Source: Promicromonospora iranensis
GTDB taxonomy: Bacteria > Actinomycetota > Actinomycetes > Actinomycetales > Cellulomonadaceae
Assembly: GCF_028994805.1 (NCBI RefSeq)
Contig: NZ_JAJQQP010000011.1
Coordinates: forward strand, 186,001-250,000
Direction of reading: 5' to 3'
DNA length: 64,000 nucleotides
Part shown: in pieces, positions 1 through 64,000 of the stretch
Layout of the letters: each line of letters starts with the position of its first letter
Position numbering within the stretch: position 1 is the first letter of the stretch
Notes under the pieces: generated by a model
Databases searched by the model: none
What the model was told of the DNA's origin: nothing
Seen by the model: the letters and a program-made list of their open reading frames with translations, nothing else
Translations under genes and position numbers: made by a program

Positions 1-24
1 GGACAAGCAGCGGGGACGCCCCGG

Positions 25-822
25 ATGCAGGAACGTGGTGGCGTGCAACCCGTCCGCGAGCTCGCCCGTCTGCTGCTGCCCGTCTCGTGTCCGTGCGGCG
101 AGCGCGACGTGCGGTGGTGCGCGCGGTGCGCGGCGCTCCTGGCCGGCCCGCCGGTGCGCACCGAGCACGGTGCACCCCGCCTGGACCGGCTCGACGGGGT
201 CCCGCCGGTGCCGGTGTGGGCGCTCACGCCGTACACGGGGCCGGTGCGGGACGTCGTCGTGCACTGGAAGGACCGGGGACGGGCGGACCTCGACCGGCTC
301 CTCGCGCCCGCGCTGCGGCGGGCCGCTGCCCGTATCGGCCCGGCGCTCGTGCCCGCGCTCGGCGGCGCCCCCGTCGCCGTCGTGCCGGTGCCCTCGACCG
401 GCGCGGCCCGCCGGGCGCGGAGCCGTGAGCCCGTGGCGGTCCTGGCCCGGGCGGTCACCCACGGCCTGCACGACGCCGGTGTCCGTGCTCGTCTGGTCCC
501 CGCCCTCGTCCGCCGCGGCGCCGCACGGGACCAGGTGGGCCTCGGTGCCCGCGCCCGTGGCCGCAACCTCGCGGGCGCCGTCCGCATGACGAGACGCGGA
601 GCGCGGGCGCTCGGACAAAGATCCGTATGCATTCTTGTGGACGACGTCCTGACGACGGGGGCCACACTGGCCGCCGTCGAACGAGTGCTCGAGGACGCCG
701 GTCACGACGTGCTGGGAGCGACTGTGCTGGCAGCGACGCCGCCCCCGGCGCACGAGTCCGGGATCGCGCCGCGCTCGGCGCGGGACACCGGGGAGGAATC
801 TGATCAGAACCTGAAAGTCTGA
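25..822 (+). CDS. ComF family phosphoribosyltransferase-like protein
   Basis: A 265-residue protein of the ComF family. ComF proteins join a cysteine-rich N-terminal zinc-ribbon-like segment to a type I phosphoribosyltransferase fold and are linked to DNA uptake in some bacteria; the role in actinobacteria is unknown. Seen here: the cysteine cluster CPCG...CARC near residues 25-36, and a PRPP-binding loop ILVDDVLTTGAT near residues 203-214. The start lies only 24 bases from the window edge, so an earlier in-frame start cannot be excluded. It precedes hpf on the same strand, the usual actinobacterial pairing. Length is ordinary for the family. Confidence 0.85.
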   Translation: MQERGGVQPVRELARLLLPVSCPCGERDVRWCARCAALLAGPPVRTEHGAPRLDRLDGVPPVPVWALTPYTGPVRDVVVHWKDRGRADLDRLLAPALRRAAARIGPALVPALGGAPVAVVPVPSTGAARRARSREPVAVLARAVTHGLHDAGVRARLVPALVRRGAARDQVGLGARARGRNLAGAVRMTRRGARALGQRSVCILVDDVLTTGATLAAVERVLEDAGHDVLGATVLAATPPPAHESGIAPRSARDTGEESDQNLKV

Positions 823-1055
823 CAGATCTCTGTCGTCTTGTTCACTGTCCGTTGGGGCTGTCGTTACCCAGGTGACGGAGTTAGCCTGAACGTTCCACGC
901 GAGATCGGAGCCCTGCCGACGTTGACGGGGCGTACGCGACGGGAGGTGGTTCGTGCCCGGCACCGGTAGCAGGGGGTGCCATGACGAGTAGAGACGGGTG
1001 CGCGCCGCCGGCAAGGGACGGCGTGGCCCAGAGTTCCCGGAGCGGAGATACACAC
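823..1055 (+). other. comF-hpf intergenic region
   Basis: These 233 bases lie between the comF stop and the chosen hpf start. I see no convincing reading frame. HPF genes usually have stress-responsive promoters, and the space allows one here, but I cannot point to a clear -35/-10 pair. The last bases hold the hpf ribosome binding site. Confidence 0.4.
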
Positions 1056-1727
1056 ATGGAAATTGTCGTTGTCGGCAGGCACACGGACGTGGCGGACCGG
1101 TTTCGCCAGCACGTCGAGGAGAAGCTCGCGAAGGTAGAGCTGCTGTCTCCCTACGTACGTCGGGTGGATGTGGAAGTCACGCACGAGAACAACCCACGAC
1201 TCTCCGAGAACCGCGAGCGAGTAGAGCTCACGCTGCGCGCCAAGGGTCCGGTGATCCGCGCCGAGGCCGCAGCGGACGACCGCTTCGGCGCCCTGGACCT
1301 CGCGATCGACAAGCTGAACGAGCGCCTGCGTCGCGCCCGCGACCGGCGCAAGGACCACCGGAACAACAAGGTGGTCGCCCCCGTGGACGTCCGTCCGCTC
1401 GAGGAGATCTTCGACGAGGACAACGCGTCCGCCGAAGCACCCGAGCCGCAGGTCTCGACACCGGCCGCGCTGTCCGAGCCCGGTGACTCCGTGGAGACCA
1501 CCATCGGCGACTCGCCCGTGGTGATCCGGCAGAAGCTCCACCACGCGGACCCGATGACGCTCGACGACGCCGTCTACGAGATGGAGATGGTGGGCCACGA
1601 CTTCTACCTGTTCATCGACAAGGAGACGTCGCGCCCCTCGGTGCTCTACAAGCGCAAGGGCTGGTCCTTCGGTGTGATCCAGCTCGACAACACCTGCGGC
1701 ACAGCGCCGGTCACCGACCTGACCTGA
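1056..1727 (+). CDS. hpf: Long-form ribosome hibernation promoting factor
   Basis: A 223-residue long-form HPF, which dimerises 70S ribosomes into inactive 100S particles in stationary phase or stress. The N-terminal ribosome-binding domain (residues 1 to about 105) begins MEIVVVGRHTDV and carries the basic stretch RRARDRRKDHR. The C-terminal dimerisation domain (about residues 160-223) ends in the typical YKRKGWSFGVIQL segment. I chose the ATG at 1056 because CGGAGA lies just upstream and the N-terminus matches the family; an in-frame ATG at 981 would add a non-conserved extension. The 233 bases after comF leave room for its own promoter. A hairpin follows the stop. Confidence 0.92.
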   Translation: MEIVVVGRHTDVADRFRQHVEEKLAKVELLSPYVRRVDVEVTHENNPRLSENRERVELTLRAKGPVIRAEAAADDRFGALDLAIDKLNERLRRARDRRKDHRNNKVVAPVDVRPLEEIFDEDNASAEAPEPQVSTPAALSEPGDSVETTIGDSPVVIRQKLHHADPMTLDDAVYEMEMVGHDFYLFIDKETSRPSVLYKRKGWSFGVIQLDNTCGTAPVTDLT

Positions 1728-1791
1728 GCCGACCTGGCCTGAGCCGCCCGATCTGAGCCCGCCGAGGCGGCGCTCCGGCTGGACGGAAGAC

Positions 1792-1837
1792 CTGGCGAAG
1801 TAGCACCGCGGCCGGCGCTGCGGTCCTACTTCGCCAG
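1792..1837. repeat. Intergenic hairpin A between hpf and lpqB
   Basis: An inverted repeat with 18-base arms (1792-1809 and 1820-1837) that match except at one position. It lies between the convergent hpf and lpqB stops, so it is well placed as a bidirectional terminator. It has no T-tract. The left arm CTGGCGAAGTAGCACCGC matches the arm of the hairpin at 52341-52391 at 16 of 18 positions, which suggests a dispersed repeat family rather than a chance hairpin. Confidence 0.75.
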
Positions 1838-1854
1838 TGCCGTCCCGGGGCGGG

Positions 1855-3582
1855 TCAGCCCGGGTAGGCGACCAGGTCGACGTCCTCGGCCAGCGGCTGC
1901 CACACGCCGGTCTCCTCGTGCTCGAGGTCGCCGTCCTTGGTGATCACCATGATCCCCTTGTCGGCCACCCCGGCCGCCAGCTGCACGACGTCCGTCAGCC
2001 CCGGCAGCTGCTTCGACTGGCCACCGGCACCCGGGAGGCCGCCGACGCCGGCGTTCCAGACGCCCGACGTGCCCTCGCCGTCGCTCGCCAGGAGCGCGAG
2101 GGTGGTGAGCCCGGACCAGCGAGCCTCCTCGACGCGGGCCACCGGCGCCGCGACCGAGATGGGCGGCGCGAGGTCGACCGGGACCTTCTCGCCGTTCCGC
2201 ACGATGCCGGCCACCTGCACCTGGGTGCCGGTGGGCGCCTGGCTCACGACCGCGATGCGCGATCCCTCCGGCGACACCGACACGCTGAGCACCTTGCGGC
2301 CGCTCAGCCAGTCGGGCTCCACCTCGACCACCTCGACCGTCTTGGTCGACACCTGCAGCTCGCCGGTGTCGCCGCTGCTCCAGGTGTTGCCGAACTTGTC
2401 GACCGAGGGAGCTGCCAGGTCCGGCCCGACGATGAGCGTCACGGGACCGCCCTCGTCGTCGGACGAGACGTTCACGATCTGGTCGGTACCGTCCCGCACC
2501 ACGACCGGTGTGGTCGCCGGGCTGAGCGCGAGCGCGGTCGGGTCCAACGCCGACAGGTCCACGGGCACGTCGTGCTCGACGAGCCTGCCGTCCTCGACGC
2601 GGTACAGCTGGTCGTCCTGCAGCGCCATCGCCTGGACGATGGTGGCGGGCAGGTCGACGTCCGTCTGGTCCACGGAGAGGCGGCTGGTGTCGCTGAACAG
2701 GTCCACGGCCACCGTGCGGCCTGCCCCCTCGGAGAGGGTCGCCGAGATCTGCGCCGCGACCACGGAGCGCTCGGCGGCAGGGGCGGTGCTGATCTGCTCG
2801 CTGAGGCGGACGGCGACAGGCTCGTTCCCGTCCGTGTCCTGGATCGACGGTGACACGAGCTGGGTGCCCTCCGGCACGAGGGACCGGGTGGCTCCCTGCA
2901 GCCACTCGGGCGGCCCGGCGAGCAGCTCCTGGACCGCGTCCCGGCGCCAGGACTGCCGCGGGAACCACCGCATGTCGGGGACGAAGCTCTTGATGTTCCC
3001 TTCGGCGGGGAAGTACAGGCGGGTCGCCCGGTACTGGTTCGCGAACAGGTTGGCGGGCACGAGCACCCCGTTGTCGAGCCCGGAGATGCGCCACTCGCCG
3101 CCCGCCTGGGTGAGCGTGAACCGGTAGCTCAGCTCCCGCGGGTTCCCCACCTCGGTGTACGTGCCGGCCGTGTCGAGGGTCGCGATGGTCGTCGCGTGCG
3201 CGGCCACCTCGACGGTCTCGCCGTCCTTGACGTCGACGCCGCTCACGGACGGTTCCAGCAGTGGCGGCTCACGGACCACCCGCACCGACCCGTCGGGGTC
3301 CCACGTGCCCGCCGCGTCATCGGTCAGGAACTCCCGCGCGGTCTGGAACTCCTTCGGTGACGTCGTGGCGGCGACGGCCGCACCCAGGAAACCCGAGACG
3401 ATCGCGCGTGGTTCGGCGCCGACCGCCGGACCCTGCGGGAGCAGTGCGATGTCGACCTGCGGGTCCGCGTTCGCGGTACTCACCCGGACCGGGCCGGACG
3501 TCGGGATCTGGGCGCAGGCCCCGAGCGTGACGGCACAGGCCAGCGCGGCGACGGCAGCCACGACGTGGGTTCCCTTGCGCAT
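1855..3582 (-). CDS. lpqB: Lipoprotein LpqB
   Basis: A 575-residue lipoprotein of the LpqB family, the accessory lipoprotein of the MtrAB two-component system; in mycobacteria LpqB affects MtrB signalling. A signal peptide ends in the lipobox LGAC with acyl-acceptor Cys23. The mid-region (about residues 170-330) looks like a GerMN-type domain, including the RLYFPAEGNIKSF segment, and the C-terminal half fits the LpqB beta-propeller domain. The ATG start overlaps the mtrB stop as TGATG, showing translational coupling. The open frame continues upstream through mtrB, but that extension is a shadow. Length is normal for the family. Confidence 0.93.
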   Translation of the reverse strand: MRKGTHVVAAVAALACAVTLGACAQIPTSGPVRVSTANADPQVDIALLPQGPAVGAEPRAIVSGFLGAAVAATTSPKEFQTAREFLTDDAAGTWDPDGSVRVVREPPLLEPSVSGVDVKDGETVEVAAHATTIATLDTAGTYTEVGNPRELSYRFTLTQAGGEWRISGLDNGVLVPANLFANQYRATRLYFPAEGNIKSFVPDMRWFPRQSWRRDAVQELLAGPPEWLQGATRSLVPEGTQLVSPSIQDTDGNEPVAVRLSEQISTAPAAERSVVAAQISATLSEGAGRTVAVDLFSDTSRLSVDQTDVDLPATIVQAMALQDDQLYRVEDGRLVEHDVPVDLSALDPTALALSPATTPVVVRDGTDQIVNVSSDDEGGPVTLIVGPDLAAPSVDKFGNTWSSGDTGELQVSTKTVEVVEVEPDWLSGRKVLSVSVSPEGSRIAVVSQAPTGTQVQVAGIVRNGEKVPVDLAPPISVAAPVARVEEARWSGLTTLALLASDGEGTSGVWNAGVGGLPGAGGQSKQLPGLTDVVQLAAGVADKGIMVITKDGDLEHEETGVWQPLAEDVDLVAYPG

Positions 3583-5342
3583 CAGTGCACCTCCACGTCG
3601 TTGCCTGCGGACATCCCCACCACGTCGGTGCTCCCGGGGTCGGACAGGTCCGGGATCGCCGTCGGGGTGGGGCCCGTGGGCGGGTTGATCACGGGGATCT
3701 GGCCGGTCCGGAGCCCGGGCTCGTGCGAGGCGGGCGCCATGGTCACCGGCGGCTCGCCCACCTGCACGCCGGCGCTGCGCGGCAGCGTCAGCCGGAAGCT
3801 CGCGCCCTGCCCGGGGCGGCCCCACGCGTCGAGGCGCCCCGCGTGCAGGTGGGCGTCCTCGAGGGCGATCGCGAGGCCCAGGCCGGACCCGCCGGTGGTA
3901 CGGGCACGCGCCGGGTCGGCGCGCCAGAAGCGGTCGAAGACGTGCTCGACCTCCTGCTTGGTCATGCCGACGCCGTAGTCGCGCACGACGACGGCGACGG
4001 CGCGGTCGTCCTCGGCGACCGTCACCTCGACCGGCCGCTCCTCGGCGTGCTCGATCGCGTTGACCACGAGGTTGCGCAGGATGCGCTCGATCCGGCGCGG
4101 GTCGAAGTCGGCCGCCGCGTCGGCGTCGGGCAGCCGCACCGAGACCCGGACGTCCTTGCTGTTCGCGAGCGGGGCGGCCTGCTCGACCACCGACATGACG
4201 ACGTCGCGCAGGTCGCGGCGCTCGGCATCGAGGACGGCGGCGCCGGCGTCGAACCGGCTGATCTCCAGCAGGTCGGACAGGAGGGACTCGAAGCGGTCGA
4301 TCTGGCCGAGCAGCAGCTCGGCCGAGCGGGCGGCGTCCTCGTCCATCTGGTGCCGCGACTCGTGGATGATCTCGCTCGCCATGCGGATGGTCGTGAGCGG
4401 GGTACGCAGCTCGTGCGACACGTCGGACACGAACCGGCGCTGCATGGCGGAGAGCTCCTCCATACGCCGGATCTGGTCCTGGAGGCTCTCCGCCATCTCG
4501 TTGAACGACCGTGCGAGGCTCGCCATCTCGTCGGTGCCGCGGGCGCCCGGCATGCGCTCGGACAGGTGCCCCTCGGCGAGCCGCTCCGCCACCGTCGCCG
4601 CCCGGGTCACCGGCGTCACCGTCTGCCGGGCCATGGTCCAGGTCACGACGCCGAGGAGCGCCAGCATGCCGAACCCGCCGGCGAGGAGCACGCGGTGCAC
4701 GAACGACAGCGTCTCCTGCTCGGGCTCCAGCGAGTAGAGGTAGTAGATCTCGTACCTGGCGTCGGGCGTGGCCTGGACCGTGGAGCCCACGATGACACCC
4801 GGTTGGTCCATGCCGGACCCGTCGGCCGTGGGGACGCCCACCGCCTGCAGCACCTGGTCGTCCTCGGACGCGAGGTTCGCCTGGCGCAGCTCGCTGGTGA
4901 TCACCACGTCGGTCAGGTCGGCCCGGGAGGCGAAGTCGGCCACCTGCGCGGTGGTACCCAGCTCGTGCATCAGGAAGTACTCGTCCGCGGTGGAGCCGCT
5001 CGTGGCACCGAGGGTCGCCATCGTGTCCAGCAGCAGGGTCTGCAGCTCGCCGTCCGACGTCGTCGCCGTGTCCGAGAAGTTCTCCGACACCTGCGTGGTC
5101 AGTGCGGCGGCCTCCTTGTCGATGGCGGCGAGCCGCTGCTCGTAGATGCCGTCCCGGACCGACGTGGACAGGTACAGCCCGAGCACGGCGATCGCCGCGA
5201 AGCCGATCGCCAGCGCGGTGGTGACCACGCGCAGCTGCAGGGAGGAGCGCCACTGCGCGACCGCGCGCCGGGTGGACCGGACCGTGACCACACGGGCCCG
5301 GTGCACCGCCCGGCGCAGCCACGTGACCAGGCCGTGCGGCAT
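3582..5342 (-). CDS. mtrB: Sensor histidine kinase MtrB
   Basis: A 586-residue membrane histidine kinase, partner of MtrA in controlling cell-wall hydrolases and division in actinobacteria. Seen here: a first membrane segment near residues 38-60, an extracytoplasmic domain to about residue 220, a second membrane segment, a HAMP linker, the phospho-acceptor box SHELRTP with His310, an N box (NLVVNAIEHAEE), and G boxes DYGVGM and GGSGLGLAI. The start overlaps the mtrA stop as TGATG and the stop overlaps the lpqB start the same way, so the three genes form one tightly coupled operon. All catalytic boxes are intact. Confidence 0.95.
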   Translation of the reverse strand: MPHGLVTWLRRAVHRARVVTVRSTRRAVAQWRSSLQLRVVTTALAIGFAAIAVLGLYLSTSVRDGIYEQRLAAIDKEAAALTTQVSENFSDTATTSDGELQTLLLDTMATLGATSGSTADEYFLMHELGTTAQVADFASRADLTDVVITSELRQANLASEDDQVLQAVGVPTADGSGMDQPGVIVGSTVQATPDARYEIYYLYSLEPEQETLSFVHRVLLAGGFGMLALLGVVTWTMARQTVTPVTRAATVAERLAEGHLSERMPGARGTDEMASLARSFNEMAESLQDQIRRMEELSAMQRRFVSDVSHELRTPLTTIRMASEIIHESRHQMDEDAARSAELLLGQIDRFESLLSDLLEISRFDAGAAVLDAERRDLRDVVMSVVEQAAPLANSKDVRVSVRLPDADAAADFDPRRIERILRNLVVNAIEHAEERPVEVTVAEDDRAVAVVVRDYGVGMTKQEVEHVFDRFWRADPARARTTGGSGLGLAIALEDAHLHAGRLDAWGRPGQGASFRLTLPRSAGVQVGEPPVTMAPASHEPGLRTGQIPVINPPTGPTPTAIPDLSDPGSTDVVGMSAGNDVEVH

Positions 5343-6022
5343 CAGCGTGTCGCGCCCGCCTTGTAACCGACGCCACGCACCGTGAGCACGATCTCCGGGT
5401 TCTCCGGGTCACGCTCGATCTTGGAGCGCAGGCGCTGGACGTGGACGTTGACCAGGCGCGTGTCGGCGCTGTGGCGGTAGCCCCAGACCCGTTCGAGGAG
5501 CACCTCGCGCGTGAACACCTGCCACGGCTTGCGGGCCAGCGCCACGAGCAGGTCGAACTCCAGCGGCGTGAGCGCGATGCGCTCGCCGTCGCGCATGACC
5601 GTGTGGCCGGTGACGTCGATCTCGACGTCACCCACGACGAGGCGCTCCGGGCCCGGGTCCTCGCTGCGGCGCATCCGGGCCTTGATCCGGGCGACGAGCT
5701 CCTTGGGCTTGAACGGCTTGGAGACGTAGTCGTCGGCACCCGACTCCAGGCCCACCACGACGTCGAGCGTGTCGGACTTGGCCGTCAGCATGATGATCGG
5801 CACCCCGGACTCGGCGCGGATCTCGCGGCAGACCTGTACGCCGTCCTTGCCGGGCAGCATGAGATCGAGCAGCACGAGGTCCGGCTGGTGGGTGCGGAAC
5901 ATCCCCAGCGCGGAGTCGCCGTCGGCACAGAACACGGCATCGATCCCCTCGCCCTTGAGGACGATGCCGATCATTTCTGCCAGCGCTGTGTCGTCGTCGA
6001 CGACGAGAACTCGTACCTTCAT
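5342..6022 (-). CDS. mtrA: Response regulator MtrA
   Basis: A 226-residue OmpR/PhoB-type response regulator. The receiver domain has acidic residues D9-D10, the phosphorylation site Asp53 in LLDLMLPG and the conserved Lys102; a winged-helix DNA-binding domain follows (about residues 130-226, ending VRGVGYKAG). I chose the ATG at 6022 because GGAGG sits just upstream and the protein then starts MKVRVLVVDDD; an in-frame start at 6052 would add ten unconserved residues. MtrA regulates peptidoglycan hydrolase genes in mycobacteria and corynebacteria. The secreted envelope enzymes in this window are possible targets, but no binding site was identified. Confidence 0.95.
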   Translation of the reverse strand: MKVRVLVVDDDTALAEMIGIVLKGEGIDAVFCADGDSALGMFRTHQPDLVLLDLMLPGKDGVQVCREIRAESGVPIIMLTAKSDTLDVVVGLESGADDYVSKPFKPKELVARIKARMRRSEDPGPERLVVGDVEIDVTGHTVMRDGERIALTPLEFDLLVALARKPWQVFTREVLLERVWGYRHSADTRLVNVHVQRLRSKIERDPENPEIVLTVRGVGYKAGATR

Positions 6023-6297
6023 GTCCTCCAGTGTGCCAGGCGGGTCCAGCAAAGCCGGCCTACCGGGCCGCGAGGGCGCGGGAATGCCGCAGGTTCACCC
6101 GCCAGGAGCACCTCGCCACGCTCCGGCGCACCGGACATTTCCGACGGGAGACGCTCCTCGTCGAACCTGGTGGCCCCGGATGTGACCACCGCCCCGCTCG
6201 GGTGATATCGGGCTCCCTCCCGACCGATCTTGGCTACGATCCCCTCAATTGCCGACGGACCGGATAAACCGGCCATAAGGCGGACAGGGGAAATCAA
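6023..6297. promoter_or_regulatory. Divergent promoter region, mtrA and secreted peptidase
   Basis: These 275 bases separate the divergent starts of mtrA (-) and the trypsin-like peptidase (+), so promoters for both must lie here or within the flanking genes. The right part is less GC-rich than its surroundings, with TTGGCT near 6230 and ATAAAC near 6264 as possible promoter hexamers for the peptidase. Their spacing is poor, so I do not assign them. No open frame here looks real. Confidence 0.4.
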
Positions 6298-7476
6298 GTG
6301 GGCAGAACTCAGAGGGTGCGCCTCGTGGCGATGGCGGCCGCCGTCACCGTCACCGCGACGGTCGCGTGCGTCCCGGCCGCGTGGGGTGCCGGGAACACCG
6401 GTGCGACCCAGGCGGTCAGCGCGGCTCCCGCCCGGGCCACCCAGCCGGTCGACTCGGACATCGTGTCGACCGTGGCACCCGTGCTGAAGGCCGACGGCAG
6501 CTCGACCCGTCGCTACTCGGCCAAGGAGCTGCAGCGCGTCGACGCGGCGGGCGGTGACCCGGCCGTGCTCGAGTACTGGACGCCGGAGCGGATGGCCGCG
6601 GCCAAGCCGCTGGATGCGCCGGGCGACAGCGCACTCGTGCAGCGGATGGCGCAGGACGTCGCGGCGGGCCTCGCCTCGGGCACGGCCGTCGGCAAGGCGA
6701 ACACCCTGCCGAGCGCTCCCGCCGGAGACTCCGGTCAGGGTGGCACGATCGTCAGCCGCCCGGTGGCGCCCGAGAACGCCGGCGGCGCGCAGACCAACGC
6801 GATCAGGCGGTGGCCGATCAGCAACGGCAAGCTCTTCATCGGCGGGTACGGCAGTGGCTCCTACTGCTCGGCCGCGACGATCAACACCAAGTCCAAGCGC
6901 GTGGTCATCACCGCAGGGCACTGCCTGCACAGTGGGCGGGGCGGCAGCTGGTACAGCAACCTGGTCTTCGTGCCCGACTTCAGAGGTGAAGCGGTCAACA
7001 AGACGCCGTACGGGACCTTCCAGGCGCGCACCCTGCACACCTTCAAGACGTGGATCCAGAAGGGCGGCACGTCGCAGGGCTGGTACCGAGACGTGGGCAT
7101 GCTCACCACGTTCTCGAACGGGCAGGGCAAGCGGGTCGTCAAGGCGGTCGGCGGCAACGGCCTCAAGATCGACCAGTACTACCGCTGGCCGGCGACGGTG
7201 TTCGGCTACCCGTCCAACCTGTCCGACGGCCAGTCGATGTGGGGCTGTCAGGGCATGACCCGCAAGAGTGGAGTCGCGGCGCGTACCTCACTGATCAGCG
7301 GGTGCAACTTCGGCACCGGAGCATCGGGCGGCCCGTGGGTGTGGCACTACAACAACAGCACCCGCCTCGGGTACGTCCGGGGCGTGACGTCGTACGGCAC
7401 CCCTGCCAACCGGTCCATGGGTGCGCCGCACTTCGACAGGGCCGTGCGCAGGCTCGCGGTCTCGACGAACAACTAG
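6298..7476 (+). CDS. Secreted trypsin-like serine peptidase
   Basis: A 392-residue S1-family (chymotrypsin-fold) serine peptidase. The GTG start is preceded by AGGGGAAA. A Sec signal peptide (basic N-terminus, hydrophobic stretch about residues 8-28, cleavage near AWGA) is followed by a probable propeptide to about residue 160. The catalytic triad can be read as His208 (ITAGHC), Asp265 (RDVGM) and Ser343 (GASGGPW). It resembles actinobacterial extracellular peptidases of the V8/trypsin-like type; the substrate is unknown. It is monocistronic, with a strong hairpin 15 bases after the stop. Confidence 0.88.
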   Translation: MGRTQRVRLVAMAAAVTVTATVACVPAAWGAGNTGATQAVSAAPARATQPVDSDIVSTVAPVLKADGSSTRRYSAKELQRVDAAGGDPAVLEYWTPERMAAAKPLDAPGDSALVQRMAQDVAAGLASGTAVGKANTLPSAPAGDSGQGGTIVSRPVAPENAGGAQTNAIRRWPISNGKLFIGGYGSGSYCSAATINTKSKRVVITAGHCLHSGRGGSWYSNLVFVPDFRGEAVNKTPYGTFQARTLHTFKTWIQKGGTSQGWYRDVGMLTTFSNGQGKRVVKAVGGNGLKIDQYYRWPATVFGYPSNLSDGQSMWGCQGMTRKSGVAARTSLISGCNFGTGASGGPWVWHYNNSTRLGYVRGVTSYGTPANRSMGAPHFDRAVRRLAVSTNN

Positions 7477-7491
7477 CTCGGCAGTGCGCGA

Positions 7492-7524
7492 GAGCGCCCG
7501 GCCGCCTCGTGCGGCCGGGCGCTC
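7492..7524. terminator. Hairpin terminator between peptidase and DUF58 gene
   Basis: Perfect 14-base arms (7492-7505 and 7511-7524) with a 5-base loop, almost entirely G and C. It lies between convergent genes and has no T-tract in either direction. It probably works as a bidirectional terminator or transcript-end stabiliser. Confidence 0.75.
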
Positions 7525-7555
7525 CTGTGTTCGGCTGTCGTGGGCGACCTGCCGG

Positions 7556-8908
7556 TCAGAGCCGACCGGCCGCCTTGAGGGCCAGGTACTCGTCCGCCAG
7601 GCGCGGCGCCAGGTCGTCGGGCAACGCCTCGACCACGTCCGCCCCGTAGCGGCGCAGCATCGTGGTGACCGCCGTGCGCTCCAGGTCGCCCCGTGCGGCA
7701 GCAGCGGCGTCGTACACCTCGGCGACCGTGTCCCGGCCGGAGCGCAGCCCCGCCACCTCCTCGTCCGCGACGGAGGCGACGACCACCGTGTGGTCGCGGG
7801 CGAGCTGGTCCACGACCGGGAGCAGGCCGTTCTCCACCGCCGCCGGGTCGAGGGTGGTCAGCAGCACCACGAGCGCGCGCTGCGTCATGCGGGTCCGCAC
7901 CTGCGCGACCACCCCGGGCCAGTCCGTCTCCAGCAGCACCGGTTCGACGGTGGCCAGGGACTCCGCCATGGCCGGCATGAGCCGGGGGCCTGCGGCGCCC
8001 ACCACGCGGGAGCGTACGGTGCGGTCGAACGCCACGAGCTCCACCCGGTCGCCCGCGTGCCCGGCCAGCGCCGCGAGCAGCAGTGCCGCCTCGATGCTGG
8101 CATCCAGACGGGGCGCGCCCGTCGAGTCCGCGGCACCCACGCGCGCGGCGGACGTGCGTCCGGTGTCCAGCACGATGAGCACACGCCGGTCCCGCTCGGG
8201 GCGCCACGTGCGCACCACCACCTCGCGGCGCCGGGCCGTGGCGCGCCAGTCGATCGAGCGGACGTCGTCGCCCACCACGTACTCCCGCAGCGAGTCGAAC
8301 TCGGTGCCCTCGCCGCGGATCTGCACCGCCGCGCGACCGTCCATCTCCCGCAGCCGTGCGAGGCGCGAGGGGAGGTGCTTGCGGCTCGCGAACTCCGGCA
8401 GCACCCGCAGACGGCCCGGGACAGGCAGCGTGACCTGGCGGCCCGCCAGCCCGAGCGGGCCGAGGCTGCGGATCGTCACGCCGCCCGCGGTCCGGTCGCC
8501 CCGCCGGGTCGGCACGAGCGTCGTGGGCAGGCGTGCGGCCTCTCCGTCCGGCAGGTCCACGTGGTGCCGCCCCGCTCCGCCCGACGCCGGGCGCACCCGC
8601 TCGGTGCTCCCCCGCCCCGGACCGGCTCCTGCCGAGGGCCCCCACGCGTCCCGGACCACGGCGCGCAGCCGCCGCCCGGAAGCGTTGCGGACCACCAGCT
8701 CGCTGGTGGCCTCCGAGCGCAGCCGGACCGAGCCGGGTACCCGCCGCTGCACCGCCACCCGTCGCGGCGAGGCGGCCAGGACCACGTCGGCGACACCCGC
8801 GAGGACCACCACCGCCGACCACACGAGCACCGTCCCGTCCGCCGGCAGGAGCAGCACGGGAACTACGCCGAGCCCCATCAGGGCGGCGGCACGCCACGTC
8901 ACGACCAT
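7556..8908 (-). CDS. DUF58 domain-containing protein
   Basis: A 450-residue DUF58 protein. This family sits beside MoxR AAA+ ATPases and has a von Willebrand factor A-like fold. Two N-terminal hydrophobic segments (about residues 5-45) are followed by a beta-rich region, then the DUF58 signature around DDVRSIDWRATARR and a vWA-like strand VLIVLDTGR. I chose the ATG at 8908 because the protein then starts directly with the first membrane segment; an in-frame start further upstream would run into moxR. Ten bases separate it from the moxR stop, so the two are co-transcribed. The function is probably chaperone-like assembly of an envelope or metal-containing complex. Confidence 0.88.
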   Translation of the reverse strand: MVVTWRAAALMGLGVVPVLLLPADGTVLVWSAVVVLAGVADVVLAASPRRVAVQRRVPGSVRLRSEATSELVVRNASGRRLRAVVRDAWGPSAGAGPGRGSTERVRPASGGAGRHHVDLPDGEAARLPTTLVPTRRGDRTAGGVTIRSLGPLGLAGRQVTLPVPGRLRVLPEFASRKHLPSRLARLREMDGRAAVQIRGEGTEFDSLREYVVGDDVRSIDWRATARRREVVVRTWRPERDRRVLIVLDTGRTSAARVGAADSTGAPRLDASIEAALLLAALAGHAGDRVELVAFDRTVRSRVVGAAGPRLMPAMAESLATVEPVLLETDWPGVVAQVRTRMTQRALVVLLTTLDPAAVENGLLPVVDQLARDHTVVVASVADEEVAGLRSGRDTVAEVYDAAAAARGDLERTAVTTMLRRYGADVVEALPDDLAPRLADEYLALKAAGRL

Positions 8909-8918
8909 GCGCGCGGCC

Positions 8919-9974
8919 TCAGCGCGGCACGGGCACGGAGGCCAGCACCGTGTCCAGCACGCCCTCGGCGGTGACACCCTCGAGCTCCGCCTCCGCGCGC
9001 AGCTGCACGCGGTGCCGCAGGGTCGGGTGGGCGAGCGCCTTGATGTCGTCGGGGGTCACGAAGGAGCGCCCGGACAGCCACGCCCACGCCCGTGCGGTGC
9101 GCAGCAGCGCCGTCGCACCACGCGGCGAGACACCGAGCGAGAGCGACGGCGAGAAGCGCGTGGCGCGGCAGACGTCCACCGCGTACCCGAGCACCTCGCG
9201 CGAGACCTGGACCTGGGCCACCTCGGCGCGGGCCCGCTCGAGGATGTCGGCGTCGGCCACGGGGGTGACGCCGGCCGCGGCCAGGTGGCGCGGGTCGAAT
9301 CCCGCGGCGTGCCGGGCGAGGACCTCCACCTCCTGGTCGCGCTCGGGCAGCGGCAGCACGAGCTTGAGGAGGAACCGGTCGAGCTGGGCCTCGGGCAGCG
9401 AGTAGGTGCCCTCGTACTCCACGGGGTTCTGGGTGGCGATCACCATGAACGGGTCGGGCAGCAGGCGGGGCGTGCCGTCCACCGACACCTGCCGCTCCTC
9501 CATCGCCTCCAGCAGGGACGCCTGGGTCTTGGGGGGCGTGCGGTTGATCTCGTCCGCCAGCACCAGGTTGGTGAAGACCGGGCCCTCGCGGAACGAGAAC
9601 TCGGCGGTGCGCGCGTCGTAGACGAGCGAACCCGTCACGTCGCCCGGCATGAGGTCGGGCGTGAACTGGACCCGCTTGGTGTCCAGCTTCAGGGCCGCCG
9701 CGAGGGTGCGGACCAGGAGCGTCTTCGCGACACCCGGCACACCCTCCAGGAGCACGTGCCCCTGGCAGAGCAGGGCGATGAGCAGGCTCGTCACGGCCGC
9801 GTCCTGCCCGACGACGGCCTTGCCCACCTCCGTACGGACCGCCGCGAGGGCGGAGCGCAGCTCCTGCGACGGGGCGGGCGGCTCGGTGGTCTGCTGCGGC
9901 GCCGGGGTCGGCTGCGGCTCCGTCGGCTCAGCGGTCTGAGGCACGGGCTGCTGGGGGAAGGCTGGTTCGGTCAC
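8919..9974 (-). CDS. MoxR family AAA+ ATPase
   Basis: A 351-residue MoxR-type AAA+ ATPase, a putative chaperone acting with vWA-domain partners such as the adjacent DUF58 protein. A Pro/Gln/Thr-rich N-terminal tail (residues 1-35) precedes the core: Walker A GVPGVAKT (78-85), Walker B LVLADEINR, sensor 1 IATQNPVEYEG and the C-terminal lid. The start ATG overlaps the DUF4350 gene stop by four bases (ATGA). The substrate of such complexes in actinobacteria is not known. Confidence 0.92.
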   Translation of the reverse strand: MTEPAFPQQPVPQTAEPTEPQPTPAPQQTTEPPAPSQELRSALAAVRTEVGKAVVGQDAAVTSLLIALLCQGHVLLEGVPGVAKTLLVRTLAAALKLDTKRVQFTPDLMPGDVTGSLVYDARTAEFSFREGPVFTNLVLADEINRTPPKTQASLLEAMEERQVSVDGTPRLLPDPFMVIATQNPVEYEGTYSLPEAQLDRFLLKLVLPLPERDQEVEVLARHAAGFDPRHLAAAGVTPVADADILERARAEVAQVQVSREVLGYAVDVCRATRFSPSLSLGVSPRGATALLRTARAWAWLSGRSFVTPDDIKALAHPTLRHRVQLRAEAELEGVTAEGVLDTVLASVPVPR

Positions 9975-11260
9975 GGTCGGTGGACCTCGCTCTCCAGGAT
10001 GTCGAGTCGGCGCGCGAGCTCGGCGAGCGCGGCGTCGTCAGCGGGGGGTGGGCCGTAGAGCAGGTCTGCCACCTGCTGCGACGGGCGGTGGGTAGCGGCG
10101 ACGACGGCGTCGACCACGGTGTTGGCGTCCGACGAGCGGGCGAGGCCGAGCCGCGTGGCGATCCGGTCCGCCGTCGACGCACGCAGGCCTGCCGCGGCGT
10201 GCCCGCGGGCGCGAGCGGCCCGGTACAGCCGGGCGCGACCGCGGGTGGCCTCGGCCGACCGGACGAGCACCGGCAGGTTCTCGACGACCAGCGGCCCCAT
10301 CCGCCGCACGCGCCACAGCGTGAGCAGCACGGCCGCGAGCACGACGACCAGGGCGACGGGCGCAGAACCGGGCGGCATCAGCTCGTTCACCTGGCCGCGC
10401 TCGGCGGGCGTGGGCTCGTCGTCACCGGTGCTGACGTCCATCGGGTTCGGCACCAGCCAGACCAGGTCCTCGTGGTGCCCGAGCATCCGCAGCGCGAGCG
10501 CCGCGTTGCCCTCCTCGAGGACGGTGCCGTTGCGGAGCACCGCCGGGTCGGTCACCACGGTCACCGACCGGTCCGGGAAGTCCAGGCGGGCGTAGGCGTA
10601 GGCGCCCAGCCCGTCGGGCCAGCACAGGACCGGGCGCACGCCGTCCTCCGCGGTGGACGTGTCGGTCAGGCCGGGCCGCAACGCGAGGTCGCCCGCCGCC
10701 CGTGCCGTCGGGTCGTCGCACTGCGGAGCCACCGGCGCGTCGGTCTCGCCGTACGTGGAGTCGAGGGTGTTCCGGCTCACGCCTCCGATCATGCCGAAGT
10801 CCGGGTTGAGGACCACGAGATCGGCGCCCGTGCGGTTCAGCGCGGAGATCTGGTCGTCGGCGAAGAACGACGGGTTGGGCGTGACCAGGAGGGTGCTGTC
10901 CGGCCCGGCGGCCGACACGGCCTCGGACACGGTGGTCACGTGGGTGATCCGCACCCCCTGGTCCTTCAGCACCTCGGCCACGGCCATGCCGCCCCCCTGC
11001 TCCGGGTTGTCCGGGGCGTACGGGGCGGCCGACGTCGGTGGGCGCACCACCGCGAGGAACACGACCAGCAGGGCGACGACGACGAGGACCGTCAGCGGCC
11101 AGCGCATCCGGCGCCACCTGCTCGCGGCGCGGGACCGGCCGGTCGTGTCGTCGCCGATGACCACCGGGGCGTCGTCGGCGGGGCCCGCGCCCCCTTGCGT
11201 GGCGGAGAGCGAGGCGGGCGGTGTCGGGGCGGGAGGCGCCGGTGCGGGCTGAGACGTCAT
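9971..11260 (-). CDS. DUF4350 domain-containing membrane protein
   Basis: A 429-residue protein with a Pro/Ala-rich cytoplasmic N-terminus, one membrane span (about residues 56-75), a large extracytoplasmic DUF4350 region and a second span near residues 285-305, then a cytoplasmic tail rich in Arg and Ala. DUF4350 proteins occur with MoxR, DUF58 and DUF4129 in actinobacteria, as here; the molecular role is unknown. Both ends overlap neighbours by four bases, so expression is coupled along the operon. Confidence 0.85.
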   Translation of the reverse strand: MTSQPAPAPPAPTPPASLSATQGGAGPADDAPVVIGDDTTGRSRAASRWRRMRWPLTVLVVVALLVVFLAVVRPPTSAAPYAPDNPEQGGGMAVAEVLKDQGVRITHVTTVSEAVSAAGPDSTLLVTPNPSFFADDQISALNRTGADLVVLNPDFGMIGGVSRNTLDSTYGETDAPVAPQCDDPTARAAGDLALRPGLTDTSTAEDGVRPVLCWPDGLGAYAYARLDFPDRSVTVVTDPAVLRNGTVLEEGNAALALRMLGHHEDLVWLVPNPMDVSTGDDEPTPAERGQVNELMPPGSAPVALVVVLAAVLLTLWRVRRMGPLVVENLPVLVRSAEATRGRARLYRAARARGHAAAGLRASTADRIATRLGLARSSDANTVVDAVVAATHRPSQQVADLLYGPPPADDAALAELARRLDILESEVHRP

Positions 11261-11880
11261 ACGGCGACCCCGGGGCGAGTGGCGGTGACTGCAGCATCGA
11301 GCGCACGCAGGTCCGCGTCGTCCGCCGCCGTGGCGACGCGATCGCCGTACTCGACGCCGTCGAACAGGTCGGCGCCCGAGCGCAGGCCGGCGGCCTGGTC
11401 GGGCAGGCGCAGGCCGGCGTCGGCCGCGGCCTCCTGGGCCGTGCGGCCGGGTCGCGGCTCGATGATCACACGTTCCTCCAGGGAGCGGACGACGGCACGG
11501 AAACGCTCGACGGACGCGGTCCGCCAGTCACCCGACGACGCCGCCGCGTCGGCTGCGGCGCGCATCTGCGCAGCGGTGCGGGCGTCGTCGCCGTCGAGCA
11601 CCTCGGCGGACCGCGCGCGCTCGCGCCCGAGCCGCACCGGCCCGGCCACGAGCCAGGCGATGAGGAGGACCACCACGACGACCACCGCGATGACGGCGCC
11701 CAGCTGCGGGCCGGACATCGACGTGTCGGGCCAGTCGATACCGTTCAGCCACTCCAGCGCCCAGTTGAGCAGACGCGCCAGCAGCGACTCACGCTCGGCG
11801 TACTCGGGGCGCTGCAGCTCGCTGCCGAGCCAGTCGCGCGCGGTGTCCCGGTCAGGGACGACGGGTAGATCGGCCCTCAT
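11257..11880 (-). CDS. DUF4129 domain-containing protein
   Basis: A 207-residue membrane-anchored protein. One membrane span (about residues 60-80) separates an N-terminal segment from a C-terminal DUF4129 domain with the family-like features DWRTASVERFRAVVRSLEER and PGRTAQEAA. DUF4129 often occurs at the C-terminus of transglutaminase-like proteins or alone next to MoxR clusters, as here. The start lies directly after the stop of the upstream membrane-protein gene and the stop overlaps the DUF4350 start. No catalytic residues are recognisable. Confidence 0.85.
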   Translation of the reverse strand: MRADLPVVPDRDTARDWLGSELQRPEYAERESLLARLLNWALEWLNGIDWPDTSMSGPQLGAVIAVVVVVVLLIAWLVAGPVRLGRERARSAEVLDGDDARTAAQMRAAADAAASSGDWRTASVERFRAVVRSLEERVIIEPRPGRTAQEAAADAGLRLPDQAAGLRSGADLFDGVEYGDRVATAADDADLRALDAAVTATRPGVAV

Positions 11881-11881
11881 G

Positions 11882-13105
11882 TCACTTGTCCGCCGTGGCC
11901 GCTGTGGCCGCCGCGGCCTGCAGCTGCACGTCCAGCCCCTCGCGTCGCATCCGGGTGTCGATGTAGAGCAGGGCGATGACGCCGCCCAGGAACAGCACGC
12001 TCATCCCCCCGGTGATGACGTAGGTGATGCCGTAGCTGACCGCGAGGCCGGCGCCGCTCTGCATCACGATGAACAGGCTCAGGAGGAGGCTCACCGGCAC
12101 GGCGACGATCTGGCCGATGACGCCGAGGATGAGCGAGGTCAGCAGGTAGATGCCGAGCACTCGCCAGAACGTGCCCCGCGTCAGCTTCCACGCACGCCGG
12201 CACGTCTCCCAGAAGCCGCCGCCCTCGACCGCGAGCGCCGGCGGGATGAGGACGACACGGGTGAACACCCAGACCGCGGCCACCAGGAGCAGGGCGAGCA
12301 CGAGGAACCCGCTGATCACACCGAGCGTCGGGTCCACGAGGAAGAGCGCGGCGACGACCCCGACCGCCAGGGCATAGGCCAGGAGCACCGCGAGGGTACC
12401 CAGGAGCGAGAACCCGATCAGGAACCACGCGCGCTTGGCGGTGCGGGCCCAGGCGTCGGACACGGAGATCTTGCGCCCGATGACCGAGTCGCTGACGGAG
12501 ATGGCCATGACGCCCATGGCGAGCGGTGTGGCGAGCGTCAGCAGCATCCCGGTGCCGAGCGCCGACCCGTAGGTCACGCCGAGCATGTCCTGCGTGAAGC
12601 CCAGGTCGTCGAAGACCGGGTCGGTCCCGACCTCGGCGAACAGGCTGCCGAACAGGTCGGTGAAGAGCGTGGTGAGGGGGATGCTGATCAGCGTGCCGAC
12701 CGCGACGGCCGCGACGACGATGATCGCCGTCAGGCCCAGCGTCACGCCCGGGTTGTGCCGGACGGCGCCGAACGCGCCGTCGTACAGCTCGCCCAGGCTG
12801 AGCGGGCGCAGCGGGACGATGCCGGGCTTGTCGGCCGGCGGGCGGTAGCCGGGGACCTGCGAGGAGTACGGGGAGTACTGCCCGTACTGGCTCTGGCCGT
12901 ACTGCGCCGCAGGCTCACCCTGGGGCGTCCCGTACTGCGGTGCGCCGTACTGGGGCTGGGCCGGGGCGGACGGCGCGGCGGGGTCGTACCCGGGCGCGTA
13001 CTGACCGTACCGCGGCGGCTCGCCCCAGCCGGCGGGCTGGGACCCTGCGGGCTGCGGAGGCGTCGGCTGCGCCGGCTGGTCGGGTGCGCTCTCGGGCGTC
13101 GTCAT
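11882..13105 (-). CDS. Multispan membrane protein with Tyr/Gln-rich N-terminus
   Basis: A 407-residue protein. Residues 1-125 are a Pro/Gln/Tyr/Gly-rich disordered region with repeated QYG units; the rest holds about six hydrophobic segments and resembles the glycerophosphodiester phosphodiesterase-type membrane domain found in actinobacterial proteins without the enzyme part. I chose the ATG at 13105, preceded by CGGGAG; the open frame continues upstream into the SpoIIM region but that part is not protein-like. It heads the operon leading into DUF4129, DUF4350, MoxR and DUF58. The function is unknown; it may be a membrane partner of the MoxR complex. Confidence 0.8.
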   Translation of the reverse strand: MTTPESAPDQPAQPTPPQPAGSQPAGWGEPPRYGQYAPGYDPAAPSAPAQPQYGAPQYGTPQGEPAAQYGQSQYGQYSPYSSQVPGYRPPADKPGIVPLRPLSLGELYDGAFGAVRHNPGVTLGLTAIIVVAAVAVGTLISIPLTTLFTDLFGSLFAEVGTDPVFDDLGFTQDMLGVTYGSALGTGMLLTLATPLAMGVMAISVSDSVIGRKISVSDAWARTAKRAWFLIGFSLLGTLAVLLAYALAVGVVAALFLVDPTLGVISGFLVLALLLVAAVWVFTRVVLIPPALAVEGGGFWETCRRAWKLTRGTFWRVLGIYLLTSLILGVIGQIVAVPVSLLLSLFIVMQSGAGLAVSYGITYVITGGMSVLFLGGVIALLYIDTRMRREGLDVQLQAAAATAATADK

Positions 13106-13218
13106 GGGGGCGTGCTCCCGGGTGTCGTCTTGGGGTCGTGCCTGCGCGGCAACCCTAGTACGCGGGGCTGACAGCGGGCCGCGAAACTGGCCGGTGCGGC
13201 GGTGGCTCCGCGCAACTG

Positions 13219-14208
13219 TCACCCAGCCGTGACCACGGTGGCGCCCGCCTCGTGCTCGGCGAGGTCTCCGGTGGCTCCGGCGCGGACGGCGCGGCGGCCC
13301 AGGACGTACACGTAGGCCCAGAACCCGGCCAGCACGATCGCGCCGATCACGATCTTGAGCCACCAGTACATCTCCGACCCGGTGACGAAGCCCTCCACGA
13401 GTGCCGAGACGCTGAGCGCCGCCGCGAGCCCGATGGCCGTCGTGATCAGGGCGCGCCCCTCCGCGGCCATGGCGACGGACCGCTTGCGGGGCCCCGGGTC
13501 GATCAGGGTCCAGAAGATCCGCAGCCCCGCGGCGCCGGCGACGAAGATGCAGGTCAGCTCCAGCAGGCCGTGGGGTGCGATGAGCGTGAGGAACAGCTCG
13601 AGCTCGCCGTGGGCGGCCATCATGCCGCCGTAGGCGCCGATCTGGACGGCGTTCTGCCAGAGCACTATCAGCGGGAAGATGCCGGTGATCCCGCCACCGA
13701 CGGCCTGCGCGGCGATCCACGCGTTGTTGGTGCCCACCACGGCGGCGAACCCGATACCGGGCTCGTAGTAGGACGCGAACGCCTCGTTCACGTACTCCTC
13801 CTGCGCGGCCGGCGGCATCAGCGAGTTCATCGCGTCGGTATCACCCGCGACGTGAATGCCGGCGACGATCGCCACGAGCAGGCAGGCCGCCGTCACCGCG
13901 TGCGACCACCAGCGGATCCGGTAGAACGCGGCGGGCAGCGACACCATCGCGAACCGCACCACCTCGCGCCAGGCGGGCTCGTGCGTGCCGGCGATCCGGG
14001 TCCGTGCCCGGTTCAGCACGTCCGACAGCCGAGTGACCAGCGCCGGGTCGGGCGCTGCCGACCGGACCGTCGAGAGGTGTGTCGCCACCGACTGGTACAG
14101 GCGCACCAGCTCGTCGGACTCGGCGCCGTCCAGGCGGCGCCGGGACGACAGCTCCTTGAGGCGGTCCCACTCTGCGGCGTGCACGGCGGTGAAGGCGTCG
14201 ATGTCCAC
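13219..14208 (-). CDS. Stage II sporulation protein M-like membrane protein
   Basis: A 329-residue SpoIIM-family (DUF95) integral membrane protein. A cytoplasmic helical N-terminus (about residues 1-100) begins VDIDAFTAVHAAEW, a common start in actinobacterial homologues, followed by about six membrane segments. The GTG at 14208 is chosen on that similarity; no ribosome binding site is seen, but CAGACT six bases upstream could be a -10 for a leaderless mRNA. SpoIIM acts in engulfment in Bacillus, but related proteins are widespread in non-sporulating actinobacteria beside RDD proteins, as here, so no sporulation role is implied. Confidence 0.82.
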   Translation of the reverse strand: MDIDAFTAVHAAEWDRLKELSSRRRLDGAESDELVRLYQSVATHLSTVRSAAPDPALVTRLSDVLNRARTRIAGTHEPAWREVVRFAMVSLPAAFYRIRWWSHAVTAACLLVAIVAGIHVAGDTDAMNSLMPPAAQEEYVNEAFASYYEPGIGFAAVVGTNNAWIAAQAVGGGITGIFPLIVLWQNAVQIGAYGGMMAAHGELELFLTLIAPHGLLELTCIFVAGAAGLRIFWTLIDPGPRKRSVAMAAEGRALITTAIGLAAALSVSALVEGFVTGSEMYWWLKIVIGAIVLAGFWAYVYVLGRRAVRAGATGDLAEHEAGATVVTAG

Positions 14209-14275
14209 GGCGGTAGTCTGCCGCACAAGAGTTACGGCGTGCCCCTGAGAAACCCGACACCCGACCGGAGGAACC

Positions 14276-15103
14276 GTGCAGGACGGCATAGTCATCGGCG
14301 AGGGCGTGGTGCTGGACGCACGCCCCGCCTCGTTCATCACGCGTGGGATGGGCGCCATCCTCGACTTCCTGGTGATCGGCACGGTCCTCGTGATCGCGCT
14401 GGTCGTGGGCGGTATCTGGTTCTTCGAGAACGCCGCGATGGGCGCGGACATCGCGCAGGTCGTCTACGTGCTCGCGGCCGTCGTCTTCATGGTGGGCGTG
14501 CCCGTGACCGTCGAGACGCTGTCGCGCGGTCGGTCGCTCGGAAAGCTCGCCTGCGGTATCCGCGTGGTACGCGACGACGGCGGCCCGGTCCGGTTCCGGC
14601 ACGCGCTGGTGCGCGCCCTGGCCGGCGTGATCGAGCTGTGGCTCACGCTCGGCGGCATCGCGGCCATCGCCTCGCTGGCCAACGCGAAGGGCAAGCGCCT
14701 CGGCGACCTCGCCGCCGGCACGTACGCCGTGCGGGTGCGGGGCGGCAAGCCGGCGTCGGCCCCGATCGTGATGCCCCAGTCCCTGGCCTCCTGGGCGCAC
14801 ACGGCGGACATGCGCCGCCTGCCGGACGGGCTGGCGCTGGCCGCCCGTCAGCTCCTGGGCCGCGCCGCCCGGCTCGCGCCCGAGTCCCGGGCCAGGCTCG
14901 GTGACGACCTCGCCGGGCAGGTCGAGCGCTACGTGGCGCCCGGGCCGCCGCCCGGCACCCACCCCGAGGCGTTCCTGCACGCCGTCCTCTCCGAGCGCCG
15001 TGAGCGCGAGCTCGCCGCCGGCCAGCGGGAGCGCAAGCGGGCCGAGGAACAGGCCGAGCTGCTGCACCGTCTCCCGTTCGCGGTGGCGGACCCGCCCCGC
15101 TGA
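14276..15103 (+). CDS. RDD family membrane protein
   Basis: A 275-residue RDD-family protein. The N-terminal half carries the RDD domain: ARPASFITRGMGAILDF around residues 17-33, then two or more membrane segments (about 30-50 and 62-82) and the ARG-type loop RGRSLGKLACGIRVV. The C-terminal 110 residues are cytoplasmic and Arg/Ala/Glu-rich. The GTG start is preceded by GGAGGA at good spacing. It is divergent from the SpoIIM-like gene, a frequent pairing. RDD proteins have been proposed as transporters or membrane-protein partners; the role here is unknown. Confidence 0.86.
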   Translation: MQDGIVIGEGVVLDARPASFITRGMGAILDFLVIGTVLVIALVVGGIWFFENAAMGADIAQVVYVLAAVVFMVGVPVTVETLSRGRSLGKLACGIRVVRDDGGPVRFRHALVRALAGVIELWLTLGGIAAIASLANAKGKRLGDLAAGTYAVRVRGGKPASAPIVMPQSLASWAHTADMRRLPDGLALAARQLLGRAARLAPESRARLGDDLAGQVERYVAPGPPPGTHPEAFLHAVLSERRERELAAGQRERKRAEEQAELLHRLPFAVADPPR

Positions 15104-15154
15104 CGTCCCGCCCGCTGACACCCCGTGGCGCGCACGACGAGGGCGCGCACGGCC

Positions 15155-16342
15155 TCAGGACGTCCGTACGGCGGGCGCGTCGGCGGGCTTCGAGACGTAC
15201 GAGCGCACGACCTCCCCACCACGCAGCAAGCCGGCCCGCACCGCCCGGCGCAACCGGGCCGACGCGGGTCGTTCGACCCCGTAGTGGATCCCCACGGCCA
15301 GGACGAGGCTCAGGGCGCCGGCGGCGAGGAGCGCGACCGTGCGCGTGGTCTCGGGGGCCAGCGTGTCGATCACCGCATACCCGAACTGCGTGTGGACCAG
15401 GTAGATCGGGTACGTCAGGGCGCCGCCGGTACCGAGCACCGCGGCCAACCGCCGGCGCGGGGCACCCCGACCCGGAATCGTCGTCGCCCAGACGGCGATC
15501 ATGCTCGTCAGCATGACCGTCACGGCGAGGGCCGGGCTGACCGACACGCCCTGCATGTCGGCCGCCCGGTCGGCGGCCTCCAGGACGCGCTTCACGCACA
15601 GCGCGACTCCCCCGGCGAGCAGCACGCCGCTGACCAGCTCCCAGCCGTCGCGGTACACGAGGAACAGCAGCATGCCGACGGCGAAGTAGGGGGCGTAGTT
15701 CGCGACCAGCAGGTCGGCCAACCAAGGGGTCCCGGACTCCTGCGCCGCCCAGCCCGCCAGCGGCCAGATCGTGGCGAGTGCGAGAACCCGGTTGCGCGTG
15801 GGCGGACCGAACGCGAGCAGCAGCACCACGAGCAGGTAGAACTTGAGCTCGACCAGCAGGGTCCAGAAGACGACCTGGACGCCGGTGACCGCGAAGAGGT
15901 CCTGCACCATCGTGAGATTGACCAGGGTCTCGGTCAGGTTGGTCTGGCGGCCTCCGGACCACACCTGCTGCAGGCCCACCGTCAGCGCGATACAGGCCCA
16001 GTACGCCGGGAACAGCCGCCCCACGCGAGAGGCGACGAAGGCTGCGACCCCGCGGCCGTCCGCGCTGAGCAGGATCACGAACCCGGAGATCATGAAGAAC
16101 AGCTCGACCGCGAGCCAGCCGTACCGCGTGATCTCGTTGAGCACCGGGAACACGTGGGCCGGGTCGGCACCCCAGTAGGACGCCGCGGTCGAGCCCGCCG
16201 TGAAGTGGTACAGCACGACGGCGGCGGCAGCTCCGAACCGCAGGCCGTCTATGCCCAGGAGCCGACCGGAAGAACTCCGGTCACCCGTGGTCACGGGGAT
16301 TGCCTCGGGCAATTCAGCTGGTGTGCTCTTCAGGCTGGTCAT
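15155..16342 (-). CDS. Acyltransferase family 3 membrane protein
   Basis: A 395-residue acyltransferase-3 (AT3) protein with about ten membrane segments. The N-terminus has the family motif GIDGLRFGAAAAVVLYHF with the conserved His, then the VELFFMISGFVI segment and RLFPAYW. AT3 enzymes move acetyl or other acyl groups across the membrane onto sugars, antibiotics or wall polymers. It has no SGNH domain, unlike three other AT3 genes in the window. No Shine-Dalgarno is seen; TAAGGT eight bases before the ATG suggests a leaderless mRNA. It is near the GT4 gene at 16383, so it may modify the same glycan. Confidence 0.87.
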   Translation of the reverse strand: MTSLKSTPAELPEAIPVTTGDRSSSGRLLGIDGLRFGAAAAVVLYHFTAGSTAASYWGADPAHVFPVLNEITRYGWLAVELFFMISGFVILLSADGRGVAAFVASRVGRLFPAYWACIALTVGLQQVWSGGRQTNLTETLVNLTMVQDLFAVTGVQVVFWTLLVELKFYLLVVLLLAFGPPTRNRVLALATIWPLAGWAAQESGTPWLADLLVANYAPYFAVGMLLFLVYRDGWELVSGVLLAGGVALCVKRVLEAADRAADMQGVSVSPALAVTVMLTSMIAVWATTIPGRGAPRRRLAAVLGTGGALTYPIYLVHTQFGYAVIDTLAPETTRTVALLAAGALSLVLAVGIHYGVERPASARLRRAVRAGLLRGGEVVRSYVSKPADAPAVRTS

Positions 16343-16350
16343 CGCCGCAG

Positions 16351-16356
16351 ACCTTA
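16351..16356 (-). promoter_or_regulatory. Candidate -10 (TAAGGT) for leaderless acyltransferase mRNA
   Basis: On the minus strand TAAGGT fits the TANNNT consensus and ends eight bases before the ATG at 16342, with no ribosome binding site between. This spacing would place the transcription start at or near the start codon. Confidence 0.5.
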
Positions 16357-16382
16357 GATCACGGAACGATAACGGTCAAAGT

Positions 16383-17444
16383 TCACCCTACCAGAAGCGC
16401 GAGCAATACCTTCGCTGAGGAGTTCCAGTCGTATCCTGCGGCGCGGATCCGGGCGGCGGCGGATCGTTCGGCCCAGGTCCCGGGATCGTCGAGCTCACGG
16501 ACCGCGGCGACGAACCCCGCGACGTCGTCCGGGTCGACGTACGCGCCCGCGTCCCCGCCGACCTCACGGAACACCGGGATGTCGCTGACCACGACGGGGG
16601 TACCGAGCGCCATCGCCTCCACGAGCGGGAGCCCGAAGCCCTCGTCACGGGACCCCGAGACCAGGGCCGAGGCACAGCGCAGCACGTCGCGGTAGACCTC
16701 GTCGGTCGCCCCGTCGTGGAACACGAGCGTGCCCTCGCCGGCGAGCCCGCGCAGCCGCTCCCGCTGCTCGGCCGTGACCGGGCTCATGAGGTGCAGCTCC
16801 CACCCGGGCAGCTGCGCCATGGCGCGCGCCGGCAGCTCGACGTTCTTGTACGGCATGAACGAGCCCATGTAGACGAGCGAACGGGTCCGGGCAGGGGCCG
16901 CCTGGCCGGCCGGCAGTTCCGGCACGGGGTCCGGCGCGTTCGGGACGACCGTCACCTCGTGTCGGGTCAGCCGGTGTCGCGCGATCAGGTCGCGCGTGGT
17001 CTCCGAGACCGTGACCACCGCGTCGGCCCGGTTCAGCAGCACCCGCTGCGGCCACCACGCGAGGTGGAAGGCCCGCCACAGCAGGCGCACGGCGGCCGGC
17101 AGGTTCCGGGGCGGCGTGGGGTGCCGGTAGTAGATGAGGTCGTGCAACGTCAGCACCACCCGGTAGTCACGCCCCCAGGTGCCCATGGTCTGCATCGGGC
17201 TGAACACGACGTCGGCGCCCGTGCGGCGCACCTGTCGTGCGACGAACGGCTCGCGCCAGCTCGTCGGCGCACTCACCAGGTGCCACGGCAGGCCGTCCGG
17301 CAGGTGGTCGAGCTGGCGTTCGTCGTCGACCAGCACCTCCACGGGGTGCAGCCGGGCCAGTGCGGTCACGATCCCCGCGGTGTACCGGCTGATGCCGTCG
17401 TGGCGACCGACCCGCAGATATCGGCAGTCGACGACGATCTTCAC
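16383..17444 (-). CDS. GT4 family glycosyltransferase
   Basis: A 353-residue retaining GT-B glycosyltransferase of family GT4. The N-terminus MKIVVDCRYLRVGRHDGISRYT is typical of mannosyl/rhamnosyl-type transferases; the C-terminal nucleotide-sugar site contains YMGSFMPYKN and the EX7E motif in SRDEGFGLPLVEAMALGTPV. I chose the GTG at 17444, preceded by AAGGAAGA; it lies 11 bases after the alpha/beta hydrolase stop, so the two are probably co-transcribed. The open frame extends much further upstream without sense. Donor and acceptor are unknown; mannose is a reasonable guess. Confidence 0.88.
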   Translation of the reverse strand: MKIVVDCRYLRVGRHDGISRYTAGIVTALARLHPVEVLVDDERQLDHLPDGLPWHLVSAPTSWREPFVARQVRRTGADVVFSPMQTMGTWGRDYRVVLTLHDLIYYRHPTPPRNLPAAVRLLWRAFHLAWWPQRVLLNRADAVVTVSETTRDLIARHRLTRHEVTVVPNAPDPVPELPAGQAAPARTRSLVYMGSFMPYKNVELPARAMAQLPGWELHLMSPVTAEQRERLRGLAGEGTLVFHDGATDEVYRDVLRCASALVSGSRDEGFGLPLVEAMALGTPVVVSDIPVFREVGGDAGAYVDPDDVAGFVAAVRELDDPGTWAERSAAARIRAAGYDWNSSAKVLLALLVG

Positions 17445-17455
17445 CTGATCTTCCT

Positions 17456-18487
17456 TCACTGTTCGTCCCGCCCGGCCCTGGTCTCCTCCAGGGCACCCAG
17501 GAACCCCGCGATCTCCCCCGCGACGACGTCCGGCGCCTCGTAGTGCGCCAGGTGTCCGACCCGCGGTACGACGACGAGCCGCCCGCGCGAGAACATCGCC
17601 TCCAGCACGCGCTGCGCGGGCAGCGGGGCGACGTCGTCGTTCTCCGACGCCACCAGCAGGGTCGGCAGGCCGATGGCCGGGGCATGGGCGGCGACGTCGG
17701 TCCCGACGGACGCGTGGAACGCCTCCAGCAGCGAGCGCCGGTCGGCGAAGCCCGAGAAGTACCTGTCGTGCTCCGCGTGGATCCAGCGCCGCAGGCTCCG
17801 GTCGCGGGTTGTGACCATCGCCACGCTCGCGATCCGAGTGAACAGTTGATGACGCAGAAGTGCCGTCCCGATGACCTCCGGGAGCGCCGCGGCCAGCCGG
17901 TGCACCCCCACCGTCACGGCGCTCAGCACCCGCCGGGGCCCCGCGAGCGCCGCCGTCGCGATCGGGTTGACCAGGACGAGACCTCGCACGACGGGTGCGT
18001 CGGACGCCGCGATCGTCGCGGCCGCGACGATCGACCCGAAGGAGTGACCGGCCAGCAGGACGTCCCCCCTGGGTCGTACGGCATCCCCCTCCGGTATGAC
18101 GGCGGCCAGCAGCTCGCCTGTCCAGGCGGCGTAGCCGGCGACGTCGTGCATGCCGTCGCGGAGCGGTGCCGAAGCACCGAACCCCGGCAGGTCCGGCACC
18201 CATACCTGCAGGTCAGGGCGTTGCAGCAGGAGATTCGCGACGATCGGCTCCAGGCCGTGGTGGTCGCCGCGGAGGCCGTGCAGGAACACCAGCCGGTGCG
18301 GTGCGGCGGGGTCGCCGTACACCCGGACGTGCGCGTGGACACCCCGGATCTCCCGGTCCTCGTCGCGCACGGAGGTGCCCGCGACGAGGTCCGCGTACGG
18401 TGCCTTCTGCGTGGGCACGTGCGGTGCGTGGGGCCCTGCCCCGTGCGGCGGCGCGGTGCGGCGACGCGGGTGCGTGTCGGTGTTCAT
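17456..18487 (-). CDS. Alpha/beta hydrolase
   Basis: A 343-residue alpha/beta hydrolase. After a Pro/His-rich tail of about 35 residues come the oxyanion segment FLHGLRG, the nucleophile elbow GHSFGS with Ser149, a mobile cap region, the acid region ASENDDVAP and the catalytic His in VGHLAHYE. The substrate is unknown. The ATG at 18487 has no good ribosome binding site but TAGGGT lies seven bases upstream, fitting a leaderless transcript. It is followed closely by the GT4 gene, which hints at a role in lipid or glycan metabolism. Confidence 0.85.
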   Translation of the reverse strand: MNTDTHPRRRTAPPHGAGPHAPHVPTQKAPYADLVAGTSVRDEDREIRGVHAHVRVYGDPAAPHRLVFLHGLRGDHHGLEPIVANLLLQRPDLQVWVPDLPGFGASAPLRDGMHDVAGYAAWTGELLAAVIPEGDAVRPRGDVLLAGHSFGSIVAAATIAASDAPVVRGLVLVNPIATAALAGPRRVLSAVTVGVHRLAAALPEVIGTALLRHQLFTRIASVAMVTTRDRSLRRWIHAEHDRYFSGFADRRSLLEAFHASVGTDVAAHAPAIGLPTLLVASENDDVAPLPAQRVLEAMFSRGRLVVVPRVGHLAHYEAPDVVAGEIAGFLGALEETRAGRDEQ

Positions 18488-18494
18488 CGCGCTG

Positions 18495-18500
18495 ACCCTA
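18495..18500 (-). promoter_or_regulatory. Candidate -10 (TAGGGT) for hydrolase-GT4 transcript
   Basis: TAGGGT on the minus strand ends seven bases before the ATG at 18487 and no Shine-Dalgarno is present, consistent with a leaderless mRNA. Confidence 0.5.
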
Positions 18501-18537
18501 AGCACGTGAGCGACCGCCGCGGGAGGGGTCCGACAAA

Positions 18538-18557
18538 GATGGGGGTAAACCCCCATC
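18538..18557. promoter_or_regulatory. Inverted repeat in divergent promoter region
   Basis: Perfect 8-base arms GATGGGGG and CCCCCATC around TAAA. It lies in the 127 bases between the divergent hydrolase and DMT-permease starts, upstream of both. It could be a repressor operator or a 5'-leader hairpin; no regulator gene is adjacent. Confidence 0.35.
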
Positions 18558-18614
18558 CGATTCCGGGGGGAAACCTGGTGGCGGAGAAGGCCGTCCTTAC
18601 GTCACCGTTGACCC

Positions 18615-19550
18615 ATGCCAGCCATAGCGGTCGCCCTCGCCGTCCTCGGCGCCGCCCTGTTCGCCGGCGCTGCGGTACTGCAGCATCGCGAGGTCGCCGA
18701 CCTCTACGGGCAACCACTCCCCCGCGAACGTGTCCTGTCCCTCCGCCGTCTCGCCAGGATCGCCCGTCGGCCCGGCTGGCTGGCCGGGTTCGGGCTCGCG
18801 GCCGGCGGCACGATCGTGCACGCCGTGGCGCTGGCGCTCGCGCCGCTCCGTCTGGTCCAGCCGATCGGCGTGCTCGCCGTCCCGGTGGCGGTGCTGCTCT
18901 CCTCGCTCGGGTCGCGGCGTGCGCCCGGCCGCAGCGTGCTCCTCGGTGTCGCCCTGACCATGGCCGGTGTCGCGGTCTTCGTCGGGGCCTCGGTGGGCGC
19001 CACGACGGGCGACGCGCCACCGCCCGGATCGACCCTGCCCACGGTCCTCGTCGTCGGCGCCGTCGTCGTCGGGCTGGGCGCATGCGGTCTGGCGGTCGGC
19101 GGATGGCTGCGCTGCATCGCCTGCGCGACGGCGGGAGCCACCGCGTTCGGCCTCCTCTCCGCGCTGATGCGCGTGATCTTCCAGGAGCTGGCGACCGGCA
19201 ACGCCCTCTGGTACGAGCCGCCCGTGCTCGGTGCGGCGGCGAGCGCCGTCGCCACCCTGGTCGTGGGCGGCTGGCTGGTGCAGCAGGCCTACCCCTCTGG
19301 CCCGCCGGAGGTGGTGGTCGCGTGCCTCACCGTCGTGGACCCGATCGTGGCCGTGCTCCTCGGCGCGGTGCTCCTCGGCGAGGGCGCCGGCACGCCCCTC
19401 GCCACCTGGTTCCTCCTCGGCGGTGCGGCGCTCGCCGCCTCCGCCGGGGTCTTCGTCCTTGCTCGGCTTCACCCAGACGCCGTCGCGGCCCGCGCGGCGC
19501 GTTCCACCCCTTCGAGACTTCCCGAACCATCGAGAGGTACAGCACAGTGA
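18615..19550 (+). CDS. DMT superfamily (EamA/NIPA-like) permease
   Basis: A 311-residue integral membrane protein with about nine or ten hydrophobic segments in two halves, as in drug/metabolite transporters or the related NIPA-like proteins. Short segments such as LRLVQPIGVLAVPVAVLLSS and the second-half TVVDPIVAVLLGAVLLGEG are typical of the fold. The substrate is not predictable. The stop overlaps the next gene's GTG by four bases, so it is coupled to the following glycosyltransferase, suggesting a role in envelope or precursor transport. The ATG at 18615 has only a weak upstream ribosome binding site. Confidence 0.78.
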   Translation: MPAIAVALAVLGAALFAGAAVLQHREVADLYGQPLPRERVLSLRRLARIARRPGWLAGFGLAAGGTIVHAVALALAPLRLVQPIGVLAVPVAVLLSSLGSRRAPGRSVLLGVALTMAGVAVFVGASVGATTGDAPPPGSTLPTVLVVGAVVVGLGACGLAVGGWLRCIACATAGATAFGLLSALMRVIFQELATGNALWYEPPVLGAAASAVATLVVGGWLVQQAYPSGPPEVVVACLTVVDPIVAVLLGAVLLGEGAGTPLATWFLLGGAALAASAGVFVLARLHPDAVAARAARSTPSRLPEPSRGTAQ

Positions 19551-20731
19551 ACCTGCCTGGTACTCCCCGCACGATCTTGATCGGCGCCGATACCTACCCG
19601 CCTGCCGTCAACGGTGCCGCCCGGTTCGCCGGCAGCCTGGCCACCGGCCTGGCCCGCCGCGGGTACGAGGTGCACGTCGTCGCGCCGTCGCCGACCGGCC
19701 GCCCCGTGCGCGAGGTGCGCGACGGCGTCGTCCTGCACGGGCTGCGTTCCAGCCGCTACCCGACGCACCACAACCTGCAGATCTCCCTGCCCTGGGAGAC
19801 CCGCCGGGCGGTCACGGAGGTCCTCGACGAGATCCAGCCCGACGTCGTGCACACCAACGGCAGCTTCATCGTCGGCCGTGCCCTGGTCGAGGCCGCGCAC
19901 CGTGCGGACCTCCCCCTGGTGGCCACCAACCACCTGATGCCCGAGAACCTGGTCGGCTACCTGCTGGTGCCCAGCTCGATGCACCGCACGGTCGGACGCT
20001 GGCTCTGGCAGGACATCGGCCGCGTCTACGCGAAGGCGGACGTCGTCACGGCACCCACCCCGCGCGCCGTCGACCTGCTCGCGCAGCACGCCGGGCTCAC
20101 CCACGCGATCCCGGTCTCCAACGGCATCGACACCGACCGGTACACCACCACCGTCCGGGACGGCCGCACCGAGCCGACGGTCCTGTTCGTCGGTCGTCTG
20201 GACCAGGAGAAGCGGGTCGACGAGATCATCCGGGCGTTCGCCCTCCTCCCCGCGGACCTGCCCGGTCGCCTCGAGATCGTCGGCACCGGCGTGAAGGCCG
20301 ACGAGTGGACCGCGCTCGCCGCGTCCTCCGGCGTGTCGCACCGCGTCCGCTTCCGCGGCTACGTGCCCGACGACGAGCTGCTGACCGCCTACTCCGACGC
20401 CGACGTGTTCTGCATGCCCGGCGTGGCCGAGCTGCAGAGCCTGGTGACCCTCGAGGCGATGGCCTCGGGTCTGCCGGTGGTCGCCGCGGACGCGATGGCG
20501 CTGCCCCACCTGGTGCGCCCCGGCGTCAACGGCTGGCTCTACACCCCGGGTGACGTGCGCGAGCTGGCGAACCGGCTCGGCGACCTCCTGGCGGACGCCG
20601 GCCTGCGCCGCCGCATGGGTGCGGCCAGCCGGGAGCTCGTCGCGGCGCACGCCGTGGACGACACCCTGGACGCGTTCGAGGCCATCTACGACAAGGTCCG
20701 GAGCATGCGCGAGACCGCCGCGGCAGCCTGA
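19547..20731 (+). CDS. GT4 family glycosyltransferase (mannosyltransferase-like)
   Basis: A 394-residue GT-B glycosyltransferase of family GT4. The N-terminus IGADTYPPAVNGAARFAG resembles actinobacterial alpha-mannosyltransferases of the PimB/MgtA type; the donor site has VLFVGRLDQEKRVDEII and an EX7E-type region VAELQSLVTLEAMASGLPVVAA. I chose the GTG at 19547, preceded by GAGAGG and overlapping the permease stop by four bases. A likely substrate is a lipid-linked or phosphatidylinositol-type acceptor, but this is inference. Its stop is followed by a long perfect hairpin. Confidence 0.88.
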   Translation: MNLPGTPRTILIGADTYPPAVNGAARFAGSLATGLARRGYEVHVVAPSPTGRPVREVRDGVVLHGLRSSRYPTHHNLQISLPWETRRAVTEVLDEIQPDVVHTNGSFIVGRALVEAAHRADLPLVATNHLMPENLVGYLLVPSSMHRTVGRWLWQDIGRVYAKADVVTAPTPRAVDLLAQHAGLTHAIPVSNGIDTDRYTTTVRDGRTEPTVLFVGRLDQEKRVDEIIRAFALLPADLPGRLEIVGTGVKADEWTALAASSGVSHRVRFRGYVPDDELLTAYSDADVFCMPGVAELQSLVTLEAMASGLPVVAADAMALPHLVRPGVNGWLYTPGDVRELANRLGDLLADAGLRRRMGAASRELVAAHAVDDTLDAFEAIYDKVRSMRETAAAA

Positions 20732-20740
20732 CCCGCCCCC

Positions 20741-20813
20741 GCCGAAGCAGGACCGTGGCGAGACCGAACTGCAGCTCCGCGCTGGTTCTGTCTCGCCACG
20801 GTCCTGCTTCGGC
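20741..20813. repeat. Intergenic hairpin B between GT4 and Nramp genes
   Basis: Perfect 23-base arms (20741-20763 and 20791-20813) with a 27-base middle that can pair further. It lies at a convergent junction. The inner arm GTGGCGAGACCGAACTGC aligns with the arm of the hairpin at 52341-52391 at 13 of 18 positions. No T-tract. Probably a bidirectional terminator from the same repeat family. Confidence 0.75.
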
Positions 20814-20822
20814 GCCGCGGGG

Positions 20823-22154
20823 TCACCCGCCCAGGAGCGGCGTCACCGCCTTGACGAGCTCGTTGCCGCCGAGCACCAGGAACATCACGGCGACCAGGAC
20901 GAGGATCACGTTGATCCACCACCGGTTGCGCCACTGCGGCGGCACCGCCTTCGAGTTCATGAGGATCAGCAGCGTCAGCGCGAGGAACGGCATGAACAGC
21001 GAGCCCAGCGCGCCGTAGATCACCACGAGCAGGATCGGCCGGTCGAGGAACAGCAGCGCCATCGGCGGGAACGTCAGCCACAGGATGTACGTCCGGTAGT
21101 ACGTGCCGCCCGCGCCGCGGCGGCGGTCGTCGCTCGGGAGGTTGCGCATGGTGGCGACGAAGTCCGCGAACATGAGCGAGACGCCGTGCCAGACGCCGAG
21201 CATCGACGAGAACGTGGCGGCGAAGAACCCCACGAGGAAGAGCGGTGCCATGAAGGCCCCGTACCGCTGCGAGAGCACGTCGGCGAGGTCGACGAGCCCC
21301 TCTTCGCCGTCGGCCACGGCCATGCCCGCGGAGTACAGCAGCTCGGCGCCCACGATCAGCATGGACACCACGAAGATGCCCGACATGACGTACGCGAACG
21401 CGTTGTCGATCCGCATGACACGCATCCAGCGGGGCGTGTCCCAGCCCTTCTCGGCGAGCCAGTAGCCGTAGGCGGCCAAGGTGATCGTGCCGCCGACGCC
21501 GCCCGCGAGGCCCAGCGTGTTCAGCACCGCGCCCTCGGGGATGACCGGGACCAGGCCTGCGGCGATCTCACCGAGGTTGGGCGTGGTCAGCAGCGCCGAG
21601 CCGACGACGGTGACGAACATGACCCCGATGAGGACCGCCATCACGTTCTCGAACGGCTTGTACTTGCCGAACCAGACGAGCAGCAGCCCGGCGACGCCGG
21701 AGAGCATCGCCCAGTACCGCACGTCGATCCCTGGGAGCAGGCCGTTCAGCGCGAGGCCGGTGCCCGACATCGCGGCGGCACCGAAGCTGAAGCCCCACAC
21801 CACCACGTAGATGCCGAAGTAGACGACCGCCCAGAGACCCAGCGACTTCCAGCCGTCGAAGATGGTGCGACCCGTCGCCAGCGACCAGCGGCCGGCGCCC
21901 TCGACGAGCACGATCTTGATGACCACGCCGAGGATCACCGCCCACAGCAGTGCGTACCCGTAGTTGCTGCCCGCGACCATGGTGGCGACGAGGTCGCCCG
22001 CGCCGATACCGGTCGCGGCGACGATGAGGCCCGGGCCGACGACCTTCCAGCGTGGCTTCTCGAGGGGTCCGTCCTGCCCGGCGGCGGCCCTGCCGCCCGA
22101 CGCGGACGCCCCCTCGCTCAACCCTTGTGAAGTGACCTCATTGTCCTTTTCCAT
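20823..22154 (-). CDS. Divergent Nramp-family transporter
   Basis: A 443-residue membrane protein of the Nramp fold with about eleven membrane segments. It starts with a 34-residue hydrophilic tail, then PGLIVAATGIGAGDLVATM. Canonical Mn/Fe Nramp proteins have DPGN in helix 1 and MPH-type residues in helix 6 as metal ligands; here helix 1 reads TGIGAGD (residues 48-54) and the helix-6 region reads AAYGYWLAEKGW, so both motifs are missing. It may transport a different ion or solute. The ATG at 22154 is preceded by a weak site. It is followed by hairpin B and has its own promoter space. Confidence 0.82.
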   Translation of the reverse strand: MEKDNEVTSQGLSEGASASGGRAAAGQDGPLEKPRWKVVGPGLIVAATGIGAGDLVATMVAGSNYGYALLWAVILGVVIKIVLVEGAGRWSLATGRTIFDGWKSLGLWAVVYFGIYVVVWGFSFGAAAMSGTGLALNGLLPGIDVRYWAMLSGVAGLLLVWFGKYKPFENVMAVLIGVMFVTVVGSALLTTPNLGEIAAGLVPVIPEGAVLNTLGLAGGVGGTITLAAYGYWLAEKGWDTPRWMRVMRIDNAFAYVMSGIFVVSMLIVGAELLYSAGMAVADGEEGLVDLADVLSQRYGAFMAPLFLVGFFAATFSSMLGVWHGVSLMFADFVATMRNLPSDDRRRGAGGTYYRTYILWLTFPPMALLFLDRPILLVVIYGALGSLFMPFLALTLLILMNSKAVPPQWRNRWWINVILVLVAVMFLVLGGNELVKAVTPLLGG

Positions 22155-22195
22155 GGCGAGACTGTACTCAGGCTTTCACCCGCCGGAAAAGGACA

Positions 22196-22240
22196 CGCCC
22201 GCGGCCCGTCCCGCCGGGTGGGCAGGTCGGGCCGCGGGCG
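22196..22240. terminator. GC hairpin terminator after the osmolyte operon
   Basis: Perfect 13-base arms (22196-22208 and 22228-22240) of G and C around a 19-base loop. It lies just past the stop of the substrate-binding protein gene, so it can end the minus-strand operon before the Nramp promoter. No T-tract. Confidence 0.65.
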
Positions 22241-22258
22241 CGGGCGGGAGCTGGGGAC

Positions 22259-23209
22259 CTACAGCAGGCCCTGCTCCGTCAGCCAGTCCTCGGCCACGTC
22301 CGCGGGCTGCTCCAGGTCGACGGAGACGCGCTCGTTGAGCATGGTCATCTCCTCCTGGGTGAGCGCGGCGGCGATCGGGTCGAAGATCTCGTCGAGCTGG
22401 TCGCCGTACTGCTCGTAGACCTCCTCGCGGAAGACAGGGCTCGGGTTGTACAGGGGGAAGAACCCCTTGTCGTCCTCGAGCACGGTCAGGTCCAGCGAGG
22501 CCACGCGGCCGTCAGAGGTGAACACCTCACCGAAGTTGCAGGGGTCCTGCGCGTCCGCCGCCGTGTACACGAGCGCGGTGTCGAGCACCGTGACGTCGTC
22601 CGTCGCGAACTCGAACCCGTAGGTCTCCTCCAGGCCCGGCAGGCCGTCGTCCCGGGTCGAGAACTCGTTCTCGACGCACACCGTCGCGGCGTCCGGGTCG
22701 TCCTGGGCGAGGGTGGCCAGGTCGGAGAGCGTGGTGGGGTTGCCCAGCTCCTCGGCGGCCTCGGTCGGGAACGCGAGCGCGTAGGTGTTGTTGAACTCCG
22801 CCGGCTGCATCCAGACCAGCTGGTTCTCCTCGAGGTCGCGGTCGCGCACGGCCTCGTACTGCTCGATGCGGTCCGGGATCGCCTCGGTCTCGCCGAAGAA
22901 GCTGATCCAGGCGGTGCCGTTGTACTCCCAGTAGGTGTCGATGTCACCGGAGGTCAGCGCGGCGCGCGCCGCGTCGGTGCCGCCGAGGTTGATCTGGTCG
23001 TCGACCTGGGCGCCGGCGTTCTCCAGCGCGAGCTTGGTGATGTTGCCCAGGACGAGCTGCTCGTCGAAGTCCTTGGACCCCACGACGATGTCGGCGCCGT
23101 CGAGGGCGCCGCCGGTCGCGGACCCGCCGCCGTCACCCCCGCCGCACGCGGCCAGCCCGAAGGACAGCGTGACGACGCCTGCCGTGGCAAATACCTTTTT
23201 CATGCGCAT
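22259..23209 (-). CDS. Glycine betaine/osmoprotectant ABC transporter substrate-binding lipoprotein
   Basis: A 316-residue lipoprotein of the OpuAC/ProX-OpuCC type that captures betaine, choline or related compatible solutes for the adjacent permeases. The signal peptide ends in LAAC with Cys22. The mature part starts IVVGSKDFDEQLVLGNI, typical of quaternary-amine-binding proteins, and contains the hinge region TYWEYNGTAW. I chose the second ATG (23209), preceded by AAGGAG; the upstream frame is not protein-like. It is the last gene of the operon and is separated from the permease by a hairpin. Confidence 0.93.
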   Translation of the reverse strand: MRMKKVFATAGVVTLSFGLAACGGGDGGGSATGGALDGADIVVGSKDFDEQLVLGNITKLALENAGAQVDDQINLGGTDAARAALTSGDIDTYWEYNGTAWISFFGETEAIPDRIEQYEAVRDRDLEENQLVWMQPAEFNNTYALAFPTEAAEELGNPTTLSDLATLAQDDPDAATVCVENEFSTRDDGLPGLEETYGFEFATDDVTVLDTALVYTAADAQDPCNFGEVFTSDGRVASLDLTVLEDDKGFFPLYNPSPVFREEVYEQYGDQLDEIFDPIAAALTQEEMTMLNERVSVDLEQPADVAEDWLTEQGLL

Positions 23210-23253
23210 TGATGCTCCTTTCCAGAGCGTTGTTCGTCGAGGATGCTGCTCCG

Positions 23254-23279
23254 CGCGAGGCCCGCTCACGGGCCTCGCG
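23254..23279 (-). other. Intra-operon stem-loop before the binding-protein gene
   Basis: Perfect 11-base arms (23254-23264 and 23269-23279) around a CTCA loop, starting immediately after the permease stop and about 45 bases before the binding-protein start. In ABC operons such hairpins often stabilise or separately process the binding-protein message so that it is more abundant than the permeases. Confidence 0.55.
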
Positions 23280-24065
23280 TCACAAGCCCCGGGGGGCGAG
23301 CAGCCGGCCGAGAGCCCCGGCCAGGTAGTCGACCAGCAGCGCCAGCGCCGAGACCAGGACCACGCCCGTGATGAGCACGGGCGTGCGGTTCAGCGTGATG
23401 CCGTTGTAGACGATGAAGCCGAGCCCGCCCTGGCCGAAGAACGTCCCGAGGGTCGCGGTGCCGACGTTGATGATCAGGGCGGTGCGGATGCCGGCGATCA
23501 TGACCGGGAAGGCCAGCGGCAGCTCGACCCTGAGGAGCACCTGCAGCGGCGACATCCCCATACCGCGCGACGCCTTGACGGCCGTGCGGTCCACCTGCTC
23601 CAGACCCACCATGGTGTTGCGCAGGATGGGCAGCATCGAGCAGGCCACGAGGCCGATGATCATGGGCCAGAAGCCCAGCGAGGTCCACAGGATCACGATG
23701 GTGATCAGCCCGAACGACGGCACCCCCTGGCCGATGTTCGCGACCCCCAGCACCGCGGGCACCACCGGGCGGGCGAACGGTCGTGACAGGAGGACTCCGA
23801 GCGGGATCGCGAGCACGATCACGATGGCCGTGGAGACCGCGGTCATGTGCAGGTGCTCGAGCGTGCTCCGCGTCAGCTGTTCGGCGTTGAGGGTGCGCCG
23901 CTCGATGGTGTCCAGCTCGAGCGAGCCCACCCACAGGTAGGTGGCGCCCAGGATCACGGCGAGCAGCACCGGCATGCCGAACCAGCTCAGCCGGGAGCCA
24001 CCACGTCGCGGCACGGCGCGGTCCGACGCTCCGGTCGCCCGGGTGGCGAGTGCGGTGTCCGCCAT
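23280..24065 (-). CDS. Osmoprotectant ABC transporter permease
   Basis: A 261-residue permease of the OpuCB/OpuCD type with one N-terminal span and five core spans. The EAA-like loop includes VKASRGMGMSPLQVLLRVELPLAFPVM, diagnostic of the family. It forms the channel with the second permease (25300-25944) and is powered by the CBS-domain ATPase encoded just upstream. The start overlaps the ATPase stop by one base (TGATG). Confidence 0.92.
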   Translation of the reverse strand: MADTALATRATGASDRAVPRRGGSRLSWFGMPVLLAVILGATYLWVGSLELDTIERRTLNAEQLTRSTLEHLHMTAVSTAIVIVLAIPLGVLLSRPFARPVVPAVLGVANIGQGVPSFGLITIVILWTSLGFWPMIIGLVACSMLPILRNTMVGLEQVDRTAVKASRGMGMSPLQVLLRVELPLAFPVMIAGIRTALIINVGTATLGTFFGQGGLGFIVYNGITLNRTPVLITGVVLVSALALLVDYLAGALGRLLAPRGL

Positions 24066-25303
24066 CAGCGCGCCTGACCGTCGGCCGGCTGCTGGGCGAG
24101 CTTCTGGGCGAGGTGGAACCGCTCGTACTCGTCCCGGACCGTCCGGACCACGGTCATGATCGTCTCCAGGTCCACGATCCCCTGGTAGGCCCCCGACCCG
24201 TCGACCACCACCGTGCAGCCCACGTTGGACGCGATGAGCTCGTCGAGCGCGTCCGCCAGCGTCGCATGGGGCTCGACGATCGCCTCGACGGGCAGGCCCA
24301 CCTCGGCGAGCACCGCGCCCTGGTCGGCGCGGGCCAGATCACGGCTGGTGACCCACCGGGCGGGGCGGCCGGCCGCGTCGAGCAGCAGCAGGGACGTCCA
24401 GCTGGACGCCAGCAGCGCGGCGCGCACCTCGGCCACGGGTGCCGAGACGCTCGCCGTCGGCGCGTCCGTCGCCATCTCGATGTCCCGCACGCGGCTGAGG
24501 TTCAGCCGCTTCAGCGAGGCGCCCGTCCCGATGAAGTCCGACACGTAGTCGTCGGCCGGGCTCGTGAGCAGGTTCTCCGGGGTGTCGTACTGGGCGATGT
24601 GCGACTGGTTGCGCAGCACGGCGATCCGGTCGCCCATCTTGAGTGCCTCGTCGATGTCGTGCGTGACGAAGATGATGGTCTTGCGCACCTGCTGCTGCAG
24701 CCGGAGGAACTCGTTCTGCAGCCGCTCGCGCGTGATCGGGTCGATGGCGCCGAACGGCTCGTCCATGAGCATCACGGGCGGGTCCGCCGCGAGCGCCCTG
24801 GCGACGCCCACGCGCTGGCGCTGCCCGCCCGACAGCTCCTTGGGGTAGCGCCCGCGGTACGTCGCCGGGTCCATGCCGACCATCTCGAGCAGCTCGTCGA
24901 CCCGTGCGGCGATCCGGGCCTTGTCCCAGCCGAGCAGCTTGGGCACGGTACCGACGTTCTGCGCGATGGTGCGGTGCGGCAGCAGCCCGGTCTCCTGGAT
25001 CACGTACCCGATGTGCCGGCGCAGCTCGTCCGGGTTCGTGTGGGTCATGTCCTTGCCGTCGATGAGGATCCGGCCCGACGTGGGCTCGATGAGCCGGTTG
25101 ATCAGCTCCATCGAGGTGGTCTTGCCGCAGCCGGAGGGGCCGACGAGCACCGTGATCTCGCCCTCGTCGACCGTGAGCGTGAGCCCGTCCACCGCTGCCT
25201 CCGCGGTGCCGGGGAACCGCTTGGTGAGGCCCACGAGCTCGATCATCGGCTTGGCGCCGGACCTCGCCGGGTCGGCCTGCGTCAGCGTGTCGGTGGTGGT
25301 CAT
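24065..25303 (-). CDS. Osmoprotectant ABC transporter ATPase with CBS domains
   Basis: A 412-residue ATPase of the OpuCA/ProV type. Seen: Walker A GPSGCGKTT (about residues 54-62), signature LSGGQRQR, Walker B VMLMDEP followed by the family-specific FGAIDPITRERLQ, H-loop VTHDIDEAL, then two C-terminal CBS domains (about residues 280-400). In OpuA the CBS pair senses ionic strength or cyclic di-AMP, so similar osmotic gating is possible here. Overlaps the first permease by four bases and the second by one. Confidence 0.93.
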   Translation of the reverse strand: MTTTDTLTQADPARSGAKPMIELVGLTKRFPGTAEAAVDGLTLTVDEGEITVLVGPSGCGKTTSMELINRLIEPTSGRILIDGKDMTHTNPDELRRHIGYVIQETGLLPHRTIAQNVGTVPKLLGWDKARIAARVDELLEMVGMDPATYRGRYPKELSGGQRQRVGVARALAADPPVMLMDEPFGAIDPITRERLQNEFLRLQQQVRKTIIFVTHDIDEALKMGDRIAVLRNQSHIAQYDTPENLLTSPADDYVSDFIGTGASLKRLNLSRVRDIEMATDAPTASVSAPVAEVRAALLASSWTSLLLLDAAGRPARWVTSRDLARADQGAVLAEVGLPVEAIVEPHATLADALDELIASNVGCTVVVDGSGAYQGIVDLETIMTVVRTVRDEYERFHLAQKLAQQPADGQAR

Positions 25304-25944
25304 CGGATACCTCGCGAGATGGTGAGTCGACGGATCAGGACGAAGGCGGCATCGAGCAGGAGTGCCAGCACGATGACGCCGAGCGTGCCGCCGTACACGA
25401 GGTTGGGGGCGCTCGCGTTGCCCTGGGAGCGCAGGCCGCGGAAGATCTCGGTACCGAGACCGGGACCGCCCACGAGGGCGGCGATCGCCGCGATGCCGAC
25501 GACGACCTGCGTGGAGACGCGGATGCCGGTGAGGATCACCGGCCAGGCCAGCGGCAGCTCGACCCTGAGCAGCCGCTGGTAGCCGGTCATCCCCATGCCC
25601 TGCGACGCCTTGACCACCGCGGGGCTCACCGAGGCGAGGCCGGTGGCCGTGTTGCTCACGATCGGCAGCAGTGCGTAGAGGCTGAGGGCCGCGACAGCGG
25701 GTGGCGCCCCGATGCCGAACACCGGGATGAAGATCGCGAACAGCGCGAGCGACGGCAGTGTCAGGAAGAACCCCGCGGTGCTGAGGATCGGGTTGCGCAG
25801 AAGCTTGTTGCGGTGCGCCACGATCCCGAGGGGCAGGCCCACGACCAGCGCGATCCCCATCGAGATGAGGACCAGGTTGAGGTGTTCGAGACCGAGCTCG
25901 AGAAGGTTGTCATAGTTGCGCGTCAGGTATTCGGTAAAGGTCAC
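25300..25944 (-). CDS. Osmoprotectant ABC transporter permease
   Basis: A 214-residue permease, first gene of the four-gene osmolyte importer operon. Five or six membrane segments and the coupling-loop sequence VKASQGMGMTGYQRLLRVELPLAWPVI mark it as OpuCB-like. It overlaps the ATPase gene by four bases. The two permeases resemble each other strongly around the coupling loop, so they probably form a heterodimer that arose by duplication. The operon promoter must lie in 25945-26249. Confidence 0.92.
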   Translation of the reverse strand: MTFTEYLTRNYDNLLELGLEHLNLVLISMGIALVVGLPLGIVAHRNKLLRNPILSTAGFFLTLPSLALFAIFIPVFGIGAPPAVAALSLYALLPIVSNTATGLASVSPAVVKASQGMGMTGYQRLLRVELPLAWPVILTGIRVSTQVVVGIAAIAALVGGPGLGTEIFRGLRSQGNASAPNLVYGGTLGVIVLALLLDAAFVLIRRLTISRGIR

Positions 25945-26249
25945 AAAGGCTCGTTACGTAGGGGGTGCTGCGGCCGGCCGCGTGGCAGCCCGCGCAGCGC
26001 CACCGTACGGGCGGTCGGCGCGCCGAATGGTCAGATGACCGTCTGCAGGCCGATCTGTGACCCGATCGTAAGGTGTGGTCCAGCGCGGTCACGTGCTGCC
26101 CCGGAGCCGGGAAGCGCCCGGGAAGCGACGCTGGGAACGGCGGCGTGGGCAGCGTGGGTACGGGACCGCCACACACCGCATACGCCGCGGCCGCGGCGAC
26201 CATGGTTGTATGCGGTCGTCCCCCGTCAGCCTCGGATTGGATCCTCTCC
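25945..26249. promoter_or_regulatory. Divergent regulatory region, osmolyte operon and gamma-glutamyltransferase
   Basis: These 305 bases hold no convincing gene. They must carry the promoter of the minus-strand osmolyte operon and that of the plus-strand gamma-glutamyltransferase. Two nested symmetric elements are visible: ACCGCATAC (26175-26183) and GTATGCGGT (26208-26216), perfect 9-base arms 24 bases apart, and between them the 16-base palindrome CGCCGCGGCCGCGGCG. These lie closest to the transferase start and may be an operator. Confidence 0.45.
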
Positions 26250-28157
26250 GTGCACGCTCCGTCGTCGGCCACGTCCAGCGCCTCGTCCTTCACCCCGCCC
26301 GTCGGCCCCGCCACGCGGCCCGACCTCCAGGGCACGTTCGGCATGGTGGGCTCCACCCACTGGATCGCCACCGCGAGCGCCCAGGCCGTGCTCGAACGGG
26401 GCGGCAACGCGTTCGACGCGGCGGTCGCCGGGGCGTTCGTGCTGCACGTCGTGGAGCCGCACCTCAACGGGCCGGGCGGCGACATGACCGGCGTCTTCGT
26501 CACCGCTGACGCGCCGTCGGCCCCGCGTGTGCTGATGGGCCAGGGACCGGCGCCCGCCGGCGCCACCATCGAGCACTTCCGGTCCGAGGGGCTCGACCTC
26601 GTCCCGGGCTCCGGCGCCCTCGCGGCGGCGGTGCCGGGCAGTGTCGACGCCTGGCTCCTGCTCCTGCGCGACCACGGCACGTGGGACCTCGGCGACGTCC
26701 TCGCGTACGCCGTCGGGTACGCCCGCGACGGCCATCCGGTGCTCGGCCGGGTCAGCGCCACCCTCTCGATGGTGGCCGACCTGTTCCGCGACCACTGGCC
26801 CACCTCGGCCGCCCGCTGGCTGCCCGACGGCGAGGTCCCCGCGCCCGGGGCGGTCGTCACCAACCCGGAGTACGCGGACCTGCTGGACGCCGTCGTCGCG
26901 GCGGGCTCCGGTGCGGCGGACCGCCGTCAGGCGATCGACCGGGCCCGGGCCGCCTGGCGCGAACGCGTGGGCACCGCCGTGGAGGCGTTCGTCAGGACGC
27001 CGCACCGGCACGCCGACGGCGGCGACCACGCGGGTGTCATGACCGCCGCCGACATCGCCGGCTTCGAGGCGTCCTACGAGGACGCGTGCACCGCGACGTT
27101 CCGCGGGTACACCGTCGCCAAGACCGGAGCCTGGGGGCAGGGCCCGGCTCTGCTGGCCGCGCTCAAGATCCTCGAGGGGTTCGACGACGCGGCCCTCGAC
27201 CCGTCGACCGAGATCGGCGCGCACACGGTCCTCGAGGCGCAGAAGCTCGCGATGGCGGACCGCGACGTCTGGTACGGCGACCCCGCCGGGGACGACGTGC
27301 CGCTGACGTACCTCCTCGGCGAGGACTACGCGGCTCGCCGCCGGGCGCTGATCGGCGACACCGCGAGCCGCGAGGTGCGCCCCGGCGACGTGCCCGGCCG
27401 CCCGACACCGCCCCTGCCGGCCCTGCGCACCGAGTACGCCACCAGCGCCCCGGCCGGCTCGCTGCCGGGTGCGCCGACCGGTGGCGCGGCCGCGGGCGTC
27501 GGCGAGCCCACGGTCCCGGTGGCCGAGCCCGTCGAGACCCCGGACTCACCGGACCACACCGGCGCCACCCGCGGCGACACCTGCCACATCGACGTCGTGG
27601 ACCGCTGGGGCAACATGGTCTCGGCGACGCCGTCGGGCGGCTGGCTGCAGTCCTCCCCCACCGTCCCCGGCCTGGGCTTCTGCCTGGGCACGCGGCTGCA
27701 GATGACCTGGCTGGACGAGGCGTCGCCGTCGGCCCTGGTGCCCGGACGGCGGCCGCGGACCACGCTCACGCCCACGCTCGTGCTGCGCGACGGTGAGCCG
27801 CTGATCGCGCTCGGCTCGCCGGGCGGTGACCAGCAGGACCAGTGGCAGCTCCTGTTCCTCCTGCGGGTGCTCGTCGGCGGGTACACGCCGCAGCAGGCGA
27901 TCGACGCCCCGGCCCTGCACACGACGTCGTTCCCCGGCTCGTTCTGGCCCCGCACCTGGACCCCGGGCGGCGCGGTGGTGGAGGACCGGCTCGGCGACGA
28001 CGTCATCGCGGGCCTGGAACGCCGTGGGCACGTCGTGACCCGGGCCGGTGACTGGGCGCTCGGCCGCCTGTCCGCCGTGACCCGCGACCCGGCCACCGGG
28101 CTGCTGGGCGCCGCCGCCAACCCGAGAGGGGCACAGGGATACGCCGCAGGACGCTGA
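26250..28157 (+). CDS. Gamma-glutamyltransferase family protein
   Basis: A 635-residue Ntn-hydrolase of the gamma-glutamyltranspeptidase family, made as a proenzyme that cleaves itself before the catalytic Thr. That residue is Thr444 in TRGDTCHIDVVD, giving a large subunit of about 443 residues and a small one of about 192. Other family features: ERGGNAFDAAVAG, NGPGGD and the small-subunit motif ALGSPGGDQQ. The usual oxyanion GSP-type segment is intact. No clear signal peptide, so it may be cytosolic. The GTG at 26250 is chosen as the last start before conserved sequence; an ATG at 26202 is a plausible alternative. It could act on glutathione-like compounds or on cephalosporin-type substrates. 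Confidence 0.88.
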   Translation: MHAPSSATSSASSFTPPVGPATRPDLQGTFGMVGSTHWIATASAQAVLERGGNAFDAAVAGAFVLHVVEPHLNGPGGDMTGVFVTADAPSAPRVLMGQGPAPAGATIEHFRSEGLDLVPGSGALAAAVPGSVDAWLLLLRDHGTWDLGDVLAYAVGYARDGHPVLGRVSATLSMVADLFRDHWPTSAARWLPDGEVPAPGAVVTNPEYADLLDAVVAAGSGAADRRQAIDRARAAWRERVGTAVEAFVRTPHRHADGGDHAGVMTAADIAGFEASYEDACTATFRGYTVAKTGAWGQGPALLAALKILEGFDDAALDPSTEIGAHTVLEAQKLAMADRDVWYGDPAGDDVPLTYLLGEDYAARRRALIGDTASREVRPGDVPGRPTPPLPALRTEYATSAPAGSLPGAPTGGAAAGVGEPTVPVAEPVETPDSPDHTGATRGDTCHIDVVDRWGNMVSATPSGGWLQSSPTVPGLGFCLGTRLQMTWLDEASPSALVPGRRPRTTLTPTLVLRDGEPLIALGSPGGDQQDQWQLLFLLRVLVGGYTPQQAIDAPALHTTSFPGSFWPRTWTPGGAVVEDRLGDDVIAGLERRGHVVTRAGDWALGRLSAVTRDPATGLLGAAANPRGAQGYAAGR

Positions 28158-28200
28158 CGCGGGTCCCGGCCGCACACCGTCGTGCCGGCCCGGACGCCGT

Positions 28201-28206
28201 TACCGT
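28201..28206 (+). promoter_or_regulatory. Candidate -10 (TACCGT) for DUF202 gene pair
   Basis: TACCGT fits TANNNT and ends six bases before the GTG at 28213; there is no Shine-Dalgarno, so the transcript is probably leaderless. Confidence 0.5.
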
Positions 28207-28212
28207 GGGACG

Positions 28213-28572
28213 GTGACCACGAAGAGGTTCCCCCAGCGCGTCTACCGTGACGGCAAGGAGCCTGACCCCCGGTTCAGCCTCGCCAACGAGCGCACGTTCC
28301 TGGCCTGGCTGCGCACGGCGCTCGGGATGTACGCGGGTGCGTTCGCCCTCGAGGCGCTCTCGCTGCCGGCCTCGACCGGCTGGCGGGTCGCCGCAGCAGG
28401 CCTCTTCCTCGTCCTCGGCACGGTCGCCGCGATCCAGGCCTGGCTCGGCTGGTCCGCCACGGAGACGGCGCTGCGCCGGGGCCGGCCCCTGCCCGGCCTC
28501 GCCGTCGGCGGGCTGCTCGTCGTGGGCATCGTCGTGGCGGTCGCACTGGTCACCATCGGGCTGTTCGTATGA
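28213..28572 (+). CDS. DUF202 (YidH-like) membrane protein
   Basis: A 119-residue DUF202/YidH protein. The family motif LANERTFLAWLRTALGMYAG (about residues 21-40) is followed by three membrane segments. Function unknown; pairs of DUF202 genes like this one are common in actinobacteria. The start is GTG; an upstream TACCGT suggests a leaderless mRNA. The stop overlaps the next gene by four bases. Confidence 0.88.
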   Translation: MTTKRFPQRVYRDGKEPDPRFSLANERTFLAWLRTALGMYAGAFALEALSLPASTGWRVAAAGLFLVLGTVAAIQAWLGWSATETALRRGRPLPGLAVGGLLVVGIVVAVALVTIGLFV

Positions 28573-28922
28573 GCCGGACGGCCGACGAGGACAGCGTCTA
28601 CGACCCCGGGCTGCAGACCGAGCGCACCCTGCTCGCCTGGCGCCGCACGTGCCTCGCCTTCGGGATCGTCAGCCTGGTCGCCATGCGGTTCACCGTCGAT
28701 GCGGCCGGAGTCCTCGCCGTCTTCGCGGGCGTCGTCGGTGCGGGTCTGGCGGTCGCCGCGTACATCGCCGCCGCCATCGGCTACCGCCGGGCCAACACGG
28801 CACTGCGCAGCACCGGCTCGCTCGACCACGGAGCAGCGCCCATCGCCCTGGCCACCGCCGCCGCACTGGTGCTCGGCATCGCGTGTGCGGCATACCTGGT
28901 CCTGAGCACGCTCGCCGGCTGA
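28569..28922 (+). CDS. DUF202 (YidG-like) membrane protein
   Basis: A 117-residue second DUF202 protein, with the motif GLQTERTLLAWRRTCLAF near residues 14-31 and three membrane segments. It is coupled to the first DUF202 gene by an ATGA overlap; the two proteins probably form one membrane complex of unknown role. A strong hairpin follows the stop. Confidence 0.88.
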   Translation: MSRTADEDSVYDPGLQTERTLLAWRRTCLAFGIVSLVAMRFTVDAAGVLAVFAGVVGAGLAVAAYIAAAIGYRRANTALRSTGSLDHGAAPIALATAAALVLGIACAAYLVLSTLAG

Positions 28923-28935
28923 CTCCCGTCCGCAC

Positions 28936-28992
28936 CGACCCCGACACACTGCATGCCACGGTCGGCGTGTCGCGTGCAGTGTGTCGGGGTCG
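28936..28992. repeat. Intergenic hairpin C between DUF202 and amidohydrolase genes
   Basis: Perfect 18-base arms (28936-28953 and 28975-28992) around a 21-base middle at a convergent junction. It is in the same position and of similar size to hairpins A, B, D and E, but its arm sequence is not obviously related to theirs. No T-tract. Confidence 0.7.
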
Positions 28993-29012
28993 ATGGTCTG
29001 GGCCGCGACGGC

Positions 29013-30566
29013 TCAGAAAGTCCGGTGGGTCCAGCGGCCCGACAGGAGCGTGCCCGCGACCGGCATGTGGCGCAGGGCCTTCGCCACGCCTTCGCCTCCG
29101 ACGTCGACCGCAGCGGCGCCCCCGGCCTCGCTCCGGCCCACACCCCCGAGCGCGAGCGGGTCCGCGTCGAGCACCACGAGGTCCGCCGGGCCGCCCGCCG
29201 TCGGGTACAGCCCGTGCCCGTCCGTCGAGGCCGCCAGCGCCGTCCGCAGCCCGATCCGCTGCTCCGGGTGCCACGGGGCGCGCCCGTCCCGGGCGCGGCT
29301 GACGGCCGCGGCGACGGCGACCCAGGGGTCGAGGACCGCGACCGGCGCGTCCGAGCCCAGGGCGAGCACGGCCCCGGCGTCCTCCAGAGAGCCGTACGGG
29401 AAGGCGCGACCGGTGCGCCCGGCCCAGTGCCGGTCGGCGACGTCACGGTCGTCCATGGCGTGCTCGGGCTGGACGGACGCGATCACGCCGAGCTCGGCGA
29501 ACCGGGCGAGGTCGGCGGCGTCGAGGAGCTGGGCGTGCTCGACCGAGCCGCGAGCGCCGGTCGCCGCGAACGCGTCGAGCGCCAGGGCATTGGCATGGTC
29601 GCCGATCGCGTGGATCGCGCACTCCAGGCCGCCGTCGTGGGCGCGCTTCATGAGCGGGACCAGCTCGTCCGGCGGCACGGACAGGATCCCGTGCGCCTCC
29701 GGCCCGGTCAGGCCGGGGTACGCGTCGTGGCAGTAGGCGGTGCGGGTGTTGAGCGAGCCGTCCGTGACCACCTTGTACGGCCCCTGTTCCAGCAGGTCGC
29801 CCGTGCCCGGCAGCACGTCCCCCGTGCGCAGGCCCTCGGCGAGGACGTCGTCCAGCCAGGACGTCCAGACGCCGGCCCGGACGTGCAGCGCGTCGAACCC
29901 TCCGGCGAACCGGCGGCGCCAGACCGTGCGGTTGTCGGTGATCTCCAGGTCCACGACGCCGACGACGCCCCGGGCCGCGGCGGCAGCGGCGGCGTCGGCC
30001 ACCCAGGCGTCGGCGAGGTCGTCGGCCACCCGGTCGACGACGGCGGCCAGCGGCAGCCACTCGCTCTCCCGCAGCACCCCGGTGGGGTGCGCGTCGACGC
30101 CGACGTACCGCAGGCCGGCGGTGCTGAGCCAGGCGCAGTGCAGGTCGCCGGACACGAGGACCACCGGCACGTCGCCCACCACGGCGTCGAGCAGCGCGGC
30201 CGTGGGGAGGTCCGGCCACAGGCCGTCCCGGAAGCCGAACCCGACCAGCGCGGTTCCCGGAGCGGGCGGCTCGTCGGCCAGGCGGTCGCGGACGAGCGCC
30301 ACCGCCTCGGCCGCGGATCCGGCGCCCGACAGGTCGAGCCTGCGCCGCACCAGTGCCCACTGCGTGAGGTGGACGTGCTTGTCCCACAGGCCGGGCAGGA
30401 CGGTCCGTCCGTCGAGGTCCACCCGTTCTCCACCCGCCAGCGTCCCCGACGGCGCGACCGCGCGCACCCGGCCGTCCCGCAGCAGCAGGTCGACCGGCTT
30501 GCCGTGCCCGGCGAGGCGGGCGCCGGTCAGCAGCAGCGGCTCGCCGACGCCGTCCCCGGCGCTCAC
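29013..30566 (-). CDS. Amidohydrolase family 3 protein (YtcJ-like)
   Basis: A 517-residue metal-dependent amidohydrolase. Features: N-terminal beta-sandwich residues ending TVLPGLWDKHVHL with the metal-binding HVH pair, the mid-barrel region TDGSLNTRTAYC, a further His in IHAIGDHANA, and the catalytic Asp in ALGSDAPVAVLDPW. The domain order matches the YtcJ/NfdA group, whose substrates are mostly unknown formamides or amides. The GTG start overlaps the PaiB-like gene stop by four bases, so the two are co-expressed. The frame continues upstream but only as a shadow. Confidence 0.88.
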   Translation of the reverse strand: MSAGDGVGEPLLLTGARLAGHGKPVDLLLRDGRVRAVAPSGTLAGGERVDLDGRTVLPGLWDKHVHLTQWALVRRRLDLSGAGSAAEAVALVRDRLADEPPAPGTALVGFGFRDGLWPDLPTAALLDAVVGDVPVVLVSGDLHCAWLSTAGLRYVGVDAHPTGVLRESEWLPLAAVVDRVADDLADAWVADAAAAAAARGVVGVVDLEITDNRTVWRRRFAGGFDALHVRAGVWTSWLDDVLAEGLRTGDVLPGTGDLLEQGPYKVVTDGSLNTRTAYCHDAYPGLTGPEAHGILSVPPDELVPLMKRAHDGGLECAIHAIGDHANALALDAFAATGARGSVEHAQLLDAADLARFAELGVIASVQPEHAMDDRDVADRHWAGRTGRAFPYGSLEDAGAVLALGSDAPVAVLDPWVAVAAAVSRARDGRAPWHPEQRIGLRTALAASTDGHGLYPTAGGPADLVVLDADPLALGGVGRSEAGGAAAVDVGGEGVAKALRHMPVAGTLLSGRWTHRTF

Positions 30567-31243
30567 GCGGCGCCGCCGGTCACGCCGCCGGCCGCGCTGT
30601 GCCCCGAACCGTCGGACCGCCGGCCGAGCTCGGCCCGCATCTCGGCCGCGAGCGCGGGCTGCGCGTGGTGCGGGTCCGACTCCAGGGCCGCCACCACACG
30701 GTCCGCCACGGCACGCGGCTTGTCCTGGCTGAGCTTGGCCTTGCCCTGCCACCGGGTGACACGCAGGCGGAACCCCGCGGCCCCCGGGGCGATACGCCGG
30801 GCGTACTCCTCGACACGAGGCAGGCGGACCGGGTCGGGCATGACCGACTCGTAGCGGTCGACGGTGTCGGAGAGGATCGCGTACGACTCCTCGGGCCCGA
30901 GCAGCTCGACCGTGCAGTGCAGGTGGACCGCCACGTAGTTCCACGTCGGCACGGCGGGCGCCATGTCGTACCAGCCGGGCGACACGTAGCCGTGCGGCCC
31001 CTGGACGATCAGCAGCGACTCGCGGCCGCTGTCGAGCCGGTGCAGCACCTCGTCGGGCCGGCCGACGTGGCCGAGCAGGCTCATCGGTTCCCCCGGCGGC
31101 GTCTCCTCCAGCAGGACCGGCAGGTGGGAGGCGACGGGCGCCCCGTCGTCGGCCACCGAGACGAGGGTGGCCCAGCCGTGGGTGCGGACCAGGTCGCGCA
31201 CGCGGGCCTCGTCCTCGATCTCGTAGTCGCGGGTGTGGATCAC
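30563..31243 (-). CDS. PaiB-like FMN-binding protein
   Basis: A 226-residue PaiB-family protein with a split-barrel FMN-binding fold. Seen: DLVRTHGWATLVSV, the SHLPVLLEE region, YVSPGWYDMAPAVPTWNYVAVHLH and the family-specific end VTRWQGKAKLSQDKP. PaiB was first described as a negative regulator of sporulation and protease genes in Bacillus; most homologues are of unknown role. I chose the GTG at 31243 because it matches the family's usual N-terminus; upstream TTG codons in frame add about 26 unconserved residues. Confidence 0.85.
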   Translation of the reverse strand: MIHTRDYEIEDEARVRDLVRTHGWATLVSVADDGAPVASHLPVLLEETPPGEPMSLLGHVGRPDEVLHRLDSGRESLLIVQGPHGYVSPGWYDMAPAVPTWNYVAVHLHCTVELLGPEESYAILSDTVDRYESVMPDPVRLPRVEEYARRIAPGAAGFRLRVTRWQGKAKLSQDKPRAVADRVVAALESDPHHAQPALAAEMRAELGRRSDGSGHSAAGGVTGGAA

Positions 31244-31343
31244 CCTGTCATCGAACCACCGTGGGCGGACGTCGGACGCCGTCCCGGGTGAAGTCGAGAC
31301 CTGCGCGTTATCAGCGCTCAACCTTCGCGTAAGGCGACGCCCC

Positions 31344-31349
31344 TACTCT
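31344..31349 (+). promoter_or_regulatory. Candidate -10 (TACTCT) for acyltransferase gene
   Basis: TACTCT ends seven bases before the GTG at 31357 with no ribosome binding site in between, the spacing expected for a leaderless mRNA. Confidence 0.5.
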
Positions 31350-31356
31350 CGGCGGC

Positions 31357-33606
31357 GTGTCCTCCACCGGTGCGCCGACGGCGCTTGTTCCCGCACGCAC
31401 CGGCCCGTCCCGGCGGATCGGCGCCGTCGACGGCCTGCGCGGCCTCGCACTGATCCTCGTCGTCGCGTTCCACCTGTTCGGGCAGGGACGTGTCTCGGGC
31501 GGCGTCGACGTGTTCCTCCTGCTCTCCGGGTACTTCGCGACGGGGACCCTGCTGCGCCAGGCGGAGGCGGGCACCCTGCGCCTGTCGGCGCACTACGCGC
31601 GGACCCTCGCCCGCCTCCTGCCGGCAGCGCTCGTCGTGCTGGCCGCCGTCACCGTCGCCCTGCTCACGCTCGCCCCGCGGATGCGCTGGTCCTCAGGGCT
31701 GCGGGAGGTCGGGGCGGCCGCGACGTTCTGGCAGAACTGGGAGCTGGTGCACGCCTCGCTCGCGTACGGCGCCGCCGGACCGGACGCGAGCCCGCTCCAG
31801 CACTTCTGGTCGCTGTCGGTCCAGGGCCAGTTCTTCGCCGTCTGGCCGCTGGTGGTGCTCGGGTCGGTGGTCTGCGCCCGGGCACTGGCTCGACGCGGCG
31901 GCACCTCGCCCTCCCCCGCCGCACTGCTCGTCGTGCTCGTCGGAGCGGCCACGGTGGCGTCGTTCGCGGGCGCACTGTGGCTGGTCGCGGTGAACCAGCC
32001 GGTGGCGTACTTCAGCACGTTCACCCGGTTCTGGGAGATCGGCGCGGGCGCACTGCTCGCCCTGGCCCTCCGGTCCGGCGCTCCCCCCGGACGGTGGCGC
32101 GGCCCGCTCGGGTGGACCGGGCTCGCCCTGGTCGTGAGCTCGGGCTTCCTGGTCGACGGCGCCCGCGTGTTCCCGGGGGCCTGGACTCTCGTCCCCGTCG
32201 CCGGCGCCGCACTCGTGCTGGTCGCCACGGCCCCGGTCCGGAGCGGGCCGGCCGTGGCGTCGGCCTCCCGCGGGGGCGTCGAGCGGATCCTCGACAGCGT
32301 CCCCTTGCGCCTCGGCGCACGCATCTCCTACGCCCTCTATCTCTGGCACTGGCCGGTCCTGGTGTTCTGGCTCCTGACGACAGGCACGCAGCGGGTGGGG
32401 CCGGTGGCCGGTACCGGGATCCTGCTCGTCTCGACGGCGCTCGCCTGGGTCACGACGCACCACGTCGCCGAGCCCGTGCTCGCCCGCGTCACGGACCGGC
32501 TGGCTGTCCGCCGCGCGGCGGCCACCGGCCACCTGAGCGGTGGCGTCGCCGTGCGGGCCGGCACGACGCCGTCGGGCAGGCGGACGCTCGCGGTGCTGGT
32601 CGGGGCGGCCGTGCTGGTGCTCGGCGGCACGCAGGCCGCGGCCACGGCGCACGACGTCTCCGTGCGGAGCGACGCCGCCGACCTCCTCACGCCGTCGCCG
32701 GACCACCCGGGCGCCGCCGCGCTCGCGCCGGACGCGCCCCCGTTCGAGCCGCCGCGCACCGTCCCGTTCCGGCCTGCCACCTGGGTGGCGTACGACGACC
32801 ACCCGGACCGGCCGCACTGCGCCCAGGCCGGCGACCGGTCCGAGCTGCTCGAGTGCACGGTCGTGGCGCCCGCCGACCCCACGGCGGTGATCTACCTCGC
32901 CGGCGCCTCGCACGAGCAGCAGTACGAGGAAGCATTCATGGCGCTCGCCCAGGAGCACGGCTGGGAGCTGCGCGAGATGCTCAAGCACGGCTGTCGCCTG
33001 GCGGCCCCGGACGCGGGCTCGGACTCGGGCTCGGCCCCGGACGCGGGTTCGAGCTCAGGCCCGGGAGCGGAATCGAGCGCCCGGAACCAGCGCCCGTCGT
33101 GCCGCACGTGGAACGAACGGGCGCTGAGCGCCCTGGTCGCCGCCCGCCCGGACGCCGTGGTCGTGGTGGGCACACGCACCCACGAGGACGGATCGCCCGA
33201 AGAGGTGCTGCCCGGCCAGGTCGAGGCGTGGCGCGCCCTGGACGACGCCGGGATCGCCGTGATCACCCTCCGCGACAACCCCCGGTTCGAGTGGTTCGTT
33301 CCTGAGTGCATGGCTGACGCGGTCTCCCCCGAGGCCTGCGGGCGGCCGCGCGCGGAACAGCTCGCCGAGACCTCGCCCGTGACCACGGCACCCGGCGTAC
33401 CGGAGAGCGCCGTGCACCTGGATCTCACCGACTCCATCTGCGGGCCGGTCAGGTGCGACGCCGTCGTCGGGAACGTGCTGGTCTACCGCGACGACGACCA
33501 CCTCACCAACACCTACGTACGCACGCTCACCCCCGCCCTCGGTACACAGCTGCGCTCGGCCGCGCCAGGGCTCTTCGAGGCGGGGGACCCGGCGAGATCC
33601 CGGTAG
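31357..33606 (+). CDS. Acyltransferase-3 with C-terminal SGNH domain, variant nucleophile elbow
   Basis: A 749-residue two-domain protein like OatA-type O-acetyltransferases: AT3 membrane domain (about residues 18-400), linker with a further span, then an extracytoplasmic SGNH domain. AT3 features include VDGLRGLALILVVAFHLF and LYLWHWPVLVF. It has SVQGQFF where many family members have VEEQFY. The nucleophile elbow reads GASH (Ser518) instead of the usual GDSH; the DxxH pair is present (DDDH). A Ser/Gly/Ala-rich insertion at about residues 550-575 comes from an 18-base direct repeat. The GTG start has no ribosome binding site, fitting a leaderless mRNA. It probably acylates a surface glycan. 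Confidence 0.87.
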   Translation: MSSTGAPTALVPARTGPSRRIGAVDGLRGLALILVVAFHLFGQGRVSGGVDVFLLLSGYFATGTLLRQAEAGTLRLSAHYARTLARLLPAALVVLAAVTVALLTLAPRMRWSSGLREVGAAATFWQNWELVHASLAYGAAGPDASPLQHFWSLSVQGQFFAVWPLVVLGSVVCARALARRGGTSPSPAALLVVLVGAATVASFAGALWLVAVNQPVAYFSTFTRFWEIGAGALLALALRSGAPPGRWRGPLGWTGLALVVSSGFLVDGARVFPGAWTLVPVAGAALVLVATAPVRSGPAVASASRGGVERILDSVPLRLGARISYALYLWHWPVLVFWLLTTGTQRVGPVAGTGILLVSTALAWVTTHHVAEPVLARVTDRLAVRRAAATGHLSGGVAVRAGTTPSGRRTLAVLVGAAVLVLGGTQAAATAHDVSVRSDAADLLTPSPDHPGAAALAPDAPPFEPPRTVPFRPATWVAYDDHPDRPHCAQAGDRSELLECTVVAPADPTAVIYLAGASHEQQYEEAFMALAQEHGWELREMLKHGCRLAAPDAGSDSGSAPDAGSSSGPGAESSARNQRPSCRTWNERALSALVAARPDAVVVVGTRTHEDGSPEEVLPGQVEAWRALDDAGIAVITLRDNPRFEWFVPECMADAVSPEACGRPRAEQLAETSPVTTAPGVPESAVHLDLTDSICGPVRCDAVVGNVLVYRDDDHLTNTYVRTLTPALGTQLRSAAPGLFEAGDPARSR

Positions 33607-33609
33607 CCT
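33604..33609 (+). promoter_or_regulatory. Candidate -10 (TAGCCT) overlapping the upstream stop codon
   Basis: TAGCCT includes the TAG stop of the preceding gene and ends eight bases before the ATG at 33618, which lacks a Shine-Dalgarno. This would give the small acyltransferase its own leaderless transcript. Confidence 0.45.
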
Positions 33610-33617
33610 CTGCCGCG

Positions 33618-34601
33618 ATGCGCAACGCACTCCACGATCCTGGCCCGGACCAGCTCAAGGGCATCCTCTTGGTACTGGTCGTCTTCGGGCACACGTTCTG
33701 GCAGGGCGTCGGCGACTCGTGGACCAAGTGGATGATCTACGGCTTCCACATGCCGATGTTCCTGTTCCTGTCCGGGTACATGATCTCGATGGCGCGGTTC
33801 GACAGCCGGCCCTGGGGCGACCTGCTGCGCCACTACTGGAAGCGCATGCTCGCCGCCTGGCTCGTGGTCAGCGTGCTCTGGCTCGCGCTGCAGAAGCCGG
33901 ACGCGTTCGCCGACGTGCAGACCTTCCTCGAGGTGCTGCTGCTGCGCCCGGACTTCCACCTCTGGTACGTGCCCATGCTGTTCCTGAGCGTGCTCCTGCT
34001 GCGGCTGCTCGGCCGGCCGCTCACCAGCTCGCCCGCGGCACGGGTGGCGCTCGGTGGGGCCGCGGTCGCCGGCGCGCTCCTGTTCCAGACGCCGCTCAAG
34101 GACCTCGTGCCGACAGTCGTCCTGGAGAACGTCGATGCCCGGTACGCGGGGTACTTCCTGTGGGTGCTGCTCGGCGTGGCGGTGCGCAACCGATGGTTCC
34201 CGCGCATCGGCCTCTGGTGGCTCGCGCCCCTCGTCGTGGTGGGGCTGGTCGCCCGGAGCTGGGTCTACACGTCCGACGCGGCCGGACCCTGGCGGAGCGT
34301 CGTCGCGTTCACCCTGCTGTCCCTGGGTGCGTCGCTGTGCGTACCCGCGCTCCGCGACGCACTACGCGCTCCCCTCCCCCTGATCGGTGACGGGCTGCGC
34401 ACCGTGGGCCGGCACTCGCTCTACGTGTACCTGCTGCACCCGTTCGTCACCGACGCCCTGCACACTCCCGAGGTGGGCTGGGCGCGCTCGCTGCTGCTCG
34501 GCGTGGCCGTCACCGTGGCGCTCCTCGTCGCGAGCTGCCTGGTGGCGGGCGTCCTGGAACGGGTCGGTGCGCGACGGCGTCAGTACGCCGGATACGCGTA
34601 G
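33618..34601 (+). CDS. Acyltransferase family 3 protein, OpgC/fucose acetylase-like
   Basis: A 327-residue AT3-type membrane protein with about ten spans. Features: DQLKGILLVLVVFGHTF with conserved His, FHMPMFLFLSGYMI, and HSLYVYLLHPFV near the C-terminus. This pattern is shared with fucose O-acetylase and other small sugar O-acyltransferases. The ATG at 33618 is chosen because the core motif starts nine residues later. It begins 12 bases after the upstream SGNH-acyltransferase stop, and its 3' end overlaps the convergent CHAP gene by 22 bases, leaving no room for a terminator. Confidence 0.86.
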   Translation: MRNALHDPGPDQLKGILLVLVVFGHTFWQGVGDSWTKWMIYGFHMPMFLFLSGYMISMARFDSRPWGDLLRHYWKRMLAAWLVVSVLWLALQKPDAFADVQTFLEVLLLRPDFHLWYVPMLFLSVLLLRLLGRPLTSSPAARVALGGAAVAGALLFQTPLKDLVPTVVLENVDARYAGYFLWVLLGVAVRNRWFPRIGLWWLAPLVVVGLVARSWVYTSDAAGPWRSVVAFTLLSLGASLCVPALRDALRAPLPLIGDGLRTVGRHSLYVYLLHPFVTDALHTPEVGWARSLLLGVAVTVALLVASCLVAGVLERVGARRRQYAGYA

Positions 34602-35881
34602 TACAGCACCTGCGACTCCGGGACCCACTGCTCCACCACACCGCGTCTGCCCGCCGGGAGCGTGCCACCGCCCCAGGTGTTGCCGTGGATCACCTTGATC
34701 CGCGAGCCGTCGACCTGGACCACGAACATCACGTGCGACGCCTCGCCCGACGCGACGTACGAGACGAACGCCAGCGCTCCCGGGCGCGGCGTCGAGCCCG
34801 TCGGCCGTGTGCGCCGGACGGTGTCCCGGTACGCCGTCCACGTGGTCGACTGCGGTACGAGCGTCCGGTGACCCGACGCCTTGAAGAACCACGACTGGAA
34901 CAGCCCGCACCACGGTGCGTTCGTGCGCGCCCACGCGTTGTACTTGCTGTGCCAGTCGTAGCGGGCGCCGTTGCCAGGGGTGTGCCGCACCGTGTAACCC
35001 ACCTGGGAACGCGCGGCCGCCACCACCTCGCCCCGGACACCCGTCAGGCCGGTCGACGCCTCGTCACCGTCGGCGTTCGTGTACAGCACGCCGCCCTCGA
35101 AACGCTGCACGCATCCGCCACGAGCCAGGCCGCACGACGGATCCATCAACGGGGCGCCCAGGGCGCCCTGGGCGCCGCGGCGCTCGCGGTACTCGCGGAG
35201 GATCCCGCCGTGCACCCACCACGTCCGTACCCGCCCGGAGCGGTTCACCTTCACCAGGATCCCGTGCTCGTACGAGCGAGAGACGACGGAGCGCGTCACC
35301 TGCCGTGTCCCCGACGTCGGCCGCCCGAGTGCCACACCCATCTGCCGGGCGCGGGACGTCATGGTCCGGTCCGCCGTCGTGAGCCCCACGCCGATCCGCG
35401 GCGTCCACGACGCCTGCGCGGTGGACGATCCCCGGTAGATGGCCCGGTACTGGTACACGGCACCCGCGCGGATCCGTATCCGGTACCGCCCGGAGCTGTT
35501 GGTGGTGTCGCTGCCGACCGTCCGCCACGCGGACTCGTTCAGCCGCTTCTTCTGCGCGACGACGGCACGGCCCGACGCCGGTGATCCGCCCACGGTCAGC
35601 TGTCCGTACAGCCAGAAGGTCTCACCCTTGCGCAGCTGACGCTCCTGCACGCCACCGGTGAGACGGCTCGTCCTCGCCGCTGTGGCGACCCGGGCCGGGA
35701 CCGTGACCTCGACGCGGTCGGCGGTGCCGAGGCCCGTGGCCGGGGACGCCGCGGCGACTCCACCGGCCGGTAGCAGAAGAGTGGCTGCGAGCAGACCGCT
35801 CAGCCAGCGGCAGGTCTTCCGACCACTGGTGCGGGCCCGGCCGGTCGCAGTGCCGGGCTGCTGCGTCGGGAACCGCCGCAT
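34580..35881 (-). CDS. Secreted CHAP-domain protein with LGFP-like segment
   Basis: A 433-residue exported protein. Basic N-terminus and hydrophobic stretch (about residues 24-45) form a signal peptide. A beta-sandwich-like region follows (about 50-165), then a segment with LGFP-type repeat features (VHGGILREY, GALGAPLMD, RFEGGVLY) and a C-terminal CHAP domain with Cys325 in PWCGLF and a His in SHVMFV. CHAP enzymes cleave peptidoglycan cross-links or amide bonds; LGFP repeats are thought to bind the wall. So it is probably a wall hydrolase, and as such a possible MtrA target. Its start appears leaderless (TAGCCT upstream). Confidence 0.84.
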   Translation of the reverse strand: MRRFPTQQPGTATGRARTSGRKTCRWLSGLLAATLLLPAGGVAAASPATGLGTADRVEVTVPARVATAARTSRLTGGVQERQLRKGETFWLYGQLTVGGSPASGRAVVAQKKRLNESAWRTVGSDTTNSSGRYRIRIRAGAVYQYRAIYRGSSTAQASWTPRIGVGLTTADRTMTSRARQMGVALGRPTSGTRQVTRSVVSRSYEHGILVKVNRSGRVRTWWVHGGILREYRERRGAQGALGAPLMDPSCGLARGGCVQRFEGGVLYTNADGDEASTGLTGVRGEVVAAARSQVGYTVRHTPGNGARYDWHSKYNAWARTNAPWCGLFQSWFFKASGHRTLVPQSTTWTAYRDTVRRTRPTGSTPRPGALAFVSYVASGEASHVMFVVQVDGSRIKVIHGNTWGGGTLPAGRRGVVEQWVPESQVLYYAYPAY

Positions 35882-35887
35882 GATGGC

Positions 35888-35893
35888 AGGCTA
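35888..35893 (-). promoter_or_regulatory. Candidate -10 (TAGCCT) for CHAP gene
   Basis: On the minus strand TAGCCT ends six bases before the ATG at 35881; no Shine-Dalgarno is visible. Confidence 0.5.
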
Positions 35894-35941
35894 CGTCCAC
35901 CTGTCGCGGCGCGCCGGGTGAGCAGATCCGGCACCCGATGG

Positions 35942-38044
35942 TCAGAACGACGCCGGCAGCACCTCGCGTAGCCGGTCGGTGAGCTGGGTCATGTAGGTAC
36001 GGGTCACGTGGTTCGGGTCGCGGTAGACCAGCACGTTCCCGATCACGGCCGGGCACGACGTCTCGTCACAGAAATGGTCCTCGAACGAGGCGCTCTTGAC
36101 GCGTGGTGCCAGCTCGAGCGCCGCCGGGACGGTGGCACGTCCGCGGAAGGCGTCCTCCCGCGGCTGGTCGCACAGGGTGGGATCCGCGTAGTTCTCGGTG
36201 ACGCACTCGATGATGTCCTCACGCGCGTGCGGGGTGTCCCGCAGCACGACGACCTGCGAGCCCAGGTCGGCGAGCTCGTTCCACACCTCGGCGAGCCCTT
36301 CGGCACCCGCGTGCTTCTCGCCACCACGAGGCGCCAGGGTGTAGGACTCCTGGTAGGTCGTGATCACAAGGTGGGGTGCCAGCTCGAGGAGCTCGGCGCG
36401 CGTCCCGGCGTTCGCGGTCGCACAGGCCTCGACCTCGGGGGTGTCACCGCTGCGCGGACCCGCGCTGAACGGGCACGCCGAGTGCAGGTAGGTGACCACC
36501 CGCCAGTCGCGCTCCGTGGCGATCGTGATGATCGGCTCGGAGAACATGGCGGCGTGCGAGTCGCCCACGACGGCGACGGTCGCCTTCGGGTTCTCCGTCT
36601 CGCCGAACTCGCACATGGACGTCACGGTGGCCCGCTGCCCCGCCTGACAGGCCTTGATCTCCGGAGTCTTGTCCTCCGCGGCCTTGATCGGGTTCGGCGA
36701 GATCGCGGTGCTCCCGTCGACGAACGGTGCGAAGTCCCGCGCGATCCCCTCCGGGATCGACTCGTCCGCCTCGCTCGCGGCGGCCAGCGCATTGCTGTCC
36801 CACTGCTCGATGGTGCCCTGGACACGCCACGGCAGGGTCATCGCGAGGCCGGCGACCAGCACCATCGCCACCAGAGCCGCCACCAGCATGCGCACGTCGG
36901 CCTTGAACCAGCGGGCGGTGCGGACCGGCTGCTCGATCAGCGTGTAGCTCGCGATCGCCAGGGCGAACGAGGCGATGAGGAGCACCATGACGTCCGTGAA
37001 CCGCGGGTCCCGCCCCGCGTAGATCCCGAAGAAGACGATCACCGGGAAGTGCCACAGGTACAGCGAGTACGAGATGTCACCGAGGCGCTGCGCCGCCCAC
37101 GACTCGGTGACCGAGCGCAGCGAACCGGGCCCGGAGGTCCGGCCGGCAGCGATCACGGCGCACGCGCCCAACGTCGGCGCGAGCGCTGCGACGCCAGGGA
37201 ACGGCGTGCTGTCGTCGTACAGGCAGGCCGCGATGACGATCGCCGCGACACCGAACACGACGAGGGTGTTGCGCAAGGGTGCGAACCGCCGTGTGTCCCG
37301 TATCAGGAGCGCCAGGATGCCGCCGGCAGCGAGCTCCCAGACCCGCGTCAGTGTCGAGTAGTACGCCACCGGGTCGGCACCCGACGACTGCTGGACACCC
37401 CAGGCGAAGGAGGCGACGGCGACGAGGCCGAAGACCGCCAGCAGGATGCGCCGGAGCGCGGCAGGGTTCTTGGCCCGGACGACGCCGCGGGCGCCGGTCC
37501 AGAGCCCCGCCGCGAGCAGGACGAGCAACGGCCAGACCAGGTAGAACTGTTCCTCGACCCCCAGGGACCAGAAGTGCTGGAACGCCGTGGGGTTGTTGCT
37601 GGCGGCCTGGTAGTCGACGGACTCCGCGGCGAGCGCCCAGTTCTCCACGTAGAGCACCGAGGCGAGCGCCTGCTTCCACCACGACTCCACGAGCGACGGC
37701 GGCAGAAGGACCAGGGCGATCGCGATCACGCCCACGGTGGTGGCGAGGGAGGCCGGCAGGATCCGGCGCGCACGAGCCGCCCAGAACCGCTTGAGGTCGA
37801 CCGTGCCTGTCGTGGACGCCTCGCGCCACAGGTGCCCGGTGATGAGGAAACCGGAGATCACGAAGAAGACGTCCACACCGATGTACCCGCCGGGCAGGAC
37901 GTCCGGGTCGATGTGGTAGACGAGCACCAGCAGCACCGCGAGAGCGCGCAGCGCCTGGACCTCCGGGCGGAACTTGCGGGGACGAGCAGAACCTTCGGTC
38001 GCCCGGCCTGATGTGGCGGCGGGTGCGGTCGTCATTGCCGACAT
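35942..38044 (-). CDS. Acyltransferase-3 with C-terminal SGNH domain
   Basis: A 700-residue AT3-SGNH protein, closest in motifs to OatA-type peptidoglycan or wall-polymer O-acetyltransferases. The AT3 part has ALRALAVLLVLVYHIDPDVL, GVDVFFVISGFLITG, the classic SLGVEEQFYLVWP and LYLWHFPVIVF. The extracytoplasmic SGNH domain has GDSH with Ser496 and a terminal DPNH pair, so its catalytic residues look complete. I chose the ATG at 38044 (GAAGAG upstream); an in-frame ATG at 38035 is possible. It is divergent from the subtilase gene across 185 bases. Confidence 0.9.
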   Translation of the reverse strand: MSAMTTAPAATSGRATEGSARPRKFRPEVQALRALAVLLVLVYHIDPDVLPGGYIGVDVFFVISGFLITGHLWREASTTGTVDLKRFWAARARRILPASLATTVGVIAIALVLLPPSLVESWWKQALASVLYVENWALAAESVDYQAASNNPTAFQHFWSLGVEEQFYLVWPLLVLLAAGLWTGARGVVRAKNPAALRRILLAVFGLVAVASFAWGVQQSSGADPVAYYSTLTRVWELAAGGILALLIRDTRRFAPLRNTLVVFGVAAIVIAACLYDDSTPFPGVAALAPTLGACAVIAAGRTSGPGSLRSVTESWAAQRLGDISYSLYLWHFPVIVFFGIYAGRDPRFTDVMVLLIASFALAIASYTLIEQPVRTARWFKADVRMLVAALVAMVLVAGLAMTLPWRVQGTIEQWDSNALAAASEADESIPEGIARDFAPFVDGSTAISPNPIKAAEDKTPEIKACQAGQRATVTSMCEFGETENPKATVAVVGDSHAAMFSEPIITIATERDWRVVTYLHSACPFSAGPRSGDTPEVEACATANAGTRAELLELAPHLVITTYQESYTLAPRGGEKHAGAEGLAEVWNELADLGSQVVVLRDTPHAREDIIECVTENYADPTLCDQPREDAFRGRATVPAALELAPRVKSASFEDHFCDETSCPAVIGNVLVYRDPNHVTRTYMTQLTDRLREVLPASF

Positions 38045-38229
38045 GGCGTGTCGCACTCTTCGTCTCGGGGGTAAGAACGCCCTACTGTCCCATGGGGACG
38101 AGAGGGTAAAAAATTCGGATGTCGCGGTCTTCTCTTCTGTGCAGATGTGATGGCAATCTCCGTCAGGACGCGTAGGTTGCCCTACGGGCCCCGCACGGGG
38201 GCTCATCTTCACGCACAGGAGAGTGAACC
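38045..38229. promoter_or_regulatory. Divergent promoter region, acyltransferase and subtilase
   Basis: These 185 bases separate two outward-facing genes. A run GGTAAAAAATTCGG near 38105-38118 is the most AT-rich spot of this neighbourhood and probably marks promoter DNA. No exact -35/-10 pair is assigned. The subtilase ribosome binding site AGGAGAG lies at the right end. Confidence 0.4.
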
Positions 38230-39729
38230 ATGCGCATCTCCCATTCCCGGCGAGCACTCGCCGTCGCCACAGCGACGGCACTCGCACTGACCGCGCTCGG
38301 CAGCGTTGCCGGAAACGCGGCCGACGAGCCGGAGTCGACGCCGGTCCCCATCGTGACTCCGGACGGGGCACTGTTCTCCTACGTCGTCAACACGGAGCGT
38401 GCCGGTGTCCGTGACACCGTCCTCGCGGTCAAGGCCATCCAGCGCGCCGACGGCGTCACGGTCCAGGCCTGGCCGCAGATCGGCGTGATCGTGGCGCACT
38501 CCGCCAACGGCTCGTTCCGTGAGGAGGTGCTCGTCGCCGACCGCGCGGGCGTCGTCGAGTCGGTCGGTGCCACCCGCACCGTCTCCCCCACGGAGGGCAC
38601 ACCCGGTGCGGACAAGGCCGCGGGCGTCAAGAAGGACCGCGCCGTCAAGGGCAAGGCCACGAAGGACACCACCGGCTGGACCGTCGACGAGCCGGCCGGC
38701 ACCACCGCCGTCCCCGACCCGGGCGAGGCCACGCAGTGGGACATGGAGATGATCAAGGCCGACCAGGCCCTGGAGATCAACCCCGGCTCCTCCGACGTCG
38801 TCGTCGGTGTGCTGGACTCCGGGATCGACGCGTCGCACCCGGACCTGGCGTCCCAGGTCGACGCCGACCAGTCGGTGAACTGCGCCGACGCCGGTAGGCC
38901 GGACAGGTCGGCGACCGGCTGGCTGCCGACCACCTCGGACCACGGCACACACGTCGCGGGCACGATCGCCGCGGCGCAGAACGGCGTCGGCATCGTGGGT
39001 GTGGCGCCCGGCGTCACGATGGCCTCGGTCAAGGTGGTGAACGACGACGGGTTCATCTACCCGGAGTACGCGGTGTGCGGCTTCATCTGGGCGGGCATGC
39101 ACCGCATGGACGTCACGAACAACTCGTACTACATCGACCCGTTCATGTACTGGTGCGAGGACCAGCCCGACCAGGCCGCCGCGAAGGAGGCCGTGCGCCG
39201 CGCGGTGGACTTCTCGACCAAGCGGGGCGTGGTGCACGCGGCGGCGGCGGGCAACGCCGCCACCGACCTGGCCAACAACACCACCGACGCGTCGAGCCCC
39301 AACGACTCGACGGCCGTGGACCGGGTGATCAACTCCGGCTGCGAGGACATCCCCGCGGAGCTGGACGGCGTCGTGACGGTGTCGTCGTTGACCCAGACCA
39401 CGGACCTGAGCGCGTTCTCGAACCGGGGCCTCGGCAAGATCGACGTCTCCGCCCCGGGCAGCGCGATCCTGTCCACGGAGCTCGACGGCACCTGGGACCT
39501 CAAGAGCGGCACGTCGATGGCATCCCCGCACGTCGCGGGCGTCCTGGCGCTCATGAAGTCGGCGCACCCGCGCTGGAGCCCCGCGCAGCTGGAGGCCGCG
39601 GTCCGTGCCCAGGCCGACGACCACGAGTGCACCACGACGACGCGTGGGCCGGCCTGCGTGGGCGGGCTCGAGGAGAACAGCTTCTACGGTGACGGCATCG
39701 CCGACGCCCTGGACGCCGTGAACCGCTGA
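38230..39729 (+). CDS. Secreted S8 family serine peptidase (subtilase)
   Basis: A 499-residue subtilisin-like peptidase. The signal peptide (residues 1 to about 31, ending AGNAA) is followed by a propeptide to about residue 165. The catalytic set can be read as Asp196 (VLDSGID), His238 (DHGTHVAG), oxyanion Asn342 (AAAAGNAA) and Ser429 (GTSMASPHVAG). It has several Cys residues in the catalytic domain that may form disulfides, and lacks a sorting signal, so it should be released. The ATG has a strong site, AGGAGAG. A perfect hairpin follows the stop. Confidence 0.93.
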   Translation: MRISHSRRALAVATATALALTALGSVAGNAADEPESTPVPIVTPDGALFSYVVNTERAGVRDTVLAVKAIQRADGVTVQAWPQIGVIVAHSANGSFREEVLVADRAGVVESVGATRTVSPTEGTPGADKAAGVKKDRAVKGKATKDTTGWTVDEPAGTTAVPDPGEATQWDMEMIKADQALEINPGSSDVVVGVLDSGIDASHPDLASQVDADQSVNCADAGRPDRSATGWLPTTSDHGTHVAGTIAAAQNGVGIVGVAPGVTMASVKVVNDDGFIYPEYAVCGFIWAGMHRMDVTNNSYYIDPFMYWCEDQPDQAAAKEAVRRAVDFSTKRGVVHAAAAGNAATDLANNTTDASSPNDSTAVDRVINSGCEDIPAELDGVVTVSSLTQTTDLSAFSNRGLGKIDVSAPGSAILSTELDGTWDLKSGTSMASPHVAGVLALMKSAHPRWSPAQLEAAVRAQADDHECTTTTRGPACVGGLEENSFYGDGIADALDAVNR

Positions 39730-39738
39730 CCGCTCCGT

Positions 39739-39780
39739 CGGCCGGGCTCGTCGGGACCGTGGTCCCGACGAGCCCGGCCG
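39739..39780. terminator. Bidirectional hairpin terminator after subtilase
   Basis: Perfect 20-base arms (39739-39758 and 39761-39780) with a 2-base centre, at the junction of the convergent subtilase and acyltransferase genes. It is nearly all G and C and has no T-tract. Confidence 0.8.
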
Positions 39781-39791
39781 GCGCGGTCCCG

Positions 39792-41981
39792 TCAGTAGCG
39801 CATGCGCACCGGCGGGCGGTCCATCGGGTCCACGAACAGCCACGGCGCCCTGGCCCGCAGCGCGTGGTGCAGCGGGCGGGTCAGGGTCGCCGCGTAGGTG
39901 GCGGTCATGTGGTTGTCGTCGCGGTAGACCAGCACGTTCCCGACCCGCCCGGCGCATGACCGCTCTCCGCAGATGAAGCGCGTGAGGTCGAGGTGCACCG
40001 CCGTCTCCGGCACACCTTCGGTGGTCACGACCGGGTTCGTCGGCGAGTAGACGTCCGCCCGGGGCCGCGCACAACCGATCCCGTCGGGATCCGCCTCCAT
40101 GCAGGTCGGGACGTCGAAGTCGAACCGTGGGTTGTCCCGGATCGTCACCACGCGGATCCCCGCGGCGGCGAGCCGGCGCCAGGCCCGTGACTCCGCCGGG
40201 ATGACCTTGTCGCCGGGGGCGGAGGGCGAGGTGCGGCTACCGACCACCACTACCGCGTCGGGCCGCATCGTCTCGAGCGCCTCGAGCGCGTTGACCCGCC
40301 ACGACCAGCACATGTCGGTGGTGTCCACCGGCCCGACGGGTGCCGCCAGACGACACCCACGACGAGCCATCAGCTGGACCTGCCAGTTCTCCCGCCGCCC
40401 CACCTCGGCCAGCGCGGGCGCCCACTGGATGATGTGCGAGTCGCCCACCATGACCACCGTGTGGTCCGGCTCGGGTCCGTCCGTCACCGAGCAGCTCAGG
40501 GCCGCGTCCGACCCGGCGGTGCGCACGTTGTCCTGGATGCAGTCCTCGCTGTCGACGTCAGGCAGGTCCAGGGCGGCGACCGCGGGCGCGGGCTGGACGG
40601 CGACGCCGTGCGGGACCGGCTCGCGGTAGGCAGGGCTGAGCGCGAGAGCTCCCGGGTACTGAGCGGGCCCAGCCTCCTCCGCCACGGCCTCCGCCTCCGC
40701 GAGCAGCTGGGCGTTCTGCCGCTCGAGCAGGGTCTCGGCGACCACGGCGCCGCTCGCCACGAGCGACACGCAGGCGACGGCGGCCACGAGCGCGCGCACT
40801 CCACCCCAGGCCGCACGGAACCGTTGCGCCGGGTCCGCCACGAGCTTGGTGGTGAGCCAGGACAGCACCACCGACACCGCCAGGATCGCCGCGGCGCCGA
40901 ACCAGTCGACCCGGTCCTGGCCCGTGTGGTGCAGGTAGGCGATGAGCAGCGGCCAGTGCCACAGGTACAGCGCGTAGGAGATGTCGGCGACGAACCGGAG
41001 CGGCGCCACCTGGAGCAGCCCGCGCGGACCCCAGGCCGCACGCCCGCCGGAGCCGAGCAGCACGAGCAGCGCTCCCAGCACCGGCCACAGTGCCCACCGA
41101 CCCGGGAACAGCGCGCCGCCGTCGAGCACGAAGCCGCTGGACACGACCAGCCCGAGGCCCGCCCACCCCAGCACGGGGCGCAGGAACGCCGGGAGCCGCA
41201 GCCACGGCAGCATCAGGGCCAGCAACCCGCCGATGCCCAGCTCCCAGAACCGGGCCCAGGAGTGGAAGTACGCGACCGGCTGGTCCACGACGTGCAGGTT
41301 CTGAGCGAAGACGAACGACGCCGCAGTGGCGCCGGTGACCACCACGAGGAGCAGGCCGTGCGCCCTGATCCGCACCAGGCGCGCCAGGGCGGCCACCACC
41401 AGCACCACGAGGGGCCAGGCCAGGAAGAACTGCCCCTGCACGGACATCGACCAGAAGTGCTGCAGCGGGCTGGTCTGCGGACCGGCCGCACCGTAGGCGA
41501 GCTGGCCGGAGATCATCTCCCAGTTCACGAAGTAGAGCGCCGACGCGAAGATCTCGCGACCGGTCTGCGGCCAGATTCCGCGCGGCATGACCCACCAGGC
41601 CAGTGCGGCCGTGGCGACGAGCACCAGGAGCGCCGGGGGAACCAGGCGGGAGAACGTGCGCCCGTAGTGGTCCGCCAGCCGCAGCTCGCGGCGCTCGGCG
41701 CGGCGCAGCAGGGACCCTGTCGCCAGGAACCCGGACAGCACCAGGAACACGTCGACGCCACCGGACACCCGCCCGTTGCCGAACAGGTGGAACGCCACCA
41801 CGAGAGCGAGCGCGAGGCCGCGCAGGCCGTGCAGCTCGGGGATGTGCGCGGCGCCGGGGCGACCGGCGGCGTGGCGCGCCTTGGCCGGCCGTCCGCCACC
41901 CGGTCCGGACCGCCCGCCCGTCGCCGTACCCGCGTCCGCCGGCCCGACGGAACGCGTCGGCGAAGTCGCGACAACGGTCAC
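39792..41981 (-). CDS. Acyltransferase-3 with C-terminal SGNH domain
   Basis: A 729-residue AT3-SGNH protein. AT3 features: HGLRGLALALVVAFHLFG, GGVDVFLVLSGFLATG, SMSVQGQFFLAWP and LYLWHWPLLIAY. The SGNH domain has MVGDSH with Ser515 and DDNH near the C-terminus. It is clearly a paralogue of the protein at 31357-33606, sharing the VQGQFF variant and long stretches in both domains, but keeps the standard GDSH elbow. The GTG start is preceded by GGAGG. Probably O-acylates a surface polymer. Confidence 0.88.
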   Translation of the reverse strand: MTVVATSPTRSVGPADAGTATGGRSGPGGGRPAKARHAAGRPGAAHIPELHGLRGLALALVVAFHLFGNGRVSGGVDVFLVLSGFLATGSLLRRAERRELRLADHYGRTFSRLVPPALLVLVATAALAWWVMPRGIWPQTGREIFASALYFVNWEMISGQLAYGAAGPQTSPLQHFWSMSVQGQFFLAWPLVVLVVAALARLVRIRAHGLLLVVVTGATAASFVFAQNLHVVDQPVAYFHSWARFWELGIGGLLALMLPWLRLPAFLRPVLGWAGLGLVVSSGFVLDGGALFPGRWALWPVLGALLVLLGSGGRAAWGPRGLLQVAPLRFVADISYALYLWHWPLLIAYLHHTGQDRVDWFGAAAILAVSVVLSWLTTKLVADPAQRFRAAWGGVRALVAAVACVSLVASGAVVAETLLERQNAQLLAEAEAVAEEAGPAQYPGALALSPAYREPVPHGVAVQPAPAVAALDLPDVDSEDCIQDNVRTAGSDAALSCSVTDGPEPDHTVVMVGDSHIIQWAPALAEVGRRENWQVQLMARRGCRLAAPVGPVDTTDMCWSWRVNALEALETMRPDAVVVVGSRTSPSAPGDKVIPAESRAWRRLAAAGIRVVTIRDNPRFDFDVPTCMEADPDGIGCARPRADVYSPTNPVVTTEGVPETAVHLDLTRFICGERSCAGRVGNVLVYRDDNHMTATYAATLTRPLHHALRARAPWLFVDPMDRPPVRMRY

Positions 41982-42074
41982 TGGTCAACCTCCGGGTGAG
42001 CGTGCGAGCCCGGGCACACATCCTCGGAATCACCCGCGACGGCAGCCCCCGGCCAGGCACCGATTCTGCAGCAG

Positions 42075-42109
42075 AGGAGGGCCGCCGACGGCGGGTCGGC
42101 GGCCCTCCT
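42075..42109. terminator. Hairpin terminator after cysN
   Basis: Perfect 15-base arms (42075-42089 and 42095-42109) with a 5-base loop, about 65 bases beyond the cysN stop and upstream of the acyltransferase start. Both of these genes are on the minus strand, so it separates the cys operon from the next transcription unit. On the minus strand the stem is followed by only two Ts. Confidence 0.65.
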
Positions 42110-42175
42110 GTGTTGCGCAGCGTATCAGGAAGCGGTATACGGACCGGTCACGTACCGGTCACGGTCGATGCCGGC

Positions 42176-43507
42176 TCAGTACTGGTGAGCGGCTCCACCG
42201 ATCATGCCGGCGGCGACCGTCTTGTTGGTCGCCTCGTCCACGAGGATGAACGCACCCGTCTGCCGGTTGGTCTGATAGGCGTCCACGAAGAGCGGCTGGG
42301 TCACACGCAGGCGGATCCGGGCCATCTCGTTCAGCTTGATCTCGGTCGCGTCCTCGTCCCGGTGCAGCGTGTTCACGTCGACGCGGTAGTTGATGTTCTT
42401 GACCAGCGCTCGCGCCCACCGGGTGGTGTGCTTGATCGCGTACTTCTTGCCCTGCACCAGCGACGCCGACTCGTCCATCCAGCAGATCTGCGCGTCGATG
42501 TCCTGGGTGACCGTCGGGGCGTTGTTGGGGCGGCAGATCATGTCACCCCGCGAGATGTCGATCTCGTCGGCCAGGCGCACGGTCACCGACATGGGCGGGT
42601 ACGCCTCGTCGACCGGACCGTCGGCCGTGTCGATCGACTCGATGGTCGTCTCCAGGCCGGCAGGCAGGGCGAGCACGCGGTCGCCCGGCTTCATGACGCC
42701 GGAGGCGACGGTGCCCGCGTAGCCGCGGTAGTCGCGCGCGTCGTTCTGCTGCGGCCGGATCACGTACTGGACCGGGAACCGCACGTCGACCAGGTTACGG
42801 TCGGACGCGACGTGGAGACGCTCGAGGTGGCTGAGCAGCGGCGAGCCGTCGAACCACTCCATGTTCTCGGACCGCGTCACCACGTTGTCGCCCGCCAGGG
42901 CGGACACCGGGATGAAGGTCAGGTCGGGCACGCGCAGGCGGGAGGCGAACTCCGTGAACTCGGCACGGATCTTCTCGAAGACCTGCTCGTCGTAGTCGAC
43001 GAGGTCCATCTTGTTCACGCAGACCACCACGTGCGGCACGCCCAGCAACGTGGCGAGGAACGTGTGCCGACGCGACTGCTCGACGACACCCTTGCGCGCG
43101 TCGATGAGGATCAGCGCCACGTCGGCCGTCGACGCTCCCGTGACCATGTTCCGCGTGTACTGCGTATGGCCCGGCGTGTCCGCGATGATGAACTTGCGCT
43201 TGGGCGTCGCGAAGTAGCGGTACGCCACGTCGATGGTGATGCCCTGCTCGCGCTCGGCCCGCAGGCCGTCGGTCAGGAGCGACAGGTCCGCGTAGTCGTT
43301 ACCGCGGTCCTTGCTGACCTGCTCGACCGACTCGAGCTGGTCGGCGAAGATCGACTTGCTGTCGAACAGCAGTCGTCCGATCAAGGTGGACTTGCCGTCG
43401 TCGACCGAGCCGGCCGTCGCGAACCGCAGGAGGTCACCGCTGACGATCTCGGCGTGCGTCTCGGAGGCCGGACCGGCCTCGCCCGCGCCCTCGGTAAGAA
43501 CAGTCAT
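42176..43507 (-). CDS. cysN: Sulfate adenylyltransferase subunit 1 (CysN)
   Basis: A 443-residue GTPase subunit of ATP sulfurylase, which with CysD makes adenosine 5'-phosphosulfate (APS) from sulfate and ATP. GTPase motifs: GSVDDGKST (residues 33-41), the switch region EQGITIDVAYRYF, DTPGHTQY and NKMD. No APS-kinase domain is fused, in line with a separate cysC nearby. The ATG at 43507 overlaps the cysD stop as TGATG. The frame runs further upstream only as a shadow of cysD. Length is normal for a stand-alone CysN. Confidence 0.95.
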   Translation of the reverse strand: MTVLTEGAGEAGPASETHAEIVSGDLLRFATAGSVDDGKSTLIGRLLFDSKSIFADQLESVEQVSKDRGNDYADLSLLTDGLRAEREQGITIDVAYRYFATPKRKFIIADTPGHTQYTRNMVTGASTADVALILIDARKGVVEQSRRHTFLATLLGVPHVVVCVNKMDLVDYDEQVFEKIRAEFTEFASRLRVPDLTFIPVSALAGDNVVTRSENMEWFDGSPLLSHLERLHVASDRNLVDVRFPVQYVIRPQQNDARDYRGYAGTVASGVMKPGDRVLALPAGLETTIESIDTADGPVDEAYPPMSVTVRLADEIDISRGDMICRPNNAPTVTQDIDAQICWMDESASLVQGKKYAIKHTTRWARALVKNINYRVDVNTLHRDEDATEIKLNEMARIRLRVTQPLFVDAYQTNRQTGAFILVDEATNKTVAAGMIGGAAHQY

Positions 43508-44409
43508 CAGAAGTAGCCTTCCTTCTTGCGGTCCTCCATGGCGGCCTCGCTGACCTTGTCGTCGCCGCGCGTGGCACCACGCTCGGTCAGCCGAACGGCC
43601 GCGACCTCCTCGACCACGTCGATGAGCGTCGCCGCCTTCGACTCGACGCACGCGGTGAGGTTCGCGTCGCCGACGGTGCGGTAGCGCGTGGACAGCACCT
43701 GGGCGGTCTCGCCGTCCTTGAGCGGGGTGAACTCGTTGACCTCGTAGAGCATGCCGCTGCGCTCCACCACCTCGCGGTCCTTGGCGAGGTAGAGGTCCGG
43801 CAGGTCGATGTTCTCGGCCTCGATGTACGCCCAGATGTCCAGCTCGGTCCAGTTGGACAGCGGGAACACCCGGATGGACTCGCCCTGGTGGACACGCCCG
43901 TTGTACAGGTTCCAGATCTCCGGGCGCTGGTTCTTCGGGTCCCACTGGCCGAAGTCGTCGCGGAAGGAGAACACGCGTTCCTTGGCGCGGGCCTTCTCCT
44001 CGTCGCGACGGCCACCGCCGAACAGCGCATCGAAACCGTGCTTCTCGGCGGCCTCCAGCAGCACCGGCGTCTGGATACGGTTGCGGGAGCCGTTGGGCTC
44101 CTCCTGCACCAGGCCGCGGTCGATCGCCTCCTGGACGGAGGCCACGACCAGCTGCACACCTGTCCGCTCCACCCACCGGTCACGGCAGTCGAGCACGGTC
44201 TGGAAGTTCAGTCCCGTGTCGACGTGCATGATCGGGAACGGCACGCGCGCGGGCGCGAACGCCTTCACCGCGAGGTGCAGCATCACGATGGAGTCCTTGC
44301 CGCCGGAGAACAGCAGGCACGGCCGCTCCATCTCGGCCACGACCTCGCGCATGATGTGGACGCTCTCGGCCTCCAGGCTGCGCAGCTGGGTCAGAACGTG
44401 ACTCTTCAC
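43507..44409 (-). CDS. cysD: Sulfate adenylyltransferase subunit 2 (CysD)
   Basis: A 300-residue catalytic subunit of ATP sulfurylase, of the PP-loop superfamily. The PP-loop SGGKDS lies at residues 35-40 and other family segments include MHVDTGLNFQ, FGGGRRDEEKARAKER and the C-terminal DDKVSEAAMEDRKKEGYF. The GTG start overlaps the cysQ stop by four bases, with AAGGA directly upstream. It forms an operon cysQ-cysD-cysN. Confidence 0.95.
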   Translation of the reverse strand: MKSHVLTQLRSLEAESVHIMREVVAEMERPCLLFSGGKDSIVMLHLAVKAFAPARVPFPIMHVDTGLNFQTVLDCRDRWVERTGVQLVVASVQEAIDRGLVQEEPNGSRNRIQTPVLLEAAEKHGFDALFGGGRRDEEKARAKERVFSFRDDFGQWDPKNQRPEIWNLYNGRVHQGESIRVFPLSNWTELDIWAYIEAENIDLPDLYLAKDREVVERSGMLYEVNEFTPLKDGETAQVLSTRYRTVGDANLTACVESKAATLIDVVEEVAAVRLTERGATRGDDKVSEAAMEDRKKEGYF

Positions 44410-45287
44410 TCCTTGGCACCTACCTTGCTATCTGCCCCGACCACGGACGCGACACCGACGGTGTCGAGCAGCTCGCGCAGGCGCTGAGCCAGTGCCGGGG
44501 GGCATACGAACAGGTCAGGGAGCCACGGGCTCTCCCGGTTGTACTCGAGCCCGGATCCGTCGAGGCGGGTGCAGACGAGGCCCCTGGACCGGGCAACGGC
44601 AACAGGGGCGGCGGAGTCCCACTCGTACTGACCGCCCCCGTGGACGTAAGCGTCCACTGTACCGTCGACGACAGCCATCACCTTGACGCCCGCGGAGCCC
44701 ATCGGCACGAGCTCGACGTCGCCGCGCTCCGCCAGGGCCGCGACGAACTCCGGCGGGCGGCTCCGGCTCGCCGCGATGCGCAGCGGTCGGCTCCCGGACA
44801 GGACGGCCTCGCTCTCGTCGTCCGGCACGACGCCGTGCGCCGTGGTCAGGACCTCGGTGCGGGCCGGCAGGGCGACCGCTCCGACGGTGAGCTCCTTGCC
44901 GCGCTCCCAGAGCGCAACGTGCACGGCGAAGTCGTCCCGCCACCGACCCGCCTGCGGACCCTCGGCGTACCGCTCGGCGAACTCACGGGTGCCGTCGAGC
45001 GGGTCGATGATCCACACCCTGTCGGCACGCGTACGGGACTCGTCGTCCGAGGCCTCCTCCGAGAGCACGGCGTCACCGGGGCGGGCGGCGGCCAGTGCCG
45101 CCGCCAGCCAGGCCTGAGCCGCGGCGTCCCCCGCGTCCTTGAGCTCCGCGGCGACGAAGGAACCTCCTGCGGCATCGACCTCGGCACGGAGCGCCACGAG
45201 CACCTCTGCCGCTCCCGAGGCCAGTGCGTGGGCGAGGGCGTCGTCGTCGAGCGACGCCTGAGGAAGCGTGGGGGAGGGCGCGTTCAT
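44406..45287 (-). CDS. cysQ: 3'(2'),5'-bisphosphate nucleotidase (CysQ)
   Basis: A 293-residue inositol-monophosphatase-fold enzyme that removes the 3'-phosphate from PAP (and PAPS). Metal-binding motifs are present: EEASDD, DPLDGTREF and WDSAAP. PAP is the by-product of both sulfotransferases and PAPS reductase, so the enzyme fits an operon that makes PAPS. The ATG at 45287 is chosen because GGAGAT lies upstream and the conserved sequence begins soon after; the frame continues 64 codons upstream without a ribosome binding site. Confidence 0.92.
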   Translation of the reverse strand: MNAPSPTLPQASLDDDALAHALASGAAEVLVALRAEVDAAGGSFVAAELKDAGDAAAQAWLAAALAAARPGDAVLSEEASDDESRTRADRVWIIDPLDGTREFAERYAEGPQAGRWRDDFAVHVALWERGKELTVGAVALPARTEVLTTAHGVVPDDESEAVLSGSRPLRIAASRSRPPEFVAALAERGDVELVPMGSAGVKVMAVVDGTVDAYVHGGGQYEWDSAAPVAVARSRGLVCTRLDGSGLEYNRESPWLPDLFVCPPALAQRLRELLDTVGVASVVGADSKVGAKE

Positions 45288-45542
45288 CGATCTCCAGGTC
45301 TGCGGAATCTTCAGGTCGATCGGTCTCCCGGCGCTCTGCCCGGGACTGGAGTACGACCCGTCCCAGGCGGCAGCCGAGTAGTCTCCGGCGAACGCGCCGA
45401 GGCTACCATTCGTCCATGCGATCCACCGCCAGGGGGTCAGCGCCATGCTGATCCACGATCCGGGAACACCCATGGACATAAAACCGACCGAAATTGTCGG
45501 AATAAGGTCCCGTGGCGACCGCGAGCACCCGGGAGGTCACCC
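45288..45542. promoter_or_regulatory. Divergent promoter region of the sulfur genes
   Basis: These 255 bases lie between cysQ (-) and the TauE-like permease (+), so they probably control both halves of the sulfate-activation set. A small symmetric element CCGAC-N7-GTCGG (45484-45500) close to the permease start in an AT-rich patch could be an operator, but arms of five bases can be chance. No riboswitch was recognised. Confidence 0.4.
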
Positions 45543-46574
45543 ATGAGCGTCGATCCGGCACTGATCGTGGGCGGCCTCCTCGTCGGCTTCATCGTGGGCC
45601 TGACCGGTATGGGCGGCGGCGCGCTCATGACCCCCATGCTCATCTTCGTCTTCCGTGTGGACCCCCTGGTGGCGGTCTCCAGCGACGTCGTCGCGAGCCT
45701 GTTCATGAAGCCGGCCGGCGCGATAGTGCACCTGCGGCGCAGGACGGTGAACCTCAGGCTCGTGCTGTGGCTCTGCGTGGGGTCGGTGCCCGCCGCGTTC
45801 TCGGGCGCCCTGCTCATCCAGGTGCTGCCGTTCGGCGACTCCCTGGACACCGCGATCAAGATGGTGCTCGGCGTGGCGCTCCTCCTGGCGTCCTGTGGTC
45901 TCGTGGTCCGCGCCGTGCTGCAGATGGTCCGCAACCGCTCGGCGCTCGGCGAGGGGCCCACCCGGCCGTCCGCCCCGGAGCTCGTGGTGCGTCCCGTGCC
46001 CACCGCGATCCTCGGCGCCGTGGCCGGGCTCCTGGTCGGCATGACGTCGGTCGGCGCCGGCTCGATCGTCATCGTCGTGCTCCTGCTGCTCTACCCCGCG
46101 CTGAAAGCGTCCCAGCTCGTGGGCACCGACCTGGTCCAGGCGGTGCCGCTCGTCGCGGCCGCCTCGCTGGGCCACCTCCTCTACGGCGACTTCTCGCTCG
46201 GCCTGACGGCGTCCTTGCTCATCGGGGCGATCCCGGGCGCCTGGTTCGGCGCGCACGTGTCGTCGCGGGCGCCGGGCGGCATCATCCGACGTGCGCTGGC
46301 CATCCTGCTGCTCGCGTCCGGGCTCAAGCTGCTCGGTGCGAGCCTGCCCGTCGTCCTCGGGGCCGCCGGTGCCGCACTGGTCGTCGGGAACCTCGTGTGG
46401 CTGTGGGTCAAGCGCCGGTTCGCGGTGCCCGCCCCGCCCACGGACACGACCCCGGACTCGGACCCGGACCCGGACCCGACCGACCTCGTACCGGGGAAGC
46501 CCACCGACGGCACCCCACGCCCCACCCCAGACGACCCGGCCGGCGACCCGGCAGAATCGAGCCCGCACCGATGA
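45543..46574 (+). CDS. TauE/SafE family sulfite/sulfate-type permease
   Basis: A 343-residue membrane protein of the TauE/SafE family with about eight spans. Repeat-type glycine segments [13 protein letters not shown] and [13 protein letters not shown], one in each half, are typical. Family members move sulfite, sulfoacetate, sulfate or thiosulfate. The ATG is preceded by GGGAGGT. The last 50 residues are a soluble Asp/Pro-rich tail. The gene overlaps cysC by four bases, so a role in sulfate or sulfite movement is likely; direction of transport is not predictable. Confidence 0.87.
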
Positions 46575-47851
46575 CCGACGCTCCCTCCCACGTCCTGTCC
46601 GACGACGAGCTCGACGTCCTCGAGCTGGCCCTGGGCGACGCGCTCCCGGCGTCCGCACTGGCCGCTGCTCTGCCGGACGCTCCGGCGGACGTCGTCCTGA
46701 CCGACGCCGAGAACACCCCGCTGGCCCGCCTCACGGCCCGGACCGGCGACCGTTCGGTGGTTCTCGAGCCGCTCAAGCCGATGGCGACGGCGATCGGTCC
46801 CCAGTGGGACGCCGCCGTCCGCCGCCCGGCCCGTGAGGTACGGGCGGCCCTCCGGGACGCACCCGGGGACGGCCAGGGTGCGATGGGGCTGCTGGTCACC
46901 GAGGTCCCGACCCGCGAGGAGGTCGAGGTCGCGGTAGCGCTGGCCGCCGGCGCCGGCGCCGTGCTGGTGCTCGTGCCGGTCGCGCGCCGTGCTCCCGAGC
47001 CCGGCGCCGTGGGCGCCCCTGGTCTGGTGCGAGCTGCTCGAAGCCTGGCCGCCACCGTGGCGGAGGATGCCGGCGCGCAGGTGACCACTGCCGTCGTGCC
47101 GTGGTCCGGACGCGGCGGAGCCACGCTCGACGAGACGGCTGCTGCCTACGGCGCCGGGCGCGTCGAGATGCTCGTGGCCCACCGCTCACCGGCGACCGCA
47201 GAGGGTGTGGCAGCCCTCCCCCGCGTGCGGGAGGAGGCGGTGCGAGCGTTGTACCCGCCCGCCTCCGCGGCCGAGGTGAACCGCGCCGCGAGCGGTGCCC
47301 GGCGCCGGGGCGCGGTCGTGTTCTTCACGGGTCTGTCCGGCTCGGGCAAGTCGACCGTGGCGCGAGCCCTGGCCGCCGAGCTGGACGACGACGGCCTGGA
47401 GACCACGCTGCTCGACGGCGACGAGGTGCGGCAGCACCTGTCGAAAGGGCTCGGGTTCGACCGCGACTCCCGCGAGATCAACGTGCAGCGCATCGGGTAT
47501 GTGGCGGCGCTCGTGGCCAAGCACGGCGGCATCGCCGTCGCCGCACCGATCGCACCGTTCGCGGCGGGCCGGGCGGGCGTACGGGCCCTGGCCGAGGACG
47601 CCGGCGCGCACTTCGTGCTGGTACACGTCAGCACTCCCCTGGCGGTGTGCGAGGCCCGGGACCGCAAGGGTTTCTACGCCCGGGCGAGGGCCGGTGAGAT
47701 CGCCGAGTTCACCGGCATCTCCTCGCCCTACGAGGAGCCCGACGACGCAGAGCTGGTCATCGACACCTCCGACGTCCCGGTCCCGGACGCCGTGGAGACG
47801 GTCCGCCGGCACCTGATGACCCTGCTCGCCGGTCCGCCGAGCCGGACCTGA
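46571..47851 (+). CDS. cysC: Adenylylsulfate kinase (CysC) with N-terminal vestigial sulfurylase-like region
   Basis: A 426-residue protein. The C-terminal 180 residues are a complete APS kinase, which phosphorylates APS to PAPS: P-loop GLSGSGKS (254-261), [29 protein letters not shown] and [10 protein letters not shown]. About 240 residues precede it. Parts of this region resemble ATP-sulfurylase PUA-like and catalytic segments ([17 protein letters not shown] near residue 10, then [13 protein letters not shown] and [18 protein letters not shown]), but sulfurylase catalytic motifs such as QxRN and HxxH are not seen, so it is probably a non-catalytic remnant. It overlaps the permease gene by four bases; a hairpin overlaps its stop. 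Confidence 0.9.
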
Positions 47852-47878
47852 GCCCGCGCGTCACGCGCGGGCTCAGGT
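47846..47878. terminator. Hairpin terminator at the cysC stop
   Basis: Perfect 15-base arms (47846-47860 and 47864-47878) with a 3-base loop. The left arm overlaps the cysC stop codon and the right arm lies 12 bases before the stop of the convergent ABC ATPase gene, so it can serve both strands. Confidence 0.75.
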
Positions 47879-47890
47879 CGCCTTCTCCGA

Positions 47891-48874
47891 CTAGACGTCG
47901 GCCTTCGCGCGCTCCGCCGCCTCGGCCTTCTTCTTCGCCGCCTCTTCCGCGGCACGCTTGCGCTGCAGCGCCCGGCGGCGGGCCGGACCCATGCCGGGAC
48001 GCTGCGCGCGCACGAACTTCTTGTACGCGTCGGCGACCTCGTGGACGGGGCCGTCCATCACCAGCTGGCCCTGGTGCATCCACAGCACGCGCGTGCACAT
48101 CGCCTCGATCGTCGAGATCGAGTGGCTCACGAGGAACACCGTGCCCGCGTTCTCGCGGACCTGCTCGATGCGCGCCTTGCTGCGCTCCTTGAAGGCGGCG
48201 TCGCCGGTGGCGAGAGCCTCGTCGATCATCAGGATGTCCGGCGAGGCGGACGACGAGATCGCGAACCGCAGGCGCGCGCCCATACCGGACGAGTAGGTCT
48301 TCATCGGCATGTAGACGAAGTCGCCGATCCCGGCGAACTCCACCACCTCGTCGAACCGCTCCTCGACCTGCTTGGGCGTGAGCCCGAGCGCGAGCCCGCC
48401 GATCATGATGTTGCGCTCGCCCGTCAGCATCGGCATGAGCGCCGCGTTGACACCGAGCAGCGAGGGCTCGCCCGACACGTGCACACTGCCGGACTTCGGG
48501 GGCATGAGGCCCGCGATCGCCCGGAGCATGGTGCTCTTGCCGGAACCGTTGACGCCGACGATGCCGACGGACTCACCGTGCCGCACGGTGAACGAGACAC
48601 CGCGCACCGCGTGGACCTCGCTCACGGCGCCGACGTGCTGACGTCCGGCGCGGAGCAGCCTCTTGTGGAACGGCACCTTGACCTCGACCTCGCGGATCTC
48701 GGCGCCCTTCCTCTCGGCCTCCTTCTTGGCCCGGCCGCCGATGACGCGGTAGACGACGTGCAGGTCGTCCACCACGAGGCAGGGGTCGCCCAGCTCTGTC
48801 TCGAGCGCCTCCTCCCCCTCGTCCTCCGGCTCGACCTCGAGGTCGAAGTCCATGTGCTCGTCGGCCTCAGTCAC
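47891..48874 (-). CDS. Polysaccharide/teichoic-acid-type ABC exporter ATPase (TagH/Wzt-like)
   Basis: A 327-residue ATPase of the TagH/Wzt group that powers export of lipid-linked wall glycopolymers. Walker A GVNGSGKST, signature YSSGMGARLRFAI and Walker B DILMIDEALATGD are typical of this group. An acidic N-terminal tail (about residues 1-30) and a Lys/Ala/Arg-rich C-terminal tail are unusual additions; there is no Wzt-type carbohydrate-binding domain. The GTG start overlaps the permease stop by eight bases. It forms the exporter of the adjacent glycopolymer locus. Confidence 0.9.
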   Translation of the reverse strand: MTEADEHMDFDLEVEPEDEGEEALETELGDPCLVVDDLHVVYRVIGGRAKKEAERKGAEIREVEVKVPFHKRLLRAGRQHVGAVSEVHAVRGVSFTVRHGESVGIVGVNGSGKSTMLRAIAGLMPPKSGSVHVSGEPSLLGVNAALMPMLTGERNIMIGGLALGLTPKQVEERFDEVVEFAGIGDFVYMPMKTYSSGMGARLRFAISSSASPDILMIDEALATGDAAFKERSKARIEQVRENAGTVFLVSHSISTIEAMCTRVLWMHQGQLVMDGPVHEVADAYKKFVRAQRPGMGPARRRALQRKRAAEEAAKKKAEAAERAKADV

Positions 48875-49865
48875 GTCCGTACCTCTCTTCGCCGCGCCAG
48901 AAGACGATGAACCCGATCACGAAGAACAGCACTGCCCAAGCCCCGCCGAGCGCCCACATCAGGCCGCTGTGCGGGAACATGTCCTCCTCCTGCATCAGCA
49001 CCGAGCGCACCAGGTAGAGATACACGGCGACAGGCTGGTACTCGAGGATGCCGCCCACGATCGCCTTCCCCGTCTCGGAGATCTGCAGCCGGTCGACAAA
49101 GGTGAGCACCGGGAAGATCACGCCCGACGCGTACATCACCACCCGCATGACGAAGGGCACCACGTTCTCGATGTCCGGTGTGCTGGCCACGAACCGCGCC
49201 ATGAAGAACGCCAGGCCCATGTTGAAGATCCACATCAGTGCGACCGCGGCGGGCAGCAGCAGCCACCACCACGAGACACGGATCATCTCGTAGCCGGGCA
49301 GGTACCCGCTCAGCAGCGTGATCGCGCACATGACCACGATCGCGGGGATGAGCGTGGTGAGCAGCGACAGCACCGTCGACATCGGTAGCACCGCGCGGGG
49401 GAAGTGGAGCGAGCGCAGGAGCTGGGTCTTGCCGCTGATCGACTTGGCGCCGCCGGTCACGGAGGCCTCGACGAACCGGTACATGAAGACGCCGATCACG
49501 ATGAACGCGATCGAGTTGTCCACACCCCGGTTGAGGCCGAGCAGGACGCCGAAGATCAGCACGTAGACGGCCGCGTTGAGGATCGGGTTGAGCACCGCCC
49601 AGAGCTGACCCAGGTAGTTGTTCTGGTTCTTGGCGTACGCGGTCGACGTGGCGAGGACCCGGATGAACGCCCAGCGGCGCGTGAGGTCACGGATGTACTC
49701 ACCCAGCGGCGGACGAACGTTCAGCGGTCGCAGCCCGTACTTCTTGGCGAGCGCCAGCCGCTCGGCGGATGTCGTGCCAGGGACGAGCGGTGGCGGCGGC
49801 TTCTTGGCATCGCCGCTGGCCGGGGCCTTGGCCGGCGCGGCCGCGTCGGTAGTAGGTGTGCTCAC
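48867..49865 (-). CDS. Polysaccharide/teichoic-acid-type ABC exporter permease (TagG/Wzm-like)
   Basis: A 332-residue ABC-2 family permease with six membrane segments after a cytoplasmic Pro/Ala-rich N-terminus. Typical features: YAKNQNNYLGQLWAVLNPILNAAVYVLIFG and LLRSLHFPRAVLP. I chose the GTG at 49865; an in-frame ATG at 50000 would add 45 low-complexity residues. The ribosome binding site is weak. With the overlapping ATPase gene it makes the export pump for a lipid-linked polymer. It is divergent from the glycosyltransferase genes starting at 50032. Confidence 0.89.
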   Translation of the reverse strand: MSTPTTDAAAPAKAPASGDAKKPPPPLVPGTTSAERLALAKKYGLRPLNVRPPLGEYIRDLTRRWAFIRVLATSTAYAKNQNNYLGQLWAVLNPILNAAVYVLIFGVLLGLNRGVDNSIAFIVIGVFMYRFVEASVTGGAKSISGKTQLLRSLHFPRAVLPMSTVLSLLTTLIPAIVVMCAITLLSGYLPGYEMIRVSWWWLLLPAAVALMWIFNMGLAFFMARFVASTPDIENVVPFVMRVVMYASGVIFPVLTFVDRLQISETGKAIVGGILEYQPVAVYLYLVRSVLMQEEDMFPHSGLMWALGGAWAVLFFVIGFIVFWRGEERYGRD

Positions 49866-50031
49866 GGTGCGTGAAATACCTGTCTGGTCGGGGGCACTGC
49901 CGGGGACGATCCGGCCATTCGATCCTAGCGGGTCACGAACCCTAGCAGTGTGGTCGGGAATGGCTGACAGGCTGACGACCTCGGACGACGTGTGGGACAC
50001 GTGAGGATCCTTACGTGAGAGACTGCACCGC

Positions 50032-51105
50032 GTGCATCACCCCCGTCCCGCCTCTCGGGCCACGGACCCGCGCGCCACGTCCCCCCGTGCCGCCGGCGCC
50101 CTGGTCGAGTCGCCGCTGCAGCTGCTCTGCACCGTGGAAGCGCACGCCGCCGGATACGGCGGCACAGATACCCATGTGCACGTACGCGACGACGTCCCCG
50201 CACTGGGTGACGCGCTGGCTGCCGTCCGCGAGCTCCGCCTGCCCGAGGGACTGACGTTCGACCTCGCGGGCCGGCGCAGTGCGCTGACGGCCCGCGAGCC
50301 CGTCTGGCTCGTCGGCGATGCCTTCTCGGGCCTCTTCCAGGCCACCGCTCCCCTGCGCCGCACCGAGCGCATCGTGCTGGTCGACGACGGCCTGGCGACC
50401 CTCGAGCTGTGCCGCCTGTTGGTGCGGCGCGCCCCGCTGGTCCGGATCGGCAGCCGGGCGCCCGCGCCCCGGCGTCGGCTCGGTGCCGTGGCCGCCGGAC
50501 GCCTGCGGTCCCTGGCCGCCGACGGCCGCGTCACGATCTTCACCGCGCTCCCGCTGGCCCCCGACCTGGCCGCCGGACTGCGGGCCCAGGGGTTCGAGGT
50601 GCGGCCCAACCGCTTCGGCTGGCTCACGGCACAGCCCGCGGACGCCGCGATGACCGAACCCACCATCGTCGTCGGCTCCGCCATGGCCGCAGACGGGCTG
50701 ATCGACCAGGACCGCTACGTCGACTGGATCCGGTCGCTGGCGAAGGAGGGGGAGCTGCGCTACCTCCCGCACCGCCGTCAGACGCCGGAGCTGCTCGCCA
50801 CGCTGGCGTCGATCGACGGCGTCGTCGTCGACGCGCCGGGCGCACCCGTGGAGATCCGGCTGCGCGGCCTGCGGGCCGGCCAGCGCGTGCTGAGCCTGCC
50901 GTCGACGTCGACCATCCTGCTGACCACTATCATTTCACCGCTCGGTGTCCCCGTCACCGCGCTCGACGTGCCCGCCGACTGGTGGACCCCGCGCGCCTCG
51001 GCCGACCACCGAGCACACTTGACCAGCGTCGTCGACCTCGCCCGGCAAGCCCGGGCCGCTGTCGAGGACGCTTCGGAAAATGACTCCCCGGAGGCGAACG
51101 AATGA
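50032..51105 (+). CDS. Polysialyltransferase-like (GT52-type) glycosyltransferase
   Basis: A 357-residue protein that looks like members of the alpha-2,8-polysialyltransferase / GT52-like group of GT-B enzymes. The N-terminal ALVESPLQLLCTVEA and the acidic VDDGLATLEL segment are the two features that support this; overall similarity is not strong by eye. The GTG start lacks a Shine-Dalgarno, but GAGACT lies seven bases upstream. It overlaps the next gene by ATGA. In a locus with CMP-nonulosonate synthesis genes, a nonulosonate-transferring role is reasonable but unproven. Confidence 0.6.
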   Translation: MHHPRPASRATDPRATSPRAAGALVESPLQLLCTVEAHAAGYGGTDTHVHVRDDVPALGDALAAVRELRLPEGLTFDLAGRRSALTAREPVWLVGDAFSGLFQATAPLRRTERIVLVDDGLATLELCRLLVRRAPLVRIGSRAPAPRRRLGAVAAGRLRSLAADGRVTIFTALPLAPDLAAGLRAQGFEVRPNRFGWLTAQPADAAMTEPTIVVGSAMAADGLIDQDRYVDWIRSLAKEGELRYLPHRRQTPELLATLASIDGVVVDAPGAPVEIRLRGLRAGQRVLSLPSTSTILLTTIISPLGVPVTALDVPADWWTPRASADHRAHLTSVVDLARQARAAVEDASENDSPEANE

Positions 51106-52325
51106 CCATCCGCGTGCTCGCGGTCGCGGACAGCGACTCGTACCTGAAGTGGGCATGCGCGACGCTGGACAGGCTCGGCCCGGCCGACGAGTCCGGCCTG
51201 GACCGCTCGGCGGTGATAGTCAAGACGCCGATCGCGCCGACCACCAGTCAGATCGCCGCCGCCGTCGCCGGATCATCCGTGGTCCGTCCCGCCGTCCTGC
51301 CCGTCCGGGAGCTCGCCGCGCAGATCCGGGAGAACACCCCCGACGTGGTGCTCATCGCCGCCACCGGCCCGGTCGCCGAGGTCGTCGCGCGTGCCATCGT
51401 CGGCGCAACCGGCAAGCGCCGTCCCGCACTCATCACCGGCCTACCCGGCATGGCGCTGCCCGCGACGCCGGAGGGCACGGGCTGGCGCCGCTGGTGCGAC
51501 GCCTTCGTCGTGCACAGCCGCCTCGAGATCGATGCCTACCGGGAGGCGTTCGCCGCACACGGCGTCGCGCCCGAGGTTCCTCTGGCGCACCTGCCCTTCC
51601 TCGAGCACATGTCGGCGAGCCTCGGCACCCAGCCCGTCAAGCGCGTCGTCTTCGCCGCCCAGGCCAAGGTCCCGGACAACCGGCCCGACCGCGTCGCCCT
51701 CCTGGACCGTCTCGCGCACCTCGCCGAGGACGAGCTCGAGGTCATCGTCAAGCTCCGCGCCCGCAAGGGCGAGCGGCAGACCCACAACGAGGCGTTCCCG
51801 TACGACGAGCTGTGGGATACCGAGCACGCGCGCCTGGGGCACCGCAGCGACGCCCTGCGGTTCGTCGACGGACCCATGGCCGAGTGGCTCCAGCCCGGCT
51901 CCGCGCTCATGACGGTCAGCTCGACCGCCGCCATGGAGTCGCTGGCTCTCGGCCTGTCCACCGTCATCATCGACGACTTCGGCGTCAGCCCGGAGCTGCT
52001 CAACGCGCCGTTCGCCGGCAGCGGCTGCGTGATGCACGTCGCCGACGCCGCGGAGGCGCTCCGCGCCGGTGGCCCGGAGCCTGACCCGGCCTGGCTCGAG
52101 GACAACTACCTCCACGCGACCGAGTCGGAGCTGCCGGCGACCGTCCAGACCCTCGCGGCGCGCCGCGAGTCGGGCACGCTGACCGCGTTGTCCGAGGTCA
52201 AGCCGTGGCTCAAGGCGCGTTACCTGCGGATGGCGCTGCAGATGTACCTGCCGAGGTTCGTCTACGACACGATCCGGGTCTCGACGCGGCCGGTTCGCCT
52301 GCTCTTCCTGGACAAGAAGGCCTGA
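51102..52325 (+). CDS. DUF6716 putative glycosyltransferase
   Basis: A 407-residue protein matching the actinobacterial DUF6716 putative glycosyltransferase family by its N-terminus VLAVADSDSYLKWACATLDRL and by VSSTAAMESLALGLSTVIIDDFG, a segment like the donor-binding region of GT-B enzymes. There is no signal peptide or membrane span, so it acts in the cytoplasm. It is translationally coupled to the polysialyltransferase-like gene, and such pairing suggests that both work on the same polymer. Donor and acceptor are unknown. Confidence 0.72.
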   Translation: MTIRVLAVADSDSYLKWACATLDRLGPADESGLDRSAVIVKTPIAPTTSQIAAAVAGSSVVRPAVLPVRELAAQIRENTPDVVLIAATGPVAEVVARAIVGATGKRRPALITGLPGMALPATPEGTGWRRWCDAFVVHSRLEIDAYREAFAAHGVAPEVPLAHLPFLEHMSASLGTQPVKRVVFAAQAKVPDNRPDRVALLDRLAHLAEDELEVIVKLRARKGERQTHNEAFPYDELWDTEHARLGHRSDALRFVDGPMAEWLQPGSALMTVSSTAAMESLALGLSTVIIDDFGVSPELLNAPFAGSGCVMHVADAAEALRAGGPEPDPAWLEDNYLHATESELPATVQTLAARRESGTLTALSEVKPWLKARYLRMALQMYLPRFVYDTIRVSTRPVRLLFLDKKA

Positions 52326-52340
52326 CCCCACCGAAGGAGA

Positions 52341-52391
52341 ACCCTGGCGAGGTAGAACCGCAGCGCACCTGCGGTTCTACCTCGCCAGGGT
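52341..52391. repeat. Intergenic hairpin D between DUF6716 and GT2 genes
   Basis: Perfect 23-base arms (52341-52363 and 52369-52391) with a 5-base loop, at a convergent junction. The arm CTGGCGAGGTAGAACCGC is nearly the same as that of hairpin A and similar to B. The downstream flank contains CTGTCTCGGCGG, resembling the flank of hairpin E. It is the clearest member of the repeat family. Confidence 0.8.
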
Positions 52392-52428
52392 GCTGTCTCG
52401 GCAGGGTTCTGTCTCGGCGGCGCAGGGG

Positions 52429-53472
52429 TCAGACGCCGTCGTCGACCCGGACGCGCTCCGTCAGGCCCCGGAGGAATCCCGCGCCCCAGGCCATGTGCAT
52501 CGTCACGAGCGTCGCGGGCAGGGCGAGCGCTGCGCGCAGGTCGAGCCGAGGACGCCGCGACGCCGCGTGCGCCGACGCGGCGAGCACGCCCAGCAGATAG
52601 GTGGCGGGGGGGATCATCCCGATCAGCGTCACCGGCAGCGATCCCAGGACGCCACCCACGACGGCGACCAGCACCGACACGGCGAGCACGAGAACAGCTG
52701 TGGGCGGGGCGAGGTAGCGCAGGCTCGCGGTACCCGGGTTTCGGCGCACCACCTCACGGCGCCACATACCGGTCCGCCAGAACTGGGTCGCCACAGCACG
52801 CAGCGTGCGGCGCGGCTTGTACTCGACCACGAGCGACGGGTCGAACCACAGGAGGCTGCCACTGTTCCGCAGCCGGAGGCAGAGCTCCCAGTCCTGCGCC
52901 CGGACGTACACGGGCGAGTAGCCGCCCACCCGCTCCAGCGCCTCACGGCGGAACGTGCCCAGGTAGACCGTCTCGGCGGGGCCGGCGCTGCCACCCGTGT
53001 GGAACGAGGCGGCGCCGAGGCCTGCCGGGTGGCTCATGGCTCGGGCCACGGCCTTCTGCACGGGGGTGTCACCGACGGGCATCATGCGCCCGCCCACGCC
53101 GTCGGCCCCGGCGGCCTGCAGGGCCTCCACCGCACGGCGCACGTAGGTGGGCTCCGCGACGGTGTGGCCGTCCACGCGGACGAAGATCGAGTGGCCCTCC
53201 GGCATCCGCGCCAGCCCTGCGTTGAGTCCGAGCGGCTTGGAGCCCGTCGGGTTGTCCACGACGGTGACCCGGCCCGTCTCGGCCGCGAGCTTCTCGGCGA
53301 TCTCGTGCGTGCGGTCCTGCGAGGGTCCCACCGCGAGCACCATGTGCAGCGGGTGCGGGTAGTCCTGCTCCATGATCGAGCGCACCATCGCCTCGAGGTA
53401 CGGCTCCTCATCACGTATGACGGCGACCACCGTCACCAACGGCATGCTCGCCGCCTCAACCCGCTCGGGCAC
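52429..53472 (-). CDS. GT2 family glycosyltransferase
   Basis: A 347-residue GT-A glycosyltransferase. Family features: VTVVAVIRDEEPYLEAMVRSI, an acidic donor/metal segment FVRVDGHT, and QDWELCLRLRNSG in the acceptor half. Two or three C-terminal membrane segments (about residues 255-330) anchor it. The layout resembles the polymer-chain or succinoglycan-type transferases (ExoA-like). The GTG start is preceded by GAGAGG. It is separated from neuB by a 214-base gap with a hairpin. Probably builds the polymer backbone or linker. Confidence 0.87.
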   Translation of the reverse strand: MPERVEAASMPLVTVVAVIRDEEPYLEAMVRSIMEQDYPHPLHMVLAVGPSQDRTHEIAEKLAAETGRVTVVDNPTGSKPLGLNAGLARMPEGHSIFVRVDGHTVAEPTYVRRAVEALQAAGADGVGGRMMPVGDTPVQKAVARAMSHPAGLGAASFHTGGSAGPAETVYLGTFRREALERVGGYSPVYVRAQDWELCLRLRNSGSLLWFDPSLVVEYKPRRTLRAVATQFWRTGMWRREVVRRNPGTASLRYLAPPTAVLVLAVSVLVAVVGGVLGSLPVTLIGMIPPATYLLGVLAASAHAASRRPRLDLRAALALPATLVTMHMAWGAGFLRGLTERVRVDDGV

Positions 53473-53539
53473 GTGGCCCCCTCTCGCGATCGCCGGGCCG
53501 GTGCGGCCCGGTCCCGGCTCCGTCCGGACTCCGGGAACA

Positions 53540-53577
53540 TCGGAGGCGGGCGCCGCGCGTGCGGCGCCCGCCTCCGA
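53540..53577. terminator. Hairpin terminator between neuB-like and GT2 genes
   Basis: Perfect 17-base arms (53540-53556 and 53561-53577) around GCGT. Both flanking genes are on the minus strand, so it ends the neuB-like transcript and shows that the GT2 gene has a separate promoter. Confidence 0.7.
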
Positions 53578-53686
53578 CCATCAACGTTCAGCGGGCCCGG
53601 TCGTCGCTCGAGGCGACGGAGCCCACGTCGTGCATACGGCCCGGGCAGTGTACGCGCCCGGACCTGTGTGGTTCCGCGGTGTCAGC

Positions 53687-54580
<894 letters not shown>

Positions 54581-54637
54581 AAGAAGGTCCTTCCGAAAGG
54601 GTCGAGCACAGGGTAGTGCTGTTACGTGTCGTCGGGA

Positions 54638-55882
54638 CTAACCGGTGACGACGGGGGTCTGGACGGCTGCCGTACTGGGGGCAGCTTCACCCTGACGCGC
54701 AGCGAGTATACGGTCACAGATCTCACGAACCGCACCGTTCCCGCCCTCGCGGGACAGGACGAGCCGGGCCTGTGCCCGCACTTCCGGGCGCGCGTCGGCC
54801 ACCGCGACCGGCCAGCCGACCACGGCCATGGCGGCCAGGTCGTTGACGTCGTTGCCGACGTACGCGACCCGGGCCGGGTCCAGGTCCTGCTCCGCGATCC
54901 ACGCACGCAGGGCAGCCGCCTTGTTCTCGACACCGTGCATGACCTGCACCTTCAGCTTGTCGGCACGAGAGGCGACCACCTTGTTGGTCTCTGTCGACAG
55001 GATGAGGATCGGCAGGCCGGTGCGGCGCAGGAGCGAGACGCCCATGCCGTCCCCGCGGCTGACGCGCACCTGCTCGGTACCGTGCTGGTCCACGGAGGCG
55101 TGGTCGTCGGTGTGCACGCCGTCGAAGTCGGTGACGAGCGCGTCGACGTCCAGCGGTCCGGGCGTGGCGTCGACGTCCTGGTCCACGAGCTGACGGGCGA
55201 GCCAGAGGTCACGCGGCTCGTCGATCTCGATGGCCCACTCCGGGGCGACCGGCTGGATACCGACGTCGCCGAAGAACCGCGTGCTGCCTGCACGAAACCC
55301 TTGCGTGCGCATCACATAGAAGGCACCGGTCTCGCGGAAGTGCGGCGCCCGCTCCTGGCGGCGCGGCCGGTACTCGGTGGTGTGCCCCACAGGGCTCGCG
55401 ACGCCGTCGTCGATGCGCCACTGGAAGTCGTGCGTCTCGGAGACCGCCACCACCACGTCCTTCTCGCCCGTGGCGACCCGGCGGATGGCCGTGTCGAGGT
55501 CCTCGGGGTCGATGAACGGCGAGGTGCACTGCACCAGCACGGTCACGGGCGGGATCTCCTGGGGCGGCAGACCGCCGTCGCCGGCCTCGACCCGGTCCAG
55601 TACGTGCTGCAGGGCCGACTCGGAGGACGCCGTGCTGCCCGCGATCTCCGCCGGGCGCGCCACCACGCGCGCTCCGTGCAGCCGGGCCTCGGCGGCGATC
55701 TCGTCGTGATCGGTCGAGACGATGACCTCGGCCACCGACGACGCGGCGAGCGATGCCTGGACCGCGCGCCCGACCAGGGTGATCCCGTCCACCCGAGCGA
55801 GATTCTTCAGGGGCACGCCCTGTGAACCTCCCCGAGCCGGGATGATGACGACGGCGGACGGGGTTTCACCGGGTACAGACAT
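54638..55882 (-). CDS. CMP-nonulosonate synthetase fused to KdsC-type phosphatase
   Basis: A 414-residue two-domain protein. Residues 1 to about 225 are a NeuA-type cytidylyltransferase (IIPARGGSQGVPLKNL, QCTSPFIDPEDLD, RETGAFYVM), which activates nonulosonic acids with CTP. The conserved KG of the ARSGSKG-type loop reads QG here. Residues about 245-395 are a HAD phosphatase of the KdsC kind: DFDGVHTDD with both acidic residues, and GNDVNDLAAM. The same fusion occurs in animal CMP-sialate synthetases. The combination suggests that a 9-phosphate intermediate is dephosphorylated and activated by one protein. ATG at 55882 chosen; GAGAG upstream. Confidence 0.88.
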   Translation of the reverse strand: MSVPGETPSAVVIIPARGGSQGVPLKNLARVDGITLVGRAVQASLAASSVAEVIVSTDHDEIAAEARLHGARVVARPAEIAGSTASSESALQHVLDRVEAGDGGLPPQEIPPVTVLVQCTSPFIDPEDLDTAIRRVATGEKDVVVAVSETHDFQWRIDDGVASPVGHTTEYRPRRQERAPHFRETGAFYVMRTQGFRAGSTRFFGDVGIQPVAPEWAIEIDEPRDLWLARQLVDQDVDATPGPLDVDALVTDFDGVHTDDHASVDQHGTEQVRVSRGDGMGVSLLRRTGLPILILSTETNKVVASRADKLKVQVMHGVENKAAALRAWIAEQDLDPARVAYVGNDVNDLAAMAVVGWPVAVADARPEVRAQARLVLSREGGNGAVREICDRILAARQGEAAPSTAAVQTPVVTG

Positions 55883-56111
55883 ACGTGGCACTCTCGAGTC
55901 GGTCGGCAGGGATATGCCGACCACAGTAGCGCTTCCGCACCGAGCGGCGTGCCTCACGAGGTGCCGTCGACGCAACCGGAGCGGGCCCAGATGTGGGATC
56001 CTGCCGTAGCACGCGGCGGTCGAGCGCCGCGCCCCCCAGAACCGATCCCCACGAAACGGCATGCGGCACCTGAGTGCCGGGGTTGCCGTGCCGAGAACGG
56101 AGACAGCTCGA
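55883..56111. promoter_or_regulatory. Divergent promoter region of the nonulosonate and pyruvyltransferase genes
   Basis: These 229 bases separate the CMP-synthetase start (-) from the first pyruvyltransferase start (+). No real reading frame is apparent. It should contain the promoters of both arms; I cannot assign hexamers with confidence. Confidence 0.35.
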
Positions 56112-58244
56112 GTGCCCGGAACCGAAGGTCGCAAGGCGGACTCCCCGAACCCCGACGGTGGCGTGCCCGGTGCAGTCTCTCGGTCCAAGCGCCGAACGAA
56201 CGCGCGCCGCACCTCCGAGGTCATGCACGCGCTGCGGAGAGTCACGGGCGCCCGCCCCCAGCTCGACCCGATCACCACGCGCAGGCTCGCGAAGGGGCAG
56301 GTGGCCTGGACCGAGGTCCCGGCCGTGCGCACGGCGGCGCTCGACGGCGCCCGGGCGGCGATCGACCGGCAGGACCTGGCCGGGGCCGCCACGCTGACGA
56401 AGCTGCTGCGCACCGGTGCACCCGACGCCGAGACCGGGCGGCTCGCCGGCATCGTCGCCCTGCTCACCGGTGACCCGGAGGCCGCGGAGGAGCACTTCTA
56501 CCAGGCGTCCAAGGGCACGGGCTCGGTGGCGCGGCGGCACACCAACGCGCGTCGGGCGGTCGAGGAGCTGCAGCAGCTGCTCGACCTGCGGGCCCGGGTG
56601 CTCGAGGTGGAGGGCCCAGAGGATCTGACCGACCTGCGGGACATCGCGGCATCGGCGTCCATCACGCATCGCAAGGCGGCCGACGCCGCGCTGGGCCGGT
56701 ACCTCGTGGCATGCCTCACCCGGGGCATCGACGGGCCGTTGGGCCAGCTCCTGGACGAGTTCGCCGACGCCGGGCGGCTGACGGCGCTGAAGGCCCGGCC
56801 GAACCTGCTCGACGTCGCCGTCGAGAACGCCGAGTACCTCGCGACCGACGCCGACCACGCCGGCGCCCTCCACCTGCTGCAGACCACCTTCGAGCACTAC
56901 GGCGTCGTCACCGAGCGCTACCTCCTGGCCCTCGGCACCTCGCTGTCGGCGCTCAGCCGCTACGGCGCCGCTCGCCGTGCCTTCCGCATCGCCAGCGCGG
57001 GCGTGGGCTCCGCACGCGCCGCACAGGTCGCCTGGATCATCCACGACGACGAGTCCGCGCACGCCCTGGCCCGCCGGGCGATCCGCCACGACATGCCGCG
57101 CTCCTCGGTCCGGACCGTGCTCGCCCGTACCGAGAACCCCATCACGCCGCCGGAGGCCGAGGCGACCCAAGGCGGTATGGGCCACGTCGCGTTCTACGTG
57201 GACCGCGGGGAGAACTTCGGCGACATCGTGCTGCCCGACGCCGTCCGGGACGCGATCAGCGAGCCCGCCGGCCGCTCCGAGTGGGTCCCCTTCCACGCGC
57301 ACCAGGTGTTCGACGACGAGTTCGTCCGGATCGCGAACGCCCAGCGCGCGCTCGTCGTCGGTGGCGGCGGCCTGTTCCTCCCGGACACGTCGCCCAACGG
57401 GAACAGCGGCTGGCAGTGGAACGTGCCGCCGGCCTCGCTCGATGCGGTGCGTGTTCCCCTCTTCGCCTTCGCCGTGGGCTTCAACCTCTTCCTGGGGCAG
57501 CAGTTCAAGGGCGACCTCTTCCGCCGCAGCCTGATCGCCTTCACCAGCAAGGCCGAGTTCCTGGGGCTGCGCAACACCGGCTCGATGGAGCGCGTGCGCG
57601 CCATGCTGCCGGACGAGCTGCACGACAAGGTGCGCTTCGTGCCGTGCCCGACCACCGTGCTCGAGCACATCCGACCGGATCTCCCGGCAGCACGCACCGG
57701 CTCCGGCACGGTGCTGCTCAACGCCGCCTTCGACCGCAGCGAGCGGCGCTTCGGCGGCGGCTACGCGCAGTTCCTGGAGCACATCGTGGAGCTCGTGGAG
57801 AAGGCGAGCAGGGGTGGGGCCGAGGTCCGGATCGCCGCGCACACGCGCGGCGACCTGCGGCTCGCGAAGGACCTCGAGGCGGCGCACGACCTGTCGCTGC
57901 CCGTGGACGAGCTGCACAACATGGACCAGCCGGACGCCCTCGCCGTCTACCGGCAGGCCTCGCTCGTGATCGGCATGCGCGGTCACTCGACGATGATCCC
58001 GTTCGGCCTGGGCACCCCGGTGCTGAGCATCGTGTCGCACCCCAAGATGCGGTACTTCCTGGAGGACGTCGACCGCACGGACTGGGGTTTCGACGTGTCC
58101 GACCCCGATCTCGGCGCCCGGCTCGCGGAGCGCACCCTCGACGTGCTCGCCCGCGAGGAGGACTACCGGGCCGACGTCGCCGAACGGCAGCTCATCCTGC
58201 TGCCGCACGTCCGGGCGGCAGCCGAGGACGTCGCCAAGGTCTGA
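56112..58244 (+). CDS. Polysaccharide pyruvyl transferase with helical N-terminal domain
   Basis: A 710-residue protein. The C-terminal half (from about residue 357) is a polysaccharide pyruvyl transferase, which puts a pyruvate ketal on sugars using phosphoenolpyruvate: GENFGDIVLPDAV, VVGGGGLFLPDTSPNGNSGW and GMRGHSTMIPFGLGTPV. The first 350 residues are Ala/Leu/Arg-rich and helical, like TPR repeats, and are not usual for the family. I chose the GTG at 56112, preceded by GGAGA; an ATG at 56061 in frame lacks a ribosome binding site. It is followed by the GT42-GT8 gene after 64 bases. Confidence 0.87.
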   Translation: MPGTEGRKADSPNPDGGVPGAVSRSKRRTNARRTSEVMHALRRVTGARPQLDPITTRRLAKGQVAWTEVPAVRTAALDGARAAIDRQDLAGAATLTKLLRTGAPDAETGRLAGIVALLTGDPEAAEEHFYQASKGTGSVARRHTNARRAVEELQQLLDLRARVLEVEGPEDLTDLRDIAASASITHRKAADAALGRYLVACLTRGIDGPLGQLLDEFADAGRLTALKARPNLLDVAVENAEYLATDADHAGALHLLQTTFEHYGVVTERYLLALGTSLSALSRYGAARRAFRIASAGVGSARAAQVAWIIHDDESAHALARRAIRHDMPRSSVRTVLARTENPITPPEAEATQGGMGHVAFYVDRGENFGDIVLPDAVRDAISEPAGRSEWVPFHAHQVFDDEFVRIANAQRALVVGGGGLFLPDTSPNGNSGWQWNVPPASLDAVRVPLFAFAVGFNLFLGQQFKGDLFRRSLIAFTSKAEFLGLRNTGSMERVRAMLPDELHDKVRFVPCPTTVLEHIRPDLPAARTGSGTVLLNAAFDRSERRFGGGYAQFLEHIVELVEKASRGGAEVRIAAHTRGDLRLAKDLEAAHDLSLPVDELHNMDQPDALAVYRQASLVIGMRGHSTMIPFGLGTPVLSIVSHPKMRYFLEDVDRTDWGFDVSDPDLGARLAERTLDVLAREEDYRADVAERQLILLPHVRAAAEDVAKV

Positions 58245-58308
58245 TCCGCTCTCTCCGTTCCCGGCCGTTAGACTCGACCGGTCTCAGTACACCGAAAGGG
58301 AGTAATCG

Positions 58309-60219
58309 ATGCCCACCATGCGGAGCGTGCCGCTCGGCCGTGAGCCCGGCGACGCGGAGATCGCGTCGTTCGCCGACCTGATCGACCGGCCACTGCTGAT
58401 CGTCGGCAACGGGCCGTCGTCGGCCATGCCTCCCTACCACCGGATCCCGGCGGACGTGGTCGTCTTCCGCATGAACTGGTTCTTCCTGGAGAGCAACTAC
58501 CACTTCGGGGACCGGGTGGACGCGTACTTCAGCGCCATCCCGAACGAGAAGCTGGAAAAGCTGCTGCAGGAGGAGATGCGGTCCAACCGGTATGACGTGC
58601 GCCGGATCCTCAGTCCGATGCGTCACGCCGCGAACCGCGACGGTGACAGGTACGGACTGGAGCCGATGCCCGGTGTCGAGGAGCTCGACTCGTGGTCCGT
58701 GCCGGCTCGGTTCCCCCGTCTCGCACGCGCCTTCATGAGCCGGCCCGGCCTGCCCACCACGGGGATGCAGGCGCTGGCGTTCGGCCTGGGCGTCGGTTTC
58801 CGCGAGATCTACCTCGCCGGCGTGGACATGTACGAGTCCAAGGACAGCCGATACGGCTACACGGTCACGCAGGCCGCGGAGTCCGCGCTCAAGGACAAGG
58901 ACCTCACGCCGGGCTACGAGTCGGCGCACGGGCTCGACTCGGACCTCTCCTTCCTGCGCTCGTGCCTCACCGAGTTCCCGGACGCGACGATCCGCTCCGT
59001 GAGCCAGTCGGACACGCTGCACCTGTTCGTGCCGCAGGCCGACGAGCTCGCCGACCGCCCGCACCTCACCCCGGAGGCGGTACCGACCCTCGCCGCGTCC
59101 AAGGACACGGTGGACCTCACATTCGCCGAGGTGGGCGAGGACACGTCGGTCGTCATCCCCGAGGTCGGCGGTCCGCTGTGGAAGGAGATCGACGGTCGCA
59201 AGTGCGCGTACGTCACTGTCGTCTCCGGCGCGTACCACCATGGCGCACGCGCCCTGGCGAACTCGCTGCGCAAGCACTCGGACGTCCCGCTGATCGCGCT
59301 GGTCACACCGGACGCCGACCGCGCGGCGCTGGCCGCCAGCGGCATCCGGACCATCCAGGTGCCCGGCATCCGCAACCCGATGAACTCGGGCGGCAGGAAG
59401 ATCCAGGCCCGCTTCGCGATGACCTACACGAAGCTGCACGTGTTCCGGCTCGACTTCTTCGACCGGCTCGTCTACCTGGACAGTGACACGGTCGTCAAGG
59501 GCAACCTGGACGATCTGTTCGACGGCGACGGCTTCGCCGCCGTGCCCGACGCGGGTCTGGACCTGCCCGACGGCACCGTGTTCAACTCCGGCGTCTTCGC
59601 CGTGAACCCGTCGCACGGAATGTTCGAGAAGATGATGTCCGAGCTCAACCACACGACGTCGTACGACGGCGGGGACCAGGGCTTCCTCAACGAGTTCTTC
59701 TCGGACTGGCGCAAGCTCCCCCTGGAGTACAACACCACCAAGCGCATCTACTCCCACCACCCGCAGGTGTTCAACGACGAGGACGTCAAGGTCCTCCACT
59801 ACGTGGGGCGCAAGCCGTGGGAGCCGACGTCGAAGGGTGAGCGGTACGACCAGCTCGACTATGCCTGGCTCGACCACCTTGCCGACTGGGAGAAGAACGA
59901 GCTGGTGCGCGACCTGCGGCACGCCGCGGCCGGCGGGAAGCCCCCGGAGGCGGGGAGCAACAGCCCGTTCCGTCAGGCCCAGCTCGCGAACAAGACGAAC
60001 AAGGCCAGTGAGGCCGTGCGTGTCATCGAGGCCGTCATGACGCAGCGCGAGGCGACGTCGGCGGAGCTGCGCGAGCTCGCCAAGGCATACCGTCGCCTGG
60101 GCCGCCATGACGACTGCGCGCGCGTGCTCAAGCAGGCCTACGCGATCGACCCGCGCCGGAGCGTCATGCGGGACGCGATGCTGGCACAGGCGCGCTCGAT
60201 CAAGAACAGGCTCGCCTGA
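58309..60219 (+). CDS. GT42 sialyltransferase-like domain fused to GT8 glycosyltransferase
   Basis: A 636-residue fusion. Residues about 25-190 resemble the GT42 sialyltransferases CstI/CstII: IVGNGPSSAMPPY with the GNGPS CMP-binding turn (33-37), VVFRMNWFF, and TTGMQALAFGLGVGFREIYLAGVDMY. Residues about 300-530 are a GT8-type GT-A domain: VTVVSGAYHHGARALANSL, LDSDTVV with the DxD metal site D391-D393, FNSGVFAVN, and YDGGDQGFLNEFF. The end (about 560-636) is helical and TPR-like. Fused, the protein could add a nonulosonate and a hexose in turn. The ATG is preceded by AAAGGGAG. No membrane span. Confidence 0.85.
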   Translation: MPTMRSVPLGREPGDAEIASFADLIDRPLLIVGNGPSSAMPPYHRIPADVVVFRMNWFFLESNYHFGDRVDAYFSAIPNEKLEKLLQEEMRSNRYDVRRILSPMRHAANRDGDRYGLEPMPGVEELDSWSVPARFPRLARAFMSRPGLPTTGMQALAFGLGVGFREIYLAGVDMYESKDSRYGYTVTQAAESALKDKDLTPGYESAHGLDSDLSFLRSCLTEFPDATIRSVSQSDTLHLFVPQADELADRPHLTPEAVPTLAASKDTVDLTFAEVGEDTSVVIPEVGGPLWKEIDGRKCAYVTVVSGAYHHGARALANSLRKHSDVPLIALVTPDADRAALAASGIRTIQVPGIRNPMNSGGRKIQARFAMTYTKLHVFRLDFFDRLVYLDSDTVVKGNLDDLFDGDGFAAVPDAGLDLPDGTVFNSGVFAVNPSHGMFEKMMSELNHTTSYDGGDQGFLNEFFSDWRKLPLEYNTTKRIYSHHPQVFNDEDVKVLHYVGRKPWEPTSKGERYDQLDYAWLDHLADWEKNELVRDLRHAAAGGKPPEAGSNSPFRQAQLANKTNKASEAVRVIEAVMTQREATSAELRELAKAYRRLGRHDDCARVLKQAYAIDPRRSVMRDAMLAQARSIKNRLA

Positions 60220-60242
60220 CGCCGCTGCCATAGGACGTGGCA

Positions 60243-60297
60243 GGACAAAGCTGGGGCGGTGCGAACCATGTGGTTCGCACCGCCCCAGCTCTTGTCC
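60243..60297. repeat. Intergenic hairpin E between GT42-GT8 and pyruvyltransferase genes
   Basis: Perfect 20-base arms (60249-60268 and 60271-60290) with a 2-base centre; beyond a one-base bulge six more bases pair (60243-60248 with 60292-60297). At a convergent junction. The arm CTGGGGCGGTGCGAACC is only weakly like hairpins A and D, but the flank TGTCTACCTCGGCGG resembles that of D. Confidence 0.75.
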
Positions 60298-60327
60298 CTA
60301 CCTCGGCTGTCTACCTCGGCGGAGGGC

Positions 60328-61662
60328 TCAGCTGCCCGTGAGCTTCTTGCGCAGCGGCCGCAGCCGGCGACGCAGGCCCGCGGTCATCGACTGGCGGGGA
60401 ACAGCGGCAAGCTCGAGGTCCTTGCGGGCCTTGTTGAGCTCGCGCTTGAGCCGGCCGTTGTCCTGCTCCATCTTGTCGAACCGCATGGACGCGTCGTACG
60501 CCCGGGCCGCGGTACGGCGCTCCGGCGGCGTCAGCGCACGGAAGGACGGCGTGACCGTCTCGCCCGTGAGGCTCTTGTAGATGTCGGCGAGGTTGCCCAT
60601 CGACGTGTCGAAGAAGCGCTGGCGGACGTCGGCAAGCTCCTTGCGCAGCTCCGGCTGACGCTCGTGGACCTCGTTGATCGTCGTGTACAGGGTGTCCTGG
60701 AAGCCGTCCTTGCGCGGGTCGATCGCCCAGTCCGCGTGGCCGATGTCGGTCGCGAAGTAGCGGATCTTGTGGTGCACGTACAGGGACAGCGGGATGGTGC
60801 CCATGCCGAACGGAACCATCTGCGCGTGCCCGCGTGTCCCGAGGATGATCGGCAGATCCGCGAAGTACTCGATGCCCTTGTACAGCACGTCACGAGAGCC
60901 CCACAGGACGTGCTCGCTGCTCACGACCCCACGCTCGGTGAGAAGGTCGTGGAAGCCCATGTCGGCACGCGCGTGCGGAACGCTCTCGATCCGCCAGCCC
61001 TCCCCGGAGAGCTTCTCCAGGACATCGACCTGGTCGGCGTAGATCTTGCCCGCGTCGAACCCGGCGCGCGCCTGGCGCTTGCCCACGATCGACTCGGCCG
61101 CGATACGGCGCTCGTGCGGGATCTCGGCCTGGTACAGGTCGGGGTAGAGATAGGACGACACCGTCGTCGGGCAGGGCTGGTACTTGACCCGGTCCCGGTT
61201 CGGCGCGCTGATGTACTCCTTGATGGTCTCCACGGAGCCGTGGTTGCGCAGACCGAAGAAGACCGACTTCTCGAGGGTCAGGTTCACGTGCTCGCGGAAC
61301 GGGTCCGCGAAGTCCGCCTGGTCGATGAACCGGTTGTTGCCCACGGAGAAGATGATGAGCGGCTTCTCGATGCGACGCAGCAGGTCCAGCGAGATGTTCC
61401 ACTGCCAGCCGGACCGCTGGTTCGGGTTGGTGTCGCTCAGGAAGAGCCCACCACCGCCGATGACGACAGCATCGACGTTCTCGTTGATGAAGTCGACGAG
61501 ACGCGGCGTCACGGGGTCCCGCAACTGTCGGCTCTGGACGACCTCGAAGGCATCCCCGCCCGCGAAACCTTCGAACAGCTCGCGCACTGCTTCGAACAGC
61601 AGCGTGTCGCCGTAGTTGCCGTAGGTCTTGATGTCGAAATGGAACAGTCGAAGTCGCTTCAT
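60328..61662 (-). CDS. Polysaccharide pyruvyl transferase family protein
   Basis: A 444-residue pyruvyl-transferase-fold enzyme. Features: LRLFHFDIKTYGNYGDTLLFEAV, VIGGGGLFLSDTNPNQRSGW, GLRNHGS and GTRGHAQMVPFGMGTIPLSL. The GGGGLFL-SDT and RGH-MxPFGxGT segments match those of the protein at 56112-58244, so the two are paralogues, but this one lacks the N-terminal helical region and instead has about 90 C-terminal residues that are basic and coiled-coil-like. I chose the ATG at 61662 because the family domain begins there; upstream GTG (61710) and TTG (61728) codons are in frame. Confidence 0.86.
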   Translation of the reverse strand: MKRLRLFHFDIKTYGNYGDTLLFEAVRELFEGFAGGDAFEVVQSRQLRDPVTPRLVDFINENVDAVVIGGGGLFLSDTNPNQRSGWQWNISLDLLRRIEKPLIIFSVGNNRFIDQADFADPFREHVNLTLEKSVFFGLRNHGSVETIKEYISAPNRDRVKYQPCPTTVSSYLYPDLYQAEIPHERRIAAESIVGKRQARAGFDAGKIYADQVDVLEKLSGEGWRIESVPHARADMGFHDLLTERGVVSSEHVLWGSRDVLYKGIEYFADLPIILGTRGHAQMVPFGMGTIPLSLYVHHKIRYFATDIGHADWAIDPRKDGFQDTLYTTINEVHERQPELRKELADVRQRFFDTSMGNLADIYKSLTGETVTPSFRALTPPERRTAARAYDASMRFDKMEQDNGRLKRELNKARKDLELAAVPRQSMTAGLRRRLRPLRKKLTGS

Positions 61663-61770
61663 CGTGTCACGCGCCGGTTCTTGTAGTGCACGGGCACCAT
61701 CCTTGATCACTGTGGTCAGATCTGCCAAGCCCGCCGTCGGGGACGGCAGGACGTCGTGGAGCGGGTCGGT

Positions 61771-62706
61771 TCACTTCCCGCCGGGGAGATAGGGCGACTC
61801 GCCCTTGTTCACCTCGAGGTCCACCGCGTCCTTCGAGAGGCCGCCGGTGACCATACCGTGCAGCGCCTTGTTGGACGGCACGAGCGCGGTCAGCATCTCC
61901 TCGCGCTGCTCCGGGGTCAGGAGCAGCGGCGAAGAGTGCGTCACGTTGGAGAAGTTGGCATCGAGGAACAGTCGCAGCTTGCGCCGGTCCTCCGCCTCGA
62001 GCTCGGCGTTGCCGACGAGCGCGAGCTTCAGCGCCGCGTCAGAATACCCCCGGTTGACGGCCTCGGTGTTGAAGGGGAACTTGGGCTGGACGCCCACGCC
62101 GGTCTGCTGGAAGAACTCCCGCACGAACGGCCGCGAGCGCAGCTGCTTGATGCTCTCGAAGTAGTTCACGCGGACCTCGGAGCCTGCGGGGACCGAAGCC
62201 TTGATCTTCTCGACCAGGCTGTCCCAGCGCAGGTTGTCGGTGGTCACCGGTTCCATGAACTCCTCGAAGGACTTCGTCGATCCCACGCGGACGGTCTGGA
62301 GGTAGGAGCTCTCGACGAACCGGTCCTGGCGCCGTACGTAGAGCAGCACGGTGGTGCGCTCCGGCTGCAGCACCTCGTGCGCGATCCGCAGGATGTCGTC
62401 GGCGGGCGCGTACAGCGGTCCGCTCCGGAAGGAGTGCACCGAGGCCAGGAGGTCCTCGTGCGAGATGACCAGGCTGTCCTGGGTCGCCGCGTCGCGAACC
62501 ATCTCGAACGCCTTGTTCACGTTGCTCAGGGCACCGTCCTGGCGCCGCCACCGGGAGTGGCGTCCCTCCGTGAGGTTCTCGTACTCGTTGCGGATCAGGA
62601 CGTCGTAGCCGCGACGCGCGAATGCCTCACGATTCGAGCGCAGCGCCTTCTGCACCAGCGTCGTACCGGTCTTGTGGGCGCCGACGTGGAGGACGAGGTG
62701 CTTCAC
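61771..62706 (-). CDS. Sulfotransferase-like protein
   Basis: A 311-residue protein with the sulfotransferase 5'-phosphosulfate-binding loop HVGAHKTGTT (residues 7-16) and a 3'-phosphate-binding-like segment with Arg/Ser in YVRRQDRFVESSYLQ. This places it among PAPS-dependent sulfotransferase-fold proteins common in polysaccharide loci; actual sulfation activity cannot be read from sequence. The GTG at 62706 is chosen because the motif begins six residues in and GAAAGG lies upstream. No signal peptide, so it would act in the cytoplasm on a nucleotide- or lipid-linked precursor. Confidence 0.8.
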   Translation of the reverse strand: MKHLVLHVGAHKTGTTLVQKALRSNREAFARRGYDVLIRNEYENLTEGRHSRWRRQDGALSNVNKAFEMVRDAATQDSLVISHEDLLASVHSFRSGPLYAPADDILRIAHEVLQPERTTVLLYVRRQDRFVESSYLQTVRVGSTKSFEEFMEPVTTDNLRWDSLVEKIKASVPAGSEVRVNYFESIKQLRSRPFVREFFQQTGVGVQPKFPFNTEAVNRGYSDAALKLALVGNAELEAEDRRKLRLFLDANFSNVTHSSPLLLTPEQREEMLTALVPSNKALHGMVTGGLSKDAVDLEVNKGESPYLPGGK

Positions 62707-62789
62707 GGAAACCAACCTTTCGGGACTGATGAACGCCCCCGAGGATACAGGCGGTCCTCACCCGGCTCGTGAAGTGCCTCGGCAGCGCC

Positions 62790-64000
62790 TCACCAGCGCA
62801 CGAACGCGACCGCGCTGACCCGTACCCTCGCGTCGTCCAGCGTCCGTAGCGTCACCCGTCCGGACCTGGCCTCCGGGAGCCGAACGGTGAGTACGCGCCG
62901 CGCGGCGCTCGCGCCGTCGGTGTCGAGCACCGCCACGCGCGTGGTCCCGACGTAGACCGCCAGGCGGCCCCGGCCGGGCGCCGTCGCGGCCATGACCCGC
63001 ACCTGTGTCAGACGCTCGACGGAGGTGACCACCAGCCGGCTGTCGGCATGGATGGTGGACCATGCCCGGCCACGGAAGTAGGCGTCGTCGGCGACCTGGG
63101 CCCACGTGCCGGTGGTGCGAGCCGTCGCGGTGAACGGCACCGGACGGGTGGTGCGCACGAGGTGCGAGATCGGGCCGAGCCTGCCGTCGCGGTCCACGGC
63201 CCGTACCGCGTACTGCACCGAGAGCCCTTCGGCGGCGTACAGGTTGGCGGACGTGCCGGACACCGTGATGATGCGGCGCCAGTAGCGCTCGTTCGGCATG
63301 GGCGACCGGTGTCCCGCGTACCGCTCCAGCACCTGGTAGCGCACCGCTCCCGGCTCCGGTGCCCAGGAGAAGCGCGTACGGGCGGGCCACTGGACCGGGT
63401 ACTGGTTCGCCCCCGCCGCGTGCGCCGTGATCTTGCCGGTGGTGTACCGGACGGTGCCGTGGCGGTCGAGCGCAGCGTTCTTCATCGCTCGCACCGCGCG
63501 CCGGATCGCGGGCAGACGCTCGACCAGCCGCTCCCCCGGGCACGCGGTCACGTTCGTCGTGCGATGCCCCAGGATGCGCGGCACCCGCACCACGTCGCCC
63601 GGGTCGCTCCGGGTGCCGGAACCCGAGCTGCCCCCGTTGGGCAGGCCGACCGTCCCGGTCACCGGGACGTGATAGCGGTACGCCTTCCACGCGAGCACCC
63701 GTTCGATGCTGCGCAGCATCGAACGGGTGGGGCCCGCCGTCCCGAAGCTGCCCATGGCCGAGATCCCGATGGTGCCCGTGTTGAACCCGCCCGCCTGTGC
63801 GCCGATCGGGTTGTCGGTGGCCGCCTCCCGGCGGCCCACGAAGACCTTGCCGAACCGGTCGACGAGGAACTGGTAGCCGATGTCCGGCCACCCGCGCGCC
63901 CCGGTGTGATACGCGTGGATGCCGCGGACGATCGCCGCCGACTGGCTCCGGGAGTACGCGTTGGTACCCGCCGTGTGGTGCACGTACATCGCGTCCAGCC
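62790..64000 (-). CDS. N-acetylmuramoyl-L-alanine amidase (PGRP-type), truncated by window edge
   Basis: The C-terminal 400 or so residues of a PGRP/amidase_2-type zinc amidase; the 5' end lies beyond position 64000. Zinc-site features: VHHTAGTN with the first His, and the second-half GHRTTNVTACPG with His and Cys. Other family features: YHTGARGWPDIGYQFLVDRFGKVFVGR. Residues after the amidase domain (about 200) form a fibronectin-like beta region (PEPGAVRYQVLERY) and a last beta-rich domain. Such proteins are exported and cleave the bond between muramic acid and the stem peptide. An internal ATG at 63989 is not the true start. Confidence 0.88.
   Translation of the reverse strand, partial: LDAMYVHHTAGTNAYSRSQSAAIVRGIHAYHTGARGWPDIGYQFLVDRFGKVFVGRREAATDNPIGAQAGGFNTGTIGISAMGSFGTAGPTRSMLRSIERVLAWKAYRYHVPVTGTVGLPNGGSSGSGTRSDPGDVVRVPRILGHRTTNVTACPGERLVERLPAIRRAVRAMKNAALDRHGTVRYTTGKITAHAAGANQYPVQWPARTRFSWAPEPGAVRYQVLERYAGHRSPMPNERYWRRIITVSGTSANLYAAEGLSVQYAVRAVDRDGRLGPISHLVRTTRPVPFTATARTTGTWAQVADDAYFRGRAWSTIHADSRLVVTSVERLTQVRVMAATAPGRGRLAVYVGTTRVAVLDTDGASAARRVLTVRLPEARSGRVTLRTLDDARVRVSAVAFVRW

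What the first reader, a model, noticed from the sequence alone, without database searches (positions are those of the whole stretch)
47891..62706. Glycopolymer locus with nonulosonate, pyruvyl and sulfotransferase-type genes
One 15-kb block holds a TagGH-like exporter, a NeuB-type synthase, a CMP-nonulosonate synthetase with phosphatase, GT42-, GT8-, GT2- and polysialyltransferase-like domains, a DUF6716 protein, two pyruvyl transferases and a sulfotransferase-like protein. Seen directly: the family motifs and tight gene spacing. Established: actinomycete walls contain Kdn-based teichulosonic acids and pyruvylated teichoic acids, and TagGH-type pumps export wall polymers. Inference: this locus makes such a polymer, for which I know no described gene set.
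Basis: partly seen in the sequence, partly recalled or inferred. Interest (0 to 1): 0.85.

Follow-up and report, generated by a model that had tools for sequence, protein, structure and literature searches.

The report
Sulfated, pyruvylated Kdn wall-polymer genes
This stretch of a Promicromonospora genome most likely holds the genes that build a sialic-acid-like cell-wall polymer decorated with sulfate and pyruvate, a polymer that chemists had already described in a close relative without, as far as I could find, its genes being named.

Summary
In detail: every gene type named is at 47891-62706. The genome is a Promicromonospora, and P. citrea ATCC 15908 carries the same locus. A review reports that the P. 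citrea 665T wall contains ->6)-a-Glc-(1->6)-a-Glc3SO3-(1->4)-a-7,9Pyr-Kdn-(2->. The genes fit it well: nonulosonate synthesis and activation, two sialyltransferase-type enzymes, a glycogenin-like domain, pyruvyltransferases, a sulfotransferase, PAPS supply, a TagGH exporter. NeuB, NeuA-phosphatase, the PST-like protein and DUF6716 form an older core seen in other actinomycetes; a Streptomyces coelicolor teichulosonic gene set is published, so 'no described gene set' is wrong for the class. New is the link of the sulfate, pyruvate and GT42-GT8 genes to this polymer. Among 11 sampled genomes of the genus, sulfotransferase and GT42-GT8 occur in the same 6. Against a tight tie, the PAPS block also adjoins loci without this sulfotransferase. 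Not shown: any enzyme activity, or the source strain's polymer.

The parts
42176..43507 (-). CysN-like, sulfate adenylyltransferase GTPase subunit
   Evidence: GTP_EFTU 1.2e-42 and GTP-eEF1A_C on the frame; ATG at 43507
43507..44409 (-). CysD-like, sulfate adenylyltransferase subunit 2
   Evidence: PAPS_reduct domain 3.8e-41; the only other PF01507 match of the genome is CysH on contig C26
44406..45479 (-). CysQ-like PAP phosphatase
   Evidence: Inositol_P 1.2e-30; CysQ assignment from context
45543..46574 (+). TauE/SafE-type sulfur anion transporter
   Evidence: TauE 2.6e-43; start
46571..47851 (+). CysC, APS kinase with a long N-terminal region; makes PAPS
   Evidence: APS_kinase 1.4e-56 at residues 246-398; only APS kinase match in the genome
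47891..48874 (-). TagH-type ABC ATPase
   Evidence: ABC_tran 7.4e-21
48867..50000 (-). TagG-type ABC permease
   Evidence: ABC2_membrane 1.7e-7
50032..51105 (+). Polysialyltransferase-like protein, likely CMP-Kdn-dependent transferase
   Evidence: no Pfam hit; model pLDDT 87.4; top PDB matches Neisseria NST 3.3e-6 and PolyST 4.1e-6; invariant DDG and PHRR motifs
51102..52325 (+). DUF6716, putative glycosyltransferase
   Evidence: PF20471 2.2e-118
52429..53472 (-). GT2 family glycosyltransferase (C-terminal hydrophobic stretches by eye, not tested)
   Evidence: Glyco_tranf_2_3 1.7e-15
53687..54580 (-). NeuB family synthase without a C-terminal SAF domain match, likely Kdn-9-phosphate synthase
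   Evidence: NeuB 1.8e-84 is the only Pfam match; single match in 12 of 12 genomes
54638..55882 (-). NeuA-type cytidylyltransferase fused to KdsC-type phosphatase
   Evidence: CTP_transf_3 3.6e-19 and Hydrolase_3 1.6e-8; KdsC 8.1e-30 and KDN-9-PPhBT 1.9e-28, both below cut-off; start
56061..58244 (+). Pyruvyltransferase A with a ~380-aa N-terminal region of no Pfam match
   Evidence: PS_pyruv_trans 3.7e-21 at 385-659
58309..60219 (+). Fused GT42 (Cst-II-like) and GT8 (glycogenin-like) transferase with TPR-like tail, possible chain polymerase
   Evidence: CST-I and Glyco_transf_8; phmmer Cst-II family about 1e-10, glycogenin 5.7e-29
60328..61728 (-). Pyruvyltransferase B
   Evidence: PS_pyruv_trans 1.1e-12
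61771..62706 (-). Divergent PAPS-dependent sulfotransferase
   Evidence: 5' and 3' PAPS-binding motifs in 9 of 9 homologues; PF13469 E 0.03; GTG at 62706
62790..64000 (-). Amidase_2 protein, conserved neighbour, runs past the window end (657 aa in L003)
   Evidence: Amidase_2 3e-14; neighbour of the locus in the four named Promicromonospora

Best explanation
The region 42176-62706 encodes synthesis, decoration and export of a Kdn-teichulosonic acid of the Promicromonospora citrea type. Steps: NeuB joins mannose-6-phosphate and PEP to Kdn-9-phosphate; the phosphatase part of the fused protein removes the phosphate and the cytidylyltransferase part makes CMP-Kdn. The PST-like protein and the GT42 domain transfer Kdn; the glycogenin-like GT8 domain adds a-glucose, so the GT42-GT8 fusion could alternate the two sugars as a chain polymerase. 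One pyruvyltransferase puts the 7,9-ketal on Kdn, using PEP. CysDN and CysC make PAPS, the sulfotransferase sulfates a glucose, and CysQ clears the by-product PAP. TagGH exports the finished chain for attachment to peptidoglycan. Shown: families, gene order, motifs and co-occurrence; published: the polymer of P. citrea. Inferred: every enzyme activity, the order of steps, and that the source strain makes this polymer.
For: Published P. citrea 665T structure with Kdn, 7,9-pyruvate and Glc-3-sulfate (PMC6801904 passage). P. citrea ATCC 15908 carries the locus, with CysC beside TagH. GT42 like Cst-II and GT8 like glycogenin, in line with a-Kdn and a-Glc. PST-like fold ranks sialyltransferases first. 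PAPS motifs in the sulfotransferase in 9 of 9. CysH carries the APS-reductase cysteine signature in 12 of 12 genomes, so CysC should not be needed for sulfur assimilation; Cellulosimicrobium arenosum has such a CysH beside CysD and only one weak CysC-type match (E 6.5e-4). No NeuC over cut-off in 12 of 12 genomes. Sulfotransferase and GT42-GT8 in the same 6 of 11 sampled genus genomes. CysC match 6.1-14.9 kb from NeuB (start to start) in 20 of the 24 sampled genomes that hold both. DUF6716, NeuA, NeuB and PST-like lie together in 7 of 7 fetched g52 genomes.
Against: The polymer of the source strain is unknown. The P. citrea locus has two sulfotransferases and three pyruvyltransferases, this one has one and two. 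The PAPS block also adjoins NeuB where no sulfotransferase of this family is found (5 of 11 sampled genus genomes; Isoptericola and Krasilnikoviella); 13 of 37 CysC genomes lack NeuB and 20 of 44 NeuB genomes lack CysC, so the link may be inherited order rather than coupling. The GT2 enzyme would be expected to make a beta bond, yet the published repeat has only alpha bonds; and the GT2 had no match in the 20 class-level stretches, so it is not seen in the old core. NeuB and Kdn-phosphatase NCBIfam matches are below their cut-offs. The sulfotransferase model (pLDDT 74.7) matches P-loop kinases best; sulfotransferase folds come lower, E about 0.01-0.02.
Confidence: 0.8

Rival explanations
1. 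The locus makes another nonulosonic-acid polymer (for example with Neu5Ac, legionaminic or pseudaminic acid), a capsule-like or sialylated glycan rather than Kdn-teichulosonic acid.
For: NeuB matches both NeuB_NnaB and PseI models, each below cut-off, and the cytidylyltransferase matches PseF, below cut-off; the transferases resemble sialyltransferases. PseB/PseC-type genes were not searched genome-wide. 7 of 12 genomes have weak NeuC-type matches.
Against: No NeuC over cut-off in 12 genomes; no amino-sugar pathway gene recognised in the locus; Kdn is the sugar reported from the wall of P. citrea, whose genome has a single NeuB match.
Confidence: 0.1
2. The CysDNCQ-TauE block is ordinary sulfur metabolism that merely lies beside the polymer genes; sulfation, if any, does not depend on this neighbourhood.
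For: It adjoins the locus in genomes without this sulfotransferase (L062, L080, L082, L084, L085) and in five SulfoT-negative Promicromonospora. It holds the only CysD match, so it must also feed assimilation. 13 of 37 CysC genomes have no NeuB.
Against: CysH sits elsewhere and is of APS-reductase type in 12 of 12, so CysC and CysQ point to PAPS use; five g21 genomes carry another sulfotransferase-motif gene about 1.1 kb from NeuA.
Confidence: 0.3
3. The two modification halves serve two polymers: NeuB to GT42-GT8 the Kdn polymer, and PyrT-B plus the sulfotransferase something else, such as the 4,6-pyruvylated galactan also reported from P. citrea.
For: P. citrea 665T has a second, pyruvylated galactan; PyrT-B and the sulfotransferase are co-oriented and present as two pairs in three relatives.
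Against: The reported sulfate is on the Kdn polymer, not on the galactan; the sulfotransferase and GT42-GT8 genes occur in the same 6 of 11 sampled genus genomes.
Confidence: 0.2

Closest known systems
Teichulosonic acid gene set of Streptomyces coelicolor, SCO4873-SCO4882
   Same: Kdn wall polymer; Planobispora counterparts of SCO4878 and SCO4880 are listed as GT2 and sialic acid synthase; in 7 of 7 fetched g52 genomes (13 positive; large, unnamed) NeuB, NeuA-phosphatase, PST-like and DUF6716 sit together
   Different: No match to our GT2, GT42-GT8, pyruvyltransferases, sulfotransferase or Cys genes in the 20 class-level stretches (15-19 kb each, rest of those genomes not searched); the S. 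coelicolor polymer is described as galactose and Kdn with GlcNAc or methyl, no sulfate or pyruvate mentioned in those passages. The SCO genes themselves were not available here.
Wall polymer of Promicromonospora citrea 665T (chemistry only)
   Same: Kdn, a-glucose, 7,9-pyruvate and 3-sulfate match the gene content; the P. citrea ATCC 15908 genome has the locus
   Different: A chemical structure without assigned genes in what I could read; the P. citrea locus has extra sulfotransferase and pyruvyltransferase copies
Bifunctional capsule polymerases joining a hexosyl- and a sialyltransferase (Neisseria meningitidis W-135/Y, recalled)
   Same: One protein with two transferase domains, one for a nonulosonic acid and one for a hexose
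   Different: Different families: here GT42 plus glycogenin-like GT8
Cst-II sialyltransferase and glycogenin
   Same: Sequence matches about 1e-10 and 5.7e-29 to solved structures
   Different: Fused in one protein with a TPR-like tail

Membership tests
Actinomycete Kdn-teichulosonic acid locus | NeuB, CMP-nonulosonate synthetase and dedicated transferases in one locus | tested here: met
Actinomycete Kdn-teichulosonic acid locus | Shared core with other actinomycete loci | tested here: met
   16 of 20 fetched DUF6716 stretches hold NeuB, 15 NeuA, 15 PST-like, 0 GT2; the 20 are from 34 positive of 197 genomes
Actinomycete Kdn-teichulosonic acid locus | Synthase uses mannose-6-phosphate, product is Kdn | tested here: inconclusive
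   NeuC not over cut-off in 12 of 12, KDN phosphatase model below cut-off; PseB-type routes not searched
Actinomycete Kdn-teichulosonic acid locus | Kdn polymer in the wall | not testable with these tools
   reported for P. citrea 665T, unknown for the source strain
PAPS-dependent sulfotransferases | 5' and 3' PAPS-binding motifs | tested here: met
   9 of 9 homologues; motif definitions recalled
PAPS-dependent sulfotransferases | Match to a curated sulfotransferase family | tested here: not met
   PF13469 E 0.03, 15 bits against a cut-off of 27; 2 of 9 members match at all
PAPS-dependent sulfotransferases | Sulfotransferase fold | tested here: inconclusive
   best matches P-loop kinases (4.2e-4), sulfotransferase folds at E about 0.01-0.02
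GT42 | CST-I/II family match and conserved NGPS and His regions | tested here: met
   Pfam 1.7e-9, invariant G33-S37 and H207 in 10 of 10; their catalytic role recalled
GT8 | Family match, DxD and LHxxGxxKPW motifs | tested here: met
   Pfam 2.1e-17, glycogenin 5.7e-29, invariant D391, D393, H497, G500, K502-W504 in 10 of 10; motif role recalled
GT52/GT38-type sialyltransferases | Fold and D/E-D/E-G plus HP motifs (recalled) | tested here: inconclusive
   sialyltransferases rank 1-4 and 6, a plant glucosyltransferase 5, TM to query 0.37-0.51; DDG invariant, but PHRR in place of a plain HP; no Pfam match
Polysaccharide pyruvyltransferases | PF04230 over cut-off | tested here: met
   two proteins
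TagGH exporters | ABC ATPase and ABC-2 permease pair | tested here: met
   substrate not testable

The most novel reading that the evidence does not exclude
This is the first gene set for a sulfated and pyruvylated Kdn wall polymer of a Gram-positive bacterium. It would contain a new sulfotransferase family, a Kdn 7,9-pyruvyltransferase, a GT42-GT8 polymerase, and a lineage-wide habit of keeping PAPS supply next to the wall-polymer genes, with swappable decoration cassettes that change the cell surface between species of one genus.
Probability: 0.55. Interest if true: 0.75.

Novelty: new variant of a known kind. Interest (0 to 1): 0.64.

Why it matters
Actinomycete wall polymers have largely been described by chemists without their genes (my knowledge; the review says pyruvylation there serves mainly as a chemotaxonomic marker). 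Here a precise structure and a precise gene set meet in one species with a public genome, so each step (Kdn synthesis, 7,9-pyruvylation, sulfation, alternating polymerisation) becomes directly testable. The sulfotransferase falls below the cut-off of curated Pfam families.

Tried and rejected
A single-operon reading was rejected: strands alternate. Neu5Ac by a NeuC route was judged unlikely: 7 of 12 genomes have NeuC-type matches, none over cut-off, so they are more likely other UDP-sugar 2-epimerases. A strict tie of the PAPS block to this sulfotransferase was rejected: five sampled Promicromonospora genomes and several Isoptericola-type genomes have the block without it. NeuB's missing C-terminal domain was considered as a sign of Kdn specificity and dropped: the best solved match, named as a sialic acid synthetase, is also short (6ncs, 290 residues). 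PHO boxes: 8 matches with 3 mismatches in the window, 5.4 expected, none convincing. Sequence search of PDB with the sulfotransferase gave nothing at E 1.

Rows dropped before counts: 19 of 121 genomes match the sulfotransferase profile at E 1e-3; I count only the 7 at E below 1e-150 as this family; of the 12 weak ones, 5 have a match about 3 kb from NeuB and 7 do not. In one search, 11 of 11 genomes have an APS-kinase match at E 1e-3; I count 10, leaving out C. arenosum's (E 6.5e-4, at the cut-off). Searches used E limits of 1e-20 and 1e-80 and scored at most 28 and 10 candidates per genome. The 121 genomes were drawn from a larger family. Fisher tests (p 2.8e-5 for NeuB with CysC over 121; p 0.002 for sulfotransferase with GT42-GT8 over 11) ignore kinship.
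Full report
What is there. The window is G000:C3:186001-250000 of a 5.84-Mb genome. A GC3-based gene choice and Pfam scans give, from left to right: CysN, CysD, CysQ (minus strand), TauE and CysC (plus), TagH and TagG (minus), a PST-like protein and DUF6716 (plus), GT2, NeuB and NeuA-phosphatase (minus), a pyruvyltransferase and a GT42-GT8 fusion (plus), a second pyruvyltransferase and a sulfotransferase (minus), then an amidase (starts). The finding's coordinates run from the end of TagH to the start of the sulfotransferase, so the sulfate genes lie just outside it.

Which organism. The GT42-GT8 protein is 90-94% identical to four named Promicromonospora genomes, 80% to Myceligenerans indicum, 68-69% to Isoptericola and Krasilnikoviella, and 57% to Cellulosimicrobium arenosum. 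The P. citrea ATCC 15908 contig holds every gene from TagH to the amidase in the same order, with one extra sulfotransferase and one extra pyruvyltransferase, and CysC lies beside TagH at the contig end; its CysD is on another contig, so adjacency of the rest of the PAPS block cannot be seen there.

The chemistry. A review (PMC6801904; passages seen, not the whole text) reports for P. citrea 665T two wall polymers: a Kdn-teichulosonic acid with repeat ->6)-a-Glc-(1->6)-a-Glc3SO3-(1->4)-a-7,9Pyr-Kdn-(2->, and a 4,6-pyruvylated, 2-O-acetylated galactan. For Promicromonospora sp. VKM Ac-1028 it reports a pyruvylated glucuronic acid polymer and names no Kdn. The original paper (Dmitrenok 2017) was seen only as a reference. 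That ATCC 15908 is the same type strain as VKM Ac-665 is recalled; PMC13274763 (passages) names DSM 43110T as the P. citrea type strain.

How genes and structure meet. Kdn: NeuB (single match in 12 of 12 genomes), a fused CMP-nonulosonate synthetase and KdsC-type phosphatase (NCBIfam matches below cut-off), and no NeuC over cut-off in 12 of 12. Backbone: a GT42 domain like Cst-II and a GT8 domain like glycogenin, by established knowledge an a-glucosyltransferase, with invariant GT8 motifs in 10 of 10; and a PST-like protein whose predicted structure (pLDDT 87.4) ranks Neisseria sialyltransferase and bacterial polysialyltransferase first among PDB chains, though TM-scores are moderate and other GT-B enzymes follow closely. 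Pyruvate: two PF04230 proteins. Sulfate: a protein with both PAPS-binding motifs in 9 of 9 homologues, but under the Pfam cut-off and with a model of middling confidence whose best structural matches are P-loop kinases.

Why the sulfate block matters. CysC is the only APS kinase match of the genome. CysH lies on another contig, and the paired-cysteine APS-reductase signature is present in 12 of 12 genomes. By established knowledge such an enzyme reduces APS, so PAPS should not be needed for assimilation and CysC points to sulfation. C. arenosum, which has NeuB but only one weak APS-kinase match, keeps CysD beside CysH. In 121 genomes sampled from the GTDB family, NeuB is in 44, CysC (E 1e-20) in 37, both in 24; in 20 of those 24 they lie 6.1-14.9 kb apart on one contig. 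Against a tight tie: 13 CysC genomes lack NeuB, 20 NeuB genomes lack CysC, and the block adjoins the locus in genomes without this sulfotransferase.

The variable cassette. Of the 11 sampled genomes of the genus, the sulfotransferase and the GT42-GT8 protein occur in the same 6 and are both unmatched in the other 5, although all 11 have NeuB and CysC. In the wider sample GT42-GT8 is in 10 genomes and the sulfotransferase in 7, all 7 among the 10. Of the five negative Promicromonospora, three carry a more distant pyruvyltransferase (42-50%) and an AT3-type acyltransferase beside NeuA; one has an AT3-type acyltransferase beside NeuA and a distant pyruvyltransferase farther off; in one nothing of this set was recognised there. 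In five genomes of group g21 a different sulfotransferase-motif gene (VLHLGSQKTGTT, with a similar 3' motif) lies about 1.1 kb from NeuA; the one scanned has no Pfam match. Nine g21 genomes have NeuB, so four show none near NeuB by this profile. Krasilnikoviella has yet another such gene, beside the amidase near its GT42-GT8 gene. By motif pattern I saw none in the fetched stretches of Isoptericola halalbus, luteus, cucumis and sp. 4D.3.

The older core. DUF6716 is in 34 of 197 class-level genomes, and the control search finds it in Escherichia coli too. Of the 20 stretches that I fetched around it (20 of those 34 genomes), 16 hold NeuB, 15 NeuA and 15 the PST-like protein at E 1e-4; none holds a match to our GT2, GT42-GT8, pyruvyltransferases, sulfotransferase or Cys genes. 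In all 7 fetched genomes of group g52 (of 13 positive; about 6-10 Mb, unnamed, by size possibly Streptomyces) DUF6716, NeuA, NeuB and PST-like lie together. Papers cite SCO4873-SCO4882 of S. coelicolor as the teichulosonic acid genes, after Ostash 2014, seen only as a reference (PMC13011467, passages); PMC8003754 names the S. lividans counterpart (passages); PMC8269224 lists Planobispora counterparts of SCO4878 and SCO4880 as GT2 and sialic acid synthase (passage). My searches for the sulfated and pyruvylated kind found only the chemistry (open-access papers only).

Open points. The GT2 and DUF6716 roles are not assigned; a GT2 enzyme normally makes beta bonds and the published repeat has none, so it may act on the linkage unit. 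Which pyruvyltransferase acts on Kdn is unknown. The source strain's polymer has not been seen.

Noticed in passing
window 31357-33606, 35942-38371, 39792-41981: Three AT3-SGNH acyltransferases close to the locus; related ones sit in or beside the locus in several relatives. They could O-acetylate a wall polymer such as the 2-O-acetylated galactan of P. citrea.
   Followed up: partly
L080 8073-17032, L085 6671-15572, L082 6863-15456: In Krasilnikoviella and two Isoptericola genomes 8-9 kb of other DNA lies between TagG and the PST-like gene, possibly another decoration cassette.
   Followed up: no
L006 11999-16964, L005 12109-16976, L007 12071-17153: Pyruvyltransferase and sulfotransferase genes occur as two pairs in three Promicromonospora genomes; L008 has the extra pyruvyltransferase alone.
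   Followed up: partly
window 53687-54580: NeuB lacks a C-terminal SAF match; the homologues in L005-L009 are also 297 aa, that in L013 311 aa by my start choice. The closest solved structure is also short (6ncs, 290 residues).
   Followed up: partly
G048:C101:100390-101286: The profile match to the Myceligenerans sulfotransferase reads over one TGA; the open frame read in L013 is 297 aa.
   Followed up: no
L003 4844-6202 and 9752-13232: Right of the locus lie a SpoIID-domain protein, an LPG_synthase_TM protein, and group 1 and group 2 glycosyltransferases, perhaps another envelope glycan locus.
   Followed up: no
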